A stretch of DNA of 64,000 nt from Capsulimonas corticalis (GCF_003574315.2 NZ_AP025739.1:3100001-3164000), one strand, 5' to 3'; counted from the stretch's first letter, positions 1-64,000 are shown. Notes: generated by a model not told the origin, from the letters alone. Made by a program: numbers and translations.

Positions 1-49
1 AAGGCCGGGGGTGGGTTTGCTCCGGGAGGACGAGAAGCGCCGAAGCCCC

Positions 50-1093
50 CTACACGTGCGCCTTGCGAGTATCCACGATATTGGCGTCGAACACGCCGAC
101 GTTGCTGGTGACCTTGGCGCCGACGCCGATGACGCAGCGTTCGACGTAGGTGTTCGCGCCGACGCTGGCGCCGTCCCAGAGGATGGTGCTCTTGAGAGTC
201 GCGCCGGATTCGATGCGGACATTGTCGCCGAGAACGGTGTTCGCCAGCAGGCTCGCGCCGGCTTCGACGATGGTGTTGGCGCCGATGACGACCGGGGCTT
301 CGAGCGTCGCCGAAGGATCGATCTGCGCGCCTTCGCCGACCCAGACGCCGGCGGACTGCTCGGTGAAAGGCATGCCGAGCTGGACCTTGCCGTTGATGGC
401 GTCGAAGTTTGTCTGGCGGTAGACCTGAAGGTTGCCCACATCCTGCCAGTAGCTCTGCGTGTGGAAGGCGAAGAGGGGCTTGCCGGCTTCGAGAAGCGCG
501 GGGAAGACGTTGTTGCCGAAGCCGAACGCGACGCCGGCGGGGATAAGCTCAAAGACTTCCGGCTCGAAGACGTAGACGCCGGTGTTGGCCGTGTTGGAGA
601 ACGCGCCGCCGGTCTTGGGCTTCTCCAGGAAGCGGTTGATGCGGCCGTTGTCGTCGGTCAACACGATGCCGAACTGCGAGGGATCGTCTACCAGGGTGGT
701 GGCGATGGTGGAAGTCGCCTTGTTGTCCTTGTGGAACGCGACCAGGCCGGAGATATCGATATTCGAGATGTCGTCGCCGCCGATTACCAAAAAGGTTTCG
801 TTTTGGAAATGGGCCTCGACGCGCTTCAGGCTGCCGGCGTCGCCCCACAGCTGGTCTTCCTGTTCGACGTGGATTTTGACGCCCCATTTCGAGCCGTCGC
901 CGACGTAGTCGCGGATGACGCCGCCTAAGTAGTGGACATTGATCACGATCTCGTCGAACCCGCTCTTTTTCAGCTTCTCGATGAGATGCTCGATCACGGG
1001 GCGATTGACGATCGGGACCATCGGCTTGGGGACATTGCGTGTCAGGGGGTCCAGTCGCGAGCCGACGCCCGCAGCCAGTATCATTGCCTTCAT
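50..1093 (-). CDS. NDP-sugar pyrophosphorylase (GlmU/ManC-like nucleotidyltransferase)
   Basis: 347 aa. Transfers a nucleoside monophosphate from an NTP to a sugar 1-phosphate to make an NDP-sugar for cell-surface polysaccharide. The N-terminus has the signature loop ILAAGVGSRL (residues 5-14) followed by NVPKPMVPI. The nucleotidyltransferase domain covers about residues 1-235. The C-terminal ~110 residues show the spaced small/hydrophobic hexapeptides of a left-handed beta helix (APVVIGANTIVEAG and similar). The start has AGAGGA about 6 nt upstream; an alternative Met is at residue 4. It is the last of three minus-strand sugar genes after DegT (63 nt gap) and ManC. The exact sugar and nucleotide cannot be read from sequence; the family includes mannose-1-P guanylyltransferases and glucose-1-P thymidylyltransferases. 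Confidence 0.88.
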   Translation of the reverse strand: MKAMILAAGVGSRLDPLTRNVPKPMVPIVNRPVIEHLIEKLKKSGFDEIVINVHYLGGVIRDYVGDGSKWGVKIHVEQEDQLWGDAGSLKRVEAHFQNETFLVIGGDDISNIDISGLVAFHKDNKATSTIATTLVDDPSQFGIVLTDDNGRINRFLEKPKTGGAFSNTANTGVYVFEPEVFELIPAGVAFGFGNNVFPALLEAGKPLFAFHTQSYWQDVGNLQVYRQTNFDAINGKVQLGMPFTEQSAGVWVGEGAQIDPSATLEAPVVIGANTIVEAGASLLANTVLGDNVRIESGATLKSTILWDGASVGANTYVERCVIGVGAKVTSNVGVFDANIVDTRKAHV

Positions 1094-1156
1094 TATCTGT
1101 CCTCTGTGATTGCGTGAGTTACTGCTTAGTTGACGTACTGCTTATGGTTTGAATGA

Positions 1157-2284
1157 TCACTCGAAGAAGCGCCGTATGGAGGCGGCGACATGCGCGATCT
1201 GCTCCGAGTTGAGGTCCGGATGCACCGGCAGGGAGAGGACTTCCTGAGTCGCCAGCTCGCTCTCCGGCAGGTCGCCCTGCGTGTAGCCCAGGTGGACGTA
1301 CCCCTGCTGGACATGGAGAGAGAGCGGGTAGTAAACGGCGCTCGAAACGTTCCGAGACGCCAGGTACTTCTGTAGATCATCGCGGCGGCCGTTCCGGACG
1401 CGCAGCGTGAACTGATGGTAGATGTGGTGGTTGCCCGACAGAGTCGCCGGCAGCGTGATGTGCTCGTCCAGATCGGCGAGCAGGTCCAGATACTGGCCCG
1501 CGTTGGCGCGGCGCTGGTCGTTCCAGGCCGTCAGGCGCTTCGCCTTCACGCGCAGGAACGCGGCCTGCATTTCGTCCAGGCGCGAGCAGTAGCCGACGCG
1601 CTTGTAGATATAGCCGCCGCCGGAGCCGTGGAACCGCAGCACGCGGACCTCTTCGGCGATCTCGGCGCTGGGCGTCAGGATCATGCCGCCGTCGCCGCAC
1701 GCGCCCAGGTTTTTGGTCGGGAAGAACGATAGAGTGCTGATTTCCGCCCACTCGCCCATCTTGCGGCCGTTCTGGGACGCGCCGATCGCCTGCGCGCCGT
1801 CCGCGATCAAGGGAAGGCCATGCGCCTTGGCGATCTCGCCGAACTTCGTCATATCCGCCATCTGCCCGAACAGGTGAACCGGCATGATCGCCTTCGTCTT
1901 TGAGGTGATCTTCGCGGCGGTCTTTTCGGGGTCGAGGTTAAACGTGTGGGGATCGATGTCCGCGAAGACCGGCGTGGCGCCGGCGAGGCAGATGGTCTCG
2001 GCGGTCGCGACAAAGGTGAACGGCGAGGTAATGACTTCGTCGCCGGGCCCGATGCCCAGAGCCTCCATCGCGAGCAGCAGCGCGTCGGTGCCGGAGTTGA
2101 CGCCCAGCGCGTGCGCCGTGCCGCTTTCGGCGGCGATCTCCGCCTCCAGCGCCGCGACATTCGGTCCGAGGCCGAACTGGCAGCTGTCCATGACTTCGTC
2201 AAACGCCGCCGTCAGCTCCGCGCGCAGCGCGCCGTGCTGCGCCTGTAAGTCCGCCATTCCCGCCTTGATGATTGTGTCTTCCAA
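1157..2284 (-). CDS. DegT/DnrJ/EryC1/StrS family PLP-dependent sugar aminotransferase
   Basis: 375 aa, normal for the family. These enzymes aminate keto-sugar nucleotides using pyridoxal phosphate. Visible signatures are VNSGTDALLLAMEALGIGPG (residues ~57-76, phosphate-binding region), PVHLFGQMADM, DGAQAIGA (cofactor Asp) and FFPTKNLGACGDGG with the Schiff-base Lys near residue 190. The reading frame opens at a TTG at 2284 that follows an AAAGG 11 nt upstream; an ATG at 2260 preceded by AAGGCGGGA is an equally plausible start. It lies 21 nt after manC on the same strand and just before the nucleotidyltransferase, so it probably works with them on an amino-sugar nucleotide for a surface glycan. 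The sugar substrate is inferred from neighbours only. Confidence 0.9.
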   Translation of the reverse strand: MEDTIIKAGMADLQAQHGALRAELTAAFDEVMDSCQFGLGPNVAALEAEIAAESGTAHALGVNSGTDALLLAMEALGIGPGDEVITSPFTFVATAETICLAGATPVFADIDPHTFNLDPEKTAAKITSKTKAIMPVHLFGQMADMTKFGEIAKAHGLPLIADGAQAIGASQNGRKMGEWAEISTLSFFPTKNLGACGDGGMILTPSAEIAEEVRVLRFHGSGGGYIYKRVGYCSRLDEMQAAFLRVKAKRLTAWNDQRRANAGQYLDLLADLDEHITLPATLSGNHHIYHQFTLRVRNGRRDDLQKYLASRNVSSAVYYPLSLHVQQGYVHLGYTQGDLPESELATQEVLSLPVHPDLNSEQIAHVAASIRRFFE

Positions 2285-2305
2285 AAGATCGTTCTGCCTT
2301 TGTTG

Positions 2306-3388
2306 CTATAGTAAATCGTGCGCGCCGCGCGCCTTCAGAGTCTCGACGATCTGCTTGACGTCCTCGGAACGAGACTTGGGACAGATCAGCGTGGCGTCGG
2401 GAGTGTCGATCACGATGATGTCTTCGAGGCCGATCGTCGCGATCAGGCGATGGGGACTGTAGATCAGCGATCCCGTGGTGTCCACACCGATGTGATCGCC
2501 GATGACGACGTTTTCCGAGACGTGCTTTTCGTGGCTGAGCACCTCCGCGAGGCGCGTCCATGAGCCGACGTCGTTCCAGCCGATGTCCGCCGGGACCACG
2601 GCGACTTTATCCGCCTTTTCGGCGATGGCGTAGTCGAAGGAGATCTTCTCCAGAGTCGAGAAATGCTCGGCGAACGCCTCGGCGTCGCCCGCGCGCAGCG
2701 CCTCGGCGGCGGCGACAAATCCCGCCTCCGACTGCGGCAGATGCGCCTGGAAGAGCGCGCGCAGCGTCTTGACCGTCGCGATGAACATCCCGGCGTTCCA
2801 GTAGAATCCGCCCTGCGCCAGATACTCTTCGGCGATCTCGCGCTTTGGCTTCTCGCGGAACTGCGCGACGGTGAGCGCCTCCGAGCCGTCGGAGATCGGC
2901 GCGGCGCTTTGAATGTACCCGAAGCCGGTGTCGGGGCTTGTCGGATGGATCCCAACCGTCACGAGATATCCCTGCTCGGCGGCCTTCGCCGCTTCCAGAA
3001 TGATCTCGCGGAATACTTTATCGCGGAGAATGACGTGGTCGGCGGGCAGGACCACCATCACGGTGTCCTCGCCGCGCACGCGCTCAATCAGCGCGGCCAT
3101 CAGTCCGATTGCCGGCGCGGAATCGCGCCCCTGCGGTTCGCCGACGATATTCTCGGGCGGAACTTCCGGGAGCTGTTCGCGGACGGGACCGACATGCCTG
3201 GCGTTGGTGATGACGAAGAGCTGCGCGGGATCGATGAGCGCCTCCACCCGATCCGCCGTCTCCTGGAGCATGGTGCGGCGGCTGACAATATCGAGAAATT
3301 GTTTCGGGGTGCTCTGGCGGCTGCGCGGCCAAAGGCGCGTCCCGCCGCCGCCCGCGGGGATCACGACGGCGATGTTCGGTTTCGACAC
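2306..3388 (-). CDS. manC: Mannose-1-phosphate guanylyltransferase (GDP-mannose pyrophosphorylase)
   Basis: 360 aa, matching the single-domain bacterial GMP type rather than the bifunctional ManC with an isomerase tail. It makes GDP-mannose from mannose-1-P and GTP. The N-terminal IPAGGGGTRLWPRSR (residues 10-24) and STPKQFLDI are the family's nucleotide-binding and Lys signatures, followed by GEPQGRDSAPAIGL, VVLPADHVI and FYWNAGMF. The start codon is GTG at 3388, with GAGGAG 8 nt upstream. A good promoter lies upstream (-35 TTGACA, -10 TACACT). It is the first gene of the minus-strand sugar-nucleotide operon. Function is firm at family level; the downstream glycan is unknown. Confidence 0.92.
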   Translation of the reverse strand: MSKPNIAVVIPAGGGGTRLWPRSRQSTPKQFLDIVSRRTMLQETADRVEALIDPAQLFVITNARHVGPVREQLPEVPPENIVGEPQGRDSAPAIGLMAALIERVRGEDTVMVVLPADHVILRDKVFREIILEAAKAAEQGYLVTVGIHPTSPDTGFGYIQSAAPISDGSEALTVAQFREKPKREIAEEYLAQGGFYWNAGMFIATVKTLRALFQAHLPQSEAGFVAAAEALRAGDAEAFAEHFSTLEKISFDYAIAEKADKVAVVPADIGWNDVGSWTRLAEVLSHEKHVSENVVIGDHIGVDTTGSLIYSPHRLIATIGLEDIIVIDTPDATLICPKSRSEDVKQIVETLKARGAHDLL

Positions 3389-3436
3389 GGGTGGAACTCC
3401 TCAAACGGATCGACAATCGTGTGTGCAGTGCTTGAG

Positions 3437-3466
3437 AGTGTACCAAATTTCACAAAGTCCTGTCAA
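3437..3466 (-). promoter_or_regulatory. Sigma70-type promoter of the manC sugar operon
   Basis: On the minus strand TTGACA (3466-3461) and TACACT (3442-3437) are separated by 18 bp, 49 nt or more upstream of the GTG start of manC. Assignment rests on match to consensus and position only. Confidence 0.65.
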
Positions 3467-3567
3467 TCCGGGGGAGGGCCACAGGAGTGATTAGCGTCGC
3501 CAATAGACGGGCATAATAAACGCGATCAGGCGGATTTGAATATCGATCGCGAAAGGCGGGGGCGAGA

Positions 3568-3762
3568 GTGCAGGGAGTTTTGATTTATCAATGCCGGTTG
3601 TGCGGCGGGCAGGTATTGGTGGATGTCGACGATATCCAGGGGGCGATGCTGCTGGTCCGCGTATCGCACGAGCAGGACACGACGGATATCGTGATCCCCC
3701 ATCGGTGCGATAACGGCGACTACGGGGTCGCGGACTTGAAGGGCGGCCGGGCGACCGAGTGA
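3568..3762 (+). CDS. Small Cys-containing hypothetical protein
   Basis: 64 aa, starting at GTG with a purine-rich GGCGGGGGCGAGA just upstream. The N-terminus has QCRLCGG (two Cys in CxxC spacing, residues 9-12) and a later HRCDNG, so three Cys and a His could bind one zinc ion. The middle is an acidic beta-type segment (VDVDDIQGAM). It is divergent from manC and converges on the histidine kinase gene with a 6-nt gap. I do not recognise the family. Gene reality is supported by the start signal and backbone-like codon use, not by homology. Confidence 0.5.
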   Translation: MQGVLIYQCRLCGGQVLVDVDDIQGAMLLVRVSHEQDTTDIVIPHRCDNGDYGVADLKGGRATE

Positions 3763-3768
3763 CGCCCG

Positions 3769-6174
3769 TTACTCGTTGACCGCCTTGGAGTGCGGCGCGT
3801 GCAAGACCATCACCCAGCGCTCCATTTCCGCGCGCAGCTCCATAGGTTTGATAGGCTTCCCGACATAAGAATCCATGCCGGCGAGCAGGCAGCGCTCGCG
3901 GTCGCCTTCCATAGTATGGGCGGTCATGGCGATAATGGGAGTGCGCCGGCCGGACCCTTGCTCGCGCAGGCGGATGGCGGTGGTCGCCTCGAAACCATCC
4001 ATCTCGGGCATCTGGACATCCATCAGCACCACATCGTAGGGAATCTGTCCCAGCGCGGTCACGGCTTCCAGCCCGTTCCCAACGGCGTCGATACGACATC
4101 CCATCTTTTCCAGCATCCGGATCGCGACCTTTTGATTGATGGCGTTGTCTTCGGCGAGCAGAATATGCAGGCCGATCGGCGCGCTGTTCAAGGCGATGGA
4201 GGTGAGCCGCAGGCGGGAGCGGCTCACACCGGCGGACGCGTCCAGGACCGTCATCAGCGTATCGAACAGGCTGGACTTCCGTACAGGTTTCATCAAGGAC
4301 GCCGCAAAGCCGCGCCGCGCCATTTCCGGCGTGTCGGCTTCGAGGTTGGCCGACGACAGGAGGATCACGGGGATCGCGGCGAATTTTGGATTGCTTTTCA
4401 GTGCGTCCGTGGTCTCCTGCCCGTTCATGTCCGGCATCATCATGTCCATGATAACGAGATCAATGGGCTGCTCGGAAGCGTTGAGAAGGTCCAGTCCCTC
4501 CTGGCCCGAAGCGGCGGTCAGCGGCGCGCAGTTCCAGGAGCGCAGCTGTTCGCGCAGGATCGTGCGATTGGTCGCGTTGTCGTCGATGACCAGCACGCGC
4601 CGCCCGATCAGCGACTGCGGGATATCCATCGTGATCTGTTCGGCGCCGCGTTGCTTCTTCAGCGGCATCTGGAGCCAGAAGGTGCTGCCCTCGCCGAGGA
4701 CGCTTTCCAGCCCGATCGTCCCGCCCATCAGATCGGTTAGCTGACGGCAAATGGTCAGTCCCAGGCCGGTGCCTCCGTATTTGCGGCTGGTGCTTCCATC
4801 GGCCTGCGTAAAACTCTCGAAGACCGCCGTCTGGCGATCCGGCGCGATGCCCACTCCGGTGTCGCGCACGGCCAATCGCAGTTCGGCGTACGCGTCGCAG
4901 TTGTGGATCACGCCGACTTCCAGCACTACCTCGCCGACGTCCGTGAATTTGAGCGCGTTGCCCAGCAGGTTGCTCAGAACCTGGCGGATCCGGCCGGGAT
5001 CGCCCTGGAGAAGACGAGGACAGTTCGTGGGGAGCAGCGCGGCGATCTCCAGTCCTTTTTCTCTGGCTCGGGGCGCGAAGAGATCCAGCGTTTCTTCAAT
5101 CACGTCGTTCAAATCGAAATCGATCGTCTCGATCACCATTTTCCCCGCTTCGATCTTGGAGAAGTCGAGGATATCGTTGATGATTGTCATGAGGGCGTCG
5201 CCGCTGCTGCGGATGGTGAGCGCGTAATCCCTCTGCTCCGGAGTCAAATCCGTGTCCAGAAGGATGCCCGTCATGCCGAGCACGCCGTTCATGGGCGTGC
5301 GGACTTCATGGCTCATGTTGGCGAGGAACTCCGATTTCGCCCTTGTGAAGGCGACGGCCTGATCGCGCGCTTCAACCAGCTCCAGCGCCTGCTCCTCCAA
5401 AAGCGTCTTCTGCTCGGCCAGGTCCTGGGTTCGCTCCAGCACGCGTGTTTCCAGCTCATCGTGGGCGCGCCGCAGTTCTTCCGTGCGCTCATGCACGCGC
5501 TGCTCCAGCTCATCGTGAGCCCATTGCAGCGTTTTGGCTTCGTTGCTGCGGCGTTTCAGGTCGCGCTGCACCAGGAAAAAGATGAGCCCAAGCAGGATGA
5601 ACGCGAACGCGATGACGATCGCCAGGCCCAGCTGCATCAAATCGCTATTGACGCGCGACTCAGCCGTCCGTATTTGCAGCAGGCGGCTTTCTTCCGCTTG
5701 CATATCCGCGATGAGATGGGTGTATCTCGCCATGACGGTTTCGCCGTCGTCGATTTCCTGCTGAGCCGCATTTCGCTCCGCCGGATTCCGAATGGTGGCG
5801 ATACTGTCCAGGCCCTCGATGCGTTCGCTGGCGGCTTCCCGAAGTTCAGGAATCCGTCGCTGCTGGCGCGGGTTATCCCGGGTCAAAAAGGCCACTCGGT
5901 CGATATGACGGGTGACTTCTCCGGATCCGCGCCGGAACTCCTGCATGTGCGTCTGGCTGCTCGACGCCATGAAGGCTTGCGCTCCCGACTCGCACGTCTC
6001 CATCGACATCAGCGCGGCGCTGAGCTCCGCCTGCACTTCATATGTATGGGCGACCCATCGCTCGGACGAGAAATAAAATTGCGTGTAGCGGCGCGCGAAC
6101 AGTCCGGTCGCCAGCAAGAAGACGAGCGTCAGCGCAAATCCGAGCATGATTTGTTTGTCGATGGAGAGCTTCAC
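3769..6174 (-). CDS. Membrane-bound hybrid sensor histidine kinase with two receiver domains
   Basis: 801 aa. A first membrane helix at about residues 9-28 is followed by a ~145-residue helical extracytoplasmic CHASE3-like sensor, a second helix at ~178-200 ([16 protein letters not shown]), and a coiled coil with two repeats of the type ELE(Q/T)RV(H/L)ERT. The HisKA H-box [15 protein letters not shown] places the phosphorylated His near residue 288, and the HATPase includes TGVGIAPD and GGTGLGLTI. Two REC domains follow, with phosphoacceptor Asp in [13 protein letters not shown] (~residue 580) and [13 protein letters not shown] (~residue 717). There is no HPt domain, so a separate phosphotransfer protein is expected. 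The signal it senses is unknown. It stands alone between a convergent small gene and a DMT transporter. Confidence 0.93.
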
Positions 6175-6222
6175 GACTGTTATTGTCGGTGTTTCGCGTG
6201 AAGGACTGGAGGGAGGATGCGC

Positions 6223-7188
6223 TTACGCGGCTTGCCGGCGCTGGATAAGGGCGATGGCGGCGACCACCAGCGCGGAGCCGATAACCGCTTCGGACGTGAT
6301 CGGATCGTGGAGCACGGCGGCGCCGATCAGCGCGCCGAACAGGGGCTGAACGAAGAGAAAGACCGAAATATCGCTGACCTGGATCCGCTCGATCAGCGTG
6401 AACCACACGGTGTACGCCAGCACCGTGCAGGGAACCACCAGATAGGCGAAGCTCCAGAGCGCGCCGGGCGTGAGCACGATGGGCGCGTGCGATGTCCAGA
6501 GCTCCCAGCCCGCGAACGGCGCCAGCGCGAGCGCCCCCGCCGCCATCTGGTAGGTAATCACCGTCATGGCGGGATAGCGGGAAACCAGGCGCTTGCCGAC
6601 GATCGAGGAAAGCGCTTCAAAGGTCAGCGCCAGCGCGATCATCAGTCCGCCGGCCTGCACGCCGCTCCAATGCAGCAGCGAGCCGCCGTGCGACACGATC
6701 AAAATCACCCCGGCGAGGCCCGCCGCGATCCCCATGGCTTTGGTCAGGGGCATTGGCTCGCGCAGCAGCGCCCAGGAAAGGATCGCGAGATAAACGGGCT
6801 CGGTCGCCATCAGCAGCGAGGCGTCGGCGACCGTCGTGCGCGACAGTCCCGCATAGAACAGAAGATAGGTGAGCGCGAGGCCCAGCACGCCCATCGCCCA
6901 GAAGCGGCTCCAGTCTTGCCGCGCCACGCGCAGATCGACTTTGCAGGCGCCGGCCACGCCGTACATCAACCCGGCGGACAGAGCGAACCGCGCGAATGCG
7001 AGCATCATCGGGGGGAAGCTATGCAGCGCGAGCTTGCCGGCGAGCGACGACGCGCCCCAGATCATATTGATAGCGATGAGAGCGAGAGCAATCGCGGGCG
7101 TGATTCGGTGAGGAGCGGCCGGGATGGGCGCCGGCTCGGCGGGATCGGGTGGGTCGGATGGATCGCGCCGTGCGGCGTTACGTGGCAT
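6223..7188 (-). CDS. EamA/DMT-family membrane transporter
   Basis: 321 aa with about ten hydrophobic helices arranged as two EamA repeats (each opening with a motif like INMIWGASSLAGK or AYLVVPCTVLAYTVWF). Residues 1-28 are a Pro/Ala-rich cytoplasmic lead. Members of the drug/metabolite transporter superfamily export amino acids, metabolites or drugs; the substrate cannot be told. The start is ATG at 7188 with no clear Shine-Dalgarno. It is preceded by the kinase gene's upstream region and followed by no operon partner. Confidence 0.88.
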   Translation of the reverse strand: MPRNAARRDPSDPPDPAEPAPIPAAPHRITPAIALALIAINMIWGASSLAGKLALHSFPPMMLAFARFALSAGLMYGVAGACKVDLRVARQDWSRFWAMGVLGLALTYLLFYAGLSRTTVADASLLMATEPVYLAILSWALLREPMPLTKAMGIAAGLAGVILIVSHGGSLLHWSGVQAGGLMIALALTFEALSSIVGKRLVSRYPAMTVITYQMAAGALALAPFAGWELWTSHAPIVLTPGALWSFAYLVVPCTVLAYTVWFTLIERIQVSDISVFLFVQPLFGALIGAAVLHDPITSEAVIGSALVVAAIALIQRRQAA

Positions 7189-7326
7189 ACTTGATTCTGA
7201 CGCGCGAGCGGAAGTGAAGTCAATGAAAGCCCGGCGCAGGGGATTAACATTCGATTACAATCCGACGGCCGCAGGCCGGCGGGGACTGGCGATTAAAGTC
7301 TCGCTTGAAAAACTTATACAATTTTC

Positions 7327-7458
7327 TGAGCATTGGGAACTTAAGGAGGACGGGATGCGTAGTACAAATAGCGCATGTCCTCCTTTTAATCATCCGTCAG
7401 CTGTGACGGAGCCTGCAGCCGATCCGCTTCACCGCGGACCGGCGGCAGGTTTTTTTTT
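7327..7458 (+). ncRNA. Candidate structured small RNA or leader with occluded Shine-Dalgarno
   Basis: A ~130-nt plus-strand segment between two minus-strand genes. A -10 like TATACA sits at 7315-7320 with only a weak -35 (ATTAAA, 7292-7297). Three hairpins follow: 7343-7385 (AAGGAGGAC pairs with GTCCTCCTT, inner ATGCG with CGCAT, loop 7360-7371), 7393-7410 (TCCGTCA/TGACGGA), and the terminator 7412-7449 plus a T-run. The first stem contains AAGGAGG followed after 5 nt by ATG, opening a 48-codon frame to 7501; both the ribosome site and start codon are paired. No plus-strand gene lies downstream. It could be an sRNA, a thermosensor-like leader, or a short gene with a terminator inside it. I match it to no known RNA family. 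Confidence 0.45.
7412..7458 (+). terminator. Rho-independent terminator
   Basis: Stem arms 7412-7427 and 7434-7449 pair with two mismatches in 16 bp (loop TTCACC), followed directly by nine T (7450-7458). Points to a plus-strand transcript ending here. Confidence 0.8.
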
Positions 7459-7497
7459 GCATGTTTTTGACGGAGCCGGCGGAGTTCTCCCGGGCGA

Positions 7498-8271
7498 TTA
7501 GCGCATCAGTTTGCGGTTGCGCAGGACGATCCGCTGCTGCTCGAAGATATAGGCGACGATCGCTTCTCGGTCCTCTTCCGTCATGGTCGGGGGGCCAATA
7601 AACGAAAGGCGCACGAGATAGATCCGGCTGACGCCCTGCGAGGCGATGTGACAGTCCAGCGATTCTGCTTCGACATCGATCTGCTCGCCGTCTTTGCCGG
7701 CGGGGACGCGCACCGTGACGCGCAGGCCTCCGGGGATGGGCTTGGGAGCCGCGAGCAGCGCGCCGCCGCCGCTCATGTTCACCAGGCGCCCCGCCAGGCG
7801 CATGGATCCGTCGCCGCCGCGTGAGGAAACGCGAAACGTCGTCGGGGCATGGAGCGGCAGGCGATAAAATTCGCGGCGCTGCACCTGTGTCACTTGCCTG
7901 GGCCGCAGAATGGTGATTTGGGAGGAGCGGCTGACGCCGACAACGCGCGTGGAAAACTTAAAGAGGCCGCTGCCGCGCACGAAGGAAACCACCAGCGCCG
8001 TGCGCGCCGGCAGGGACGCCGCTGCGCTGGTCGTGGTGGCGGGGGCTTCCGTCTTGGAGGTCTCCCAAAGGCCGTCGGGATCGAAGATCCCTTCCTCGGC
8101 GGTGTCGAGCACGATGCGGCGCATGGTCACCACGCGGACCGTGGCGTAATAAACGCCGACTCGGTCCCCTTGGGCCACTTGCAGACGCACCGCTTCGCCC
8201 ACGGTCGGAAGGCGTCCCGATTTTGGGCTGGGGCGGTCCATGACCGGCGACCAAAACTTCCAGAAATCCAT
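7498..8271 (-). CDS. PilZ-domain cyclic-di-GMP receptor (YcgR-like flagellar-brake fold)
   Basis: 257 aa. An N-terminal PilZN/YcgR-type beta domain (residues ~25-120) is followed by a PilZ domain that opens with QRREFYRLPL and carries VNMSGGGALL, i.e. the two c-di-GMP contacts RxxxR and (D/N)xSxxG. It likely changes a partner's activity when c-di-GMP binds. AAGG sits 6 nt before the ATG, overlapping the end of the upstream TPR gene (8 nt gap), so it is translated from the same mRNA as the two TPR genes. It may couple their envelope complex to c-di-GMP; several GGDEF and HD-GYP enzymes are encoded at 52-57 kb. The effector partner is unknown. Confidence 0.88.
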   Translation of the reverse strand: MDFWKFWSPVMDRPSPKSGRLPTVGEAVRLQVAQGDRVGVYYATVRVVTMRRIVLDTAEEGIFDPDGLWETSKTEAPATTTSAAASLPARTALVVSFVRGSGLFKFSTRVVGVSRSSQITILRPRQVTQVQRREFYRLPLHAPTTFRVSSRGGDGSMRLAGRLVNMSGGGALLAAPKPIPGGLRVTVRVPAGKDGEQIDVEAESLDCHIASQGVSRIYLVRLSFIGPPTMTEEDREAIVAYIFEQQRIVLRNRKLMR

Positions 8272-8279
8272 GACGCGCC

Positions 8280-10232
8280 TTAATTCCCTTCCGCGGTCAG
8301 GCCGTTCTTCTGCTCGCCCGCGTTCGCGGTGAGCATTTCGCTCTGCGCGGATTTTTCCAGGGAAGCGGCTTTGTCTCCCTGGTCGGCGTCGGATGTCTCA
8401 ATATACGTCATCAGCACGGAGGCTTCCTGCGCGATCAAGTTGGCCGCGAGCTGGCGATGCAGGTGCGACAGTTTGAACGCCGCCGGCGGCGTGACGGCGT
8501 GTACGAAGTCCGCGAGCGCCTGTCCCTCGGCCGCGACTTTTTTCGCGGTGTCGTAGAACTGCTCGTGCGAGCTTTTCTTCGCTTCAAAGGAGTCGCGCGC
8601 CGTCGAAAGACTGGTCAGCAGCGCGTCGCCCTTGTTCTTGATGATGCTGAGCGCCATGGGGTATCGGGTGGCGCCGAGCTGCGCGAGCATCTCCAGCGCG
8701 TCGGCGTAACGCGACTGCGCGCCGTACATCCGGGCCAGCTGCGTGACGGCCCGATGTCCGCCGGTCGTCGCCTCCAGCGCCTCGGCGGCCTTGTATTCCG
8801 CTTCGGCCCGGTCCAGCGAGCCGTCGTTCCAATAAGCGTCGGCCAGCCCCAGATGCGCCGAGATATCGTCGGGGTTCTTGGCGATCAGCGCGGTGTAAAG
8901 CGTCACGGAGCCTTCTGAGGTCGATTCTTCGGCGTCCATGCTGATCAAGAACTCCTTGATCGGGACGCTGTCCGGCGAGACTTGCAGCGCACGCTTCGCT
9001 TCGTCCAGCGCTTTATCGCGGAAGCCGCCCTGTAGATACGCCTGCGCCAGCGCCAGACGCGGCTGCGCGGCGCGCGGCGCGCCGTCCACGGCCTGCCGGT
9101 AAAGCGAGATCGCCATCGCCACTTCGCCGCGCGCCAGCGCCGCGTCGCCCTTCGCCAGCAGCGGCTTCACGGCCGCCACCTGCTGCTGGATCGCGTCATC
9201 GGCCGCTTGCTTCTGATCCGCCTGCTGCTTAGCGTCCGGAACCACTGCCGCCGCCACAGGCGGCGCGGGCGCGGGTGTAACGACTGCGGGCGGCGCGGGC
9301 GCGGGTGTAACGACTGCGGGCGGCGCGGGCGCGGGTGTAACGACTGCGGGCGGCGCGGGCGCGGGTGTAACGACTGCGGGCGGCGCGGGCGCGGGTGTAA
9401 CGACTGCGGGCGGCGCGGGCGCGGGTGTAACGACTGCGGGCGGCGCGGGCGCGGGTGTAACGACTGCGGGCGGATTAGCCGTCACAGGAACGGCCGGAGC
9501 GGGGGCTGGTTTGACAACGACCGGGGGAGCTACGATGACTGGCGGCGTTACTGTGACTGGCGGCGTCACAACGACTGGCGGCGCGATCGTTACCGGTGGT
9601 GTGACAGGAGGCGTGACTGTGACAGGCGGTGTGACAACAGCAGGCGGCGCTGCTGGGGCGACGGGAGGCGCGGCTGTGACAGGAGCGGGCGCGGGCGTCG
9701 GTTCTGGGGCGCTGCGCTGGGTGACCGCTTGGTCGGCGTCGCTGGCGAGAGCGTCGGCGGCGTCTCCGGTTTTCTTGCCGGTCACGCTCCAGGAGTGCGC
9801 CGGAGCCAAAACGTCGACGAGCTGGATATCCGGGCGGTCCGACGATTTTGTGTGCGTGATGACAGCGTAAAACGACGCGCCCAGAGCTTTGGAGAGCGCG
9901 AGGCGGTCCGCGTCCGTCGTGATGGGCGTGGTGGTCCATTCCGGGTGGTGGGCGTCGGCGGCGGCGCGCAGGATGGCGGGCGCCTCGACATCGTAGGTCA
10001 GGACGTCGAAGTGGCCGCCGTCACGCAGCTTGGCGCGCAGCGCCTTCAGGCCGGAGAAGTCGTCGCTGTCGCCGGCGTCGTGCGTAAACAGCACGATGGT
10101 CGGCGGGGGACGGCGCGAGGCGGCCGTGGCGCTGGGCGCGACGGCGCCGACGCCCAAAGTACAGGCGAACGCCAAGGCGGCGCTGCGGAGCGTTACTCGC
10201 TTTGCTGGCAAATCTGAAGTCCCGTCTGGCAA
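8280..10232 (-). CDS. Secreted TPR protein with proline-rich decapeptide repeats
   Basis: 650 aa. A likely signal peptide (hydrophobic AALAFACTLGVGAVAPSATA, ending near residue 38) precedes an alpha/beta domain of ~130 residues (IVLFTHDAG... AVITHTK), then a ~180-residue Pro/Val/Ala/Thr linker with seven exact PAPPAVVTPA decapeptides, then a TPR region (residues ~370-540, e.g. GEVAMAISLYRQAVD, AQPRLALAQAYLQGG) and a helical tail. The linker probably spans cell wall or periplasm. The ATG overlaps the upstream zinc-ribbon/TPR gene by 40 nt and the stop is 8 nt before the PilZ gene, so the three form one translational unit. No catalytic motif is seen; a scaffolding role is inferred. Confidence 0.8.
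   Translation of the reverse strand: MPDGTSDLPAKRVTLRSAALAFACTLGVGAVAPSATAASRRPPPTIVLFTHDAGDSDDFSGLKALRAKLRDGGHFDVLTYDVEAPAILRAAADAHHPEWTTTPITTDADRLALSKALGASFYAVITHTKSSDRPDIQLVDVLAPAHSWSVTGKKTGDAADALASDADQAVTQRSAPEPTPAPAPVTAAPPVAPAAPPAVVTPPVTVTPPVTPPVTIAPPVVVTPPVTVTPPVIVAPPVVVKPAPAPAVPVTANPPAVVTPAPAPPAVVTPAPAPPAVVTPAPAPPAVVTPAPAPPAVVTPAPAPPAVVTPAPAPPAVVTPAPAPPVAAAVVPDAKQQADQKQAADDAIQQQVAAVKPLLAKGDAALARGEVAMAISLYRQAVDGAPRAAQPRLALAQAYLQGGFRDKALDEAKRALQVSPDSVPIKEFLISMDAEESTSEGSVTLYTALIAKNPDDISAHLGLADAYWNDGSLDRAEAEYKAAEALEATTGGHRAVTQLARMYGAQSRYADALEMLAQLGATRYPMALSIIKNKGDALLTSLSTARDSFEAKKSSHEQFYDTAKKVAAEGQALADFVHAVTPPAAFKLSHLHRQLAANLIAQEASVLMTYIETSDADQGDKAASLEKSAQSEMLTANAGEQKNGLTAEGN
9261..9470. 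repeat. Seven perfect 30-bp tandem repeats (in frame)
   Basis: Seven head-to-tail identical 30-bp units starting CGGCGCGGGCGCGGGTGTAA on the plus strand, encoding decapeptides PAPPAVVTPA on the minus strand. Perfect identity at nucleotide level implies recent copy-number change; because 30 is a multiple of 3 the count can vary without breaking the gene. Confidence 0.97.
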
Positions 10233-11701
10233 GCCTGCAAACCGCGCTGCGCCGACTCTTGGTTGCGTCCGGCGGCGATATCGGCTTTATATGTGCGGAT
10301 GGCCTTTTCGTAAGCGGCGCGCGCGCCGCGATAATTTCCCTGCGATTGCAGCGAAAGCGCCGTTTGCTGGAAGCTGTCGCCGCCGGAATCCGAGGAGCCG
10401 CCGCCGTTCGATCCGCTGCGGTTCACGCCGGACGAACTGGAGGAGTCGCTGCCGCCGTCATGAACGGTGATGCGAATGATCGGCGTTCCGCCCGACGACG
10501 ACTGCCCGCCGTTCTGGGCGTCCTGCGAGGAATCCGAACCGCCATTCTCTCCCAGCGCCGGCACAACGACCGTATGGCGCGGAAGCGCCTCGATCGCCGC
10601 CATCGGCGGGGCGGAGACGGGAGCCGGCGACAGCAAATTATTCGAATCCGAGCCGACGGCTCGAAGCTGGAGCGGAGGCAGCGGGACCGGGCCTCCGCCG
10701 ATATTGGACGAGGCGCTTCGGGAATGGAACGATCGCTCCGGCAGCGCGGCCGGCCGGCGGCTGAGCAGGGGCTTGGTTCCAACCCCGCTGGTCAGCGTCT
10801 CCGAAAACGGATCGGGCGTGCTGTCCAGGTTCTTCGCGCTGAACGGCGGCCGTAGGGAGTCCGCCGTGACCGGAGCATTGCGGGCGACGCTGAACGGCGC
10901 GGGCTGGCTCGTAAACGGCGCGGGGCTCGTGCGGGACGGATCGGTGAACGCCGAGCCGTTGACGGAGGCCGGCGGCGTATTGACGGACACCACGCGCTCG
11001 GGAGACGCCGTGGCCGGGCGCGACGACGAGCGAACGACCCCAAAGCAGATCGCGAACACGGCAATGGCCGCCGTTCCGGAATAAAGGACCGGCAGCAATT
11101 GCAGCCCGCCGATCTTGCGCTCACTCAGGTTCCACGACGCGATCCGTTCGGACAACCCGCCGCTTGGAGCAGCGTTGGAGGCGCCGCCGGCGGCGCCTCG
11201 GTCGGAAAGATCGCCGAAGCGTCCCATGACGTTGCCCAGGCTGGTTCCGGCGAGCGCGGGCGGAATCCACCGGAAGCCGACCGGCGTCGGCGCCGCCATG
11301 GCGCGCACGCCGCGCTTGAGCATCTCCAGCTTCGCCGCGTCGGCGGCGCTGTCGGGATTGAGCTGAAGGACCGCCTCCACATGTTCGATCGCCAGGGCGT
11401 CATTGCCCTTCTTCTCGTAAAGCGTTCCAAGGAGCGAGTGCGCCGTCGTGCTGTTGGGATTGATCGTCAGGGCCGCTTCCGCCGCGAGGATCGCGGCGTC
11501 CAGATTGCCGACATCGTTGTGCCAGAACGCCATATCAAGCAGCTTGGTCAGCCGCTCCTGACGGATCGGATCCTCGACGCCGGCGAAATCCTGGGGATCG
11601 GGGGCGAGATTGATAGAGGAGATGGGCGCGATAAACGTGCCGCACTCCTTGCAATATTTACTGTCCGCGGTATTATTGGCGCCGCATTGGCTGCAAAACA
11701 C
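10193..11701 (-). CDS. Zinc-ribbon, TPR, single-pass membrane protein
   Basis: 502 aa from a GTG at 11701, chosen because it puts FCSQCGANN at the N-terminus as in zinc-ribbon proteins, has AGAGG upstream, and because a strong promoter lies at 11752-11780, downstream of any earlier start. Domains: zinc ribbon (CSQCG...CKECG, residues ~3-21), cytoplasmic TPRs (~50-140), one membrane helix (VLYSGTAAIAVFAICFGVV, ~residue 225-245), a long Ser/Pro/Ala disordered stretch, and a C-terminal TPR-like helical pair (QTALSLQSQGNYRGARAAYE). The C-terminal part would be outside the membrane. First gene of the operon with the proline-repeat TPR and PilZ genes. Function unknown. Confidence 0.8.
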   Translation of the reverse strand: MFCSQCGANNTADSKYCKECGTFIAPISSINLAPDPQDFAGVEDPIRQERLTKLLDMAFWHNDVGNLDAAILAAEAALTINPNSTTAHSLLGTLYEKKGNDALAIEHVEAVLQLNPDSAADAAKLEMLKRGVRAMAAPTPVGFRWIPPALAGTSLGNVMGRFGDLSDRGAAGGASNAAPSGGLSERIASWNLSERKIGGLQLLPVLYSGTAAIAVFAICFGVVRSSSRPATASPERVVSVNTPPASVNGSAFTDPSRTSPAPFTSQPAPFSVARNAPVTADSLRPPFSAKNLDSTPDPFSETLTSGVGTKPLLSRRPAALPERSFHSRSASSNIGGGPVPLPPLQLRAVGSDSNNLLSPAPVSAPPMAAIEALPRHTVVVPALGENGGSDSSQDAQNGGQSSSGGTPIIRITVHDGGSDSSSSSGVNRSGSNGGGSSDSGGDSFQQTALSLQSQGNYRGARAAYEKAIRTYKADIAAGRNQESAQRGLQACQTGLQICQQSE

Positions 11702-11751
11702 GGTCTTAACCTCTGGGGGAAACGAAAAAAGGTGTCTAACTTTAACGTCTA

Positions 11752-11780
11752 AGAATAGCACGCCGGGCATGTTTTGTCAA
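11752..11780 (-). promoter_or_regulatory. Sigma70-type promoter for the TPR/PilZ operon
   Basis: Minus-strand TTGACA (11780-11775), 17-bp spacer, TATTCT (11757-11752), about 50 nt upstream of the GTG start at 11701. Confidence 0.75.
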
Positions 11781-11824
11781 GCAATACACCGGGCGCCGGC
11801 CCCCGTTTACGATGGCGGGCGCTT

Positions 11825-12112
11825 CTAAAATCGGCCGCCGGGATAACCCACGACGACGCCCTTCAACTGCAAATCCCGCACCGCCTGGGCCGCCCAGTGT
11901 CCCGGCGGAACATCCGGAAACTGCGCGCGGGCGTCGCCGCTGGAAGCGACCGTTTTACGGCCTGCCGGCGGCGCCTCGGAAGGATGCGACTGAGGCTTCG
12001 CCGCGCTGGTTTTGCGTGGGCTGGCGTGGGCGGCGCTGATTGTACTGAGCCCGCCAAGCGCGGTCAGGCCAATGCAAATGGACACGCATCGTATCAACGG
12101 AGTTCGCGGCAT
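11825..12112 (-). CDS. Small secreted protein with one SLH motif
   Basis: 95 aa. The first ~30 residues form a signal peptide (CVSICIGLTALGGLSTISAAHA). After a Ser/Pro/Lys linker the C-terminal 31 residues match an S-layer homology motif: FPDVPPGHWAAQAV...GVVVGYPGG. SLH motifs bind cell-wall or outer-membrane polymers; normally three occur in tandem, so a single C-terminal copy is short and may be a minimal anchor or a truncated relative. AAGGA lies ~9 nt before the ATG. Monocistronic by appearance. Confidence 0.72.
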   Translation of the reverse strand: MPRTPLIRCVSICIGLTALGGLSTISAAHASPRKTSAAKPQSHPSEAPPAGRKTVASSGDARAQFPDVPPGHWAAQAVRDLQLKGVVVGYPGGRF

Positions 12113-12221
12113 CGAAGGTGATCCTTACTTTGGATGCTATCGAAGGTTTAGAGGCTAAAACGCGGAAGGGGCTTCACGGGAAATATGCCGCCGCAAACAA
12201 CAGCGCGCATCACAGACAATT

Positions 12222-12250
12222 GCGGCCCGCCGAATCGTTCGGCGGGCCGC
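12222..12250. terminator. Perfect 13-bp hairpin, probable terminator
   Basis: GCGGCCCGCCGAA and its exact reverse complement flank a TCG loop. It sits 27 nt past the stop of the minus-strand gene at 12278. No good T-run follows on the minus strand, so intrinsic termination is probable but not certain. Confidence 0.55.
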
Positions 12251-12277
12251 GTTAAAAATGTCCTGTCGTCCGGGCGA

Positions 12278-12586
12278 TCAGCGATACCGGGCGTGATACT
12301 GTCCGGAGCGATGGTAGCGGGAGCGCCACGAGCTCCACTGGCTTTCCTTCTTGCGGTCGTCCTCGTACTTCTTCGCCGAGTAAGCCGCGCCGGCGACGCC
12401 GAGAACCGTCATCAGCGTGTTATGCTTCGCCACGCCGTAAACGCCCAGAGCGCCGGCGGCAATCGCGATATTGCGCCAGTTGTTCTTTTCCTTCTGAGTA
12501 TTCGCTAACGCCGCCGTCGGGGCAATCGATGTGGCTGCAATGGTCGCCAACGCCGCGATGGTCGTCACTTTCGATATGGTTCGCAT
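12278..12586 (-). CDS. Small exported hypothetical protein
   Basis: 102 aa from the ATG at 12586, chosen because AGGGAGAAG lies ~7 nt upstream; an earlier in-frame ATG has no such site. Residues 1-29 look like a signal peptide (VTTIAALATIAATSIAPTAALA). The middle is hydrophobic and glycine-rich (AIAAGALGVYGVAKHNTLMTVLGVAGAAY), probably a membrane hairpin, and the tail is strongly basic (KKYEDDRKK, RSRYHRSGQYHARYR). Family not recognised; isolated between terminator-like hairpins. Confidence 0.65.
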   Translation of the reverse strand: MRTISKVTTIAALATIAATSIAPTAALANTQKEKNNWRNIAIAAGALGVYGVAKHNTLMTVLGVAGAAYSAKKYEDDRKKESQWSSWRSRYHRSGQYHARYR

Positions 12587-12693
12587 GGTTATCTTCTCCC
12601 TCTGGATTTGTGCTTTTTCCGTTGATCCGTCCAACATCTCTTATGTATTTATGGACTGGGGGAGCGGTCAAAATGTTCCCCGGCGCATCCGAC

Positions 12694-12726
12694 AAAAAAA
12701 GAACCCATCGGCGGATCGCCGATGGG
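12694..12726 (-). terminator. Rho-independent terminator after pth
   Basis: Perfect 10-bp stem (12704-12713 with 12717-12726), loop GAT, then on the minus strand TTCTTTTTTT (12703-12694). It lies 78 nt past the pth stop codon. Confidence 0.85.
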
Positions 12727-12803
12727 CCAAAGCGTCGAGAAAGATTTGCAAGATATTGTATACCCGTCCGGTTTCATGCTGAAACATCAATTGCGGAGTG
12801 TGG

Positions 12804-13376
12804 TTATTGATTGAATTTATTCATCGCCGGCTCTATGCCGTCGCGGATCCAGGCTTCGGCGGCGGCGGCGGCGCGGTCGACGGTTTCTTCGACATCGCGC
12901 TGTTCGGCTTTGCTGAATTTCCCCAGCACGAAATCGATCTGCACGGAAGCGTCGCGCGGCGCGCCGACGCCGAAGCGCAGACGGGGGAACTCCTGAGAGT
13001 GCAGGTGCGCGATCAGCGATTTCAGGCCGTTGTGCCCGCCCGCAGAACCGCCCGCGCGCAGCCGTAGTTTGCCGACAGGGAGCGCGATGTCGTCGGTAAT
13101 GACCAGGATTTCCGTAAGGGCCAAGGGGCGCTGCCGCAGGAACTGAGCGGCGGATTCGCCGCTCAGGTTCATAAAGGTCTGCGGCTTGAGCAGAAAGACG
13201 CGTGTGTCGGCGATCCGGCCATCGCCCACCAATGCGCGATAGTCACGCTTGGCGACCGTAATATGATTGATGCGCGCGAGGTGGTCGATGACGTCAAAGC
13301 CAATGTTGTGCCGCGTGCCGTCGTATTCCTTGCCGGGATTGCCCAGGCCGATGATCAGTTTTGTCGGGATATCCAT
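12804..13376 (-). CDS. pth: Peptidyl-tRNA hydrolase
   Basis: 190 aa, the usual bacterial size. Cleaves peptidyl-tRNA released from stalled ribosomes so tRNA can be reused. Signatures: IIGLGNPGKEYDGTRHNIGF (residues 8-27) with substrate Asn13 and catalytic His23, PQTFMNLSGES with the second conserved Asn, and VITDDIALPVGKLRLR with the Asp that activates the His, then GGSAGGHNGLKS. All key residues are present. It starts 33 nt after the VWA gene on the same strand and ends at a strong terminator. Confidence 0.97.
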   Translation of the reverse strand: MDIPTKLIIGLGNPGKEYDGTRHNIGFDVIDHLARINHITVAKRDYRALVGDGRIADTRVFLLKPQTFMNLSGESAAQFLRQRPLALTEILVITDDIALPVGKLRLRAGGSAGGHNGLKSLIAHLHSQEFPRLRFGVGAPRDASVQIDFVLGKFSKAEQRDVEETVDRAAAAAEAWIRDGIEPAMNKFNQ

Positions 13377-13409
13377 GTCTAGGGAGAGTATAGCATATCG
13401 GAATGGCGC

Positions 13410-14591
13410 TCAATACCCCAGCGTCACCGTCTTATACGTCCCGCCGCTGTCCTCCGCGATGCGCCGCAATAGGTCCGCCGCCTCGAAGTCGCTGACGCCG
13501 TCCTTCCCGGGGTTATATCCCGCCAGCCCCACGGTATAGATACGCGCGCCGTTTTTGTTCCGCCGCTGGATCTCGCGACGCAGCTTTCCCGTGTTGGTTT
13601 CCTTGACGCTTGGGACGCCGTCGGAGATAAGGAAGACGACGTTGACGCCCGGCATTCCGAGCGCGGTCCGCATGGCGTCCTGAAGGTTGGTGCCTTGCAG
13701 CGGCTTGAGTTCGCCGACGAACGATTTGGCGAGGGCGATATTGGCGGGCGTGGCGTCGAGCAGGCCGTCGTGCATGCGCTGAACATCGTCGGAAAACGCA
13801 AGGACATCGAAGGATTCGCCGGGACGCAGGCCCGCGAGCGCCGTGTCCAGTTCTTCCCGGACCTTGTCGATCCGCGAGGTCATGCTGCCCGAGACATCGA
13901 GCACGTAGACGATATGGCGCGGACCGCTGCCGCCTCCGCCGCCGGGCACGCCGAAGGGGCCGGTCGGCGGGCCGTCGTCGGTCCCGGTATCGCCCGCGCC
14001 GGAGTCTTTGCCGGGGCCGACGCCCGCGCCCTGGCCGGCGCCGTCGCCCACGCCATGCGCTCGATCGCCCGATCCATTGTCCGGTGATGGAGCGGGCGAC
14101 GCGGCGACATTGTCGTGGCCTTCGGCCGTTCCCGATTGCGGCGTGGTCTGAGGCGTTGGGACGGGCGTCGTCAGCGTGTGCGGCTGGGGGCGGCCCTGCA
14201 CATGGCGGACGGCCGGCGCTCGCCGCGCGGGCGCGGCGCCGCTGGCGTGGCCGCCGCGCGTGGGGTGGGGCGGCAGATTCTCGAAGATCCGCGTGACGCG
14301 CTGGACGGCGGGTTTGGGCCGAGGCGTCGGATGCGTCGCTTTGGGAGTGGGCGTCGGGGACGGGATGGCGTGCGGCGTGGGCGGCGTCGGAAGGGCGGCG
14401 ATCCTGGCCGGCTTCGGTTTGGGCGGATCCGGGCGCGGGCGCTCCACGATCTGGACCGCGATGGGCGCGCGCGCCGGCGCGGCGGGGCCGGACGCGCGCG
14501 TGAGCCACCAGGCCAGGCCGCCGAGGACGAGCAGGTGCGCGATGACCGAGACGCCGATGAAGGCGGCGTAGCGTCTCCAGGGATTATTCAC
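13410..14591 (-). CDS. TonB-like N-terminus fused to a VWA domain, membrane anchored
   Basis: 393 aa from the GTG at 14591, chosen because GGGAGAAG lies 5 nt upstream and the divergent glmU promoter overlaps earlier starts. A single N-terminal membrane helix (AFIGVSVIAHLLVLGGLAWWL) is followed by a Pro-rich PxPKPKP-type periplasmic linker as in TonB/energy-transducer proteins. The C-terminal ~170 residues are a von Willebrand A domain: IVYVLDVSGSM is an intact MIDAS DxSxS, with TNLQDAM and FLISDGVPS giving the other metal ligands. VWA domains bind protein partners through a metal ion. Partner and function unknown. Divergent from glmU, upstream of pth. Confidence 0.82.
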   Translation of the reverse strand: MNNPWRRYAAFIGVSVIAHLLVLGGLAWWLTRASGPAAPARAPIAVQIVERPRPDPPKPKPARIAALPTPPTPHAIPSPTPTPKATHPTPRPKPAVQRVTRIFENLPPHPTRGGHASGAAPARRAPAVRHVQGRPQPHTLTTPVPTPQTTPQSGTAEGHDNVAASPAPSPDNGSGDRAHGVGDGAGQGAGVGPGKDSGAGDTGTDDGPPTGPFGVPGGGGGSGPRHIVYVLDVSGSMTSRIDKVREELDTALAGLRPGESFDVLAFSDDVQRMHDGLLDATPANIALAKSFVGELKPLQGTNLQDAMRTALGMPGVNVVFLISDGVPSVKETNTGKLRREIQRRNKNGARIYTVGLAGYNPGKDGVSDFEAADLLRRIAEDSGGTYKTVTLGY

Positions 14592-14655
14592 AAATCTTCT
14601 CCCATAACATGGAATAAGACGGATGTGGGAGCCGCGCGGTTCCCGGTAACTTTGC

Positions 14656-14684
14656 TTGACTCGGTCCGAGCCCACGGTTATAAT
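14656..14684 (+). promoter_or_regulatory. Sigma70-type promoter of glmU
   Basis: TTGACT (14656-14661), 17-bp spacer, TATAAT (14679-14684), 36 nt before the glmU ATG; AAGGA at 14708-14712 is the ribosome site. Confidence 0.88.
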
Positions 14685-14720
14685 AAAGCGTCATCGCAAT
14701 TACGTACGAAGGAACTTATT

Positions 14721-16106
14721 ATGTCCGATTCGCCGTCCGCTGTCGCCAATGTCGCCGCGCTGATTCTCGCCGCCGGGAAAAGCACCCGGATGAAGTCGAA
14801 GACGCCCAAGGCGCTGCACCCGCTGCTGGGCAAGCCGCTGCTGCGCTTCGCGCTGGAGGCGGCCCAGGCGGCCGGCGCGCAGCGCACCGTGATCGTGGTC
14901 GGCCATCAGAGCGACATGGTCATGAGCACGCTCGGCGACGATTTCGAATATGTCCTGCAAGCCGAGCAAAAGGGGACGGGGCACGCCGTCCAGATGGCGG
15001 AAAAGTCGCTGGAGGATTGGGACGGCCCCGTGCTGGTGATGCCCGGCGACGCGCCGCTGGTCTCCGCCCGCCTGCTCGAATCGCTGCTGGAGCATCACTC
15101 CAAGATGCAGGCCGCCGCCACCCTGCTGACCGCCGTGCTTGATGACGCCGGCGCCTACGGCCGCATCGTCCGCGACCCAATCACCCATCAGGTCACCGCG
15201 ATTGTCGAAGCGAAGGACGCCACTCCCGAGCAGCTAACTATCGGCGAGATCGGCACTTCGGTGTACGCCTTCGATCCGCGCAAACTGTTCTCCGCGCTCC
15301 GCCAGATCAGTCCCAACAACGCCCAGGGCGAATATTACCTGACCGACGCCATCGCGCTGCTCGCGCAGCAGGGCGAAGTCGTGGAGGCCGTGATCTCCCC
15401 GGACCCGGACATCGTGCGCGGCGTCAACACCCGCGTCGAGCTCATGGAGCTCTCGTCCATACTTCGTGAGCGCATCCATCGCGCGCTGCAATTGTCCGGC
15501 GTGACGATCGTCGATCCCCTGACGACCCACATCGACGCCGATGTCAAGATCGGCCAGGACACCACGATCCATCCCTTCACTATTCTCTCCGGCGTGACCG
15601 ATATCGGCGAGGATTGCGAGATCGGCCCCGGCGCGCGCATCAGCGACTCCAAATTGGGGAACAATGTCTCCGTGCGCGACTCCTATATTGTCGCAAGCGA
15701 AGTCGGCGACGGCACCCGGGTCGGCCCTTATGCGAACCTGCGCCCCGGCAACGTGGTCGGCAAGAACGTCAAGATCGGCGATTTCGTCGAACTGAAGCAG
15801 GCGACCCTCGCCGACGACGTCTCCGCCGGACACTTCGCCTACCTCGGCGACGCCGAAGTCGGCGCGCGGACCAATATCGGCGCCGGCACGATTACGTGCA
15901 ACTACGACGGCAAGAAAAAGCACCGAACCATCATCGGCGCCGACGCCTTCGTCGGCACCCACTCAACGCTGGTGGCCCCCGTGACCATCGGCGACGGCGC
16001 CTACACGGCGGCCGGCTCGACGATCACGGAAGACGTGCCGGCCCAGGCGCTCGGCATCGGCCGCGGACGGCAGGTGAACAAAGAAGGATGGGCGGCGGAG
16101 AAATAG
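14721..16106 (+). CDS. glmU: Bifunctional UDP-GlcNAc pyrophosphorylase / glucosamine-1-P acetyltransferase
   Basis: 461 aa (typical ~456). Makes UDP-GlcNAc for peptidoglycan and other glycans: the C-terminal domain acetylates glucosamine-1-P and the N-terminal domain uridylates GlcNAc-1-P. Visible: LILAAGKSTRMKSKTPKALHP (residues ~13-33, substituted here as two adjoining blocks), VMPGDAPL, GEYYLTD, and a long left-handed beta helix with VGPYANLRPG, IGDFVELK and NIGAGTITCNYDG; the catalytic His of the acetyltransferase falls in KKHRT. ATG start with AAGGA 8 nt upstream and a strong promoter. Followed by prs, a common glmU-prs pairing. Confidence 0.97.
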   Translation: MSDSPSAVANVAALILAAGKSTRMKSKTPKALHPLLGKPLLRFALEAAQAAGAQRTVIVVGHQSDMVMSTLGDDFEYVLQAEQKGTGHAVQMAEKSLEDWDGPVLVMPGDAPLVSARLLESLLEHHSKMQAAATLLTAVLDDAGAYGRIVRDPITHQVTAIVEAKDATPEQLTIGEIGTSVYAFDPRKLFSALRQISPNNAQGEYYLTDAIALLAQQGEVVEAVISPDPDIVRGVNTRVELMELSSILRERIHRALQLSGVTIVDPLTTHIDADVKIGQDTTIHPFTILSGVTDIGEDCEIGPGARISDSKLGNNVSVRDSYIVASEVGDGTRVGPYANLRPGNVVGKNVKIGDFVELKQATLADDVSAGHFAYLGDAEVGARTNIGAGTITCNYDGKKKHRTIIGADAFVGTHSTLVAPVTIGDGAYTAAGSTITEDVPAQALGIGRGRQVNKEGWAAEK

Positions 16107-16155
16107 GGGAGAATGCCCTGGGCTCTACAGCTTGTCGGGGGGGGCTGCCCGAAGA

Positions 16156-16206
16156 CTGAAGTCCCCGGCTGGGGGTTGCGAAGCCACCCCCAGCCAGGGA
16201 CTTTAG
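16156..16206. repeat. Imperfect palindrome between glmU and prs
   Basis: Arms AAGTCCCcGGCTGGGGGT (16159-16176) and its near-exact complement (16186-16203) flank a 9-nt loop; one mismatch pair and two outer pairs extend it to 51 nt. It could be an mRNA hairpin between the cistrons or a dispersed intergenic palindrome. Confidence 0.75.
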
Positions 16207-16288
16207 TGGGTGGGATTTCTCTTGCCCAGAACATTCGCAATCAAAGCAAGATACGGGCAATAGCCCGCGACGGGGAGGATGGATTACG

Positions 16289-17257
16289 ATGATCGTAGGC
16301 TCCGAAACGCTGCGTGTTTTTAGCGGCAACGCCAATCCGATGCTGGCTCGCCGCATCGCTCAGTATCTTGACTTGCCCGTCGGCAAACTTCTGATCACGC
16401 GTTTTTCGGACGGGGAGATCCGCGTCAAAATCGAGGAAAGCGTGCGCGGGATGGATGTCTTTATCGTCCAGCCGACCTGCGCCCCGGCCAACGATAGTCT
16501 CATGGAGCTGCTGATCCTGGTGGACGCGTTCCGGCGCGCCTCCGCCAAGCGCATCACTCTCGTGATTCCCTATTACGGTTACTCGCGGCAGGATAAAAAA
16601 GTCGCGCCGCGCGAGCCCGTCACTGCCCGCCTTGTCGCCGATCTCATCACCACGGCCGGCGCGCATCGGGTCCTGGCGGTCGATCTGCACGCCGGTCAGA
16701 TCCAGGGCTTCTTCCAGCTTCCCCTCGACCATCTCTACGCCGGCCCTTTGGTGGCGTCGTACTTCGCCGAAAAGGGACTGACCGACGGCGATACCGTGGT
16801 CGTCTCGCCCGATGTCGGCGGCGTTGGACGGGCGCGGGGCATGGCGGAAATGCTTCAGGCGCAGATCGCGATCATCATCAAGCGGCGTCCCGAGCCCAAC
16901 AAAGTCGAAGTGATGGAAATCATCGGCGACGTCGTCGGCAAGACCTGCGTGATGGTGGACGACATGATCGACACCGGCGGCAGCCTCGTCTCCGGCGCCC
17001 ACGCCCTGCGCGAACGCGGCGCCCGCCGTGTCTTCGCCTGCTGCACCCACCCCGTCCTGTCCGGCGCCGCGCCCGACAATATCCAGAACTCCGCCGTCGA
17101 AGAACTCGTTGTCACCGACACCATCCCCGTCAGCGACGAAAAGCGAGAACGCTGCCCCAAAATCACCGTCCTCAGCGTCGCCCCCCTGCTCGCCAGCGCC
17201 ATTTGCCGCATCCATAAAGACGACAGCGTCAGTGAACTGTTTCAATCTTTTTGGTAG
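16289..17257 (+). CDS. prs: Ribose-phosphate pyrophosphokinase (PRPP synthetase)
   Basis: 322 aa, family-typical. Converts ribose-5-phosphate and ATP to PRPP for nucleotide, His and Trp synthesis. Motifs: RFSDGEIRVKI, YGYSRQDKK, the flexible loop APREPVTARLVADL, HAGQIQGFF, VVSPDVGGVGRA, and the PRPP-binding loop VMVDDMIDTGGSL. ATG start has GGGAGGA ~9 nt upstream. Lies 182 nt after glmU on the same strand. It is the last backbone-like gene; composition changes right after its stop. Confidence 0.97.
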   Translation: MIVGSETLRVFSGNANPMLARRIAQYLDLPVGKLLITRFSDGEIRVKIEESVRGMDVFIVQPTCAPANDSLMELLILVDAFRRASAKRITLVIPYYGYSRQDKKVAPREPVTARLVADLITTAGAHRVLAVDLHAGQIQGFFQLPLDHLYAGPLVASYFAEKGLTDGDTVVVSPDVGGVGRARGMAEMLQAQIAIIIKRRPEPNKVEVMEIIGDVVGKTCVMVDDMIDTGGSLVSGAHALRERGARRVFACCTHPVLSGAAPDNIQNSAVEELVVTDTIPVSDEKRERCPKITVLSVAPLLASAICRIHKDDSVSELFQSFW

Positions 17258-17490
17258 TTGTGATAATTATCAATAAGTAATAACAAGTTGACTTAACGCG
17301 TCTTATTTTCAACGTTTCAACTGTAAAGGAATTTGCTGGCTCGGGATTTAGGCCGTCCTCTGTTCGTAGTGGCACAACGCTCTTCTTTGGTCGGTTGTTT
17401 TACCCTTCCGAAGTTCGTCGGCCCGTAAGCCAATATTTTGTTGCCCCAGAAAATATGCCGTAGCCGTAATCGTATATCGGTGCATCGAAC

Positions 17491-18024
17491 ATGTCGATCT
17501 CGCAGTACGATGGCACTGCATTGACCAATCGTCATATGCGACACTCAACCGACACGTGCCTCGAAGAACTCCACGCCATAGCTCGACGTTTCCGATTTGT
17601 GATGGAGCATATCCGAGACAGAGATATTGATCTACCATCTGGACTGGGGATACTTAAACATTTTCCGATCTGCTGTTGCGACAAGACCTGTGTGCTGTTA
17701 GTACGCTACCTGGCCGAACGTGGATATTCGCAGGCGAGGTCGGTCAATGCCATGTTGATCCGCGACACCACGTGCCGCCACGAATGGGTCGAAGTCGATG
17801 GCGTAATCATCGACATCACGGCGGACCAGTTCAAGGCCCGTCCCAAACAGCTACCAGTGATTGTATCCGATCACAGTACGTTTCACCTCAGCTACCGCAG
17901 GGCGGAGAGCCGTCAGTACACTTCGGGTTGGACCGACTGGAATTATAACGAGGATTTTCGACGCGACCTGGAAGAGTTTTATGCGGTTGTGGTGCAACTG
18001 ATGGACGAGCCTACCGTGGCCTGA
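17491..18024 (+). CDS. Transglutaminase/papain-like fold protein, unknown role
   Basis: 177 aa. Residues ~50-120 show an ordered Cys-His-Asp set typical of transglutaminase-like folds: FPICCCDKTCVLLVRYLAE, then CRHEWVEVDGVIIDITADQF. The WVEVDG..IDITADQF block is the recognisable part: related bacterial proteins carry HAWLE..G.IIDITADQF. The aromatic C-terminal part (GWTDWNYNEDFRRDLEEFY) is not assigned. No good Shine-Dalgarno precedes the ATG at 17491; an ATG at 17536 is an alternative. First gene past the composition break. Substrate and pathway unknown; a peptidase or cross-linking role is only inferred from fold. Confidence 0.65.
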   Translation: MSISQYDGTALTNRHMRHSTDTCLEELHAIARRFRFVMEHIRDRDIDLPSGLGILKHFPICCCDKTCVLLVRYLAERGYSQARSVNAMLIRDTTCRHEWVEVDGVIIDITADQFKARPKQLPVIVSDHSTFHLSYRRAESRQYTSGWTDWNYNEDFRRDLEEFYAVVVQLMDEPTVA

Positions 18025-18092
18025 AAAGCCGCAGACACCCAAGTGATTGTGGAGAAAAGAAAGGTAGGCGAAAGCAATAGGATTGGTCGCTC

Positions 18093-19082
18093 CTATTTCG
18101 GTGCCAGAATGTAGCCATCGGCGTTGAATTTGTACCCAGATGGCTGCGCGGTCAGGTCGGAAAAATTATCTTTGTTGCTTTGCGCCATCGGGTCAGACAC
18201 GTAGTAATTGGGCGTAGAAACGTAGTTGGGCGCTATCAATGGCGTCCCCTGCATCGGCACATTCCAGTTCTTGCTCGGCGTTGTGCCTGAAGGCGTCTGG
18301 ATGCCGCCCGTGTTGTCATACCGAAAGTTGTTGGGCGACTGAACCATCTGTGAGAGGGCCGAGAAATTGGTGTTGCTCATGGGATCTGGGGCGTATACGT
18401 CTGGCATGGTTACCAATGGAGGCTGTGGCGCCCTATACCCTTGCAGCGCTTGGCCAGGATCGCCCTTTGCTGCCATGCTTGGGTCGGCGTGCAGTGCATT
18501 GATTGCTGCTGTAGGGTTTGTCGTAGAGCCTGGTGAGCCTGGAGTCGGCATGGTCTGCGCGGCGTTAAGCGCAAAGCCAGTGGGTATCCCGACCTTCGCC
18601 GCCTCTGTCACGAGATTAAACCCCTCAATGAGTCCGCCGATGCCCTCCAGAATCGCACTGCCTCTTCCCAGACGTTTGATGCCTTGCCCCAATCTACGTA
18701 ACGATGCTGACCACGCTTCAGGCACACTCACTCGGTACTCTCCTGGATTGCGGACCACTTGCCGCAGTGTTGTGGTTTCGGCTTCGACCCCAGTTGCCGT
18801 GGCTAGGCCATGAACAGGCATGGAATCGAGCAAGCGAGCAAGATCAGGGCGGGCGCGCTCAAGCCAGGAAAGGGCAGTGGGAAGGTCACGGAGGGCTTGG
18901 TTCTCGATGGTGCTCGTTAGCGATGCGACACGGCGAAATTTGCTGGGATACATACTGATCGATTCGCATTTTCCTGCCCAATAACCTGGCAAGCCGCACG
19001 AGACAAGAAGACTCTCATTCATCGGATTATGGTCAAAACTCTGGAATATTCCAGAGTTTTGCGAATCCGCCACAGCCCTCAT
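18093..19082 (-). CDS. Hypothetical protein translationally coupled to sigma factor
   Basis: 329 aa. Its ATG overlaps the stop of the upstream sigma-factor gene in an ATGA arrangement, which supports this start; Met21 and Met44 are alternatives. The N-terminal half has a helical segment (RDLPTALSWLERARPDLARLLD) and a Gly-rich hydrophobic stretch (RLGRGSAILEGIGGLIEGFNLVTEAA). The C-terminal ~170 residues are low-complexity, rich in Pro, Asn, Ser and Gln with recurring aromatic spots (MPDVYAPDPMSNTNF, YVSDPMAQSNKDNF), as in secreted or structural proteins. A 26-bp palindrome lies in its first codons. Family not recognised; it may be a target or partner of the sigma factor. Confidence 0.65.
   Translation of the reverse strand: MRAVADSQNSGIFQSFDHNPMNESLLVSCGLPGYWAGKCESISMYPSKFRRVASLTSTIENQALRDLPTALSWLERARPDLARLLDSMPVHGLATATGVEAETTTLRQVVRNPGEYRVSVPEAWSASLRRLGQGIKRLGRGSAILEGIGGLIEGFNLVTEAAKVGIPTGFALNAAQTMPTPGSPGSTTNPTAAINALHADPSMAAKGDPGQALQGYRAPQPPLVTMPDVYAPDPMSNTNFSALSQMVQSPNNFRYDNTGGIQTPSGTTPSKNWNVPMQGTPLIAPNYVSTPNYYVSDPMAQSNKDNFSDLTAQPSGYKFNADGYILAPK
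19035..19060. repeat. 26-bp perfect palindrome, copy 1
   Basis: AAAACTCTGGAAT followed by its exact reverse complement. Lies within the first 50 nt of the 329-aa gene, or just upstream of its alternative start at Met21. Identical to the copy at 19899-19924. Confidence 0.95.
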
Positions 19083-19681
19083 ATCTTCACGGCACTGAGA
19101 TAATTACGCAATTTTGCTGTCCCATCCCTGAGCGCAGCATAGACTCGCCATCGCGATATCCCCAATATCTCTGTCGCCTCCATGTGTGTATGTTCGTCCA
19201 GAAGCACGCATTCGATTACTCTTCGTTCGATTTCCGACAGGCGCGACAATGCGCTGCTGGCGAGCACCCGAGCATCCGCAGAGGCCGCAAAATCATCATC
19301 CGATGCTGCGCCGATGTCTTCAGCTTCAATGAAGGCGCGTTGCGGTATTTGTGCGTGGACCTCTGGTTTATCGCGATCAGCCCAAAGTTTTTCAGGGATG
19401 CGTATTACGTCGTCTTGTCCACCACGTGCATAGTGGCTCACCGCAAACATGGCTCGGTTGTAGGCATGGGTGGTTAATGATGCCACCTGCCCATCGTGTG
19501 TCCTGATCGCTTCCAACACTCCGATTTTAGCGATCTGAACGAGGTCTTGATAGCTCGCGTTGCCACGGTGCTTCCGCACGACTGCATGGGCGAGATGCTC
19601 GTATTTTTTAAGGAGTTGCTCTTCGCCTCGAACTGGGCGCTGGGCGCGTTGCGCAACTGATTGCTTGCTGTCACCTATCAT
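19079..19681 (-). CDS. Sigma-70 family RNA polymerase sigma factor (regions 2 and 4)
   Basis: 200 aa from the ATG at 19681; the frame stays open to an upstream ATG at 19729, but neither start has an ideally placed Shine-Dalgarno (AGGAG is 14 nt before 19681). Region 2 is seen in YEHLAHAVVRKHRGNASYQDLVQIAKIG (split: residues ~27-54) and THAYNRAMFAVSHYAR; region 4 helix-turn-helix in EIERRVIECVLLDEHTHMEA and EILGISRWRVYAALRDG. No ECF anti-sigma gene is adjacent; instead it is coupled by ATGA to the 329-aa unknown protein. Two copies of one palindrome flank the gene start regions, suggesting shared or auto-regulation. Could direct mobile-element or stress genes. Confidence 0.85.
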   Translation of the reverse strand: MIGDSKQSVAQRAQRPVRGEEQLLKKYEHLAHAVVRKHRGNASYQDLVQIAKIGVLEAIRTHDGQVASLTTHAYNRAMFAVSHYARGGQDDVIRIPEKLWADRDKPEVHAQIPQRAFIEAEDIGAASDDDFAASADARVLASSALSRLSEIERRVIECVLLDEHTHMEATEILGISRWRVYAALRDGTAKLRNYLSAVKI

Positions 19682-19729
19682 GCTGAATCGTATTACTCCT
19701 TGTATTGCGATTATTGTTTTGAGGATCAT

Positions 19730-20028
19730 ACTTTCATGATTCCATTGTGTGGATATTATTCCTCAAGATTTTCGAAAAAAATACCTGGTACGAGAATTAT
19801 TTTTGGCAAAGCCAAGCTGTCTGAGTAAGAAGTAAAGAACGAGACCATGAAGAGATTGATCAGATGAAGGAGAAGGCTGGTGTGAGGTGGAGAACGCAAA
19901 AACTCTGGAATATTCCAGAGTTTTGTCATCGGACTGCAGAGCGCGGGACAACCGACTGCCTTATTTGTGTATGTCGGCAGACGCCATGCCGCGCATGGAC
20001 GCCACAATCAAGTTGCCCCGCAAGGTCA
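19730..20028. other. 299-bp region without a supported gene
   Basis: AT-richer upstream region of the sigma-factor gene. Holds the palindrome at 19899-19924; short frames here lack ribosome sites and recognisable products. Probably contains the sigma-gene promoter, but no clear -35/-10 pair could be assigned. Confidence 0.6.
19899..19924. repeat. 26-bp perfect palindrome, copy 2
   Basis: AAAACTCTGGAAT followed by its reverse complement, 218 nt upstream of the sigma-factor ATG at 19681. Identical over all 26 bp to copy 1. Confidence 0.95.
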
Positions 20029-20328
20029 TTATAGCATAGGCGTTATTCGGGGCCGCGCTCTTGTAGCCATTGTTTTCTTGGCGCGCTCGATTGCAGCGTG
20101 ATATTGAGCATTGTCCGCTTTCAAGTCGTGTCGCCACAACCCGCCTCCTAGCGGAGAAAGCTCCCAATGCTTGCCTTGAGGTGCGCGGTGGGGTGGGGTA
20201 GAACCTTGTGGACATGCCTTGCGACCACAAGTGTAAAATGCCTTTGTCGAGTAAAAAAATGCAGGTATCCTGATCTCGTGTTCACAATGCGGACATTGCG
20301 TCGCAACTGATGTCTTTTTCTTGCTCAT
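20029..20328 (-). CDS. Small zinc-ribbon hypothetical protein
   Basis: 99 aa from the ATG at 20328 (GAGG 7 nt upstream). N-terminal MSKKKTSVATQCPHCEHEI and ...YTCGRKACPQG give a CxxC...C(x4)C zinc-ribbon of ~30 residues; the rest is basic with a helical DNAQYHAAIERAKKTMATRA. Might bind nucleic acid. Follows the 73-aa gene by 23 nt on the same strand, making a two-gene unit upstream of the sigma-factor gene. Family not recognised. Confidence 0.6.
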   Translation of the reverse strand: MSKKKTSVATQCPHCEHEIRIPAFFYSTKAFYTCGRKACPQGSTPPHRAPQGKHWELSPLGGGLWRHDLKADNAQYHAAIERAKKTMATRARPRITPML

Positions 20329-20351
20329 TTTAGTGCCTCTGTCCTCGCAAA

Positions 20352-20573
20352 TCAATATCCCGCTAACTCTTTATAAGATGCCATATCCCCGTAGATTCGT
20401 GACGCCGTTACCGCAGCCCACGCCGCGACCCTGGCAGATGCTCCATACTGATAGGCAGGTAGGGCATAGTTGGTCCACACGGCATGGAGTGTCGCAGGAC
20501 CATCGTGGCCGCCAAGGGCCTTGTACTCCGCAAGCCAAGCCAAATACCATCGTCGCGTTGGTGTTGTTCTCAT
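20352..20573 (-). CDS. Small hypothetical protein
   Basis: 73 aa with a well-placed GGAGAG 7 nt before the ATG. Aromatic and alanine-rich (RRWYLAWLAEYKALGG, ARVAAWAAVTASRIYGD), probably helical. No motif recognised. Ends 23 nt before the zinc-ribbon gene, so likely co-transcribed with it. Confidence 0.55.
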   Translation of the reverse strand: MRTTPTRRWYLAWLAEYKALGGHDGPATLHAVWTNYALPAYQYGASARVAAWAAVTASRIYGDMASYKELAGY

Positions 20574-20599
20574 TTTTTATCTCTCCAAAAAACATTTAG

Positions 20600-20626
20600 G
20601 CCCCCGCACGGTCGAGGCGCGGGGGC
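20600..20626 (-). terminator. GC-rich hairpin, probable minus-strand terminator
   Basis: GCCCCCGC (20600-20607) pairs with GCGGGGGC (20619-20626); on the minus strand it is followed after 6 nt by TTTTTT (20593-20588). It lies just upstream of the 73-aa gene's ribosome site, so it could also act as an attenuator for that unit. Confidence 0.55.
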
Positions 20627-20967
20627 TTGATCCTAGCTCAGCACCAGGAAATCTGCGCAGTCTCGACCGCTGCTGGATTTGTTTTCGTGCCTCTAACGAA
20701 AAAGCGCACAAAAAATTAGCGATCAAAATGGAAGAGGCGGCAAAGGGCGCTAAATTACGAGTTTCCGCTTCTCCCGCGATGTCGGGCATGGATGTTTACA
20801 TATGGCTTAGGCCAGTGACCATGCCACCACCTATCGGTTTGGCACGAATACTGGGCGGCATTGTCGGTGCGGTGGTGGCGTTAGTGAGGTGGGCGGCGCA
20901 TTGAAACGTGTGATAAAATATTCTCGGACAGTGATCCAAAACTGTCGCAATAAGGCTATGCAGCGAG

Positions 20968-22032
20968 ATGCTGCTGAATGTTAATTTCATGTTCCGAGCC
21001 ATCCATAAAACCACTGGTGAATCCGTTATTTCGATTGACTCGATCTGGGCTGAGCGTACCGATGAGCTACGTGCTCTTGATCAGCAGGATCTTCTTCTGT
21101 GCCGAGGCTGCGGTTCGGCTGTGCGTCTTCACGCGGGAAAGATTCGAGCACGATATTTTGCCCACAAACATTTACAAAATTGCTCCCTCGACCACGTAAG
21201 CCCTGAAACCCTTCAAGTCCGTGCCATGCTCTACATGCGTCTTGTGGAGGTGTTTGGTAGTGAAGTCCAGATCGAGAAGGACTGGGAACACGGACGAGCC
21301 ATCGATTGCTTTGTGGATCTACCATCAGGCTCCGTTGCTTATTGGGTCGTAGACCGAGGCATACAGCCTCAAGAGCGCCATGTTCTCATGGAACGTCTCG
21401 GTGAGATCGCACAGCACGTTCATTGGGTATTCACCAGCACGCTGTACTCACCCAGTTTTGGCAACGCCAATGCGTTGAACCTCTCAACAACCGAACGTGA
21501 TCTGATGAGTCGCTCTGTATTTGATAAGCGACTCATAAACGGCCAGGCGGTTACTGGGCACTCCCTCCACTACGTCGATCCAGAGACTGGCATCGTCACC
21601 ACACACCGCCACCTCCACTGCGTCCATCCCCCACAAGTCTTTGAAGGCGCTATTTGGCGCACGCCGATGGCTGACATCCTCATTGCCCCGAAAAACGGCG
21701 AAATCGTGCATCCTGGCGAGCGCGAACGGCTGGCCGAAGTACAGGCCGTTCTAGCGCGCCAGAAGGAACAACGGCGGCTGGCAGACGAAGAGATCGAGCG
21801 AAGGCGAATTGCAGCGCTCCAGGCGGTTGAGGAGGCCCAACGGAAGCAAGCCGAACAGCGTGCAGAGATCGAGCGCACCAGAGTGGCTAACGTTGGAGCT
21901 TTGGCGTCGAACGTTGGTATCTGCAAGTTTTGTGGGCAAAAAACCACTGACTGGTATTACCGCAATGGTCTCACGGGAGAATGTGGCTGTAATGCGTGCC
22001 TGAGGTTGGGGAGGGCTAAGTCAGGAGGATGA
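20968..22032 (+). CDS. CoiA-like competence/nuclease family protein
   Basis: 354 aa; Met8 (20989) gives MFRAIHKTTGES, closer to usual CoiA starts. CoiA proteins act in recombination of DNA taken up during competence. Seen: an N-terminal zinc-finger-like LLCRGCGSAVRLHAGKIRARYFAHK (split at residues ~42-66), then VQIEKDWEHGRAIDCFVDLP and VAYWVVDRGIQP resembling the nuclease-like core, a charged coiled coil (QKEQRRLADEEIERRRIAAL), and an extra C-terminal zinc ribbon (CKFCGQKT...CGCNACLRLG) not usual in CoiA. No strong Shine-Dalgarno. Isolated gene in the accessory region. Assignment is by motif resemblance. Confidence 0.6.
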   Translation: MLLNVNFMFRAIHKTTGESVISIDSIWAERTDELRALDQQDLLLCRGCGSAVRLHAGKIRARYFAHKHLQNCSLDHVSPETLQVRAMLYMRLVEVFGSEVQIEKDWEHGRAIDCFVDLPSGSVAYWVVDRGIQPQERHVLMERLGEIAQHVHWVFTSTLYSPSFGNANALNLSTTERDLMSRSVFDKRLINGQAVTGHSLHYVDPETGIVTTHRHLHCVHPPQVFEGAIWRTPMADILIAPKNGEIVHPGERERLAEVQAVLARQKEQRRLADEEIERRRIAALQAVEEAQRKQAEQRAEIERTRVANVGALASNVGICKFCGQKTTDWYYRNGLTGECGCNACLRLGRAKSGG

Positions 22033-22607
22033 TGGCGTAGGGTATGCCGCCGAAATATGCTCAACAAGGCCCTTAAAGACAGCCGCATGGGAAATATGTC
22101 GTCAGCGTGAAACTTGCGCGTTGTGGGCAGGAAAAATAGCCTTTCTAAGCCGATCCCGAGCACGGGGCGCGGCGATCACAGGCGGACAGGGGCCTTCGGC
22201 GGTGCGGGCAGGTATATCCGTAGTGTTGTTTGTGTCGCCACCTACGGGGCGACTCTCCGAGTAAGAGAGATGCGGCTCGTTCGTGGTTCTTTTTTGTCCA
22301 GAAGGCTGCGGTGGGTTGAAGATAGGATGGAATCGAATGTCATCTCTTATCAACTGGTGATCTCCCGAGTGAGCAAGGAGCGCAGCGACGCGGCGAACGG
22401 GGAGAGCGCCACTTGAAAAGAATCGGCGCAAGCGCCTCCCTTTTCAAGACTCTATGGCGAAAATCCTGACAAAGGAACTACGGATTTGGTATCCCGCCCC
22501 GTGGGGCGATCCAATAGATTCCTATTACTTTATTCTGATTCCTTCTGAATTGTATAGGAACACGCAGGCTTCATTTTTGGCAGTTTTTCGACCTTCACCA
22601 TCTAAAA
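22033..22607. other. 575-bp region without a supported gene
   Basis: No frame here has both a start signal and convincing coding character. It holds a strong hairpin at 22412-22448: outer arms CTTGAAAAG/CTTTTCAAG and inner GGCGC/GCGCC. Possible remnant DNA left by an excised or decayed mobile element; the following segment carries clustered CGGCCACTG repeats. Confidence 0.5.
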
Positions 22608-22704
22608 CGGCCACTGGATCTAGTGGCCGAAATAAATAACGGCCACTGAGATTTTTGCGCATCGGCCACTGAATTTGCTCAAAAACGGCCACTGACGGCC
22701 ACTG
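22608..22704. repeat. Cluster of CGGCCACTG repeats, iteron-like or IS21-type end
   Basis: CGGCCACTG at 22608, 22640, 22663, 22686 and 22696, plus an inverted AGTGGCCG at 22622-22629. The copies at 22640, 22663 and 22686 are spaced exactly 23 bp apart. The first and last copies extend to 17 nearly identical bp. Multiple subterminal repeats of this kind occur at ends of IS21-family elements, and regular spacing also fits iterons; no istA/istB or recognised rep gene is present. Confidence 0.85.
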
Positions 22705-22707
22705 GAT

Positions 22708-23724
22708 TTAGAGGCAATCCTCAGGCACAGAATACGCCGTTCCTCCTCTGGAACCTGGCCCCGCAAGAAGTTGCCCTTCGGCACAAAGGCCGTGAACTGC
22801 ATTGTCCACAGTGTCGTTACTGATCTGCCCAAAAAATCGTCTCATAGCCTCTCTGATTGCTCGTAGAGAGCGTTTAGTGATATCATCCGTTTGTTTCGCC
22901 CGCACGTAATCAATGACCCACTTGCTCACGATTTCCTGTGTCCGTTCGGGAGCGGCTTTGATGATGTTGCGCTGTGGGCAGTATTTCCACAACATCATTC
23001 TGGGTTTGCCTTTTGGATGTCGCCATACCACACCGCTCCCAGGATCTTTACTCAACTCACCAAGCATACGGCCAACCTCTTGCCACTTCGAGCGGCACTG
23101 GAGTTGTTCCGCTATCTGAGCGCTTGTATATTCAGATAGACGGTCGCTCCGCAGAAATTTTTTGATGGCAATCTTGAGTTCATGGGGGAGGTAGGTCTTC
23201 CCATCTGTCTGGCGAGCGGGTTTCGTGGCAGCCTTCCGTTGCTCCCACCGCTCCTGCTGGAGAGGTTTTAGCCATCCATCTGCTTTAATCGTGCGCGCCA
23301 CAAACGTGTTGATCAGCTTGGGCCAGTCGGCTTCAGGAATGATTTGATTGATCAGAAATTCGTCGTGCCAGTCGGCCCAGGAGCGTGCCATCGCGTTGAG
23401 ATTTTCGGAGAGGGTGGAATCGACCTCTTCTAGGGCGGCAAAATTCTCACAACAGAGCTTCACGGCCACGGCGTCGAGGAGCCTCATGATGTTGGCAGGC
23501 TCATAGAGCACTGCAATGCGATGAGCGCGGCGGTATTCGTCGTATATCGCGCGTCCTTTGGCGCGTTTGTCTAAGATGTCCGAGTGTCTGGTACGAGCGA
23601 GGTCAATTCCTCCTACGCGCCACCGTTCGGCATGTGCCCAGGCGGATACGCGCTCAATCATGTGGCTTGGAGCCACGCCGCTCATTACGTCGTAAAGAGT
23701 TGTGTTTGGATCAATCTCGGTCAT
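22708..23724 (-). CDS. Hypothetical protein next to repeat cluster
   Basis: 338 aa from the ATG at 23724; the frame is open to 23793 and no clear ribosome site separates the choices. Predominantly helical and charged. The C-terminal half contains segments that look like winged-helix repeats (YTSAQIAEQLQCRSKWQEVG and ITKRSLRAIREAMRRFFGQI), so DNA binding is possible. The stop codon lies 4 nt from the last CGGCCACTG repeat. I do not recognise the family. A replication-initiator or transposition-linked role would fit the neighbouring repeats but is conjecture. Confidence 0.6.
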   Translation of the reverse strand: MTEIDPNTTLYDVMSGVAPSHMIERVSAWAHAERWRVGGIDLARTRHSDILDKRAKGRAIYDEYRRAHRIAVLYEPANIMRLLDAVAVKLCCENFAALEEVDSTLSENLNAMARSWADWHDEFLINQIIPEADWPKLINTFVARTIKADGWLKPLQQERWEQRKAATKPARQTDGKTYLPHELKIAIKKFLRSDRLSEYTSAQIAEQLQCRSKWQEVGRMLGELSKDPGSGVVWRHPKGKPRMMLWKYCPQRNIIKAAPERTQEIVSKWVIDYVRAKQTDDITKRSLRAIREAMRRFFGQISNDTVDNAVHGLCAEGQLLAGPGSRGGTAYSVPEDCL

Positions 23725-23819
23725 CGGCAAACCAAAAGCCCCGCCGAGCAGACGCAACCTACTCGACAGGGCATGGTACCGCCGCCCGACCAAAGGCGAC
23801 TCCGTGGCTGAACGGCAGG

Positions 23820-24026
23820 TTGCGTCTGCCGCTCAGCAATATTGTAAGCAGGGCTGGTCAGGCCACGCTCGTTGTTTCTGAAGGGAATTACCAGGCAGAA
23901 GCGGTCGTGCCCTGCCTGATCTCTGGAACTGTTTTCGTGCGTTTTTCGGGGATGCGCACAGCCAATTCGCCCATTGTAGAGCGCGGAACCTTTATTCGTT
24001 TATCATCTGTCGGTGGGACGCAATAG
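23820..24026 (+). CDS. Possible small beta-rich protein
   Basis: 68 aa if started at TTG 23820; no ATG is available and the ribosome site is weak (GGCAGG too close). The translation (AGQATLVVSEGNYQAEAVVP, GTVFVRFSGMRTANSP) looks protein-like with alternating hydrophobics. The start codon lies inside the right arm of a 13-bp inverted repeat (GCAGACGCAACCT at 23748-23760 and its complement at 23817-23829). Low confidence; may be noncoding. Confidence 0.3.
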   Translation: MRLPLSNIVSRAGQATLVVSEGNYQAEAVVPCLISGTVFVRFSGMRTANSPIVERGTFIRLSSVGGTQ

Positions 24027-24084
24027 TTTGCAATCCGTTGCTGGTGCATAATCGAGCGGGGTGATGCCTGTGAGTTGTACTCTG

Positions 24085-24606
24085 TCACAGCTTGCTTGCT
24101 CGTTCCTCAACACCATTGTTCTTCCTGAACATATCCCCCAGTTCTCCACGCCAGTTCTTGAGCAAGAAGTGCCGCATCGCTGGTGAATACGGTGGCTCTG
24201 GAATAAAATCCCCGAACTCTTGCTCGAAGTAAGGCCATGCTGCTTTCAAATATCCACGCCCACGCGCGAATGGATGTAACCAAATCCACTCCAATCCCCA
24301 TGGACTGACATGACTCCAGTTGCGTTTGCGGAAGTTTACCGCTCCCACGGCTTGATACCAGCCACCTCCAGTGTTCGCTACCCACAAGAATGGTCGAGCA
24401 TCTTCATCGCCTTTGGGATCATATGATGGGAAGTCAGCGCCCCATTCATGCATGAAATATCGTGCGCATTGGTAAACGCTGGTTCGCATTCTCATGCGAG
24501 ATTTCATCGTTACTGGAACGATCCTGCACGGTCCACTGCTAATGTTGGTGTTCCTCTCGGGCTGATATTGTTCTGGAACTGGCTCCGCGTCACGTGGTGG
24601 ATTCAA
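24085..24606 (-). CDS. GNAT-like acetyltransferase, possibly 5'-truncated
   Basis: 173 aa from a TTG at 24606. The C-terminal half shows a GNAT-type acetyl-CoA site: WIWLHPFARGRGYLKAAWPY (R-G-R-G phosphate-binding turn, about residues 108-127) followed by a beta/helix ending PAMRHFLLKNW, reminiscent of the N-acetyltransferase domain in cohesin acetyltransferase-like and related small GNAT proteins. The frame stays open about 18 codons upstream (reading KKPRSLRHYFPSLLEWY) to a stop without any ATG or GTG, so the natural start may be lost. Substrate unknown. Stands alone. Confidence 0.55.
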   Translation of the reverse strand: MNPPRDAEPVPEQYQPERNTNISSGPCRIVPVTMKSRMRMRTSVYQCARYFMHEWGADFPSYDPKGDEDARPFLWVANTGGGWYQAVGAVNFRKRNWSHVSPWGLEWIWLHPFARGRGYLKAAWPYFEQEFGDFIPEPPYSPAMRHFLLKNWRGELGDMFRKNNGVEERASKL

Positions 24607-24888
24607 ATACCATTCCAGGAGTGAAGGAAAATAATGTCGTAAGGATCTGGGCTTCTTTTATACATGCAGGGATGATACCTCTCGCTGGAATATCCCAGAG
24701 GTTTGGGCCTCGTTCGTCGCACGGTGCGTTTCCATCACGAACGTCCCAAGTGTTCTGACCGTGGTGGTGGTGCAGATGTCGAGGTAATGGAGCACGCCTG
24801 CATCCGTTATACCTGCAGGGAAATAACATCAAATTTTTTTGCCGAAGCAACAATATAAAATTCGTTTTTCTGAACAACATCAGATTTA

Positions 24889-24917
24889 TTGACAAGGAAC
24901 AACAATTTTGGTATACT
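24889..24917 (+). promoter_or_regulatory. Strong sigma70-type promoter of the RM region
   Basis: TTGACA (24889-24894), 17-bp spacer, TATACT (24912-24917), 43 nt before the ATG at 24961. Best consensus promoter in this stretch; drives the first gene before hsdM. Confidence 0.88.
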
Positions 24918-24960
24918 TGCATCAAGTCGCTGAACGATGCCTCTTTGGAAGGAAACCGTA

Positions 24961-25671
24961 ATGAACCAGTTGTTGAACGATGCTCTGCCCATTGATGCCG
25001 CCGCAATGTTGTTGGGCTTAGGAAGAACACACTTACTGCAGGCGGCTGTGGCAGGTGATCTTGAGATCGGTGTGTCGCTACAGAGTTTGATCGGCTGGAA
25101 AGCCAAGCGAGATGCAGAGGGAAAAGCCATTGGGGAGCCAAGCGAAGCACCAATAGTGGAACAACGGCAGGACATTGGTATGAATGTCGAGATCGGCTTT
25201 TGGACGCCTGCGGAGCGATTCTCTCACAAATGGCCTGACGGCACGATAGAGGAGTACGGCAAGTCGTTCAAGGCCGACGTGCAGGTGAATGGCAAGAGCC
25301 GCACCATTTATATTGGCATTACTCAGCGGGCATCGGCTGGACTCGATGATCGTGCCCGCGCAATCGTCTTCTACAACGCTCCGCCAAAACAACGCGCTCT
25401 CGTAGAGTTCTCTGGCAACGGTGATTTGACGACCACCACGAAGTATGCTTCTCCGATAAAGGAACAGGGTGGTCATACACACGTCCGTCTAGGACAGTCC
25501 GTGCCCGCCGCCTACAACGGCATGGCGACCTGCATCTTTTCGGAGATAATCGTTGGGCCATATGCGGCGAACTCCGTAGCAGTTGTCACAGATATAGCAA
25601 ATCGTGATGCAATGCTGGACATCATGGCGAAGCACGGTATTATTCGCGGCGTGCATCGTGGGTGGCTGTAG
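24961..25671 (+). CDS. Hypothetical protein with N-terminal HTH-like region, upstream of hsdM
   Basis: 236 aa; ATG at 24961 has AAGGA 7 nt upstream. Residues ~5-45 (PIDAAAMLLGLGRTHLLQAA, SLQSLIGWKAKRDAEGK) resemble excisionase/MerR-type helix-turn-helix modules. The remainder is a beta-rich domain (KADVQVNGKSRTIYIGIT, RALVEFSGNGDLTTTTKY, HTHVRLGQSVPAAYNGMATC) I cannot assign. It precedes hsdM by ~210 nt with a terminator-like hairpin between them, so it may be a regulator or accessory of the restriction system. No family recognised. Confidence 0.65.
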   Translation: MNQLLNDALPIDAAAMLLGLGRTHLLQAAVAGDLEIGVSLQSLIGWKAKRDAEGKAIGEPSEAPIVEQRQDIGMNVEIGFWTPAERFSHKWPDGTIEEYGKSFKADVQVNGKSRTIYIGITQRASAGLDDRARAIVFYNAPPKQRALVEFSGNGDLTTTTKYASPIKEQGGHTHVRLGQSVPAAYNGMATCIFSEIIVGPYAANSVAVVTDIANRDAMLDIMAKHGIIRGVHRGWL

Positions 25672-25825
25672 AGATGCCGTTTCCGCCACGCCTGAGTAGG
25701 TGTGTCGGAATCTCGCTCGCTTGCTGGAGGGTGCGTTTTGAAGTCCGCTGTGCTTTCCTCACGACTCAAATCCTCCCAGAGATGAGCAGGAAATAGCCAT
25801 CGTATCGATGAACTTATGGCAGAAC

Positions 25826-25854
25826 AACCCACTGTGGCTTTGCCGCGGTGGGTT
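25826..25854 (+). terminator. Hairpin before hsdM, terminator or attenuator
   Basis: AACCCAC (25826-25832) pairs with GTGGGTT (25848-25854); inner GGC/GCC forms a second stem. Followed by CGACTTTTG, a short T-run. Only 26 nt before the hsdM ATG, so it would limit read-through from the upstream gene. Confidence 0.5.
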
Positions 25855-25880
25855 CGACTTTTGAGAAGCGAACTACCCCC

Positions 25881-28349
25881 ATGCCCAAAATCACCCTGCC
25901 GCAATTAGAGCGGCACCTTTATAGCGCTGCTGACATTTTACGTGGCAAAATGGACGCCTCCGAGTTTAAAGAGTATCTCTTCGGGATGCTCTTCCTGAAG
26001 CGCGCCTCCGACGTTTTTGATGAGCGCCGTGAAAAAATCATCGCCGATATGGTGGCGAAGGGGCGCTCTCAGGAAGATGCTGAGAAGCAGGCCGAGAGAT
26101 CAGTACGATATGCTGACACCTTCTTTGTCCCAGAGACCGCGCGCTGGAGTTACATCCGCGACCACTTGCACACTGATATTGGCAACGGGCTGAACAAGGC
26201 TCTTGGTGCACTGGAACAGGCCAATCATTCTATCTCGGGTGTCGTGTCTCATATCGAGTTCAATCGCACTATTGACAACAAACGCCTTATCCCTGATGTG
26301 CGATACCGCAAGCTCATTACGCATTTCTCAAAGAAACGCTTTCGTCTGCGTAATGAGGACTTTGAATTCCCTGATCTTCTCGGCGCTGCATACGAGTTCT
26401 TAGTCAAGCAGTTTGCCGATAGTGCGGGGAAGAAAGGCGGAGAGTTTTACACGCCGCGTGAAGTAGTGCGCTTGATGGTGCGCCTCCTGAAGCCCGAAAA
26501 CGGTATGCAAGTATACGATCCGTGCTGCGGATCGGGCGGCATGCTAATTATTTCACAGCAGTATGTGGAGGAACACGGAGGGGGAAAGCTCCAGTTGTTT
26601 GGTCAAGAGGCAAATGGTGGCGTCTGGGCTATCTGTCGAATGAACATGCTTCTTCACGGTATTCCAGACTCAGATATCCAGAACGAGGATGTGATCGCGC
26701 GCCCCCAGCACGCGGAGGGTGGGGAATTGATGCGCCACGATCGTGTGATTTCCAATCCACCGTTTAGTTTGAACTATGATCCCGATGAATTGACCTTTAG
26801 GGAGCGGTTTCGTCACGGATACGCACCAGCTACGGGCAAAAAGGCTGATCTGATGTTCGTGCAGCACATGTTGGCTGTGCTGAATACAAACGGTATGGTT
26901 GCGACAGTTATGCCGCATGGTGTCTTGTTCCGTAGCGGTGATGAGCAGAAGATCCGTACCAGTATTCTTGATGATGACCAACTGGAAGCCGTGATTGGAC
27001 TGCCGAGTAATTTGTTTTACGGAACAGGTATCCCCGCGTGTATTCTCGTCCTACGAGCCAAGGGTGCTAAGCCTGCCGCACGACGCGGAAAGGTCTTGTT
27101 CATCAACGCGGACGCCGAATTTGCAGCGGGCCGTGCTCAGAATTACCTGCGCCCTGAGCACATCGAGAAGATTGTCACGACATTTGAGGAATTCGAGGAT
27201 GCGTCGCGCTATGCCACAGTAGTCACGCGGGCCGAAATAGCTGCAAATGGTGATAACCTGAATATCCGTCGCTATGCCGACAACGCCTGTCCACCCGAAC
27301 CGCAGGACGTGCGTGCGCATCTTCTTGGTGGTGTGCCAAAAACAGAAGTGGCAGCCGCTGGTCCGCTTCTGATGGCCCAAGGTTTTGATCCCGCAGACCT
27401 CTTTGCGGATCACGATGAAAGGTATCTTGGATTTGTGCCAAGTGTGCGGACGCGCGCAGACGTAGGGCGCATCATTCGCACGAGTTGTGGAGTACAACTT
27501 CAGGAGAAACGCCTGCTCAGTGCTTGCGTTGACTGGTGGGCTGCGCACGAGATGCGTATCCTGTCCTTGCCTGAAACAAAAGACATGATGGTTGCTCGCG
27601 CGGAATTCCTGCAATCGTTTGAGAACTCCCTTGTGCCCATCGGTCTCCTAGATCGCTACGAGACGGCGGGAGTAATCGCATCATGGTGGCAGGAGATGCA
27701 GTTCTCTTTGAAAACACTTCAGGCGTCGGGATTCGCTGGTTTAATGGATTCCTGGGTGGCCAACCTCGAAACCGCTTTGCGCGGTGAAGAAGACGATGGC
27801 GAGGAAACTGACAACAGCAAAAAGAAGAGTACCAATTCCAAATGGGATGTGCCACAGATGGCTGGAGCCGAACGCCTCAAGCGAATTCTGCTTGCTGACT
27901 TACTTCAGGAAATTGCCGAGGCGGAGGCCGCCTGTGACTTGATCGAGTCGCAGATCAAAGCTACTATGAAGCCTAATGACGAAGAGGGGAGTGAAGATGA
28001 CGAAGAGGCCGAGCCGTTAACGGAAGCTGAAATAAAGGCGCTCAAGCGTGAACTCACGGCGTCGAAGAAGCGAGTGAAGGCTTTGGGCGCGGGTGCTGCC
28101 GATTTGGTTGTGTCAACACGAGCTGGCTTGGCCGCGTCTGATCTGCAGAAACTAGCCATTCAAGTCCTACGAGAGGAATTGAATGAAATGCTGTCACGAT
28201 ATGTTCAGGCACGGCGTCAACAGGTGGAACGATTGTTAGAGGCGATGTGGGATAAATATGACACATCACTGACAACACTCACATATCAACGAGTTCAAGC
28301 GGAAACAGCGATGAACAACTTCCTGAGAAATTTAAACTATGTGGACTAA
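25881..28349 (+). CDS. hsdM: Type I restriction-modification DNA methyltransferase subunit
   Basis: 822 aa from the ATG at 25881 (weak ribosome site). HsdM transfers a methyl group from SAM to adenine within the target set by HsdS, and pairs with HsdR for cleavage. N-terminal helical HsdM domain ([36 protein letters not shown]), then SAM motif [13 protein letters not shown] (~residue 212) and catalytic motif IV SNPPF (~residue 292), with [14 protein letters not shown] between. The C-terminal ~260 residues are an acidic coiled-coil extension ([20 protein letters not shown]), making it longer than the classical ~520 aa HsdM. Overlaps hsdS by 11 nt. Confidence 0.95.
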
Positions 28350-29652
28350 GGAACTGCTCGGCGAGGTAGCCACAGTGGAAGTTGGTGGTACCCCAAGTAC
28401 GGATGTGTCTGCGTATTGGGGCGGACAGGTTCCATGGATGGTGTCTGGTGACGTTCACAGAAATCGCGTTGCTCATGTGGATGGGAGAATTACGGAGCTA
28501 GGACTGTCGGCGTCAAACGCCAAAATAATTGATCCTCCCGCTGTTGCAGTCGCTCTTGCAGGTCAGGGTAAGACACGTGGCACGGTCGCATTGACACTTA
28601 TTCCACTCTGTACAAACCAATCTGTCGCACTTATTCGCGGGAAAAGCAACGTGCTCGACACTACCTACTTGTTCCATGATCTGAAAAGTCGGTATGAAGA
28701 GTTACGGGCACGATCATCGGGTGGAGGGCGTGGTGGTTTAACAAAAGCTATACTTGAGGCACTCCCTCTACACCTGCCACCAATCGAGGAGCAACGACGA
28801 ATTGCGAATGTGCTGGACACAAATGATGATCTCATTGCGAAGTCTGCTTCCGTGGTCGCAAAACTCCGCCAACTGAAAACTGGTCTAATGAACGATCTGC
28901 TGATGTTTGGGTTGGCAGACTGCGGGACTGCAGGAAATAATGAGTTGAGGTTCAACGATGTAAACGATCTATCGTTTGATGGAGTAGGAGCGAGCTTTAA
29001 TGTCCCACCGCTTCGCGCTCCGCGAACGCACCCTGAGCAGTTCACAAATTCACATATTGGGCCTCTGCCAAAAGGCTGGGAAATTGTGCGACTACTTGAT
29101 CACGTTGATCTTCCATCAGGTCAAGTAGATCCACGTCAGGCTCCGTACCGCGACTGGCCGTTGATTGGTCCTGATCATATCGAGGGCGGTACAGGGCGGC
29201 TGCTACAAATAAGCACAGCGGCAGAACAGGGGGCCATTAGCGGCAAGTACGTGTTTCAGTCTGGAGATGTCTTGTACAGCAAGATTCGCCCAAATCTTCG
29301 AAAGGTTACTCTTGCGACATTCGATGGGTTGTGTAGTGCGGACATGTACCCAATGCGTCCACGCCCTACGATGGATTCGTATTACCTTCTCATATCACTT
29401 CTTGGAGAGCGATTTTCTCGATTTGCCACAGCCGTTTCTATGCGAAGCGGCTTTCCGAAGATAAACAGGGAGGAGTTAGCGGAATTCATGATCGCCCGCC
29501 CGCCTATTCAAGAGCAGCAGTTGATAGGACAGATAGCGCGAGTACATGATATGCGAATTAGAGCGGAGGAAACGTACCGTGACAAGCTAATCCTTCAAAA
29601 GGAGGGGCTCATGGCTGATCTGCTGACTGGGCTGGTGCGCGTATGCAAGTAA
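28339..29652 (+). CDS. hsdS: Type I restriction-modification specificity subunit
   Basis: 437 aa. Two target-recognition domains, each followed by the conserved helix opener: [15 protein letters not shown] near residue 150 and [16 protein letters not shown] near residue 390. TRD1 starts at [23 protein letters not shown]2 at [20 protein letters not shown]. The two halves give a bipartite DNA target, which cannot be read from sequence. ATG overlaps the hsdM 3' end, so they are translationally coupled. Confidence 0.95.
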
Positions 29653-29675
29653 TCCACAATAAAAGGTAGGACACG

Positions 29676-30245
29676 ATGCGAGTGACGCTCACCGACATCA
29701 AGAACAACGACGCTGAATTCTTCGACCGCGTGCGGAATGCACCTGTATTCATCAGCACTGTGAATCGGCTTGGATTGCAGGTGGATATTGGCATCAGCCA
29801 GCATAATGCAGTGTTCCAGATCTGGAAGCCATCATGGGTTTTGCAGCGACCACCAGGGCATGATCGCACACTGAGAATTCACTTTGAAGCCAAAGACCGC
29901 CGCGAGATGCGCGTTGAAGTCGGTCCTGAACCGTGGATTGCGAGCCTAGACAGTAAGCCCGAGTTACGGGCTACGCTGGTCCCAATGTTGGAGCGAAAGG
30001 CGCGAGTCATAAGTGCATTACGGGGCCGTCTGATAGGGGCTGCTGATATTCCTGCCCAATTTGAGGCCAACACATATCGCTTGCTCGCTCCGACAAACAC
30101 GGCAAGCCACGGTATCGTAAAGTTCTCTGGTTGTGGTTATGGCGATGACCCTTCCGTGGATCAGGCAGCGCGATGGTTTGCACAGGTCATTGAAGTTGTT
30201 ACGCCCATTATTGATTCGGTGGCTGCTCGCCATCAGGAAGGATGA
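29676..30245 (+). CDS. Unknown protein within the type I RM operon (A)
   Basis: 189 aa; AAAGGTAGGA lies just before the ATG. Starts 23 nt after hsdS and ends 4 nt before the next unknown gene, so it is an operon member. N-terminal alpha/beta stretch (TDIKNNDAEFFDRVRNAPVF, VFQIWKPSWVLQRPPGHD) and a middle helical part (LVPMLERKARVISALRGRL); no nuclease, kinase or DNA-binding signature is visible. No membrane segment. Possible accessory or anti-phage partner of the RM system, inferred from position only. Confidence 0.75.
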   Translation: MRVTLTDIKNNDAEFFDRVRNAPVFISTVNRLGLQVDIGISQHNAVFQIWKPSWVLQRPPGHDRTLRIHFEAKDRREMRVEVGPEPWIASLDSKPELRATLVPMLERKARVISALRGRLIGAADIPAQFEANTYRLLAPTNTASHGIVKFSGCGYGDDPSVDQAARWFAQVIEVVTPIIDSVAARHQEG

Positions 30246-30249
30246 GACT

Positions 30250-30822
30250 ATGGCGCTACATGCTTTGACCCAAGCGGATGACATTGCTGCGGCATATCAT
30301 CAGTTGACCGAAGAACTCAAAAACGGCAGCGTACCTTATGAACGTAACGTAGGATGGCGGGGCGGCGGTGAGCAGCATACGGTTCACTGGCATCCTGGTG
30401 CTGGATTGTGGGGATTATCCGCAGTGGCCGTAGATGGCACTGGTTACTGGTTCGCGTTTGGCACGAATGATCCTGCGCAGACAAACCAGTTTGGAAGCAT
30501 CAGCGTGCAGTTCTCGTTCTACAGAGAAGGCGTTTCTCGTCGTTGTGGTGGCGCTTTTGCCTTCAATAATACGAATGGTCAAGTGAACCTGCTGCACAGT
30601 GGTGGAATCGGCGGCGGACGCAACGGAATTAGCAAGACCTCATTTCTCGCTGCGTATAATGGTCCATTGGAAGATATACGCTGGCCGAACGGCGCGACGT
30701 TTCGCTATGTGGACATCGGCTCGCTCGAAGAGCCAGGGTTGATCGGGCGGCTTGCTGCATTCGTTGGCGCAGTCGAGACATTTAAGGCCAGCGTACCTGT
30801 CGCTACAGGAATACCCCATTAA
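30250..30822 (+). CDS. Unknown protein within the type I RM operon (B)
   Basis: 190 aa from the ATG at 30250 (GGAAGG upstream overlapping the previous stop). After a helical lead (LTQADDIAAAYHQLTEELKN) the protein is beta-rich, with many Gly, Asn and aromatics (GGEQHTVHWHPGAGLWGLSA, GTGYWFAFGTNDPAQTNQFG, GGAFAFNNTNGQVNLLHSGG). It lacks a signal peptide and known motifs. Sits 4 nt after protein A and 92 nt before hsdR. Function unknown; the tight pairing with A suggests they work together. Confidence 0.75.
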   Translation: MALHALTQADDIAAAYHQLTEELKNGSVPYERNVGWRGGGEQHTVHWHPGAGLWGLSAVAVDGTGYWFAFGTNDPAQTNQFGSISVQFSFYREGVSRRCGGAFAFNNTNGQVNLLHSGGIGGGRNGISKTSFLAAYNGPLEDIRWPNGATFRYVDIGSLEEPGLIGRLAAFVGAVETFKASVPVATGIPH

Positions 30823-30914
30823 CAACAGAACGGCGCGCCGCCTGAAGGCAAGAGCGTGATGAGGTCAGAGAGGGGTTAACACGCCTCCCTGAAACGGTCG
30901 ATAGCAGAGGAAAT

Positions 30915-33900
30915 ATGCTGACAGACTTCCAAGAGGAGAATTATGTCGAGAGGCCGTTCATCGCTCAGCTTACCGCGATGCAACCGCTCGGCTGGCAACA
31001 CATTGAGGGCGATATATATGTCCCCGATGTGACCGAACGGCCCGATTTCGGAGCAGTCCTGCTTGAAGGCCGCCTGCGAGACGCCATCAAGCGGATCAAT
31101 CGTGACGAGAGCGGCCAAGAGTGGCTTGATGACGTTCGAGCTACCCGAATGGTCGGAGCACTGTCCCGTCTGGGGCAGCACAAATTGATGGAGGCAAACG
31201 CCGTTGCCACGAATCTTTTGCTGTTGGGCTATCCCGTTGAAGGCGATCCAGCCCAGCACGGAGCAGGGCGAAGCGTTACAGCGCGTTTTATTGACTTCGA
31301 GAACCCAGCGAACAACGACTTCCTCATCATCAACCAGTTCCGCGTAGATGTTCCAGGCGGTCGCAACTATATCATTCCCGACCTCGTGATGTTCGTGAAC
31401 GGCATCCCACTCGTGGTAATTGAATGCAAGTCCCCGAGCATCACCAATCCGATAGAAGCAGGTATTACGCAACTACTCCGTTATTCCAATCAACGCGATA
31501 GCGACGATGAAGGCGCTGAGAGACTATTCCATTACTCACAGCTCCTCGTTTCAACATTCTTTGACGAGGCGCGTGTAGGCACAGTAGGGGCGGGCTACGA
31601 GCACTTCTTGGAATGGAAGGATACATATCCCGCGCCCACTGCACAGGTCGTCACAGATATGGGCATCAGTAGGCTCTCAAGCCAGCAAATGCTAGGCGAG
31701 GGTATGCTTTCCCCCAACAATTTACTGAATATCGTCAAAAATTTCATGGTGTTCTCGGAAGCGGGCGGTAAGGTAATCAAGATCGCACCTCGGTACCAGC
31801 AATACCGCGCCGTCGAAAAGGCTGTCCATCAACTCGAACATGGACAGACACGCACGCAACACGGTGAGACCGACCAGCGCGGCGGCATCGTATGGCATAC
31901 GCAAGGCTCTGGTAAGAGTCTGACGATGGTCTTTCTGGTACGGAGAATGCGTGCAATTCCTGCTCTGCGTCGATTCAAAATCGTTGTCGTGACCGACCGC
32001 ACCGATCTGGAAAAGCAACTTAAGGGGACAGCGCAACTTACTGGCGAAAACGTGCGTTCCGCCCGCGGCGTCAAAGCCATTGAGACTTTGTTGTCTGCGC
32101 CTGGCGCGGATCTCGTATTTGCGATGATCCAGAAATTTCGTGACACTGAGGGATCGGATGATCAAGCCGCCGAGATTGACTCGGACGAGGCGGATGGTCG
32201 TGACGACATTGAGACCGCGACAGCACTTTATCCAGAACTGAACCCATCCGAGCACATCGTGGTCCTTATCGACGAAGCTCATCGCAGTCAAACAACAAGC
32301 CTTCATGCTAACCTTCGTCGGGCTTTGCCGAATGCCACCTTCATCGGGTTTACTGGGACGCCAATTTTGATGGGCCTGGCAAAGCGAACACATGAGATTT
32401 TCGGCCCGTACATCGACCGATATACAATCAGGCAATCCGAGCAAGATGGCGCGACTGTTCGCATTTTGTATGAGGGCTATGACGCTGGGGCTTTCATCAA
32501 AGACGACAAGACGCTCGATGACCTTGCGGACGAACTATTCGGCCACTTGTCAACCGCAGAAAGGGAACGCGCTACTGCGCGGTACGCCCGTGTCGAGACG
32601 GTGCTGGAAGCAACCAATCTGATTGCAGCGAAGGCCGATCATGCATTGCGCCACTATGTTGACACCGTACTACCGAACGGTTTCAAGGCCCAGATCGTGG
32701 CGGTAAGTCGCCTCGCCGCCGTGCGGTTTCAGCATGCTCTCGTAGCCGCTCAGAGGAAGCTCGTATCAGAGATTGACGGCCTCTCCGATGATCTGCTTAT
32801 CTTGTCCGAAACGGAACGGAGCAGTCTCACAGATCACGTTCAGCAGATTCTCCGTGCTCATCCACATCGCAACACTATCGCTGGTCTTGAATTCGCCTCA
32901 GTAATTTCCGCAGGGGATCAAAATGACCCGAAAGATTGGGCGGAATGGACAGAGGCGGCGCGTCAAGCTCAACATATTGCCCGCTTCAAGAAGCCGCTTC
33001 GTACAGCAACAAGTGATCCCGCCAAAACCGACCCTCTCGCCATTCTTGTAGTTAAATCCATGTTGCTTACAGGGTTTGATGCGCCAAACGAGCAGGCGCT
33101 GTACCTCGACCGCAAGATGGTCGGTGCGGAATTGCTTCAGGCCATCGCGCGGACGAATCGTACCGCACCGCGAAAAAAGCATGGGCTTATCGTGGACTAT
33201 CGTGGCATTGTAGAATTTCTTCGGCGCGCCGTGGCGGTGTACAGCGCAGAGGACATGGAAGACATCCGTGCAGGGATCGTAAGTATAAAGGATACCCTGC
33301 CCACTCTGGCAGATCGCCATCGCCGTGTAATCGCGATCTTCTCCGAGCGGAACGTAAGCGACATCTCGAACGTGCGCGCTGCTGTAGATGTGCTTGCCGA
33401 TCCCCGAGTACGTGCCGACTTCTCAGTGAAATATAAGGATTTCCTGGAAAGTCTGGATATCGTTCTTCCACGCCCCGAAGCGCTGCACTTTAATGCCGAT
33501 GCGCGTACACTCGGTGTTATCAATCAGATGGCTCGAAACCTTTACCGCGATCCCCAATTAATGCTGGTCGGAGCGGGACAGAAGGTGCGTGACCTGATCG
33601 ATCAGCATGTGTACGCGATGGGCATCGACCCGAAGGTGCCTCCAATCTCAATTTTGGATCTCGGCTTTGATGCCGCAGTCGCCGCGCAACCATCCGCAAA
33701 GACGCAGGCATCGGAGATGGAGCACGCGGCCCGCTATCATATAACCAGCAAGTACAATGAAGACCCGTCCTATTACAAGCGGCTTTCCGAACGGTTGGAA
33801 GAGATCCTAGCACACTTTGGCGAGAACTGGGATGCGCTTGTGGAGGCGCTACGCCAATTCACCGCTGACGTGCGGGAGGGATGCCCGCAAGATCAATCAG

Positions 33901-34217
33901 GTCTCGACCCACGAACTCAAGCCCCGTTCTTGGGAGTGCTACTTGAAGAGACTGGGGGGAGTGATGGCGGGGATGATAGCATTCGTCGCTATGCTGAGCC
34001 GACCGTGGAGCTGGTGGAAGTGATCCGCCGCCATTTGCGTCAAGCGGGTTTTTGGAGGTCGGAATATGCACAGCGGGTTCTTCACGGTGAGATTACCGTA
34101 TACCTGGATGATCACGAGCTAATTCCTATAGACCATCAGGAGCGTGTTGCCGACCGCTTAGTGGCGCTATCCCGCACACTTCACGCACGGCTAGTCGCTG
34201 AGCAAAGTGGGGACTAA
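30915..34217 (+). CDS. hsdR: Type I restriction endonuclease R subunit
   Basis: 1100 aa, normal for HsdR. ATP-driven DNA translocase and nuclease of the type I complex. The N-terminal PD-(D/E)xK nuclease core is NYIIPDLVMFVNGIPLVVIE followed by CKS (acidic pair and Lys near residues 155-170). Helicase motifs: Walker A WHTQGSGKSLTMVF (~residue 328), Walker B LIDEAHRSQ (~residue 451), motif III FIGFTGTPI, and motif VI-like QAIARTNRTAPRK. Start ATG preceded by GAGG at a distance. Its stop is immediately followed by the metallopeptidase gene. All key residues appear intact. Confidence 0.96.
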   Translation: MLTDFQEENYVERPFIAQLTAMQPLGWQHIEGDIYVPDVTERPDFGAVLLEGRLRDAIKRINRDESGQEWLDDVRATRMVGALSRLGQHKLMEANAVATNLLLLGYPVEGDPAQHGAGRSVTARFIDFENPANNDFLIINQFRVDVPGGRNYIIPDLVMFVNGIPLVVIECKSPSITNPIEAGITQLLRYSNQRDSDDEGAERLFHYSQLLVSTFFDEARVGTVGAGYEHFLEWKDTYPAPTAQVVTDMGISRLSSQQMLGEGMLSPNNLLNIVKNFMVFSEAGGKVIKIAPRYQQYRAVEKAVHQLEHGQTRTQHGETDQRGGIVWHTQGSGKSLTMVFLVRRMRAIPALRRFKIVVVTDRTDLEKQLKGTAQLTGENVRSARGVKAIETLLSAPGADLVFAMIQKFRDTEGSDDQAAEIDSDEADGRDDIETATALYPELNPSEHIVVLIDEAHRSQTTSLHANLRRALPNATFIGFTGTPILMGLAKRTHEIFGPYIDRYTIRQSEQDGATVRILYEGYDAGAFIKDDKTLDDLADELFGHLSTAERERATARYARVETVLEATNLIAAKADHALRHYVDTVLPNGFKAQIVAVSRLAAVRFQHALVAAQRKLVSEIDGLSDDLLILSETERSSLTDHVQQILRAHPHRNTIAGLEFASVISAGDQNDPKDWAEWTEAARQAQHIARFKKPLRTATSDPAKTDPLAILVVKSMLLTGFDAPNEQALYLDRKMVGAELLQAIARTNRTAPRKKHGLIVDYRGIVEFLRRAVAVYSAEDMEDIRAGIVSIKDTLPTLADRHRRVIAIFSERNVSDISNVRAAVDVLADPRVRADFSVKYKDFLESLDIVLPRPEALHFNADARTLGVINQMARNLYRDPQLMLVGAGQKVRDLIDQHVYAMGIDPKVPPISILDLGFDAAVAAQPSAKTQASEMEHAARYHITSKYNEDPSYYKRLSERLEEILAHFGENWDALVEALRQFTADVREGCPQDQSGLDPRTQAPFLGVLLEETGGSDGGDDSIRRYAEPTVELVEVIRRHLRQAGFWRSEYAQRVLHGEITVYLDDHELIPIDHQERVADRLVALSRTLHARLVAEQSGD

Positions 34218-34961
34218 GTGTCAATGCCCATAAGCCCCGCCTCTCAATCTGTAGAAGTTTTGCAGGTGGCCGACCTGGGTTTCACGGTGCGTCGTAGCGC
34301 TCGGCGCACTGTTGAACTGGTTGTAGAGCGAGACGGGCGCCTCACTGTGGCTGTGCCTACGGATGCTGAATCTGCTGATATCGTGAGGATTGTCGAGGCG
34401 AAGCTGGACTGGGTATACCAGAAGCTCGCCCGCAAGAACCTTTTGCTTAATGGCCCGCCTCCTCCGAAAGAATACGTTCCAGGTGAAGGATTTTGGCATC
34501 TTGGTCGTAGCTACCGTCTGCGCATTATCAGCCCACCCACGAATGGCGTAAAGCAGCCTCCACTCCTGTTGCGGCGCGGCTGGTTTGAACTGACAGCACC
34601 CGCGGCCAAGAACGCTGAGCAACATTTTCGCGATTGGTACTTGCTTCACGCCCACTCGTGGATCGGTGAGCGTATAAAGACACTTGCCCCTAGAATGGGT
34701 GTTGAGCCTACAGCGTTCGAGGTTCGCTCTGTTCTTGGCCATCGCTGGGGTTCATGCACGCCAGATGGCAGGCTGCTCTTTCACTGGCGAATTATCCTTC
34801 TCCCCGCCCGTTACGCCGAGTACGTAATCGTCCACGAACTCGCGCACCTGAAAGAGCCAAACCACGGCCCCAATTTCTGGCGCGTGATTGAACTCATCGT
34901 CCCTGACTGGCGCGCACGCAAAGAGTGGCTCGCCGCGAACGGCTCGCGATATTACCTATGA
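34218..34961 (+). CDS. YgjP-type (DUF45/M48-like) zinc metallopeptidase
   Basis: 247 aa if started at GTG 34218, directly after the hsdR stop; ATG 34224 is the alternative. C-terminal zinc site VIVHELAHLKEPNHGPNFW (HExxH plus downstream His, ~residue 208) and SVLGHRWGSCTPDGRLLFHW are diagnostic of the YgjP/DUF45 family, predicted WLM/gluzincin peptidases. Such genes are often found next to type I hsdR genes. Its substrate and role in restriction are unknown. Continuous with the hsd operon. Confidence 0.9.
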   Translation: MSMPISPASQSVEVLQVADLGFTVRRSARRTVELVVERDGRLTVAVPTDAESADIVRIVEAKLDWVYQKLARKNLLLNGPPPPKEYVPGEGFWHLGRSYRLRIISPPTNGVKQPPLLLRRGWFELTAPAAKNAEQHFRDWYLLHAHSWIGERIKTLAPRMGVEPTAFEVRSVLGHRWGSCTPDGRLLFHWRIILLPARYAEYVIVHELAHLKEPNHGPNFWRVIELIVPDWRARKEWLAANGSRYYL

Positions 34962-35046
34962 CGATTTGCGATGAATAATAAAGGAATTACCATCTTGTGA
35001 GGAAGTGAATTCCATATATTGCCACGAGGAAGGTATAATCGCGGTT

Positions 35047-35238
35047 ATGGACACGTATAAAGGCACTGTAAGCTGTAAATGCGGGCAACCACTAAGTTTT
35101 ATGGTTGTAAGCCCGAATAAGTCTGGTTCAAAAGAACTGAAGTGCAAAGAATGCAATCGATGCTGGAGTTATCCTTGGAGTGTGAATGCCAGCGGTGGAC
35201 TGGACATTGCACAACCTACCCAAGTCGCTTGCCCATAG
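35047..35238 (+). CDS. Small zinc-ribbon protein
   Basis: 63 aa from the ATG at 35047. SCKCGQPLSFMVVS and LKCKECNRCWSYPW give a four-Cys zinc ribbon. A TATAAT at 35035-35040 with a poor -35 precedes it closely, so the mRNA may have a very short leader. Family not recognised. 85 nt past the metallopeptidase. Confidence 0.5.
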   Translation: MDTYKGTVSCKCGQPLSFMVVSPNKSGSKELKCKECNRCWSYPWSVNASGGLDIAQPTQVACP

Positions 35239-35374
35239 GATAACACGATTCGATAGGGAGTTGAGGGCTACTGCCGCGCAACGGGTGTGTGCCTTTAATT
35301 CCAGTAGACAGACTAGGCAAACCGATATCTGCTGCTGCTAATATTCTCACAGTGTCACAGTGTGGCGAAGTTAT

Positions 35375-35722
35375 TTATAACCTCATTGACGATGGTGCGA
35401 TCACTGGCCAGAATGTCTTATGTTGTTCTGGCCCAATCGTATACGCTTCGCCTGATGGAGTTTTTATGGAATAAAGTGAATGCGATGGTTCGCCGAAATC
35501 CCATACTTCGTAGTCATTTGCCCGAAGCGCCAACTGTGCATTCGTTTGAGCGCCAACTGCGCCAACCTTCAACGCCTCCAAGAACACCTCTGGCGCAATG
35601 GCGCTCAGTTCCTTACCCTCTCGCAGCCAAGCTCGGCCTTCTGGAGTATCAGTTGGCGGCGTAATCCCGCTTAAGAAGGCTGTGATTCGCTCGGCTAAGT
35701 CAGTGTTTTGCATCGCTTCCAT
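35375..35722 (-). CDS. Hypothetical protein
   Basis: 115 aa; starts at ATG 35722 or 35713, neither with an ideal ribosome site. Helical N-terminus (NTDLAERITAFLSGI, GKELSAIAPEVFLEALKVGA) then a short beta region (NDYEVWDFGEPSHSLYSIKT) ending in EAYTIGPEQHKTFW. No motif recognised. Opposes a less convincing plus-strand frame over its last 100 nt. Confidence 0.55.
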   Translation of the reverse strand: MEAMQNTDLAERITAFLSGITPPTDTPEGRAWLREGKELSAIAPEVFLEALKVGAVGAQTNAQLALRANDYEVWDFGEPSHSLYSIKTPSGEAYTIGPEQHKTFWPVIAPSSMRL

Positions 35723-35791
35723 CTCTTTCGTTAAGATTGCAGATTTGTGTGTCCTCGTATATTACCACTGTCTTGGTAAAGCCGACTACGA

Positions 35792-35959
35792 TCATGTACT
35801 TACCTCATTGAGCACAATCCCAAGCACTGACGAAACATGATCCAGTCGATAATAGTGTGCTATGCCGTCTTGCCGCACGATGCGGTGTGGCGGCCCGATG
35901 GCGGCAATCTGCGAAGCGGTCAGGCCGTATCGCTCGCGAAGTTGGGTCTTATTGGCCAT
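35792..35959 (-). CDS. Small excisionase-like HTH protein
   Basis: 55 aa from the ATG at 35959, chosen for AGAGGCGGGA 0-5 nt upstream. Sequence MANKTQLRERYGLTASQIAA and HYYRLDHVSSVLG read like a winged-helix excisionase or a plasmid/phage recombination directionality factor. No integrase gene is visible nearby. Could also be a small transcription regulator. Confidence 0.55.
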   Translation of the reverse strand: MANKTQLRERYGLTASQIAAIGPPHRIVRQDGIAHYYRLDHVSSVLGIVLNEVST

Positions 35960-36219
35960 TCCCGCCTCTTCTGCGAGTTTGTGCTGTGCGCGCCATCCCC
36001 AGCAATCGCGACACGCGAAGAATGGGTTGGCATAGCAGCCTTGGGAGCCGCGGTCCTGGCGTGTCCGATGTTGCATTATCGCTGGAACGGCGTGGCGTAC
36101 AGCTGAATCTTGGGGAAGTGATTGCGGCGCTGCTGGATGGTTGCCGATCTGTGAGGGCTGTCGGTACTGGGGGAGGTTGGTGGGGTGGATTCTGACTTAG
36201 CCGAGCGGAAGGGTGAGTG

Positions 36220-37197
36220 TCAAATATCGCTCGGCGCCGCTACGTCTACCACATGAAACTCACTTCCCGCCACAAAGCTCAACATCTTACCATTCGGCGA
36301 CCAACTCAGCGCAAAAATAAACTCGGCCTCTGAATCGAGGGCTATCTCTCGCATTGCCGATCCGTCAATGTGGCTGATCCAAAGATGGACACTCAAATCT
36401 GAAGATGTTTTTCTGATTCTTCTCCAAATCTGGGAAATCAATGTCTCTGCGCTGTTTTCTGGTTTTCGTGTTATCCAAGCGACCTGTTCGCCATCAGATG
36501 AAACGGCGACTGACAGCACTTCTTCAGGCACATAGACGGTCCATTGACGCAGGGCGGCAGGCTGATAGAGATCCCATACACTAATATCTTGGCTTGCCCG
36601 ATAAGTGATATCGGAGACCATCGTGAAGGAAGAAGCGCTGCTCTGAGTGCCTGTCATAGACTCGATTTTATCTGGCGCACGCGCGATGACGCAACTTGAC
36701 GATATAACATTAAGGATGTCCAGTCCCTGCAGTTCCGCTGGGAGGTTTGCGAGCGTTTCAGGTGTGTCTCCCGTTTCCACGTCACGAAAATCTACTTTGT
36801 CGAAACGGATTGTCGGTACACCATTTTCATATTCGTCGCCGCTGAACGCGATCTGCGCGATATGCTTACTGTCGGCACACCAGTGCGGGAAGGTCATGCC
36901 ATTTGGATTAGGCCACTGATATCGGTACGAACCATCAATCGGCGCGGCGAAGATGGGATTGTTTCCCGACTGTCCCCACATAGCATGGTCTCCGTCAGGC
37001 GAGGCATGCAGAAATACTATGAATGCTGGAGAAGACTGGACCTGCATCGTGAACGCCTCCAAGCAAATCTCTGCCCTGGTGATGATGTCGTAGGAATAGA
37101 GCCTGCTGTCGTCACCGAATCGTAACACGGAGGTGTTGGAGAGCCAGGGGGACATTACTCCGCCATGGATGTTGTCTGGGATATTGAAGAGTTTCAT
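36220..37197 (-). CDS. Cytoplasmic beta-propeller (TolB/WD40-like) protein
   Basis: 325 aa from the ATG at 37197. Repeats of the type HASPDGDHAMWGQSG, VAVSSDGEQVAWITRK and LSWSPNGKMLSFVAG are PD40/TolB propeller blades (SPDG...W). No signal peptide is seen, so it probably folds in the cytoplasm and binds protein partners. Neighbours do not suggest a pathway. Confidence 0.75.
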   Translation of the reverse strand: MKLFNIPDNIHGGVMSPWLSNTSVLRFGDDSRLYSYDIITRAEICLEAFTMQVQSSPAFIVFLHASPDGDHAMWGQSGNNPIFAAPIDGSYRYQWPNPNGMTFPHWCADSKHIAQIAFSGDEYENGVPTIRFDKVDFRDVETGDTPETLANLPAELQGLDILNVISSSCVIARAPDKIESMTGTQSSASSFTMVSDITYRASQDISVWDLYQPAALRQWTVYVPEEVLSVAVSSDGEQVAWITRKPENSAETLISQIWRRIRKTSSDLSVHLWISHIDGSAMREIALDSEAEFIFALSWSPNGKMLSFVAGSEFHVVDVAAPSDI

Positions 37198-37303
37198 GTT
37201 TACCAGCCAGCGCCTCTCCACGCCTGCTCCCGAACACAAGATTTATCCATATCTGCTGCGCAACGTGCGGATCGAACGGGTTAATCAAGTTCCGAACCAC
37301 GCT

Positions 37304-37537
37304 TTAGTCAAAAATCGCCGTCATGACGCCGAGGCCCCATTGAGTCAGTGCTATGCGCAGTCGTCCGCAGCGTAGCGCACTCTTTGCCATGCCCCAATGT
37401 GCGGCTAGGTGCAGCGGCTTGTCGTCGTGACAGGCACCATCGGCGCGGCAAAAGTGTGCTGTGGCGGTTGTGAAGTCACTGGCGGCAATTGCCGCGCGCC
37501 GAAAGGCAAGTGCCTGATCACAATTCATTGTTTTCAC
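37304..37537 (-). CDS. Small hypothetical helical protein
   Basis: 77 aa from a GTG (ATG three codons later). LAFRRAAIAASDFTTATAHF and AAHWGMAKSALRCGR have a TPR-like pattern. Weak ribosome site. An 18-bp palindrome related to those at the sigma locus lies 110 nt upstream. Family not recognised. Confidence 0.42.
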   Translation of the reverse strand: MKTMNCDQALAFRRAAIAASDFTTATAHFCRADGACHDDKPLHLAAHWGMAKSALRCGRLRIALTQWGLGVMTAIFD

Positions 37538-37645
37538 TAGTATATTTTACGCTAATGTGGCTGGCTTATGAGTCATGGCGCTCGCGGCAATATTGGCGAT
37601 CTTTTGGTCGCCCTATGGGGGGCAGGAGGCAGATGAGGGAAGAAA

Positions 37646-37663
37646 CTCTGGAATATTCCAGAG
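37646..37663. repeat. 18-bp palindrome, third copy of the sigma-locus motif
   Basis: CTCTGGAATATTCCAGAG, a perfect palindrome and the core of the 26-bp copies at 19035 and 19899; the flanks differ (AAA/CTT). Lies between the 77-aa gene and the GIY-YIG gene. Confidence 0.9.
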
Positions 37664-37742
37664 CTTAGCCACGATACGAGCGGACGAGGGGTGAAAGGAA
37701 TGGCGACATGGTGCGTGTAAGCAATACGACAATCAAAACGAC

Positions 37743-38123
37743 TCAGATCGGCGACCATTCGCCTGACCAAGCCTCAATCCGCCGTTTGATCTCGTTCAAG
37801 AGGGCGTCAGAAACATATTGCGGTGGATCTTCATCGGCAAAAAACCTGGCCAAGTCGCGCGGACGCTTCTTCAATGTTTGCCTAACCCACCGATATCCCC
37901 GTACATGCTGCCAGCCATGCTGCTCCATCAGCAGTAGCGTTTCATGGCGCTCGGTGGATTCATCGCTGCAGCGGATTACGTACAGGATCTCCCGTGGTGG
38001 ATGTAGCAGCAACCACTTCACAGCGGGAGCCAAGAAATGTGTGAACATCCGCATTTCCAAATCGCGGGTAAAGCCCACATAATAGCAGTCGTCGGCGCAC
38101 TTGAGCGCGTAGCAATAAGCCAT
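37743..38123 (-). CDS. GIY-YIG domain protein
   Basis: 126 aa. YCYALKCADDCYYVGFTRDL is the GIY-YIG strand pair (Y...L / YYVG), followed by the Arg helix (LEMRMFTHF) and a Glu in RHETLLLMEQHGW. Single-domain members resemble UvrC-type nuclease folds; many are stand-alone and of unknown function. Ribosome site weak. Divergent from the SRAP gene with 65 nt between starts, so the two may be co-regulated. Confidence 0.78.
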   Translation of the reverse strand: MAYCYALKCADDCYYVGFTRDLEMRMFTHFLAPAVKWLLLHPPREILYVIRCSDESTERHETLLLMEQHGWQHVRGYRWVRQTLKKRPRDLARFFADEDPPQYVSDALLNEIKRRIEAWSGEWSPI

Positions 38124-38188
38124 AAGGATGGCTTCGATGGCTGTTTGGAGAGGCCCTGCAGAATAGAAGCAGGGTAAAATGAGATCCC

Positions 38189-38872
38189 ATGTGCAACCGT
38201 TTCAACATCTCAGTCAGTGCCCAGGAAGTGGCCGATTTCTTCGGTATTCAGTTGACCTTGGGCGACGCCGCGAACTCCATGCCCAACTACAACGTGGCAC
38301 CGACGCAGACAATCGCCACTGTCGTGGAACACAACGGCGAGCGGGTGCTGGACGCGATGCGCAGGGGATTTATTCCGTCGTGGGCCAAGATGCAGTCGAA
38401 AATCCTCGCCACCAATGCGATCAGCGAAGAGATCGCGGGCAAACCACTCTATCGTGGCGCGTGGAAAGCGCGCCAGCGGTGTCTTGTTCCAGCCACGGGT
38501 TTCTTCGAGTGGCGCGGCGCTGTCGGCGACAAGCAGCCGATCAACTTCCGCGTGAAGGACCAAGAAATCTTCGGCCTGGCGGGTATCTACGACCGCTGGA
38601 TCGATCCTACGACCGATCAGGTCATCTGGTCATGTGCGATCCTGACGACGGCGCCGAACGATCTTGTCTCCCATATCCACAACCGCATGCCCGTGATTGT
38701 TCATCGCGACGACGAAGCCGATTGGCTCAGTTCCTCCACCACGGCTGATCAGGCGCTCTCAATCTGTCGCCAATACGCCGCCGACGCCATGTACGGATTC
38801 TTGGTGGATCGGCGCATGGGGAATTCGAAGTGGAACACGGACGAGTGCATCGTGAGCGTGGGAGAATTGTGA
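38189..38872 (+). CDS. SRAP-domain DNA-protein crosslink protein (YedK/HMCES family)
   Basis: 227 aa. SRAP proteins trap abasic sites in single-stranded DNA by a thiazolidine link to Cys2 and protect them. Here Met-Cys2 starts the chain; also seen are NYNVAPTQT (residues 33-41), RGFIPSWAK, ATGFFEWRG with the catalytic Glu, and HNRMPVIV with the His. All four key elements are intact. Often SOS-linked, which matches the SOS-type cassette at 39.7-45 kb, though no LexA box is visible before it. Confidence 0.93.
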   Translation: MCNRFNISVSAQEVADFFGIQLTLGDAANSMPNYNVAPTQTIATVVEHNGERVLDAMRRGFIPSWAKMQSKILATNAISEEIAGKPLYRGAWKARQRCLVPATGFFEWRGAVGDKQPINFRVKDQEIFGLAGIYDRWIDPTTDQVIWSCAILTTAPNDLVSHIHNRMPVIVHRDDEADWLSSSTTADQALSICRQYAADAMYGFLVDRRMGNSKWNTDECIVSVGEL

Positions 38873-38941
38873 ACGGACGACGCTCCTCTGCCGATGGCGG
38901 TGAAATTCATTAAGATTATTTCCAGAAATCTTTCAAAACTC

Positions 38942-38970
38942 TTGACTCCTCGACAAAGAGCGGGTATAAT
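38942..38970 (+). promoter_or_regulatory. Strong sigma70-type promoter
   Basis: TTGACT (38942-38947), 17-bp spacer, TATAAT (38965-38970). An AAAGGAGG follows at 39047-39054 and the next annotated start is at 39280. Confidence 0.82.
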
Positions 38971-39279
38971 ATTTGGTGAAGGCGCAAATTGCCCCGCGCT
39001 GGACAAAACCATTCCCTTACTGGATTGACATCGACTTCTTTCATTAAAGGAGGACACTCACCGAGCCGTCACTCGTGCGTTTTACGCACATGCCGATCAT
39101 TATAGTGACTGCGCCGCTTACAATTTCACGCTTTCGCTCGCTCCTCCGTCGTTGACCGACGAGATCGCCGCCTATTGGCGTGCGTTCAAATCGATCTCCC
39201 CTGGCACGATTGCTTGTCACGCTTCTGTGGCTCCGCATCATCGCTGCCGCCTTTACCTCAAACCACGAAAGTTACAAAC
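38971..39279 (+). other. Leader with Shine-Dalgarno but no start codon
   Basis: 309-bp stretch between promoter and the 133-aa gene. AAAGGAGG at 39047 is followed by an open frame reading RAVTRAFYAHADHYSDCAA and onward (LTDEIAAYWRAFKSISPG) for about 80 codons to a stop near 39334, but no ATG, GTG or TTG lies at a usable distance. It may be a decayed gene, a frame with a non-standard start, or noncoding leader. Confidence 0.4.
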
Positions 39280-39681
39280 ATGTCTCAGACCTACAACCTC
39301 TTCTTCTTTGGCTATCACATCGTGATCAGCCTCGTTGCCGCCTTCGTCTCACTCAAGAGCGGTGCGTTTACGAAGGTGTCCGTTACAATCGACGGCGTTC
39401 CCTTCACGCTGTCACACAGCACCGATACGAGCGAGCATCTTCGGCTTGCTAAGGCGCTCATCCAGAAGAGATATCCTGGAATTGCCTATCAAGGACACAA
39501 GCACGCGGGGCATACAATCGGAATTTACTTCCCCATGCAGCCCTTCGGATATCCCACTCAGGCGAAATCCGACCATTACTCCATTGATGGCGTTCACTAC
39601 GATCTTACGCGCGGCGCCGTGCCGCTTCCCGAGTGTCTTGAACGTGCTAAGGCGAAGGTACGCGAGATTTACGGCGTCTAG
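39280..39681 (+). CDS. Hypothetical protein with N-terminal hydrophobic segment
   Basis: 133 aa from the ATG at 39280. Begins MSQTYNLFFFGYHIVISLVA, which could be a signal anchor or buried strand, then KVSVTIDGVPFTLSHSTDTS and a Tyr/His-rich region (SDHYSIDGVHYDLTRGAVP). Family not recognised. Transcribed from the promoter at 38942-38970 and ended by a strong terminator. Confidence 0.6.
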   Translation: MSQTYNLFFFGYHIVISLVAAFVSLKSGAFTKVSVTIDGVPFTLSHSTDTSEHLRLAKALIQKRYPGIAYQGHKHAGHTIGIYFPMQPFGYPTQAKSDHYSIDGVHYDLTRGAVPLPECLERAKAKVREIYGV

Positions 39682-39694
39682 CTCCTAAAACAAG

Positions 39695-39730
39695 GCCCTT
39701 CGTCCGCAAGCGGACGAAGGGCTTTTGCTT
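39695..39730 (+). terminator. Rho-independent terminator
   Basis: GCCCTTCGTCCGC (39695-39707) and its exact complement (39710-39722), then TTTTGCTTTG. 14 nt past the stop of the 133-aa gene; its other side also ends the convergent dnaE2 gene. Confidence 0.88.
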
Positions 39731-39755
39731 TGTCGGCATTGGTCATGCCTCCCGA

Positions 39756-42700
39756 TCATCGATAACTCCGCGCCCCAGTCCGCGCCACCTCGACTAATTC
39801 CTGGCGGCTCTCAACGCTCTCCGCTGGGCGGAAATCCTTGATGCTCAGCGGCCACGCCTTTTCCACCTCCATCGAACACCCATAACCTTTGCGCACCATC
39901 TTCCCTCGCACGATCACCGCAGGAGACAATAAAATCGTGGCCATGTTGTTCTCAATCGCGTCATTGTAAAACGCGGTCTGCATATACGCCGATTCATCCT
40001 CGATAGTCGTGAAGAGAAATCTTCCGCCAGCCTTATTTGGCGGCCTATGAGGTCGGATGTTCAAGCCCGCCACAGTCGCCCTGTACCCCGTTTTTAGCTG
40101 CATCGCTTCGTGCGCAGTAATGATGCCTCGCGCCGCCAGCGACTGTCTCAGATGAGCAAACGGATGACAACTCGTGGTCACCGAGATGATCCGCCATTCC
40201 CAGAGCAGTTTATCCCAGTCGCTGAAATCCTCGATTTCCCAGGCTATTGGTGTGGCGTCCGCGCCGACCATGCGGAGTTCTAGGCGCTGTTGTGAACTGC
40301 TCGTGGTGTCGGCGCGGATCGCCTGGGCTTTGGCGATGGTTTCATTCAGCCGCCAAATGAGGCCGCGCCGATTGTAATCATGAAGGTCGTCGAACGCGCC
40401 GCACAAGATCAAGCTCTCAAGCAGATCGCGGCGAAGTGGAACACGCACGCAGAAGTCGAGGAGGCTGCGGTAGGCGCCACTTTCTCTCTGTGCCAAGATA
40501 GCATCCACGTCCTCGTTGCGGATGCCGCTGAGCAGACAAAATCCAATGCGGATCGAGATCGCCTGGTCGTCCGTGGTGCAGGCCAAGGCGCTTTCGTTGA
40601 TGCTTAGCGGGAGGATTTGCGCTCCGCGCCGCCGTGCCTCGGCTGCAATTGATTGTGGAGCGTAGAACCCGCAGGGAGTATCGCTGCTCATGAGCGCGGA
40701 GTAATACTGGATCGGACGATGACAGATCATGTAAGCCGTTTTCTGCGCGGTGAGGGCGAATGACGCAGAATGGGACTCGGTGAAGCCCAAGGAACCCCAT
40801 CCCTCCAGTTCATCCATGATCTTGTGTGCGTTTTCAAGAGAAAGGTCGCGGTGCACGTAACACGCTCGCTTCACAAAACTCTGCCGCGCCTGCCCCATCG
40901 TTCCGAAACGCGCGTGTTTAGCCAGTTGCTTACGCCAAACTTCGGCCTGGGCGTCGTTAATGTTCAGCATGGCTGCGATGATGTAGCTGACTTGTTCCTG
41001 GAAGCAACACACGCCGTAAGTCCGCCCAAGGATCGGCTCCAATGCTGGATGGAGATATTCGATTCTTGAGTACCCATTACGCGCCGCGACGTATTTCTTG
41101 ACAGCCCGCGCTTTTATTGGACCTGGTCTTATAAGTGCAATCGCGGCCACAGTGTGCTCAAAATCGCTTGGATGAAGCTGGGTTGCGAGAGCAGCCTGAG
41201 CAGGGGAACCGAGTTGAAATGCCCCCATGTTTGCGCCGCTCCACAGCATGCGGTAAGTCGCTTGGTCCTCGCGTGGAATGGTGTCGTATTGGAAGTTTGC
41301 ATCCGACCGCTGGATGTCGCGCTCAGCGTCTTTCACGACTGCGAGTATGGGCAAGGAGAGAATGTCGAGCTTCACACTACCAGCGGTCTCAACATCATCC
41401 TTGTCCAACATCACAATGGGCAATACACCGCGCGCCGAAGGCGTAACCACATTCAAGTTGGAGAGAGGAAGGCCACTAATCACCAACCCAGAGCTGTGTG
41501 AACCCATGTGTCTCGGGTGTCCTGCGATTTTGCTGCACAAGTCAAAGAGCTGTTCAAATCTCTTAGTTAAAGATGCGTAAGCGCGAAGCTCAGGGTTTCG
41601 TTGAAACGATTCGGCGATCTTACTAGCATCGGCAAATCCCGAGATATGGCGCGTGAACCACGCTAGGGCTTGTGGCGGCAACGCCAATGCTTTACCGACA
41701 TCTCGCAACGCACCTTTTGCGTGATATGTTGCGTATGTATTACAAAGCGCCACATTCTCCTCGCCGTAAGTTCGTGCAACCCAGCGGAACACATCATCAC
41801 GCCGCCGCGCTTCGAAGTCGATGTCTACATCTGGGCGTTTTCCAACGGACAAAAATCTCGCGAAAGGCAATCGTCTTTCGATCACATCGACATCTGTCAA
41901 ATTTAGTCCGTACATCACAATTGAATCAGCAGCAGAACCACGTCCAGTCACCGTGATCCCTTCACCCCGCGCCCACTGCACAATTCTGGCCGCATGAAGT
42001 ACGTAAGATGAATAGCCCAGCATGTCGATCACGGTCAGCTCTTCATTCAGCCGTCTGCGTACCTGATCAGGAAGTCCACGATATCGCCGTGTAGCGCCGC
42101 TAAAGGCGAGGTGTCGGAGATGTTGCGCCACTTCTATGCCCCCTGGCGTCGGATAGGCAGGAGTGATTTCTTCCCCAAGCGGCATGATCCCGTCGCCGCT
42201 GCACTGTTCAGCGATCATCATCGAACTGGCGATAGCTTCAGGACACCAGGCGAACAGATCGCACATCTCTTGCGCTGACTTCATCCTCCGCTCTGAATTG
42301 AAGGGCCTGGCGATATGGTTGTCGGCCACCGTGATCCCCATGGAAATGCAGCGCTTGATGTCGTGGGCGATCATTCCATCGCTGGTGGCGTAGTGGACGT
42401 TGTTCGTTGCAACGCAACGCGCTCCGATCCGCCGCGCCATAAGGACCAACTCGTGGCAGACTCTGGTGGCATGTGGGGTGCTGTCGTCTTGCAGCTCGAT
42501 GAAGAGATCGGCGCCGAAAATCGCCTTGAGTTGTCGCGCAATTTCAAGCGCGTCGTTGTAGCGATGATCGCGAATGAGCGAACTGATTTTTCCTTGTCTA
42601 CATCCTGTGAGACAGATCACCCCTTCGGTGTGAAGACCAAGCTGATCCCACGGCAGAGCTGGCGTGAGGCGACCGCCGATGGCGTACGCGGTGGACAGTA

Positions 42701-42968
42701 AGCGGCAGATATTTCCGTAGCCCGTGCGGGACTTGGCGAGTAGGGTCAGGTGACTGCCGTCGCTCATTGTGACTTCGGTTCCGTAGATCGGCTTTATGCC
42801 GTACTGCTCGCAAACTTCGTGAAACTTGACTGCGGCGGTGAGCGTGTTGTGATCGGTGATTGCCAGAGCAGGCATGCCAAACAGCGCCGCCTGACGGACA
42901 AGTTCTTCTATTGTGGATGCGCCATCGAGGAATGAATATGGCGAATGGCAGTGCAGTTCTATATACAA
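39756..42968 (-). CDS. dnaE2: Error-prone DNA polymerase III alpha subunit
   Basis: 1070 aa from a TTG at 42968, chosen because GGAGG lies 5 nt upstream and the upstream imuB stop is 10 nt away, so the N-terminus reads LYIELHCHSPYSFLDGAS as in DnaE2 proteins; a frame start at 43013 overlaps imuB. DnaE2 does mutagenic translesion synthesis with ImuB. The PHP domain has HCHSPYSFLDG and ITDHNTL; the polymerase palm has PDVDIDFE near residue 380, with RGSAADSIVMY and GRTYGVCCFQEQVSYI (tail of the fingers). An OB fold follows (ATVAGLNIRPHRPP). Ends at the shared terminator. Second gene of the LexA-boxed operon. Confidence 0.94.
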   Translation of the reverse strand: MYIELHCHSPYSFLDGASTIEELVRQAALFGMPALAITDHNTLTAAVKFHEVCEQYGIKPIYGTEVTMSDGSHLTLLAKSRTGYGNICRLLSTAYAIGGRLTPALPWDQLGLHTEGVICLTGCRQGKISSLIRDHRYNDALEIARQLKAIFGADLFIELQDDSTPHATRVCHELVLMARRIGARCVATNNVHYATSDGMIAHDIKRCISMGITVADNHIARPFNSERRMKSAQEMCDLFAWCPEAIASSMMIAEQCSGDGIMPLGEEITPAYPTPGGIEVAQHLRHLAFSGATRRYRGLPDQVRRRLNEELTVIDMLGYSSYVLHAARIVQWARGEGITVTGRGSAADSIVMYGLNLTDVDVIERRLPFARFLSVGKRPDVDIDFEARRRDDVFRWVARTYGEENVALCNTYATYHAKGALRDVGKALALPPQALAWFTRHISGFADASKIAESFQRNPELRAYASLTKRFEQLFDLCSKIAGHPRHMGSHSSGLVISGLPLSNLNVVTPSARGVLPIVMLDKDDVETAGSVKLDILSLPILAVVKDAERDIQRSDANFQYDTIPREDQATYRMLWSGANMGAFQLGSPAQAALATQLHPSDFEHTVAAIALIRPGPIKARAVKKYVAARNGYSRIEYLHPALEPILGRTYGVCCFQEQVSYIIAAMLNINDAQAEVWRKQLAKHARFGTMGQARQSFVKRACYVHRDLSLENAHKIMDELEGWGSLGFTESHSASFALTAQKTAYMICHRPIQYYSALMSSDTPCGFYAPQSIAAEARRRGAQILPLSINESALACTTDDQAISIRIGFCLLSGIRNEDVDAILAQRESGAYRSLLDFCVRVPLRRDLLESLILCGAFDDLHDYNRRGLIWRLNETIAKAQAIRADTTSSSQQRLELRMVGADATPIAWEIEDFSDWDKLLWEWRIISVTTSCHPFAHLRQSLAARGIITAHEAMQLKTGYRATVAGLNIRPHRPPNKAGGRFLFTTIEDESAYMQTAFYNDAIENNMATILLSPAVIVRGKMVRKGYGCSMEVEKAWPLSIKDFRPAESVESRQELVEVARTGARSYR

Positions 42969-42978
42969 ATTGCCTCCG

Positions 42979-44430
42979 CTAATCCGCCGTCGCCCGCAGA
43001 CGCCACTCATCACCGATCTTGTGCAGTTCGAATGTTCCGTGAGGTTCAGTCATCACGCGAAACGCATCCACTTCAGCAATCTTGCCCCAGGACCACGTTG
43101 ACGATCTCCACTGGTCGATCACCCGAACAATCTCATATCGCCCGCCGTCGTAGGCTGAGCGCCCTGAACGGCTGTATCGAAGTGGCCGTCCATATTGGTC
43201 CATGGAGACCCGCACGCGCTCATCGCGGCGCTTGGTAAGGGCGTGGGTCCAAAGATTCAACTTTGACGACTTGAGCAGAAGCGAGCCCGTCACCACCGAG
43301 GCTGGCCCGTATCGTTTTCGGAGCGTCCGCATCTCGGCTTCCAGGCTGATCTTCCTTTCATGAGCGAAGCTGTCCGAGTTGTTCGCCGTGTCCAAGAGCG
43401 TTAGCTGAACGCTTCCACCAGCGTCGATTCCTGTCACCGCCACGGAAATCTCTACCACGGGTTTCTGTAGCCAAAGTCGCGCCAGGAGTCTGTTCGCGGT
43501 ACGCAGCAACGTCGCCGCGTCGTGAGATGGCGAGTAAAGGTGTTCATTTTCATGAACGAACGACTGATCATCGGCCTTGATCGTGAGCGCGACCGTGCGG
43601 CAGTATTTTCCGCCGCGTTGGAGGTCGAAGGCGATCTTGACTACGCATGCCTGCAACGCCTGCGCGATGATCTCATCGTGCCGAACCTCGTCATCGAAGA
43701 CATGTCGGTGTTCGATCTTCTGTTGCGGCCACAACGCCTTCACTGGATCGCTGTCCTCCCCGATGGCCAGCCGCCGTAGCTTTAGCGCCATCTGCTTATT
43801 GACCTGACGCTCCAACTCAGGCGCAGGGATTTTACGGATGTTGCCGATGGTCGTGACGCCCAGCTTCCCGAGCCGCTGGATGAGTTTGGCGTCCACGCCA
43901 GGGAGAAAATCCACGGGGAACTGAGCCAGCAAGTACGGTTCGTGACTTTGCTCGATCACTTCAACATGAACCTGGGCATCGCGGTCCTGGGGCTTCACCA
44001 TCGCCGCTGCGTGCGCGACCAGCTTAGAACTTCCCAATCCTACCGAGATCGGAACGCCGATCTTGTCGGCGATGGTCCTGGCGAGATGCTGCACGCGGCC
44101 AGCAATGTCGGGTCCATCAAACTCGGCGTAATACAGTTCGGGATTGATCGGTTCAACTGAGTTTGTCTCTACGGCGATAACATCCCAAATCGCTTCAGCG
44201 GTTTCTGCATAGGAAGCCTGGTCATATGGTAGCACGATCAGGCCCTGGCAGAGCGCGCTGGCGGTAGATGTCGATAAACCTTTGGATATCCCCATCGACC
44301 TTGCCTCCGCCGATGCGCACCTTACGGCTCCGTCCGCCGTCGCCAAGACAATCGGCTGTCCAATAAGGTGCGGAAGCCGCGCTCGTTCACACGCGATCCC
44401 GATAACTTCCATGCGGATACACACGATCAT
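42979..44430 (-). CDS. imuB: ImuB-like Y-family polymerase homologue (probably catalytically inactive)
   Basis: 483 aa; GGAGG 8 nt before the ATG. Overall Y-family: VLATADGAVRCASAEARSMG, palm/fingers, VGLGSSKLVAHAAAMVKP, helix-hairpin-helix FLPGVDAKLIQRLGKLGVTT and a little-finger region. The metal-binding positions are changed: the N-terminal VDMD element reads CIRME, and SIDEA-FLD reads NPELYYAE, so the usual acidic triad is lost as in ImuB. A QLTLLD sequence near residue 343 looks like a beta-clamp binding motif. ImuB acts as a hub linking DnaE2 to the clamp. Directly precedes dnaE2; preceded by a LexA box and strong promoter. ImuA is not seen. Confidence 0.82.
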   Translation of the reverse strand: MIVCIRMEVIGIACERARLPHLIGQPIVLATADGAVRCASAEARSMGISKGLSTSTASALCQGLIVLPYDQASYAETAEAIWDVIAVETNSVEPINPELYYAEFDGPDIAGRVQHLARTIADKIGVPISVGLGSSKLVAHAAAMVKPQDRDAQVHVEVIEQSHEPYLLAQFPVDFLPGVDAKLIQRLGKLGVTTIGNIRKIPAPELERQVNKQMALKLRRLAIGEDSDPVKALWPQQKIEHRHVFDDEVRHDEIIAQALQACVVKIAFDLQRGGKYCRTVALTIKADDQSFVHENEHLYSPSHDAATLLRTANRLLARLWLQKPVVEISVAVTGIDAGGSVQLTLLDTANNSDSFAHERKISLEAEMRTLRKRYGPASVVTGSLLLKSSKLNLWTHALTKRRDERVRVSMDQYGRPLRYSRSGRSAYDGGRYEIVRVIDQWRSSTWSWGKIAEVDAFRVMTEPHGTFELHKIGDEWRLRATAD

Positions 44431-44478
44431 TTCTCAATCCTCCATGTCCTATTGTTCCTAAATGGTGGTAGACATGTG

Positions 44479-44519
44479 ATTATAGTAGACGTATTGTGCT
44501 TTTGTCAAACGTTTGTTCG
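44479..44519 (-). promoter_or_regulatory. LexA box and promoter of imuB-dnaE2
   Basis: Minus strand: CGAACAAACGTTTG (44519-44506) fits the palindromic LexA site CGAAC-N4-GTTCG at 9 of 10 fixed positions and overlaps -35 TTGACA (44508-44503); -10 TATAAT (44484-44479) after 18 bp. Repressor binding would block polymerase. Confidence 0.88.
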
Positions 44520-44617
44520 ATTAGTAGGGCAATTTACGGTTGTAGTGAAGAGTGATTTACAGTTGGGGCTTTTACGGCAGAGATTGTGTGGCTATGGGTT
44601 GAAAGGAAGAAACAAAA

Positions 44618-44660
44618 ATCGCCCCAGGGGGCAGAGGGGCACCTCAATCCCTGGGGCGAT
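44618..44660 (-). terminator. Rho-independent terminator between the two SOS transcripts
   Basis: Perfect 12-bp stem ATCGCCCCAGGG/CCCTGGGGCGAT (44618-44629, 44649-44660) with TTTTTG following on the minus strand. Ends the 124-aa gene's mRNA 51 nt past its stop. Confidence 0.87.
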
Positions 44661-44710
44661 CTTTCGTCTCATAATGGGTAAATCGGATGACCGAAGTGGG
44701 CTAGGCAACG

Positions 44711-45085
44711 TCACGCATCTGCATCTTCATCGTCTTCTTCATCGAGATTGTCGAAGAAGCCTTCAAAATCTCGCATATAATAACGTTCTTCATCTTGCAG
44801 ATCGACATTTTGGCCCTTACGTGCTCTTTGAGCCATGCGTTTGAGCTGATCGGCCACCATGTCAGCTTCATCAGGACTGTAGGCTTCCATAAAAATGAGC
44901 GGCGCTTTTTGACCTGGCTCAGAAGGCTCGCCAGAAAGCGTGAGAATGACCCTGCGCTTGTGTGGTTTCAGCATGAAGCTGCCCACGGACTTCACTATGC
45001 CATCCATCGAGTCCAGCTCGTCCTCCCATTCTGGGCCAAACAGATTTCCGATGTGTGGGGGTGCTGTCGTGATGGTCTCGCTCAT
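44711..45085 (-). CDS. Small acidic protein with its own LexA box
   Basis: 124 aa from the ATG at 45085 (AAGGAG 10 nt upstream; an earlier ATG lies within that ribosome site). N-terminal half has a beta-type stretch (SFMLKPHKRRVILTLSG, PLIFMEAYSPDEADMVADQL), then a basic helix (LKRMAQRARKGQNVDLQDE) and a strongly acidic tail (GFFDNLDEEDDEDADA). No known domain recognised. It is monocistronic: its own LexA box and promoter upstream and a terminator downstream, head-to-tail with imuB-dnaE2. As ImuA is missing, this may be the accessory SOS protein here, by inference from regulation only. Confidence 0.8.
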   Translation of the reverse strand: MSETITTAPPHIGNLFGPEWEDELDSMDGIVKSVGSFMLKPHKRRVILTLSGEPSEPGQKAPLIFMEAYSPDEADMVADQLKRMAQRARKGQNVDLQDEERYYMRDFEGFFDNLDEEDDEDADA

Positions 45086-45117
45086 AGTGCGTCGTCTCCT
45101 TGATTTCAAGTAGCACT

Positions 45118-45157
45118 ATTATATTGGCGGTTTCAGGATTTGTCAAACACTTGTTCG
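45118..45157 (-). promoter_or_regulatory. LexA box and promoter of the small acidic gene
   Basis: Minus strand CGAACAAGTGTTTG (45157-45144) overlaps -35 TTGACA (45146-45141); -10 TATAAT (45123-45118) after 17 bp. Same architecture as the imuB promoter, 9 of 10 fixed LexA positions. Confidence 0.88.
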
Positions 45158-45205
45158 TAAGACGGGCGTCATACCACATTTCGCTATTTTGCTACTTAAA
45201 AAAAT

Positions 45206-45250
45206 GACACTATTGACACTATTGACACCATTGACGCAAAAGTGTATAAT
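45206..45250 (+). promoter_or_regulatory. Promoter with 9-bp direct repeats upstream of RHH gene
   Basis: GACACTATT, GACACTATT, GACACCATT run head to tail (45206-45232) and overlap -35 TTGACA (45222-45227); -10 TATAAT (45245-45250) after 17 bp. Likely operator repeats for autoregulation. An AGGAGG at 45263-45268 precedes the ATG. Confidence 0.82.
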
Positions 45251-45276
45251 GTGAAAAATTGCAGGAGGATCATCTT

Positions 45277-45936
45277 ATGGCAGCAAACGGATACGTTCAT
45301 TGGGCCGTCGTCCACAACATCGTTATTCAAGCGAATCACCCAGTGAATGGGGTTATGCAGACGGTGGAATTGTTTGTGACCAATGTCCCTCAAGACCTCG
45401 AATATCAAATCGTGAAGGATACGATAGAACAAGCAGGTTATTTTTTTGGAGATTCTGGGGTGAGGTGGGGTAACTATCAGATCGTTCCTGATAAAGATTG
45501 GATTACTGGATGGGAGCATGAATTCACCTACCCAAACAAAACAAAAATTTCATACGATGAGCTTCTTGAGCAGAGCAAAATCGAAAAGCGAATAACTCTT
45601 CGACTACCACCAATAATTCACAATTATTTGGCGTATTCAGCCTCTTTGACGAATTCGTCATTGAACCAGTTGATCACTGAAATATTAGGAGATTGGCAGC
45701 AAGACAAGATGCGAGCACAGGTGAATCGATTTGAGATTTCAGTTCGCCATGAGATTCAATCATATATGAATTATTTGGAAGCAATATCGCTCGGTGGACC
45801 GCGTGATGATCTCAGGGCACACCGTGACGCCATAATGAATGCTTATGACGCATACAAAGATGCTTGTAGGGGGGCGAATATACAACCTGACCCTGATGTA
45901 CTGGTGTATATACCTACCTCAATGCGGTCTGAGTAA
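45277..45936 (+). CDS. HicB-like protein with ribbon-helix-helix domain
   Basis: 219 aa; AGGAGG 8 nt before the ATG at 45277. Residues ~100-140, KIEKRITLRLPPIIHNYLAY and NSSLNQLITEILGDW, match the Arc/HicB-type ribbon-helix-helix DNA-binding region. The N-terminal ~90 residues (YVHWAVVHNIVIQANHPVNG, MQTVELFVTNVPQDL) and the C-terminal helical tail are not recognised. Probably binds the 9-bp repeats at its own promoter. No HicA toxin gene is adjacent. Confidence 0.72.
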   Translation: MAANGYVHWAVVHNIVIQANHPVNGVMQTVELFVTNVPQDLEYQIVKDTIEQAGYFFGDSGVRWGNYQIVPDKDWITGWEHEFTYPNKTKISYDELLEQSKIEKRITLRLPPIIHNYLAYSASLTNSSLNQLITEILGDWQQDKMRAQVNRFEISVRHEIQSYMNYLEAISLGGPRDDLRAHRDAIMNAYDAYKDACRGANIQPDPDVLVYIPTSMRSE

Positions 45937-46095
45937 CGTCACAAACGGAAAATGCGGCGATCAATGCGGGGTATCAAGCTACGCATAATGGGCAGCAAAT
46001 GAATAGTGAAACACGAAATGCATATAACCATTTCTCTTGATTCAACCGAGCGTTAAGATGATAAGAAACCTCTCTCTGAGATCACAGAACAAGAT

Positions 46096-47229
46096 TTGAT
46101 TGACCTGATTGATGCACAGGTCAGTGAAGGATTGACGATTGACTATAAAGCCGATTGCAACCGCACGGCTGACGGCAGTGGCTTTGATTTCTTCGGTTTG
46201 CACAAAGATATTGCTTCTTTTGCGAATTCATCTGGCGGCGACTTAGTAGTCGGAATGAAGGAAGGCAAAGGGGAAGAGAGCGGATTGCCCAAAGAGTTGG
46301 TCGGCATACAAGGGCAATCGGCAGAATCGATCAAACTCAAGCTACAACAATCGGCGGATTCCGCAATAGAGCCACGTGTGGAGTTTTCAATGAAAGATAT
46401 TCCACTAGAGCGTGGCGGTTTTGCGTTAATAATCAGGATAAAGCGCAGTTTGTTTAAGCCTCACGGTGTGCTGAAAGACCACAGATATTGCTTTGCTCAA
46501 AGAAATAATTCGGGGAACGTCAACATGGATATCAGGCAAATCCGAGATGCTTTTATTGGTGCTGACAGCATTGTGAAAGAGATCAGGTCTTTTATTTCAC
46601 AACGTGTAGAAGCGATTGAGAGGTCAGGGGCGAACACTGTATTAGCCGAAAAAGATGTACCATATTTCAAATTTTCACCAAATGCGAAATACGCAATACA
46701 TTTGATACCGCTTAATGTGATTGACAATCCAGAACCCATTTCACTACAATCTTTCAAAGATGATTCTGGCGTATATCGCAAACTTGCCGCTTGGGGCTAT
46801 AATTTTCGTTACAATTTGGATGGCATATTCACATCGAACGAAAAAGGCACATATCCCCATAATTACGGCTACACATACATGCAAGCATATCGCAATGGGA
46901 TATTTGAATGCGTTGATAGCCAACTATTAGGGCAAGAGCGATATATCAGCACTCCACAATTTGAAAAGCAACTTACAGAAACAATTCACAATTTATTGGA
47001 TGTGGCTGATATTGTCGGCGTTTCTCCCCCTGTCATGCTCAGTATTTCATTTTATAACATGAAAAACCGACTACTGGATACTGGCAGCTTCGACCGCAGT
47101 ACCATTTTGTTGCCAGAATTGATACTGGATGATCTTGATATCGATGCGAATCCTGCCAAAGCGTTAAAGCCGATCTTGGACATGTTCCACCAGGCGGCTG
47201 GAAATGACAAATCTCCACTAGGCAATTAG
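46096..47229 (+). CDS. Schlafen AlbA_2-domain protein, start uncertain
   Basis: 377 aa if started at TTG 46096. IDYKADCNR...HKDIASFANSSGGDLVVGM is the AlbA_2 (Schlafen-like) domain, associated with nucleic-acid binding and often with phage defence or regulation. The C-terminal ~200 residues have no recognised domain. The frame stays open upstream to a TAA at 46054 reading DDKKPLSEITEQDL, the usual family N-terminus, while the only ATG (46058) is one base out of frame; a one-base deletion near the start is possible. Confidence 0.7.
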   Translation: MIDLIDAQVSEGLTIDYKADCNRTADGSGFDFFGLHKDIASFANSSGGDLVVGMKEGKGEESGLPKELVGIQGQSAESIKLKLQQSADSAIEPRVEFSMKDIPLERGGFALIIRIKRSLFKPHGVLKDHRYCFAQRNNSGNVNMDIRQIRDAFIGADSIVKEIRSFISQRVEAIERSGANTVLAEKDVPYFKFSPNAKYAIHLIPLNVIDNPEPISLQSFKDDSGVYRKLAAWGYNFRYNLDGIFTSNEKGTYPHNYGYTYMQAYRNGIFECVDSQLLGQERYISTPQFEKQLTETIHNLLDVADIVGVSPPVMLSISFYNMKNRLLDTGSFDRSTILLPELILDDLDIDANPAKALKPILDMFHQAAGNDKSPLGN

Positions 47230-47291
47230 CCGTGTAAGAAACGTGGATGTAGCTCTTACACTAATTCAGGTGATCGAAAGCCATGATCTTT

Positions 47292-47558
47292 TCAGGACAC
47301 GGCGTCTTTGATTTCTTCCGCATCCGCCGTGCCAGAAGTTTCCTGCGTCTTTGGAGCCGCGTTCTCGTTGACTGTGACGCTGACAGACGAAGCGCCAGGG
47401 ATTGCAGAGCTTGGCGTGTTAAGAAGCAGGGTCTGGATCGTATCGGAATGACCATTGATGCGCTTCTCGTTGATCCTGGTGCCCACATACGCCAAGAAGC
47501 CCAGCCAGGCCCTAACGCAGGTCGCGACAGGGATGGCGAGCTTTCCCACGACCTTCAA
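47292..47558 (-). CDS. Hypothetical protein
   Basis: 88 aa from a TTG (stop directly before it; a GTG three codons later is an alternative). N-terminal LAIPVATCVRAWLGFLAYVG is hydrophobic; the tail is Thr/Glu/Ala-rich (VTVNENAAPKTQETSGTADA). No motif recognised. Follows the 98-aa gene by 48 nt on the same strand. Confidence 0.42.
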   Translation of the reverse strand: MKVVGKLAIPVATCVRAWLGFLAYVGTRINEKRINGHSDTIQTLLLNTPSSAIPGASSVSVTVNENAAPKTQETSGTADAEEIKDAVS

Positions 47559-47606
47559 TCAAACCACGGCCAGGCTGGAAATTCACTTTATCGCGCTTTC
47601 AAGTCT

Positions 47607-47903
47607 CTATACCTCAGGGAGTTCCTTTCCATCCCAACTCACCGACCCATCCGCCCACTCACACATCACCCTGTACGAACGCACAACCCCCTCCGCGAGC
47701 CTTGGGATTTCCACTCCCATAGGCTTATTCGCCAACCGCTTAGCCCTTCGCACAATCCCACTGCTGGCCGACACCCGCCTCGCCCAAGCGTTTCGATGGT
47801 CATTGATGATTGGCAGCGCTACGGCGATCTGCGCGGGCGTGACGATGTAAAGCTCGGTTTCGTTGCTGAAGCCGCGCGGAGAGATTTCGATGTAGGCATT
47901 CAT
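47607..47903 (-). CDS. Hypothetical protein
   Basis: 98 aa. MNAYIEISPRGFSNETELYI, VTPAQIAVALPIINDHRNAW, and a basic middle (RRVSASSGIVRRAKRLANK). Ribosome site GGAATG close to the ATG. Predicted soluble alpha/beta. No family recognised; likely paired with the 88-aa gene. Confidence 0.55.
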   Translation of the reverse strand: MNAYIEISPRGFSNETELYIVTPAQIAVALPIINDHRNAWARRVSASSGIVRRAKRLANKPMGVEIPRLAEGVVRSYRVMCEWADGSVSWDGKELPEV

Positions 47904-48148
47904 AGCATTCCTTGGGCAGCTCGTGGCTGCTGTGTAATGCTATGTAGTCGTGCTTATTTCTGGAAAGCGCACATGGTGAGGCCGACTATCTTGTCGGATG
48001 ATTGTCAGCCTGAAAGACTTGGAGCGGCCAGAGCCGAGTAGGTCGTATCAAAGGATGCGGGGATTTTTGTTGCGGGGTGGGGAAGAGCATTAATTAGGCC
48101 AGCCCATAGCGAAAGATTCTCTGCCTCCGCGAGCTGGCCCAAAAGCGA

Positions 48149-48562
48149 TTATTCAGCCGTTACTTCCGCCGCAGCCGCAGCCATCTCCGCCTTGGTGCGG
48201 CGCCGTCGCTTCGTAGTACCGCTTCCTGCCAGCGAAGCGATCAAAATTCCATCAGCCTCTTCAAAGTTGCCTTCGATTCCGCCTTCTACAGGAGCAATTC
48301 CAAAACGCTGGAACAGCTTCTTTGCCGTGATTTGTTGTTGGATTCCGCGACCGCGCCGAGAAATCTTGAATGCGGTTTTGTCGCCATCCGTAGCGGGTGC
48401 GATGGCAATCACATTACGGTCGGCGTCATAGCCGAGTTTGACAGCGGCTCCATCAGGAAGTTTTCCTTGACCCTGCTCAGAGAGCACTATGGTCGATTTT
48501 GAGATTTTATAATCTGTTTGTTGGGCTGTGGGAGCGGTTGCTGTGGCATACCATTCGATTGG
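48149..48562 (-). CDS. Hypothetical protein with basic Ala-rich tail
   Basis: 137 aa from the ATG at 48562 (AAGGA 11 nt upstream; an ATG at 48577 is an alternative). Core beta-rich (YKISKSTIVLSEQGQGKLPD, NVIAIAPATDGDKTAFKISR), ending in GTTKRRRRTKAEMAAAAAEV, a basic-then-alanine tail typical of nucleic-acid binding small proteins. I do not recognise the family. Confidence 0.6.
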   Translation of the reverse strand, partial: PIEWYATATAPTAQQTDYKISKSTIVLSEQGQGKLPDGAAVKLGYDADRNVIAIAPATDGDKTAFKISRRGRGIQQQITAKKLFQRFGIAPVEGGIEGNFEEADGILIASLAGSGTTKRRRRTKAEMAAAAAEVTAE

Positions 48563-48808
48563 CATATGTTTATACATCCTTACATTTGGGTTTGAACTTG
48601 CGTGGTTAAAGCGCTGTCGGCTATTATACCGCGTGGAATTCATAAGATTGGCCTTTGAAGAATGAAAAATCAATGCCTTACGACATTCTTTTTCACGCGA
48701 GCATCACTTCAGGGAGGAATGTAGAGATTTAAAATGGAACGTATGTTTCATCGTAGATGGACGACACGTGCAATCACAACAATAACAAAGAAACCTTAGA
48801 GAAGAATA

Positions 48809-49045
48809 ATGGCTCGGATTATTGCACGTATCTACGTTGAAGGAAAGCCCCTGAATCAGATTGAGTCAGAAATCCGCCGTGCTCTCATTCAGGCCAACGT
48901 CGTTCAGGTGGAATGGACTTATATTTCAGAAGCCATCATTAATAAACCGCATGAAGATAAAGAAGCCGTGGCGAATTGGGCGGATATCACGTTTCCAAAG
49001 CGGTGGACATTTTTAAACGATGATATTATTATCGATCAGAGATAA
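48809..49045 (+). CDS. Small hypothetical protein
   Basis: 78 aa; AGAGAAG precedes the ATG by about 6 nt. MARIIARIYVEGKPLNQIES, then EWTYISEAIINKPHEDKEAV. Soluble, mixed alpha/beta. No motif recognised. Probably same transcript direction as the 65-aa gene 144 nt later. Confidence 0.5.
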   Translation: MARIIARIYVEGKPLNQIESEIRRALIQANVVQVEWTYISEAIINKPHEDKEAVANWADITFPKRWTFLNDDIIIDQR

Positions 49046-49189
49046 TCGTGATCGTGTGTGTTGATAGTGCCCTCACAGATAATATGATAGTCATTGAACA
49101 TAGGCCATAGGACACACTTCGATGTCCACAGAAATCTCGCGTATAAAATCAAACACTGGCGTTTCACACGCTCCAAAGGAAACTCAACC

Positions 49190-49387
49190 ATGGCATTTTC
49201 AGCAAAGAGCAAGAAATCAGGCATCGAATACTTTCTTCACGCGCGCACAGCCGCGAACGGCAAGACGAAGCTCTATTACTTCGCCAAGAAAGTGAAGGAC
49301 GGGGCTGTCGATGCGCTGCCAGAAGGCTATGAAATTTCGGAGAATGCTCTCACGGGATTGCCAATGTTGAAGAAGAAGCTGGGGTAG
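49190..49387 (+). CDS. Small conserved-looking protein
   Basis: 65 aa from the ATG at 49190 (AAGGAAA 8 nt upstream). MAFSAKSKKSGIEYFLHART and KLYYFAKKVKDGAVDALPEG, ending TGLPMLKKKLG. Short proteins of this layout (basic, YYF.KK.KDGAVD.LPEGYE) occur in several phyla with unknown function. Followed by a 21-bp terminator-like hairpin. Confidence 0.65.
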   Translation: MAFSAKSKKSGIEYFLHARTAANGKTKLYYFAKKVKDGAVDALPEGYEISENALTGLPMLKKKLG

Positions 49388-49425
49388 GAACTGGACTACA
49401 TTCTAGTATGCATTCAAGTCAGACA

Positions 49426-49485
49426 AAACAGACTAAGCCGTCAATTCTGATACACCTGAACCAAAATTGACGGCTTAGTCTGTTT
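49426..49485. terminator. Bidirectional terminator-like inverted repeat
   Basis: 21-bp perfect inverted repeat (49426-49446 and 49465-49485, arm ends AAACAG/CTGTTT) with an 18-nt loop between two convergent genes. Confidence 0.75.
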
Positions 49486-49922
49486 CAGCTTGACGATATG
49501 GACTGCTCACCATAGTCTGCGCTTACCACACGATCTTCGGAGACTGATTCTCTGCGAAGAACCACCGTTTGTGTATCGTGATACTCGGTCTGGCGGTGGG
49601 TGACGTGGATTTCTTCCTTGAGCTTCAGCCGTTTCTCCACCACCAAGACCTCTTCCATCACTGGTATGATCATCACATCACCTTCATGGCGTATCGGCGG
49701 CGCTGCATCCACAAATCGGTCAATGGGGACGTGACGGACATCAACCTCGGTGCGCAGAAATGGGATATCGACCACTTCTTCACGCTCAGTCACCGTCTTG
49801 GTAATTCGTACTTTGCCTGTTTCGACGATGCGCTTTCTCACATCCAGCGTTTCTTCAATAATGGGGACGACGATGCGGTTCTCGTCATTGCAAAGCGTGG
49901 CCCTGGGATCGTCTGCTGGCAT
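49485..49922 (-). CDS. DUF2382 (YsnF/AvaK-like) stress protein
   Basis: 145 aa. Three or so repeats of the DUF2382 pattern: VVPIIEETLDVRKRIVETGK, REEVVDIPFLRTEVDVRHVP, VMIIPVMEEVLVVEKRLKLK and HDTQTVVLRRESVS. The family occurs in stress- and desiccation-tolerant bacteria; its biochemical role is not established. Same strand as two larger DUF2382 genes upstream. Confidence 0.85.
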   Translation of the reverse strand: MPADDPRATLCNDENRIVVPIIEETLDVRKRIVETGKVRITKTVTEREEVVDIPFLRTEVDVRHVPIDRFVDAAPPIRHEGDVMIIPVMEEVLVVEKRLKLKEEIHVTHRQTEYHDTQTVVLRRESVSEDRVVSADYGEQSISSS

Positions 49923-50048
49923 GAAGTTCTCCTATTCATTGCCGCCAATAAAACGTAATTGCGCCCAGGGGCTGATCGTCGTCGATCCTCCGCCTGGGCG
50001 CTGTGCTGGGGATCGGAAAGAGATTCCGAACCTGCATCCGAGTATTCC

Positions 50049-50831
50049 TTAGCGTTTCAGATCGCGCTCGGCTTCCAGTTCCTCGACCTCAACATCCGTG
50101 CGCCGCACGGTGTCATGAATGGTCTCCACGCGATCCGTGGCGGTTTTGCCAATCACGACTTCCTCCACCACGCGCGCGGTCTTCGCAACCACGGGAACTT
50201 CATCCGTTTCCGTGAGCTCGATGACGCCATCCTGGAAGGCGTTATCCGCGCTGGAAACCGCGCGGTCCACGGGACGACGGTCCACGACGACATGCTCTTC
50301 ATGAAGCGTGACGTTTTCCTCCACGGGCGTTTCGATGACTTCCGTGTGGACGCGCGCGCCGCCTGATTGTACCTGTCGCTTACCGACTTCGAGTTCTTCC
50401 TCGATCACGGGAATGACCGTTTTGCCATCGGTGTCAACAGCATCCGTCCGCGCCAGGGTATCTGTGGGAGTGGCGGCAGTCGCCGAATAATCCTCCACAC
50501 GAGCAGCCGCAACGGGAGTGGGTACGGTGTTTGCCGCCGATGGCGTGCTGTAAGTATCCACTGGACGGATAGTATTCGCCACGGGGGCATCCGAACCAGC
50601 GACTGTACGGGCGTAGTCGTGATCGTGTTTGTCCACCACATCTACCGCCGCCGCAGAAGCCGCGCCGCCCGCAATGGCTCCGATGAGTGCGCCCACGGGG
50701 CCGCCCGCCAGGCCGCCTACAATGGCTCCGCCGACCGCGCCAAGCACGCCGCCTTCGGTCACATCGTGCTTCGTTGCAGGCTCTTTTCCGTGTTCATCGA
50801 GAACTTCATCTTTATAATCGTTCGTGGCCAT
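50049..50831 (-). CDS. DUF2382 protein with glycine-zipper N-terminus
   Basis: 260 aa from the ATG at 50831 (AAGGAAAA upstream). N-terminal Gly/Ala-rich stretch GGVLGAVGGAIVGGLAGGPV...GAIAGGAASAAA is a membrane-associating glycine zipper. C-terminal DUF2382 repeats: VIPVIEEELEVGKRQVQSGG, NVTLHEEHVVVDRRPVDRAV, VARVVEEVVIGKTATDR (RVVEEVVIGKTATDRVE seen). Probably a peripheral membrane stress protein. Middle gene of three paralogues. Confidence 0.85.
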   Translation of the reverse strand: MATNDYKDEVLDEHGKEPATKHDVTEGGVLGAVGGAIVGGLAGGPVGALIGAIAGGAASAAAVDVVDKHDHDYARTVAGSDAPVANTIRPVDTYSTPSAANTVPTPVAAARVEDYSATAATPTDTLARTDAVDTDGKTVIPVIEEELEVGKRQVQSGGARVHTEVIETPVEENVTLHEEHVVVDRRPVDRAVSSADNAFQDGVIELTETDEVPVVAKTARVVEEVVIGKTATDRVETIHDTVRRTDVEVEELEAERDLKR

Positions 50832-50886
50832 AGTTTTCCTTTTATCTTTCGAATGATTGGCTGTAATCGCTGATGACGTGTTAAGA

Positions 50887-51696
50887 TTAGCGCAAGACCT
50901 TCTGTGTCTCATCGACTTCCAGGTCGTCGCCGTCAATTTCTTCGACATTCACATCCGTGCGGCGCACGGTGTCATGCACGGTCTCGACGCGATCCGTGGC
51001 AGTTTTACCGACAACGACTTCTTCGACCACGCGCGCTGATTTAGCGACAACAGGGACTTCCTTCGTCTCAGTGACTTCGAGGATATTTTCGGCAAACGCC
51101 GCGTCAGCATCGGTGATGGGGCGATCCACGGCGTGGCGGTCTACAGTCACGGTTTCTTCGTGCAGGCTGATCTGCTCATCCACGGGGCGCTCAGTGATAT
51201 GCTGATAAATGCGCACACCGCCACGCTGTACCTGTCGCTTACCGACCTGCAGTTCTTCCTCGATCACAGGAATGACGGTGTTATCGTCCGCCGCGTTGAG
51301 ACCAGTCGCAGTGAGGTTCGCTGAGGGCGCGTATTCGGCTCCCGTTTTTTGATAGAACTCGGCGATGTTTGTTTCGATGTCGAGCGCGCCGTTGGCGTTA
51401 AGGATATCGGCGGCGTTTTGGATCCTGTCGTCGGTGGTTGTTACCGTCACGAACGTTTGACCGTCGCGAAGTCCGTTGGAGTAATACGCCGCGTCGTGCT
51501 TTGGAGCAATCAAATGAAGTTTGCCCAGAACCTTGTCCCAGCCACTTTCCTGAGCGGTCGTCGTCGCGCCCGAAGCATTCGCGCGATACGTTTCGACAAC
51601 GATGTCGTTCGCTGAGAATCCCGCTTGCTCCAGTGCTTGAGCCGCCTGATTGGCCGCGTCAATGGTGTCGTACAATCCTAAAACTTCCGTAGACAT
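50887..51696 (-). CDS. DUF2382 protein with general-stress N-terminal domain
   Basis: 269 aa. N-terminal ~110 residues (EVLGLYDTIDAANQAAQALE, FSANDIVVETYRANASG) resemble the YsnF-associated general stress module, then DUF2382 repeats (VIPVIEEELQVGKRQVQRGG, ISLHEETVTVDRHAVDR, VVEEVVVGKTATDRVET). C-terminal two-thirds is closely similar to the previous gene, implying duplication. First of the three paralogues on this strand. Confidence 0.87.
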   Translation of the reverse strand: MSTEVLGLYDTIDAANQAAQALEQAGFSANDIVVETYRANASGATTTAQESGWDKVLGKLHLIAPKHDAAYYSNGLRDGQTFVTVTTTDDRIQNAADILNANGALDIETNIAEFYQKTGAEYAPSANLTATGLNAADDNTVIPVIEEELQVGKRQVQRGGVRIYQHITERPVDEQISLHEETVTVDRHAVDRPITDADAAFAENILEVTETKEVPVVAKSARVVEEVVVGKTATDRVETVHDTVRRTDVNVEEIDGDDLEVDETQKVLR

Positions 51697-51749
51697 TATC
51701 TTAACCCCTTCTATTTTTTTGCTGATTTTGGTTGTCCATAGGGTGGGTT

Positions 51750-51780
51750 TTTGTCAAAAACTACGATGGCTTTTGACAAA
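51750..51780. repeat. 10-bp inverted repeat upstream of DUF2382 genes
   Basis: TTTGTCAAAA (51750-51759) and TTTTGACAAA (51771-51780). Position between divergent genes suggests an operator or promoter element; on the minus strand it includes a TTGACA but no good -10 follows. Confidence 0.55.
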
Positions 51781-51992
51781 GTTTCTCTTGGCGAGAATCC
51801 CGCTCCCTACCAACATTCACGGTTTACCCCGCCCTAATGCAAGACAAACGCTTGCTATTGGGAAATTTCAGCTCGCTGAGAATACGAGCTAAAAAATTGG
51901 CGTTCAGAGGTGATCTGCGAATCCGTGCGATGGAAACCGATAATAAACCTGGCCCATGAATTTGAAGTGTTGAAGAAAACTTGGATTAGACA

Positions 51993-54428
51993 ATGAATGC
52001 TCCTTTGTCCGCTGACGAATATAAGAGATTGACTGTTCTACGTGAGGTGGGCATCTTTGATACGCCTGCCGAGGATGTCTTTGACGATATCACAAAACTC
52101 GCCGCTCAAATCTGCGGCGCTCCCATCGCCGCTGTCAGCCTCATCGACAAGGAGCGTCAGTGGTTCAAATCCATCATCGGTTTGAATGTTACGGAAACAC
52201 CCAGAGATCAGGCATTCTGCGCGCATACGATTCTCCAGTCTGATCCGCTTATCGTTCCAAACGCCTTGGCAGACGAACGATTTGCCGACAACCCCCTGGT
52301 TACCGCTGAGCCCAACATTCGGTTTTATGCGGGAGCGCCGCTGCTCACCTCCGATGGCGTCGCCCTCGGTTCATTGTGCGTCATTGATCGTGTTGCGCGT
52401 GAACTGAGTGATGAGCAAATAGCCGTCCTCCAAATGCTGGCCAGACAAGTTGCAGGGCGAATCGAGTTGCAGCGGCGGGTCATGATTCAGGACAAATTGA
52501 TCCAGGAGCGCTCCCTGGCGCAATCGGTTTTGCTGCAGCGTGAAGAGGAACTCACAGCTATTATCGAACATGCTGTGGAGGGCATCTTTCTCTTTGACCC
52601 ATCCACGCGGCGTGTGATCAAATCCAATGCCGCGTTCAGGGTGATGCTCGGCTACACCGAGGAACAGATGAGACAGCTAACGCTATACGACATCGTTGGT
52701 CATGTCAGGTCCAGCATCGACCGCATCGTGGAGGCATTGTGGCAAGGCAAGGAGGTGGCGCTCAGCGAGCGACAATATCTGCATAAGGATGGCTCAGTGA
52801 TTGTCGTGGAAGTCAGCGGACGGGTTATCACCTACGAGGACGAGCTTGCAGTCTGCGTAGTCGTGCATAATCTGACGCCGCAGCGAGTCTCGGAGGACGC
52901 CCGTAGAGCAGCAGAAGCGAGCTACCAGAGCTTGTTTGAGAACGCGGCGGAGGGAATTTTTCAAACGACGCCGCAAGGACGTTATCTCAGGGCCAATTCT
53001 GCTTTGGCTCAGATTTATGGGTATGCATCTCCGCAGCAGATGATTGGTGAGATTTCCGATGTTTCGACCCAGCTTTACGTTGCGGAAGACCGTCGAGCGG
53101 AATTCACACGTCTGATGACCGCCAATGGTGGAGTGAAGCACTTCGATTCTCAGATCAGACGCAGAGATGGCAGTGTGATATGGATTTCGGAAAGTGCTCG
53201 TCCCGTGTTTAACGATCAAGGCACGCTGATCTGTTACGAAGGGTTCGTGCAGGATATTACAGATCGCAAAGCCTGGGAAATGCAGCGTGAGCATGATTTG
53301 ATCGAAGCTCAATTCCGAGCAGATCACGATTCCCTCACGGAGTTATGGAACCATCGCGCCTTCCATCGGCAAGCGGAGCAGCGCATTGACGAAACTGCGC
53401 GCGGCGGCGGATCGCTGGCCTTGATCATGATCGACATCGACAACTTCGAGTTCTTTAACACTCTTTACGGTCATGTCACGGGCGACGAGGTTTTGCGCAT
53501 GGTTGCTAACCGTTTACAAACGATTTGCGGTTTCCGCGATGTCGCGGCCCGCTTTGGCGGCGATGAGTTTGCTCTGTTGCTGGCTGATATCGGCTTCCAT
53601 TCTAGGGGTGACTTGGAAAGAGAATTGATGGAAAAGCTGCAAGACCTGACTTTTTGTCTCCAGGGCCTCAGTATGCCCATTCCAATCACATGCTCCATAG
53701 GGATAGTGGTTTGTCCTGCTGACGGGGGCGAACGCCTGGAACTTCTACATCTTGCGGAAGAGCGGCTTCGGCGAGCGAAAACGGGCGGCGCGGACGACAC
53801 GGATGCTGATCAGATGCGTGAATATCTCCACCAAGCCATCGACGGCTTTTCGATGCTGGACGCCCTGGTCAACGCCGTGGACAACAAAGACCGCTACACT
53901 CGCCACCATTCCGAAGATGTGATGGACCATTGTCTGGTAATCGCTCGCGAACTTGGAATGGACGAGAAATTTCAGCATACTCTCGCCGTCGCAGCCTTGC
54001 TTCACGATGTCGGCAAGATTGGGGTGCCTGACGCCATCCTGCGCAAACCTGGAAATCTTACGGACGTGGAATACGCCGCCATCAAACAGCATCCGCAAAT
54101 GGGCGCGGCCATCGTGTTCGCTGTTCCAGGGCTGGAGGCGACATTGGACGCCATTCGGCATCACCACGAATGCTACAATGGGAGTGGATATCCTATGGGC
54201 CTTCGTGGAGAAGAAATCCCATTGATTGCACGCATCATGGCGGTAGCGGATGCTTATTCCGCCATGACGATGGATCGTCCATATCGTAAAGGAATGGCAA
54301 TTGAGCGCGCCATTTCCATCCTCTCCGCAGGGACAGGAGAACAATGGGATGGGATGTGTGTGGACGCCTTCTTACGAGCGAAACAGCGTCTAGCCACGGA
54401 AGAGAATTGCTTTCGTTTAGCAGCTTGA
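51993..54428 (+). CDS. GAF-PAS-PAS-GGDEF-HD-GYP cyclic-di-GMP enzyme
   Basis: 811 aa. GAF (residues ~25-160, FDDITKLAAQICGAPIAAVS), PAS (~185-300), PAS (~310-430), GGDEF (~440-600, intact ARFGGDEFALLL with IMIDIDNFEFFN), HD-GYP (~625-800: LLHDVGKIGVPDAILRKPG and HHHECYNGSGYPMGLRGEE). Having both an intact cyclase signature and an intact phosphodiesterase metal site, it could make and degrade c-di-GMP. No membrane helices, so cytoplasmic. Divergent from the DUF2382 genes. Confidence 0.93.
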   Translation: MNAPLSADEYKRLTVLREVGIFDTPAEDVFDDITKLAAQICGAPIAAVSLIDKERQWFKSIIGLNVTETPRDQAFCAHTILQSDPLIVPNALADERFADNPLVTAEPNIRFYAGAPLLTSDGVALGSLCVIDRVARELSDEQIAVLQMLARQVAGRIELQRRVMIQDKLIQERSLAQSVLLQREEELTAIIEHAVEGIFLFDPSTRRVIKSNAAFRVMLGYTEEQMRQLTLYDIVGHVRSSIDRIVEALWQGKEVALSERQYLHKDGSVIVVEVSGRVITYEDELAVCVVVHNLTPQRVSEDARRAAEASYQSLFENAAEGIFQTTPQGRYLRANSALAQIYGYASPQQMIGEISDVSTQLYVAEDRRAEFTRLMTANGGVKHFDSQIRRRDGSVIWISESARPVFNDQGTLICYEGFVQDITDRKAWEMQREHDLIEAQFRADHDSLTELWNHRAFHRQAEQRIDETARGGGSLALIMIDIDNFEFFNTLYGHVTGDEVLRMVANRLQTICGFRDVAARFGGDEFALLLADIGFHSRGDLERELMEKLQDLTFCLQGLSMPIPITCSIGIVVCPADGGERLELLHLAEERLRRAKTGGADDTDADQMREYLHQAIDGFSMLDALVNAVDNKDRYTRHHSEDVMDHCLVIARELGMDEKFQHTLAVAALLHDVGKIGVPDAILRKPGNLTDVEYAAIKQHPQMGAAIVFAVPGLEATLDAIRHHHECYNGSGYPMGLRGEEIPLIARIMAVADAYSAMTMDRPYRKGMAIERAISILSAGTGEQWDGMCVDAFLRAKQRLATEENCFRLAA

Positions 54429-54540
54429 TGTCGTGTCGCGCCAGACTGTAACCGCATTGGCGTTGGAGTTCCACAGTATCTCGCGATCTTAGCCCTACTG
54501 CGACAGAACCAAGAGTAATAACCCAAGTTACGCGCGATAC

Positions 54541-55414
54541 TTATCCATCTACGACCACACGGTTACGTCCCGCCGCTTTTGCCTGGTAAAGCGCCCTGTC
54601 CGCGCGTGCGATAATGTCCGCGCCGCAGATATCCGTATGTTTTAATGCGGCAACGCCAAATGAAGCCGTAACAGGATGCAAAGGCCAGTAATGGCGTTCG
54701 ATGGAAGCGCGTAAGCGTTCCGCAAGAGCGGATGCGCCTTCGATGTCTGTCTCGGGCAGGATGGTGACAAACTCTTCGCCGCCATATCTTGCGGTCAGGT
54801 CGGTGTCGCGGGCGACTTCTCGAAGAATAAGCGCCACGGTTTTCAGCACAACATCGCCAGCGGGATGCCCATGGGTATCGTTGAAATGTTTGAAGTGATC
54901 AACATCCATGAGCACCAGGGACAACGACTGCCCGTGCCGCAATGCGCGTTGAACCTCTTCGGATAGACATTCCTGGAAGGCCTGATGATTCTTTAGACCC
55001 GTGAGCCCATCCGTGGTCGCCAGCGCCTCCAGCTCCGCATTGGCCTTTTCCAGCTCATTTCTCTGAAACTCCAGCACCACCATATATTCCTGAAGGCGCT
55101 GCTCGGACTCCCTGCGCGCGGTGATGTTGTTGACTGTGGCCTGAGTGCCAACGATCTCCCCACAAGCGTTGCGATATGGGATCGCACGTATCTCGACCCA
55201 AACCGCGCTGCCATTCTTGTGAACGCATTTAATTTCGTAAGTTGCGGAATTACCCTCGGCGCGGTCATTATTACGGGATTCCATGGCTGCTCTGTCTTTG
55301 GGCGCAAGGAGCAAGTCCATGGCCCGTTGTCCGATCAGTTCCTCGGGACTATATCCCGTAATTTGCCTCATATATGGGTTGGCGTATGCAACGATATCGT
55401 TGAGGTTCGTAAGG
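54541..55414 (-). pseudogene. PAS-GGDEF diguanylate cyclase, 3' part cut by IS
   Basis: The open frame runs from the IS boundary, reading LTNLNDIVAYANPYMRQITG and on; an ATG at 55371 would give 276 aa. Contains most of a PAS domain and a complete GGDEF domain (LVLMDVDHFKHFNDTHGHPA, RYGGEEFVTILPE, with inhibitory-site-like spacing). The GGEEF signature is intact. The N-terminal PAS portion lies across the IS at 56696-57145. The fragment might still be expressed from 55371 but has lost upstream sensory sequence. Confidence 0.85.
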
Positions 55415-55449
55415 TGGTCCTATTTGTCAAGACAGTCAAACGGCCTCTT

Positions 55450-56366
55450 TTAAGGTGGACTGTCTCCTTTCTGTAGTGGTTGTTTTCTGAGCAGTTGGTG
55501 CGGCTTGGCATGCACAACAGCGGGCGTCAGATTGCCCAGCGACTGATGTGGCCGAACCTCGTTGTAAAACTTCAAATAGGACGAAAGACCTTGGCGAGCC
55601 TCACGCGGTGTTTCATAATGGGCCAGATAAACTTCTTCTTGTTTGACGCTGCGCCACAGACGCTCCGTGAAAATGTTGTCCAAATAGCGTCCGCGTCCGT
55701 CCATGGAGACGCGCGCTCCCGCCGTCAAAAATTGGCTCGTGAACTTCTCGCTCGTAAAATGGCTGCCCTGATCCGAATTGACGATCTCAGGCACAGCGCT
55801 CTTTAATGACGCGGCGGCGCAGCTCAGCACGAATGGTATTTCCAGCGTGTCGGAGAGCTCCCAGGCAACGACCAGCCTGGAGAACCAATCGAGGAACGCC
55901 ACCAGATAAAGGAAGCCGCCGCGCAGCCGAATATAGGTGATGTCTACGCCCCAGACGTGATTGGGTCGATCAATGCAAAGACCGCTCAGTAGGTACGGAT
56001 AAATCTTGTGGTCTGGACCACTGGGCTTGGACAGATTCGGAGCGGAATACAGAGTAAACAGGCCCATTTCCGCACGATACCGACGGATCGTATGTCGCCC
56101 GACGTTGATGCCTTCCTGCGCCAAAAGCGTCACCAGTTTGCGTGTTCCAAGACACGGCCGCTGGGTGTACCATTCGTCCAGTCGATGCTTGATTGCGATC
56201 TCCGCCTCCCGAGTGAGACGCGGTTCGTAGTACAAGCTGCTGCGCGCCACGGACAGCAGATCGGCCTGCCAGAGATCGGCCTGCCAGAGCAGCGGCATAG
56301 CATGGCGCTCTTCGCGTTCGACCAGGGCCAGGCGCTCGTTAAGCGTCAGGTTCGAGGCCAGATTTT
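55450..56366 (-). CDS. IS3-family transposase OrfB (DDE integrase core)
   Basis: The open frame begins at the A9 run (56363-56371) and an internal ATG lies at 56298. Domains: HTH_21-like (RSSLYYEPRLTREAEIAIKH, RKLVTLLAQEGINVGRHTIR), rve integrase core with D (WGVDITYIRL), D (NSDQGSHFTS) and E (ERLWRSVKQEEVY). All three DDE residues are present. Made by -1 frameshifting from orfA in this family. A 15-bp tandem duplication near its N-terminus gives LWQADLWQADL, so activity may be altered. Confidence 0.9.
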
Positions 56367-56641
56367 TTTTTCAGCCAGTTCACCTGCGTCGTGAGGCGAC
56401 CGATCTCCTGGTAAAGCTGTTCGACTTTTTGCTCCTGGGCTTCTTGAGCTTTGGCCTGCGAGTTCTTTCGCTCAAAGACGAGAGCCAAATCCGCGATGGC
56501 TTCCTGCTTCCACTTGGTCAGCAAGTTCGGATGAATCTGATGCTCGGAAGCAAGCTGGGCAACAGTCTTTGTCTCTTTGAGCGCCTCCAAAACGACCTGG
56601 GCTTTGAAGGCGGCGGAATACTGTTTTCGGGTGTTGGGCAT
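56339..56641 (-). CDS. IS3-family transposase OrfA
   Basis: 100 aa. HTH_Tnp_1 domain: MPNTRKQYSAAFKAQVVLEAL (split: residues 1-21), TVAQLASEHQIHPNLLTKWK, then a leucine-zipper-like coiled coil (KVEQLYQEIGRLTTQVNWLK). Ends in the A9 slippery run used to enter orfB. DNA-binding part of the OrfAB transposase. Confidence 0.93.
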   Translation of the reverse strand: MPNTRKQYSAAFKAQVVLEALKETKTVAQLASEHQIHPNLLTKWKQEAIADLALVFERKNSQAKAQEAQEQKVEQLYQEIGRLTTQVNWLKKKSGLEPDA

Positions 56642-56695
56642 GGTGGTGAATCCACCTTAATTGTGCCCCATTTACTGTCCGAATTTATGGGACCA

Positions 56696-57145
56696 TTATA
56701 CTGCCTCATTATACGCCGTCGCGTCTTCGATAGAGAGTAAAATCATAGTGCTGTCGTGCCGCTTGATCTGTCGCGCATAGAAAACAATCGTCTTCAGGTC
56801 AATCCCTAAGAATTTGCTGGAAACTTTTACAATGGCGTAGTGATGCCCCTGAACTATTACATCATATAAGAGCGTGTGTAGCTCTGGAATATTCCATTGG
56901 CCTTGATGAACATCATATAAGGATTCCGTGACAATTGATACTTCCGTTGAACCACACTTCGAACTATATGCTTGGTTGAACGAGCAAATCTTTGCATTCT
57001 CATCCAGCACAAGAAGTGGATGGAGAATGTTATCCAGAGTATCTTTTGGAAACGCATGCCCAATATAGTCGTTTGCCTGGCTGAGCACTGAATTTGGTCG
57101 CGCTAGAAGCGTATTTCCCCGAATGTCCATGCTGGTGATCTCCAT
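56696..57145 (-). pseudogene. PAS protein 5' part, cut by IS
   Basis: Frame opens at ATG 57145; ATG 57130 with GGAG 9 nt upstream is more likely. Reads DNILHPLLVLDENAKICSFN, HQGQWNIPELHTLLYDVIVQ and TMILLSIEDATAYNEAV, a PAS domain like that in the gene at 57350. The stop codon is created at the IS junction. With 54541-55414 it forms one former PAS-PAS-GGDEF gene. Confidence 0.85.
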
Positions 57146-57349
57146 ATATCGGTTCGTAATGCTTCAATGCAGCGAACCGATTTGATCGGTGCATCGACTT
57201 GTCAGTAAACAAGATACCCCGAATTTTAGCTTTTGAAAAATTGTATGACAAGATATGCCGTATGATAATGCTTGCTTGGTGGCGTGATTTATAATGTTGA
57301 TTGATGGGTACAGCTATTATCACCTTGTCATATAGTTTCTGAGGTTTCC

Positions 57350-58906
57350 ATGCCGCGCGCCAGTTTGCTTCTTCAAGAAGCAATGACTTACATTCTCAAT
57401 ATCGGCGACAGCATTAGAGACCCCTTGCTAGTTTTGGATACCAAACTTCGAGTAGTGTCCGCGAATCGAGCTTTTTATAAAACTTTTCGATCAACAGCGA
57501 ATGAAACTGAGAACCAGCAACTCTCTGATTTGGGAAACGGTCAGTGGAATATTCCTGAACTTATCGCTCTCCTCACAAAAATTCTCCCCAACAAGAAGCC
57601 CCTCGACGACTTCGAGATATCCCACAACTTTCCAAAGATCGGGCGTCGTGATATGCTCGTTAATGCACGGAAACTGTTTGGCGCAGGAAATCGTAATGCT
57701 CTGATCATTCTGGTCATAGAAGATATCACTGAACGGAAGCAAGCGCAGCAAGCAGTCGCTGTCTCAGAAACGCGTTATCGACGACTTTTTGAAGCGGCTC
57801 GCGATGGAATTTTGCTTCTCGACAGTGAGCATGGAAAGATCACGGAAGCCAATCCATTCATGACCGAGCTTCTTGGTTATTCTCATGAGGAACTCATAGG
57901 CAAGGAATTATGGGAGATCGGTCTGCTCAAAGATGAAGAGGCCAGTCGCGATGCTTTTCGCCAATTGAAGGAACAAGGCTATATCCGATACGAAGACTTG
58001 CCGCTCGCAAGTGAGGGAGACAAGAAACGCGAAGTCGAATTCGTCAGCAATATTTACCAGGAAGGCAATACTCAGGTCATTCAATGCAATATCCGTGATG
58101 TGACGGAGCGTAAACTGTTGGAGGCCAAAGTTGCTGTAGAACACAAGCGGGACAAGAAAATCGCGACCGTCCTACAGCGTACAATGCTGTTTCAGCCGAA
58201 TGAGGATGCCTTTTCTGGATTGTCAGTTCAGACCGTATATTCTACTGCTTCGAACGAAGCGCTCGTTGGCGGCGACTTTTGGGACACATTTGCTTTTGAC
58301 CATGGGCATGTTGCCTTGGTCTGTGGCGATGTGATGGGACACGGCCTTTCATCCGCCGTGTTTACCACGGAACTCAAGCATACCCTACGAGCATACATAC
58401 GTGAGCATGTGCAGCCATCACGCATTCTGCAGCAGATGAACGATTATCTTTCTGAGAGCAACCGTCTTTTTTTAAAAGGAATCAACACGGAGGGTGGTGA
58501 TATGCCCGTGTGTCTGTCGCTTGCGATTATTGACCGACAAACGGGTATGGGAACTGTTTCAGTGGCGGCAATGGAAGGACCGTTGTTGATCCGCACAAAT
58601 GGCGTCACGGAAGTTTTGAAAGCGTCAGGGATGCCGCTTGGTATTAATATGGAGCCGAAGAGCCGATATCACCAGGTTGACTTCCAGCTTGCGGTTGGGG
58701 ATACGCTCGTGATGGCCACGGATGGCGTCACGGAAGCGCGGCATGGCAAGGAGTTTCTTGGAGACGATGGACTGGCGAAGCTGGCGGTGAAGCACCGCCA
58801 CGGAACGCTGAAAGACATGGGCGAGGCAATCTTGACTGGCGCCGTAGATTTTGCTCACGGTGATTTACGCGATGATGCCTGCCTGGTGCTGGTTCGCAAG
58901 AAGTAA
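57350..58906 (+). CDS. PAS-PAS-SpoIIE (PP2C-type) phosphatase
   Basis: 518 aa; GAGG 5 nt before the ATG. PAS 1 (residues ~15-125, GQWNIPELIALLTKIL, LVIEDITERKQA), PAS 2 (~135-255, LFEAARDGILLLDSEHGKI), short coiled coil, then SpoIIE phosphatase (~275-518): ALVGGDFWDTFAFD, VCGDVMGHGLSSAVFTTELK, MATDGVTEARH and DDACLVLV carry the metal-binding Asp residues. Likely dephosphorylates a STAS antagonist on sensing a signal through PAS. Its PAS 1 is similar to the interrupted gene at 56696. Faces the V-U-W set at 58985-63340. Confidence 0.92.
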   Translation: MPRASLLLQEAMTYILNIGDSIRDPLLVLDTKLRVVSANRAFYKTFRSTANETENQQLSDLGNGQWNIPELIALLTKILPNKKPLDDFEISHNFPKIGRRDMLVNARKLFGAGNRNALIILVIEDITERKQAQQAVAVSETRYRRLFEAARDGILLLDSEHGKITEANPFMTELLGYSHEELIGKELWEIGLLKDEEASRDAFRQLKEQGYIRYEDLPLASEGDKKREVEFVSNIYQEGNTQVIQCNIRDVTERKLLEAKVAVEHKRDKKIATVLQRTMLFQPNEDAFSGLSVQTVYSTASNEALVGGDFWDTFAFDHGHVALVCGDVMGHGLSSAVFTTELKHTLRAYIREHVQPSRILQQMNDYLSESNRLFLKGINTEGGDMPVCLSLAIIDRQTGMGTVSVAAMEGPLLIRTNGVTEVLKASGMPLGINMEPKSRYHQVDFQLAVGDTLVMATDGVTEARHGKEFLGDDGLAKLAVKHRHGTLKDMGEAILTGAVDFAHGDLRDDACLVLVRKK

Positions 58907-58984
58907 TGGCTCTTGTGTATCTCCAACGTGTGCTAACAACAATTTCGCATTGAATTTTCATGTTCGATATGATGAGATTGCTTG

Positions 58985-60415
58985 CTACAACCATGCAGGT
59001 ATTGGAGCCTCGCGCTCCTGTTCCAAAACAACAGTAGTTCCGTTTGAACCTGTCAGGAGATAAACGCGGTCACTGGTCTCCAACATCATCTTAATCCCGT
59101 GACCAAGCGTACCCTGAGTGCTGTATCCACGGGCGAGCGCTGCTCTGGGCAAATCCATCGTCGCAATGCCCTTTCCGTGATCTTCGATCCAAATTTGCAC
59201 CATGCCCTTCTCAGTCAACTGCACCCAAGCGTCCCCACCACCTGCATGAACGATAGCGTTCATTCCCGCTTCGCTCGCTGCTGTGATTAAATCGTTTTGA
59301 CGCTCGTCGGAGTGACCTGCGTGCAGAGCCGCCTGCCGCGCAAGATGGCGCAGACCACGCAACCCTTCCGTGGGCGTCAACGACATACTAGTATCGACTC
59401 TCTGGCCCACGGGAGTTGGCAGCTCAGTACGGTCGAACACGAGATTGAGCTTGCCCCCCGTCACGCTCGCAAGAACATCACGAAGGATTGCCCGTTCCCG
59501 CTGGCGTGCATGCGCGGCCTCGACCGCTCCGCGTGTTTGAGAAGCTGTGGTTTCCACAAGAGCAACTTCCTGCTCCGTCCAAATGCGCGCCTCAGTCGCC
59601 ATCGCCACCACAAGGGCTGTCGTTTGGCCATCCTGCTGGATTGGCGCACGTATGACCGCGCGGACGCCGAGTTTCTTGGAGACATCACTGTCTGCGAGGA
59701 GGAATGCATCTTCGATGACGTTTGTCTGGCCTAAGAAATATGCTGGATTTCGGTTGGGGCTGAAATCGGAAATACGATGCGTCCCTGCGACAGAGGATAC
59801 GCCGTTGCGTCGCCATTCGGGGCCAACGAAGCTATCGCCGCGTTGTAAGTCATAAGTAACATAGTAACAACGATCCGCGTTCAGCGCTTCTCCCAATGCT
59901 GCCGTCGTGGTTTCTATAATCTCCTGCGGATCGGCAGAGCTTCGCACCGCTCGTCCGATCTCACTGGTCAGCAGCAGACGATTATACGCGGACGTGATCT
60001 GGGCCTGCGCATCGTGAAGGTTACTGTCGTCGCTCACGAACAGCATAAACCCTAACACAGCTCCCGTGGCGTCTTTTTCAGGGACGAGTGTGGTTCGAAC
60101 GAAGCGGCGTCCCGCATTGGCGTATTGCACCATCATATCGTAGGTCACGATATTCCCTGCAAGCGCAGCTTCCAAATGATGTTGGATCGTGAGATAGGCT
60201 GCTTCACCGATAACTTCTTTGACTTCTTTACCACGAAGATCAGGCGCGTGAAGGCCAAACCACTTATTGTATGTGTCGTTGTTGAATTGGTAGCGGCCAT
60301 CCGCGCCAACAAATGCAACCAGCAACGGCGTATTGTTTGCGATGAGGAGTAAGCGTTCCCTGGAGATGTCGCCATCATCGGCGTGACTGCGTTCTGATTC
60401 GTCGATCCCGTCCAT
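58985..60415 (-). CDS. PAS-GAF-RsbW-type serine kinase (anti-sigma-like)
   Basis: 476 aa; AAGG 7 nt before the ATG. PAS (residues ~20-140), GAF (~150-310, EIIETTTAALGEALNADRCY), linker, HATPase_c_2 (~370-470): NDLITAASEAGMNAIVHAGG (N-box), VQIWIEDHGKGIATMD (G1), GTLGHGIKMML (G2). Such proteins phosphorylate STAS antagonists and may bind a sigma factor or regulator. Third gene of a STAS, SpoIIE, RsbW-like order. The cognate sigma factor is not in this window beyond the one at 19 kb. Confidence 0.9.
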   Translation of the reverse strand: MDGIDESERSHADDGDISRERLLLIANNTPLLVAFVGADGRYQFNNDTYNKWFGLHAPDLRGKEVKEVIGEAAYLTIQHHLEAALAGNIVTYDMMVQYANAGRRFVRTTLVPEKDATGAVLGFMLFVSDDSNLHDAQAQITSAYNRLLLTSEIGRAVRSSADPQEIIETTTAALGEALNADRCYYVTYDLQRGDSFVGPEWRRNGVSSVAGTHRISDFSPNRNPAYFLGQTNVIEDAFLLADSDVSKKLGVRAVIRAPIQQDGQTTALVVAMATEARIWTEQEVALVETTASQTRGAVEAAHARQRERAILRDVLASVTGGKLNLVFDRTELPTPVGQRVDTSMSLTPTEGLRGLRHLARQAALHAGHSDERQNDLITAASEAGMNAIVHAGGGDAWVQLTEKGMVQIWIEDHGKGIATMDLPRAALARGYSTQGTLGHGIKMMLETSDRVYLLTGSNGTTVVLEQEREAPIPAWL

Positions 60416-60505
60416 CTTGCTACCTTGCTAAAAATGCGGATTCATAAGTATGCATGCCATGATAATGAGCGCTTGTAGGGGTGAAGGTTCTGAAAGAACA
60501 GATGA

Positions 60506-62905
60506 TCATTGCCGTCGCGCCAGTAGAACAGCTACGTCGTCACTGAACGCGCCATTGGCGTAAGCGCTGGCTTCCGCAACAATTGTCTCTGCCTGTTGCT
60601 GAGCATTCGTATCCGTTCGTAACGCGTCCAGCAGACGGATTAGTCCATCCGTCCCAAGTAGATCGCGGCGGCTTGGACCCGCCTCGCTGACGCCATCCGT
60701 GTACAGCAGAAGTGCATCCCCTGAAGCCAATGTTATGACGCAATCACTATAGTGTGCGTTGGCTGTAACTCCCAACGGCGGAGTAGATGTTTCCAACGTT
60801 TGGATGGTGCCGTTCGCTCGCCGTATCAATGCAGGCTCGTGTCCACAGGAGCAATAGGTAATCTGTCCTGTCGCAGCGTCATACACGCCGACCCAGGCGG
60901 TCACAAAGCCAATGAGTAGATCATGAGAAGTAACAGTGCTGTTCAAGGTCGTTGCGGCTACAGCAGGAGAATTGTGCTGATAAAGAGCCATGCGCAAGCT
61001 GTTTCTGATCAGAGCGAGTTGCTGGGCAGCAGCGAGACCTTTTCCTGACACATCGCCAATCACCAGCGCAAACAATCCCTTATCCAGTGCAAACACATCC
61101 ATGAAGTCGCCGCCGACCGACGCTTCATCGAGCGCAGGGCGCGTGAAGGAGCCTACCTCCAAGCCAGGAATGCTTTGGGGTACTATGGGCTGGAGGGCAG
61201 ACTGAAGCTGCTCTGCGATATTGTGCTCGCGGTGCAGCAGTCGCGCCGCTTCCAGCGCCGTTTGGGTCTGGGTCGCCACCGTCTCCACCAGAGATATCTC
61301 CTCTGGGGTCCAGGCACGCGCATCGTTCGACATTGCCGCTGAGAGAGCAGTCTTCACCGCTCCAGACACTAAAGGCACTCGAACCAGTGAACGGATACCC
61401 AGGTTAAGCATTGCGAGGTCTGGACTTGTATCCGTCATGACCTGAGTTCTTCCCGCCTGAAAGATTGGATCGTGATTTACGGCAAAATCCAACATCGGAT
61501 ACTGACCAGAAATAGGGGACAAGCCTGCTGCGCTCCAATCAGGACCGATTGTGGCGACGTTAGTATTCTGATCGTAAGAGGCATAATAACATCGGTCTGC
61601 GCTTAGCGCCTGCCCAAGCTCTCTAACAGCCGTCTCCAAGATAGTCTGAGGATCGAGTGAGACACGCAGTGCATGCCCAATGCGGTTGAGTAGCGCTTCG
61701 CGTTCGGCGCGACGCTTTATCGCTTCCTCGTTTGCCTTGCGAGTAGCGATATCGATGGTAATCCCGTCAAAGCGCTTGGGAGTTCCATCTTCGTGATATT
61801 GGAAACGGCCCACGGCGTTCACCCAGCGCGTGCGTCCGTCAGGGGCGAGCGTGCGGTATTCAACATTGTATTCAACTTGATTTGCCATTGCTTGCTCAAT
61901 GGCGAGGCGCGTCGGCTCACGGTCGGCAGGATGAAGAAGTGAGTAAAACAGCTTGATGTCAACGTCAGCGTTCGGAGAAAGAAAGAAGTGCTCTTTGCAG
62001 GTCTCGTTCCAAATGATTTTGTCCAGGGGCCATTCACAATAGAAGGTTCCGAGGCGAGCCGCGCTAACGGAGAACTGTAAGTCTTCCTGACTACGGATCA
62101 GTAGCTCCTCAGTTTGCTTGCGCTCCTCAATGTCGGTTGCTGTGCCAACCCACGCTTTGATTTCACCCGCCGTGTCTTTCACGGGTTGCGAACGCCCCAG
62201 ATGCCAACGGTAAAGTCCATCCGCGTGGCGAAGACGATATTCCACCTCGGAGTCCACTCCCGATTCGACAGCCGTGCGCCATACGCTGTCTGCTCGCTTC
62301 AGGTCATCTGGATGAATGACCGCCTCCCAGCTCCAATCTTGTGTCTCTTGTTGTGTCAATCCAGAGTATTCGTACCATCGCTGATTATAGTAGTTTACCG
62401 ACCCGTCTGGCTCTGTAATCCATGCGACATGGGGAATGGCGTCGATCATCTGCCGTGAGCGCTGTTCGCTTTCGCGCAGAGCATCCAGGATCGCTTGCTT
62501 TTCGCGCTGAGCCTGGCGAAAGATCAGCGCCGCGCGGACGGAGTGCGCCACGAGATCAGGATGGAGCTTTTCCTTTGGCAGGTAGTCCAGTGCTCCCGCA
62601 TTCATGACTTCGACAATCGTTTGTTGATTGCGCTCGCCCGTTAGAACGATGATAGGCGTCGAGAGACCCTGGGAGCGAACTTCCGTCAAAAGGTCCAACG
62701 ACGTACCATCAGGCAAATCATGGTCAAGAAAGACGCATGCGAAATCTTCGTGCTGCAGAACCTCACGCGCGCTTGCAATGGTGTCGGATTCGACCACATC
62801 CACTTCAATTCCGTCCATATGGGCGGTCTGTCGCAGCGCATCTATGACGGCATGGCGATCTTGAGCATCGTCGTCTACAATAAGGATTCGATGGCGTTCA
62901 TGCAC
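60506..62905 (-). CDS. REC-PAS-PAS-GAF-SpoIIE response regulator phosphatase
   Basis: 799 aa from a GTG. REC (residues 1-125, ILIVDDDAQDRHAVIDAL, phosphoacceptor D61 in VFLDHDLPDG), PAS (~140-260), PAS with PAC (~270-395), GAF (~400-555, ILETAVRELGQALSADRCYY), SpoIIE (~590-799: ASVGGDFMDVFALDKGLFAL, VIGDVSGKGLAAAQQ, LLLYTDGVSEAGPS, DDVAVLLA). Phosphorylation of the REC domain could set phosphatase activity, so a histidine kinase elsewhere (such as the hybrid kinase at 3.8 kb, unproven) may feed it. Middle gene of the V-U-W set. Confidence 0.93.
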   Translation of the reverse strand: MHERHRILIVDDDAQDRHAVIDALRQTAHMDGIEVDVVESDTIASAREVLQHEDFACVFLDHDLPDGTSLDLLTEVRSQGLSTPIIVLTGERNQQTIVEVMNAGALDYLPKEKLHPDLVAHSVRAALIFRQAQREKQAILDALRESEQRSRQMIDAIPHVAWITEPDGSVNYYNQRWYEYSGLTQQETQDWSWEAVIHPDDLKRADSVWRTAVESGVDSEVEYRLRHADGLYRWHLGRSQPVKDTAGEIKAWVGTATDIEERKQTEELLIRSQEDLQFSVSAARLGTFYCEWPLDKIIWNETCKEHFFLSPNADVDIKLFYSLLHPADREPTRLAIEQAMANQVEYNVEYRTLAPDGRTRWVNAVGRFQYHEDGTPKRFDGITIDIATRKANEEAIKRRAEREALLNRIGHALRVSLDPQTILETAVRELGQALSADRCYYASYDQNTNVATIGPDWSAAGLSPISGQYPMLDFAVNHDPIFQAGRTQVMTDTSPDLAMLNLGIRSLVRVPLVSGAVKTALSAAMSNDARAWTPEEISLVETVATQTQTALEAARLLHREHNIAEQLQSALQPIVPQSIPGLEVGSFTRPALDEASVGGDFMDVFALDKGLFALVIGDVSGKGLAAAQQLALIRNSLRMALYQHNSPAVAATTLNSTVTSHDLLIGFVTAWVGVYDAATGQITYCSCGHEPALIRRANGTIQTLETSTPPLGVTANAHYSDCVITLASGDALLLYTDGVSEAGPSRRDLLGTDGLIRLLDALRTDTNAQQQAETIVAEASAYANGAFSDDVAVLLARRQ

Positions 62906-63010
62906 ATTAATACCGACTTTCTGAGGTTAGCGTAAGGATCGCTCGCATGATAATAGCACATCCCCATCCCGATTTTTATTACGACTGTAGATCAACGATG
63001 CGGCATGCCG

Positions 63011-63340
63011 CTATTCTTCAATCCGAATATCCATAAACGTGTTGAATCGGTCTAACTTTAAAACCCGCTCAGGCTGAGATTTGGGACGTGCAATGACATG
63101 CATTTTACCATCAATATAGGTCACTTTATGGAAATAAAGCAGAACAGCCAGACCCGCGCTGTCAATAAAATGCACGTTTCGAATATCGACGATGATCGTT
63201 TCTGCGGAAGTGCTCGCCGCAGTTTGAGTAACACTCTGTTGAATGGACTGGGCGTTGGTAAGATCGAGATCACCTTCGATGGTGAATTTGAGTATACGGC
63301 CCTCATCGAGCACGTCTTGGGTAAGGTTGATGTGCTGCAT
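63011..63340 (-). CDS. STAS anti-sigma factor antagonist (RsbV/SpoIIAA-like)
   Basis: 109 aa from the ATG at 63340, giving the family's usual length. Single STAS domain with TIEGDLDLTNAQSIQQSV and phosphorylation site HFIDSAGLAVLL (Ser61). When dephosphorylated by the SpoIIE phosphatases nearby it would bind the RsbW-like kinase at 58985, freeing its target. First gene of the three, 105 nt before the phosphatase gene. Confidence 0.92.
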   Translation of the reverse strand: MQHINLTQDVLDEGRILKFTIEGDLDLTNAQSIQQSVTQTAASTSAETIIVDIRNVHFIDSAGLAVLLYFHKVTYIDGKMHVIARPKSQPERVLKLDRFNTFMDIRIEE

Positions 63341-63606
63341 TTCAATTGGAGTTCCTAGGTGAAGGGGAGCTTTATAACATACCCAAGAACGACAAGTGTT
63401 ACCCAAGAACGCCGTTGATGCTTTAGGATGCCGTTCAACTTGGCAATGCGGGCCATCCATCCTTCTCGATCGAGTAGACGACGCGCGACAGACTGGCGCT
63501 CGTACCTGGAACCATTGGCATCAGCACGGCCTCTTATGGACATGTCCTGGTCTACTCTGAACTACATGACGCCGAGCCGCCGCTGGGCCTAACCGAACGG
63601 GATCAT

Positions 63607-64000
63607 ATGACCGAGGCAAGCCTGGAGATTAAGAACGCCGTGCTTTGTGTGATCGGATGCCTGGATGAAATGGGCGAGGAATTCGATGTCGCGCCATACT
63701 CATATCGCGTGAGGGGTTGCCACGCCAATCTTGCTGGTGGCAATGACGCTGGCGACGGCGACGTGCAGTTTTGGCCTGCGTTGATGGCTGCACCTGTGGT
63801 GCTCTTTGCTTTAGTCGCCACGCTCCTGGGACGCGAGCTTCAGAGAGCCGCCGCAGAAAACGCCGCGAATGATGCGTCGCCGATCTTAGAAACGGATACC
63901 AAAGTTGTCGCCAAACGCACACAAATATCTGGGATGGAGAACGCTTCCACCACCTATTATGCGACGTTTGAAGACAATAATGGCATAAGGGGTGAATTCG
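63607..64000 (+). CDS. Membrane-anchored protein with DUF2500-like domain (partial)
   Basis: Open to the window edge, 131 codons visible. Starts ATG 63607 (weak ribosome site). A single hydrophobic helix (FWPALMAAPVVLFALVATLL, residues ~54-73) precedes TDTKVVAKRTQISG and TTYYATFEDNNGIRGEF, which resemble the DUF2500 fold (VxxKR...YYxTFE). Function unknown. If the real start is just before the helix, the first ~50 codons would be leader. Confidence 0.6.
   Translation, partial: MTEASLEIKNAVLCVIGCLDEMGEEFDVAPYSYRVRGCHANLAGGNDAGDGDVQFWPALMAAPVVLFALVATLLGRELQRAAAENAANDASPILETDTKVVAKRTQISGMENASTTYYATFEDNNGIRGEF

Follow-up and report, generated by a model that had tools for sequence, protein, structure and literature searches.

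The question raised by this locus is how ImuB and DnaE2 function without ImuA, and whether a small acidic protein encoded beside them has a part in it. The locus lies in a stretch of 64,000 nucleotides of the Capsulimonas corticalis genome, referred to here as the window, and reads leftward as a gene for a 124-residue acidic protein, a terminator, imuB and dnaE2, followed by a convergent SRAP gene (Table 1). The explanation that we favor as a whole, with a probability of roughly 0.55, is a LexA-controlled, island-borne translesion cassette that lacks ImuA and is accompanied by a co-induced accessory acidic protein.

Table 1. Features of the window cassette and positions of the other intact cassettes in the genome.
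Feature	Position	Strand	Basis or remark
Acidic 124-residue gene	44711-45085 with stop (44714-45085 without)	-	ATG at 45085; ORF call
imuB	42979-44430	-	Y-family; PF00817, PF11799; alignment; RecA-NT comparison
dnaE2-type error-prone DNA polymerase III alpha subunit	39756-42968	-	PHP, DNA_pol3_alpha, finger and HHH domains
imuB-dnaE2 unit (intact cassette, window)	39756-44430	-	
Intact imuB-dnaE2 cassette, L003	7270-11940		
Intact imuB-dnaE2 cassette, L017	3708-8400		
Intact imuB-dnaE2 cassette, L018	5730-10416		
SRAP (YedK/HMCES-type) gene	38189-38872	+	PF02586, E 1.8e-55; convergent with dnaE2
Acidic-gene promoter: LexA-type box CGAACAAGTGTTTG fused to TTGACA-17-TATAAT	45118-45157	-	box 45144-45157
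imuB-dnaE2 promoter: LexA-type box CGAACAAACGTTTG fused to TTGACA-18-TATAAT	44479-44519	-	box 44506-44519
Intrinsic terminator between acidic gene and imuB promoter	44610-44672	-	-37.1 kcal/mol, z -6.7, T-rich tail
Low-GC island, part inside window	16000-64000	.	continues to ~73.2 kb in window coordinates; tyrosine and serine recombinases

ImuB contains the domains of the Y-family fold (PF00817, E 5.7e-20; PF11799, E 4.5e-14). Read from the alignment, the catalytic carboxylate motifs (MDxD..., SxDE) are absent, and IRMEVIGIACER and YAEFDGP are found instead. A clamp-like motif, QLTLLD, and a C-terminal conserved tryptophan and end resembling the ImuB-C tail were called by eye. A RecA-NT-like motif, SLEAEMRTLRKRYGPASVV, occupies residues ~357-384, and the best match in ImuB to the N-terminus of the host RecA is HERKISLEAEMRTLRKRYGPASVVTGSL, a modest match whose score was reached by 45 of 5000 shuffles. 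Scans of GTDB and IMG/VR with ImuB returned nothing close. The product of the adjoining gene is a DnaE-type C-family polymerase, present as a second copy and in the same operon as imuB, as expected of DnaE2. Its identity to the chromosomal DnaE is no more than 30%, and its match to the NCBIfam error-prone model is below the cut-off (697 of 939 bits). The gene probably starts with the TTG at 42968, 10 nt after imuB, because this codon aligns with ATG in a second copy of the cassette described below; an alternative GTG at 43013 would overlap imuB. No LexA box was seen upstream of the SRAP gene. The whole genome has seven matches to PF02586, some of them truncated, and several adjoin imuB-dnaE2 cassettes.

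The acidic gene and the imuB-dnaE2 unit have closely matched promoters. A LexA-type box of the form CGAACnnnnGTTTG is fused in each to a perfect TTGACA-17/18-TATAAT promoter, such that the box overlaps the TTGACA; both promoters are 12/12 for sigma-70, and the spacer is 17 or 18 nt long. The boxes, CGAACAAGTGTTTG and CGAACAAACGTTTG, are identical at 12 of 14 positions and are of the Gram-positive type, CGAAC-N4-GTTYG. The bare pattern CGAACNNNNGTTYG is not enriched genome-wide, with 22 matches compared to 57 for the reversed control, and box counts were rejected as evidence on their own since the control exceeds the real count. Box, -35 and -10 are found combined at exactly four sites in the 7.65 Mb genome (control, none): the promoters of both acidic genes and of two imuB genes, one pair in the window and one at 6.99 Mb. 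At this second locus the box, -35, -10 and RBS are all conserved and the flanks have diverged, the acidic promoter region (45055-45230) being 63% identical overall between the copies. The window terminator is rated strong and is followed by a U-run; at the second locus a hairpin persists in the same interval with a weaker U-run. The genome encodes lexA (TIGR00498), which is separated from a divergent LysM/YneA-like gene by an interval with the same type of box; this type of box therefore agrees with the LexA of the host. The paired boxes, each overlapping a -35, the terminator between the two units and their LexA-type co-regulation had all been proposed by a sequence-only reading of the window, and stand on this evidence. 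We infer from the promoter sequences that both would be bound by LexA and induced by damage. A scan of IMG/VR for the composite promoter found six stretches, none of them followed closely by a recognizable relative of the acidic gene or of imuB.

Two further observations concern neighboring promoters. A 283-residue gene adjoining lexA (L008 2506-3357, minus strand) has a LexA-type box ~60 nt upstream (C1:3491318) and no match in Pfam or NCBIfam; its product may belong to the SOS regulon as a DNA-repair protein. A third perfect TTGACA-17-TATAAT promoter, at 45222-45250 on the plus strand and without a LexA box, sits within a repeated attgacac stretch just ahead of a HicB-like gene (45259-45936).

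The genome contains four intact imuB-dnaE2 cassettes and the remnants of a degraded fifth (5.499-5.506 Mb). Two of the four, in the window and at 6.99 Mb, carry the acidic gene. Upstream of the cassette at 5.48 Mb is a gene for an XRE-type regulator, and the boxed promoter of this cassette has CATAAT as its -10. The cassette at 6.34 Mb has two SRAP genes upstream and lies close to genes for a phage integrase and an SU10-type adaptor; neither cassette has an acidic gene. Two of the cassettes are on clear islands and a third is beside phage-type genes. The window island runs from ~16 kb to ~73 kb, where it ends in tyrosine and serine recombinases; near 16 kb GC content drops from ~0.64 to 0.53, and near 72 kb it is back at ~0.6. 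A 60-bp direct repeat of tRNA-Val(CAC) flanks the island at 6.99 Mb, which is ~105 kb long; adjoining the repeat is a gene that by eye is tyrosine-integrase-like. The two islands have scattered blocks in common, of 67-99% identity, and are otherwise heavily rearranged. At 6.99 Mb the SRAP gene is again at the matching place (L003 12712-13395), and imuB is 88% identical to that of the window. The SRAP neighbor, the second whole copy of the cassette and the island context had not featured in the sequence-only reading.

Compared with the island at 6.97-6.99 Mb, window positions 48097-49378 are 93.5% identical and 58979-63803 are 98.8% identical, while the cassette is 78% identical, which suggests a recent exchange of parts between the two islands. 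Along the cassette, dS rises from 0.47 in the acidic gene to 0.87 in imuB and 1.42 in dnaE2. The window island also carries type I restriction-modification genes at 25848-34217 (hsdM 25848-28349, hsdR 30915-34217, and a likely hsdS in the interval), and its sister at 6.99 Mb has a restriction-modification set of its own, type I by eye.

The acidic protein has a pI of 4.3, with 29 D/E and 13 K/R residues. Its paralogue in the 6.99 Mb cassette, 3.8 Mb away, is 89% identical; H11 to G52 are the same in both and the tail FEGFFDNLDEEDDEDA is kept. Differences between the two ORFs amount to 25% at third and 2.5% at second codon positions, and dN/dS between the copies (NG86) is 0.12, compared with 0.08 for imuB, 0.09 for dnaE2 and 0.10 for the SRAP gene. 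Judged from the comparison of the two copies, the ORF is a real protein gene under selection, because dN/dS is about 0.12, the differences are biased by codon position, and the promoter and RBS have been kept while the flanks have diverged.

The protein belongs to no Pfam, PHROG or NCBIfam family. With the limit relaxed to E 10, Pfam gave only unrelated DUFs (E 0.07-0.1), and NCBIfam gave no match at E up to 0.01. Homologues outside its own genome were not found among phylum-level genomes, GTDB contigs, plasmids, phages, IMG/VR or PDB sequences. One match in a phylum genome (E 0.0098) is a 38-residue piece of an open frame of 829 codons and was treated as chance, and the phage matches were at chance level. 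The full-length AlphaFold2 model (pLDDT 49) is too poor for use. For the core, residues 26-95, a beta-beta-beta-alpha arrangement is predicted from the single sequence with pLDDT 76; its best Foldseek match has E 0.08 (VIA Z 6.2), and only generic half-PH-like matches were obtained, so the fold is uncertain.

ImuA was not found, either adjacent to the window cassette or anywhere in the genome, using PF00154, NF033429 and a Rhizobium ImuA query. The case for its absence is good but not absolute, because the NCBIfam control is weak: NF033429 passed its cut-off in 0 of 14 control genomes and has limited sensitivity. ImuB is present (E up to 1e-30) in 23 of 291 genomes of the phylum, probably Armatimonadota, and in the remaining 22 of these, as here, ImuA was not detected; weak matches to the ImuA query occur in four phylum genomes, none of them among the 23. 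By these searches, ImuB-DnaE2 without ImuA is usual in the phylum. No comparable acidic ORF was found upstream of imuB on the same strand in the phylum loci inspected. Variants without ImuA have been described in which the Y-family protein has a RecA-NT-like motif, and in which RecA may serve in place of ImuA (PMC6511836).

The sequence-only reading had taken ImuA to be missing, and this was borne out, including by the genome-wide search for an imuA elsewhere. It had also offered the acidic protein as a candidate replacement, that is, a structural subunit that ImuB-DnaE2 would require for activity. Such a role would suit the negative search for ImuA in the genome, the matched promoters, and the position of the acidic gene upstream of imuB, where imuA is usually found. 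However, other ImuB-DnaE2 cassettes inspected in the phylum and two in this same genome have neither ImuA nor the acidic protein, and the protein has no resemblance to RecA or ImuA: it has no RecA-like domain in Pfam or NCBIfam, and its best score against the RecA N-terminus is 12, against 24 for ImuB. We conclude that it is not a required substitute for ImuA, because these loci lack the acidic gene and ImuB has the RecA-NT-like motif. By analogy with the described variants (PMC6511836), it is more likely that RecA fills the role through this motif. Replacement of ImuA is thus a reading that is neither needed nor favored, and we consider it very unlikely. In the homologue and co-occurrence check put forward by the sequence-only reading, both acidic genes were found to lie beside imuB-dnaE2 (2/2), which supports co-occurrence; two of the four cassettes and the inspected phylum loci have no acidic gene. 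Because of these absences, the mutasome in general does not depend on the acidic gene.

Alternatively, the protein might be a small partner that binds the C-terminal tail of the Y-family protein, analogous in position to UmuD or YolD. Like umuD and yolD, its gene is small, appears SOS-controlled and lies just upstream of a Y-family gene, and the predicted core is beta-rich. Against this, there is no family-profile match to UmuD or YolD, nor to DinI, in Pfam or NCBIfam, and ImuB already ends in an ImuB-C-like region of its own, so that we regard the analogy as improbable. That the acidic protein is a standalone ImuB-C was considered and is not supported.

The main rival is that the acidic gene, also SOS-induced, does a separate job for the island (host takeover, anti-restriction or DNA mimicry, excision control, or a checkpoint) and is merely a neighbor of the mutasome operon. 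Co-regulation and adjacency are no proof of a shared complex, and it may be such a gene: its promoter and terminator are its own, other imuB loci lack it, and the islands carry type I restriction-modification genes and recombinases. On the other hand, it is still linked to imuB-dnaE2 in both copies despite the heavy rearrangement of the islands, and the rare promoter design is common only to it and imuB. A division inhibitor in particular is unlikely, because the LysM/YneA-like gene divergent to lexA, with a LexA box between, already looks like a division checkpoint. An independent function is possible, if on balance doubtful.

We therefore return to a co-induced accessory, tuning either RecA or the mutasome, as the likeliest role for the acidic protein. 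A place among SOS or mutasome-associated components is plausible, although the accessory role taken on its own must be considered tentative. DNA damage would lead to RecA filaments and cleavage of LexA, whereupon both twin promoters would fire, one yielding ImuB-DnaE2 and the other the acidic protein, whose separate production would allow its dose to differ from that of the polymerase. ImuB, as a dead Y-family scaffold, would bring the error-prone polymerase DnaE2 to the clamp, and RecA, bound via the RecA-NT-like motif of ImuB, would probably take the place of ImuA. The acidic protein, with its small predicted beta-beta-beta-alpha core and a negatively charged, putatively amphipathic tail (FEGFFDNLDEEDDEDA), might then contact the RecA filament or the mutasome in the manner of DinI, timing or limiting mutagenesis; this is the weakest step. 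The cassette would be cargo of integrative islands, with the SRAP gene nearby. More speculatively, the acidic proteins of these two islands in one genome could represent an undescribed SOS-induced family whose acidic tail serves to regulate the RecA filament or an ImuB-DnaE2 mutasome without ImuA, allowing islands to control mutagenesis of the host. Cassettes that have the acidic partner and cassettes that do not occur together in one genome as natural variants; none of them has ImuA and their promoters are matched, so that how ImuB and DnaE2 function without ImuA is testable by gene deletion.

The cassette resembles the ImuA-ImuB-DnaE2 cassettes of Caulobacter, Pseudomonas and Mycobacterium (imuA'-imuB/dnaE2) in its LexA-type control, its inactive Y-family ImuB with a clamp-like motif, its use of DnaE2 as the polymerase and the arrangement of imuB-dnaE2 as one operon. 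It differs in having no ImuA, and so is not the complete form, in the extra acidic gene with its own twin promoter, and in being island-borne, with four cassettes in this one genome. In E. coli, the small acidic protein DinI is controlled by LexA and modulates RecA. Like DinI, the acidic protein is small, has an acidic C-terminal part and is encoded by a monocistronic gene with a LexA-type promoter; there is no detectable sequence match to it or to any other RecA modulator, binding to RecA is here only putative, and it is in acidity, size and regulation only that a DinI-like role is suggested.

Mutagenesis genes are known on mobile DNA, as with mucAB and rumAB on plasmids and ICEs. The imuABC genes have been transferred with symbiotic genes, in the part of that report available (PMC4151985). 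All are error-prone polymerase genes on mobile DNA, but here an ImuA-less cassette with an orphan acidic gene is found on chromosomal islands. A single host can thus receive several SOS mutagenesis cassettes by way of islands, a point of relevance to the way in which mobile DNA raises evolvability.

In the available part of the account of SRAP-linked SOS neighborhoods (Aravind et al. 2013, PMC3765255), a SRAP gene adjoins imuB-dnaE2 as it does here, and no such acidic gene was found; here, the SRAP gene is convergent and has no visible LexA box. Also comparable are the ImuA-less PolY-DnaE2/ImuB-C variants (Timinskas and Venclovas 2019, PMC6511836), in which, so far as the available sections go, imuA is absent from both operon and genome, a RecA-NT-like motif suggests RecA binding, and such an acidic partner was not found. 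ImuB-C is standalone there; here it seems to form part of the Y-family protein, as it does in classical ImuB. ImuB-DnaE2 without ImuA is therefore known, and what is new is an island-borne cassette with an orphan, co-regulated acidic partner.
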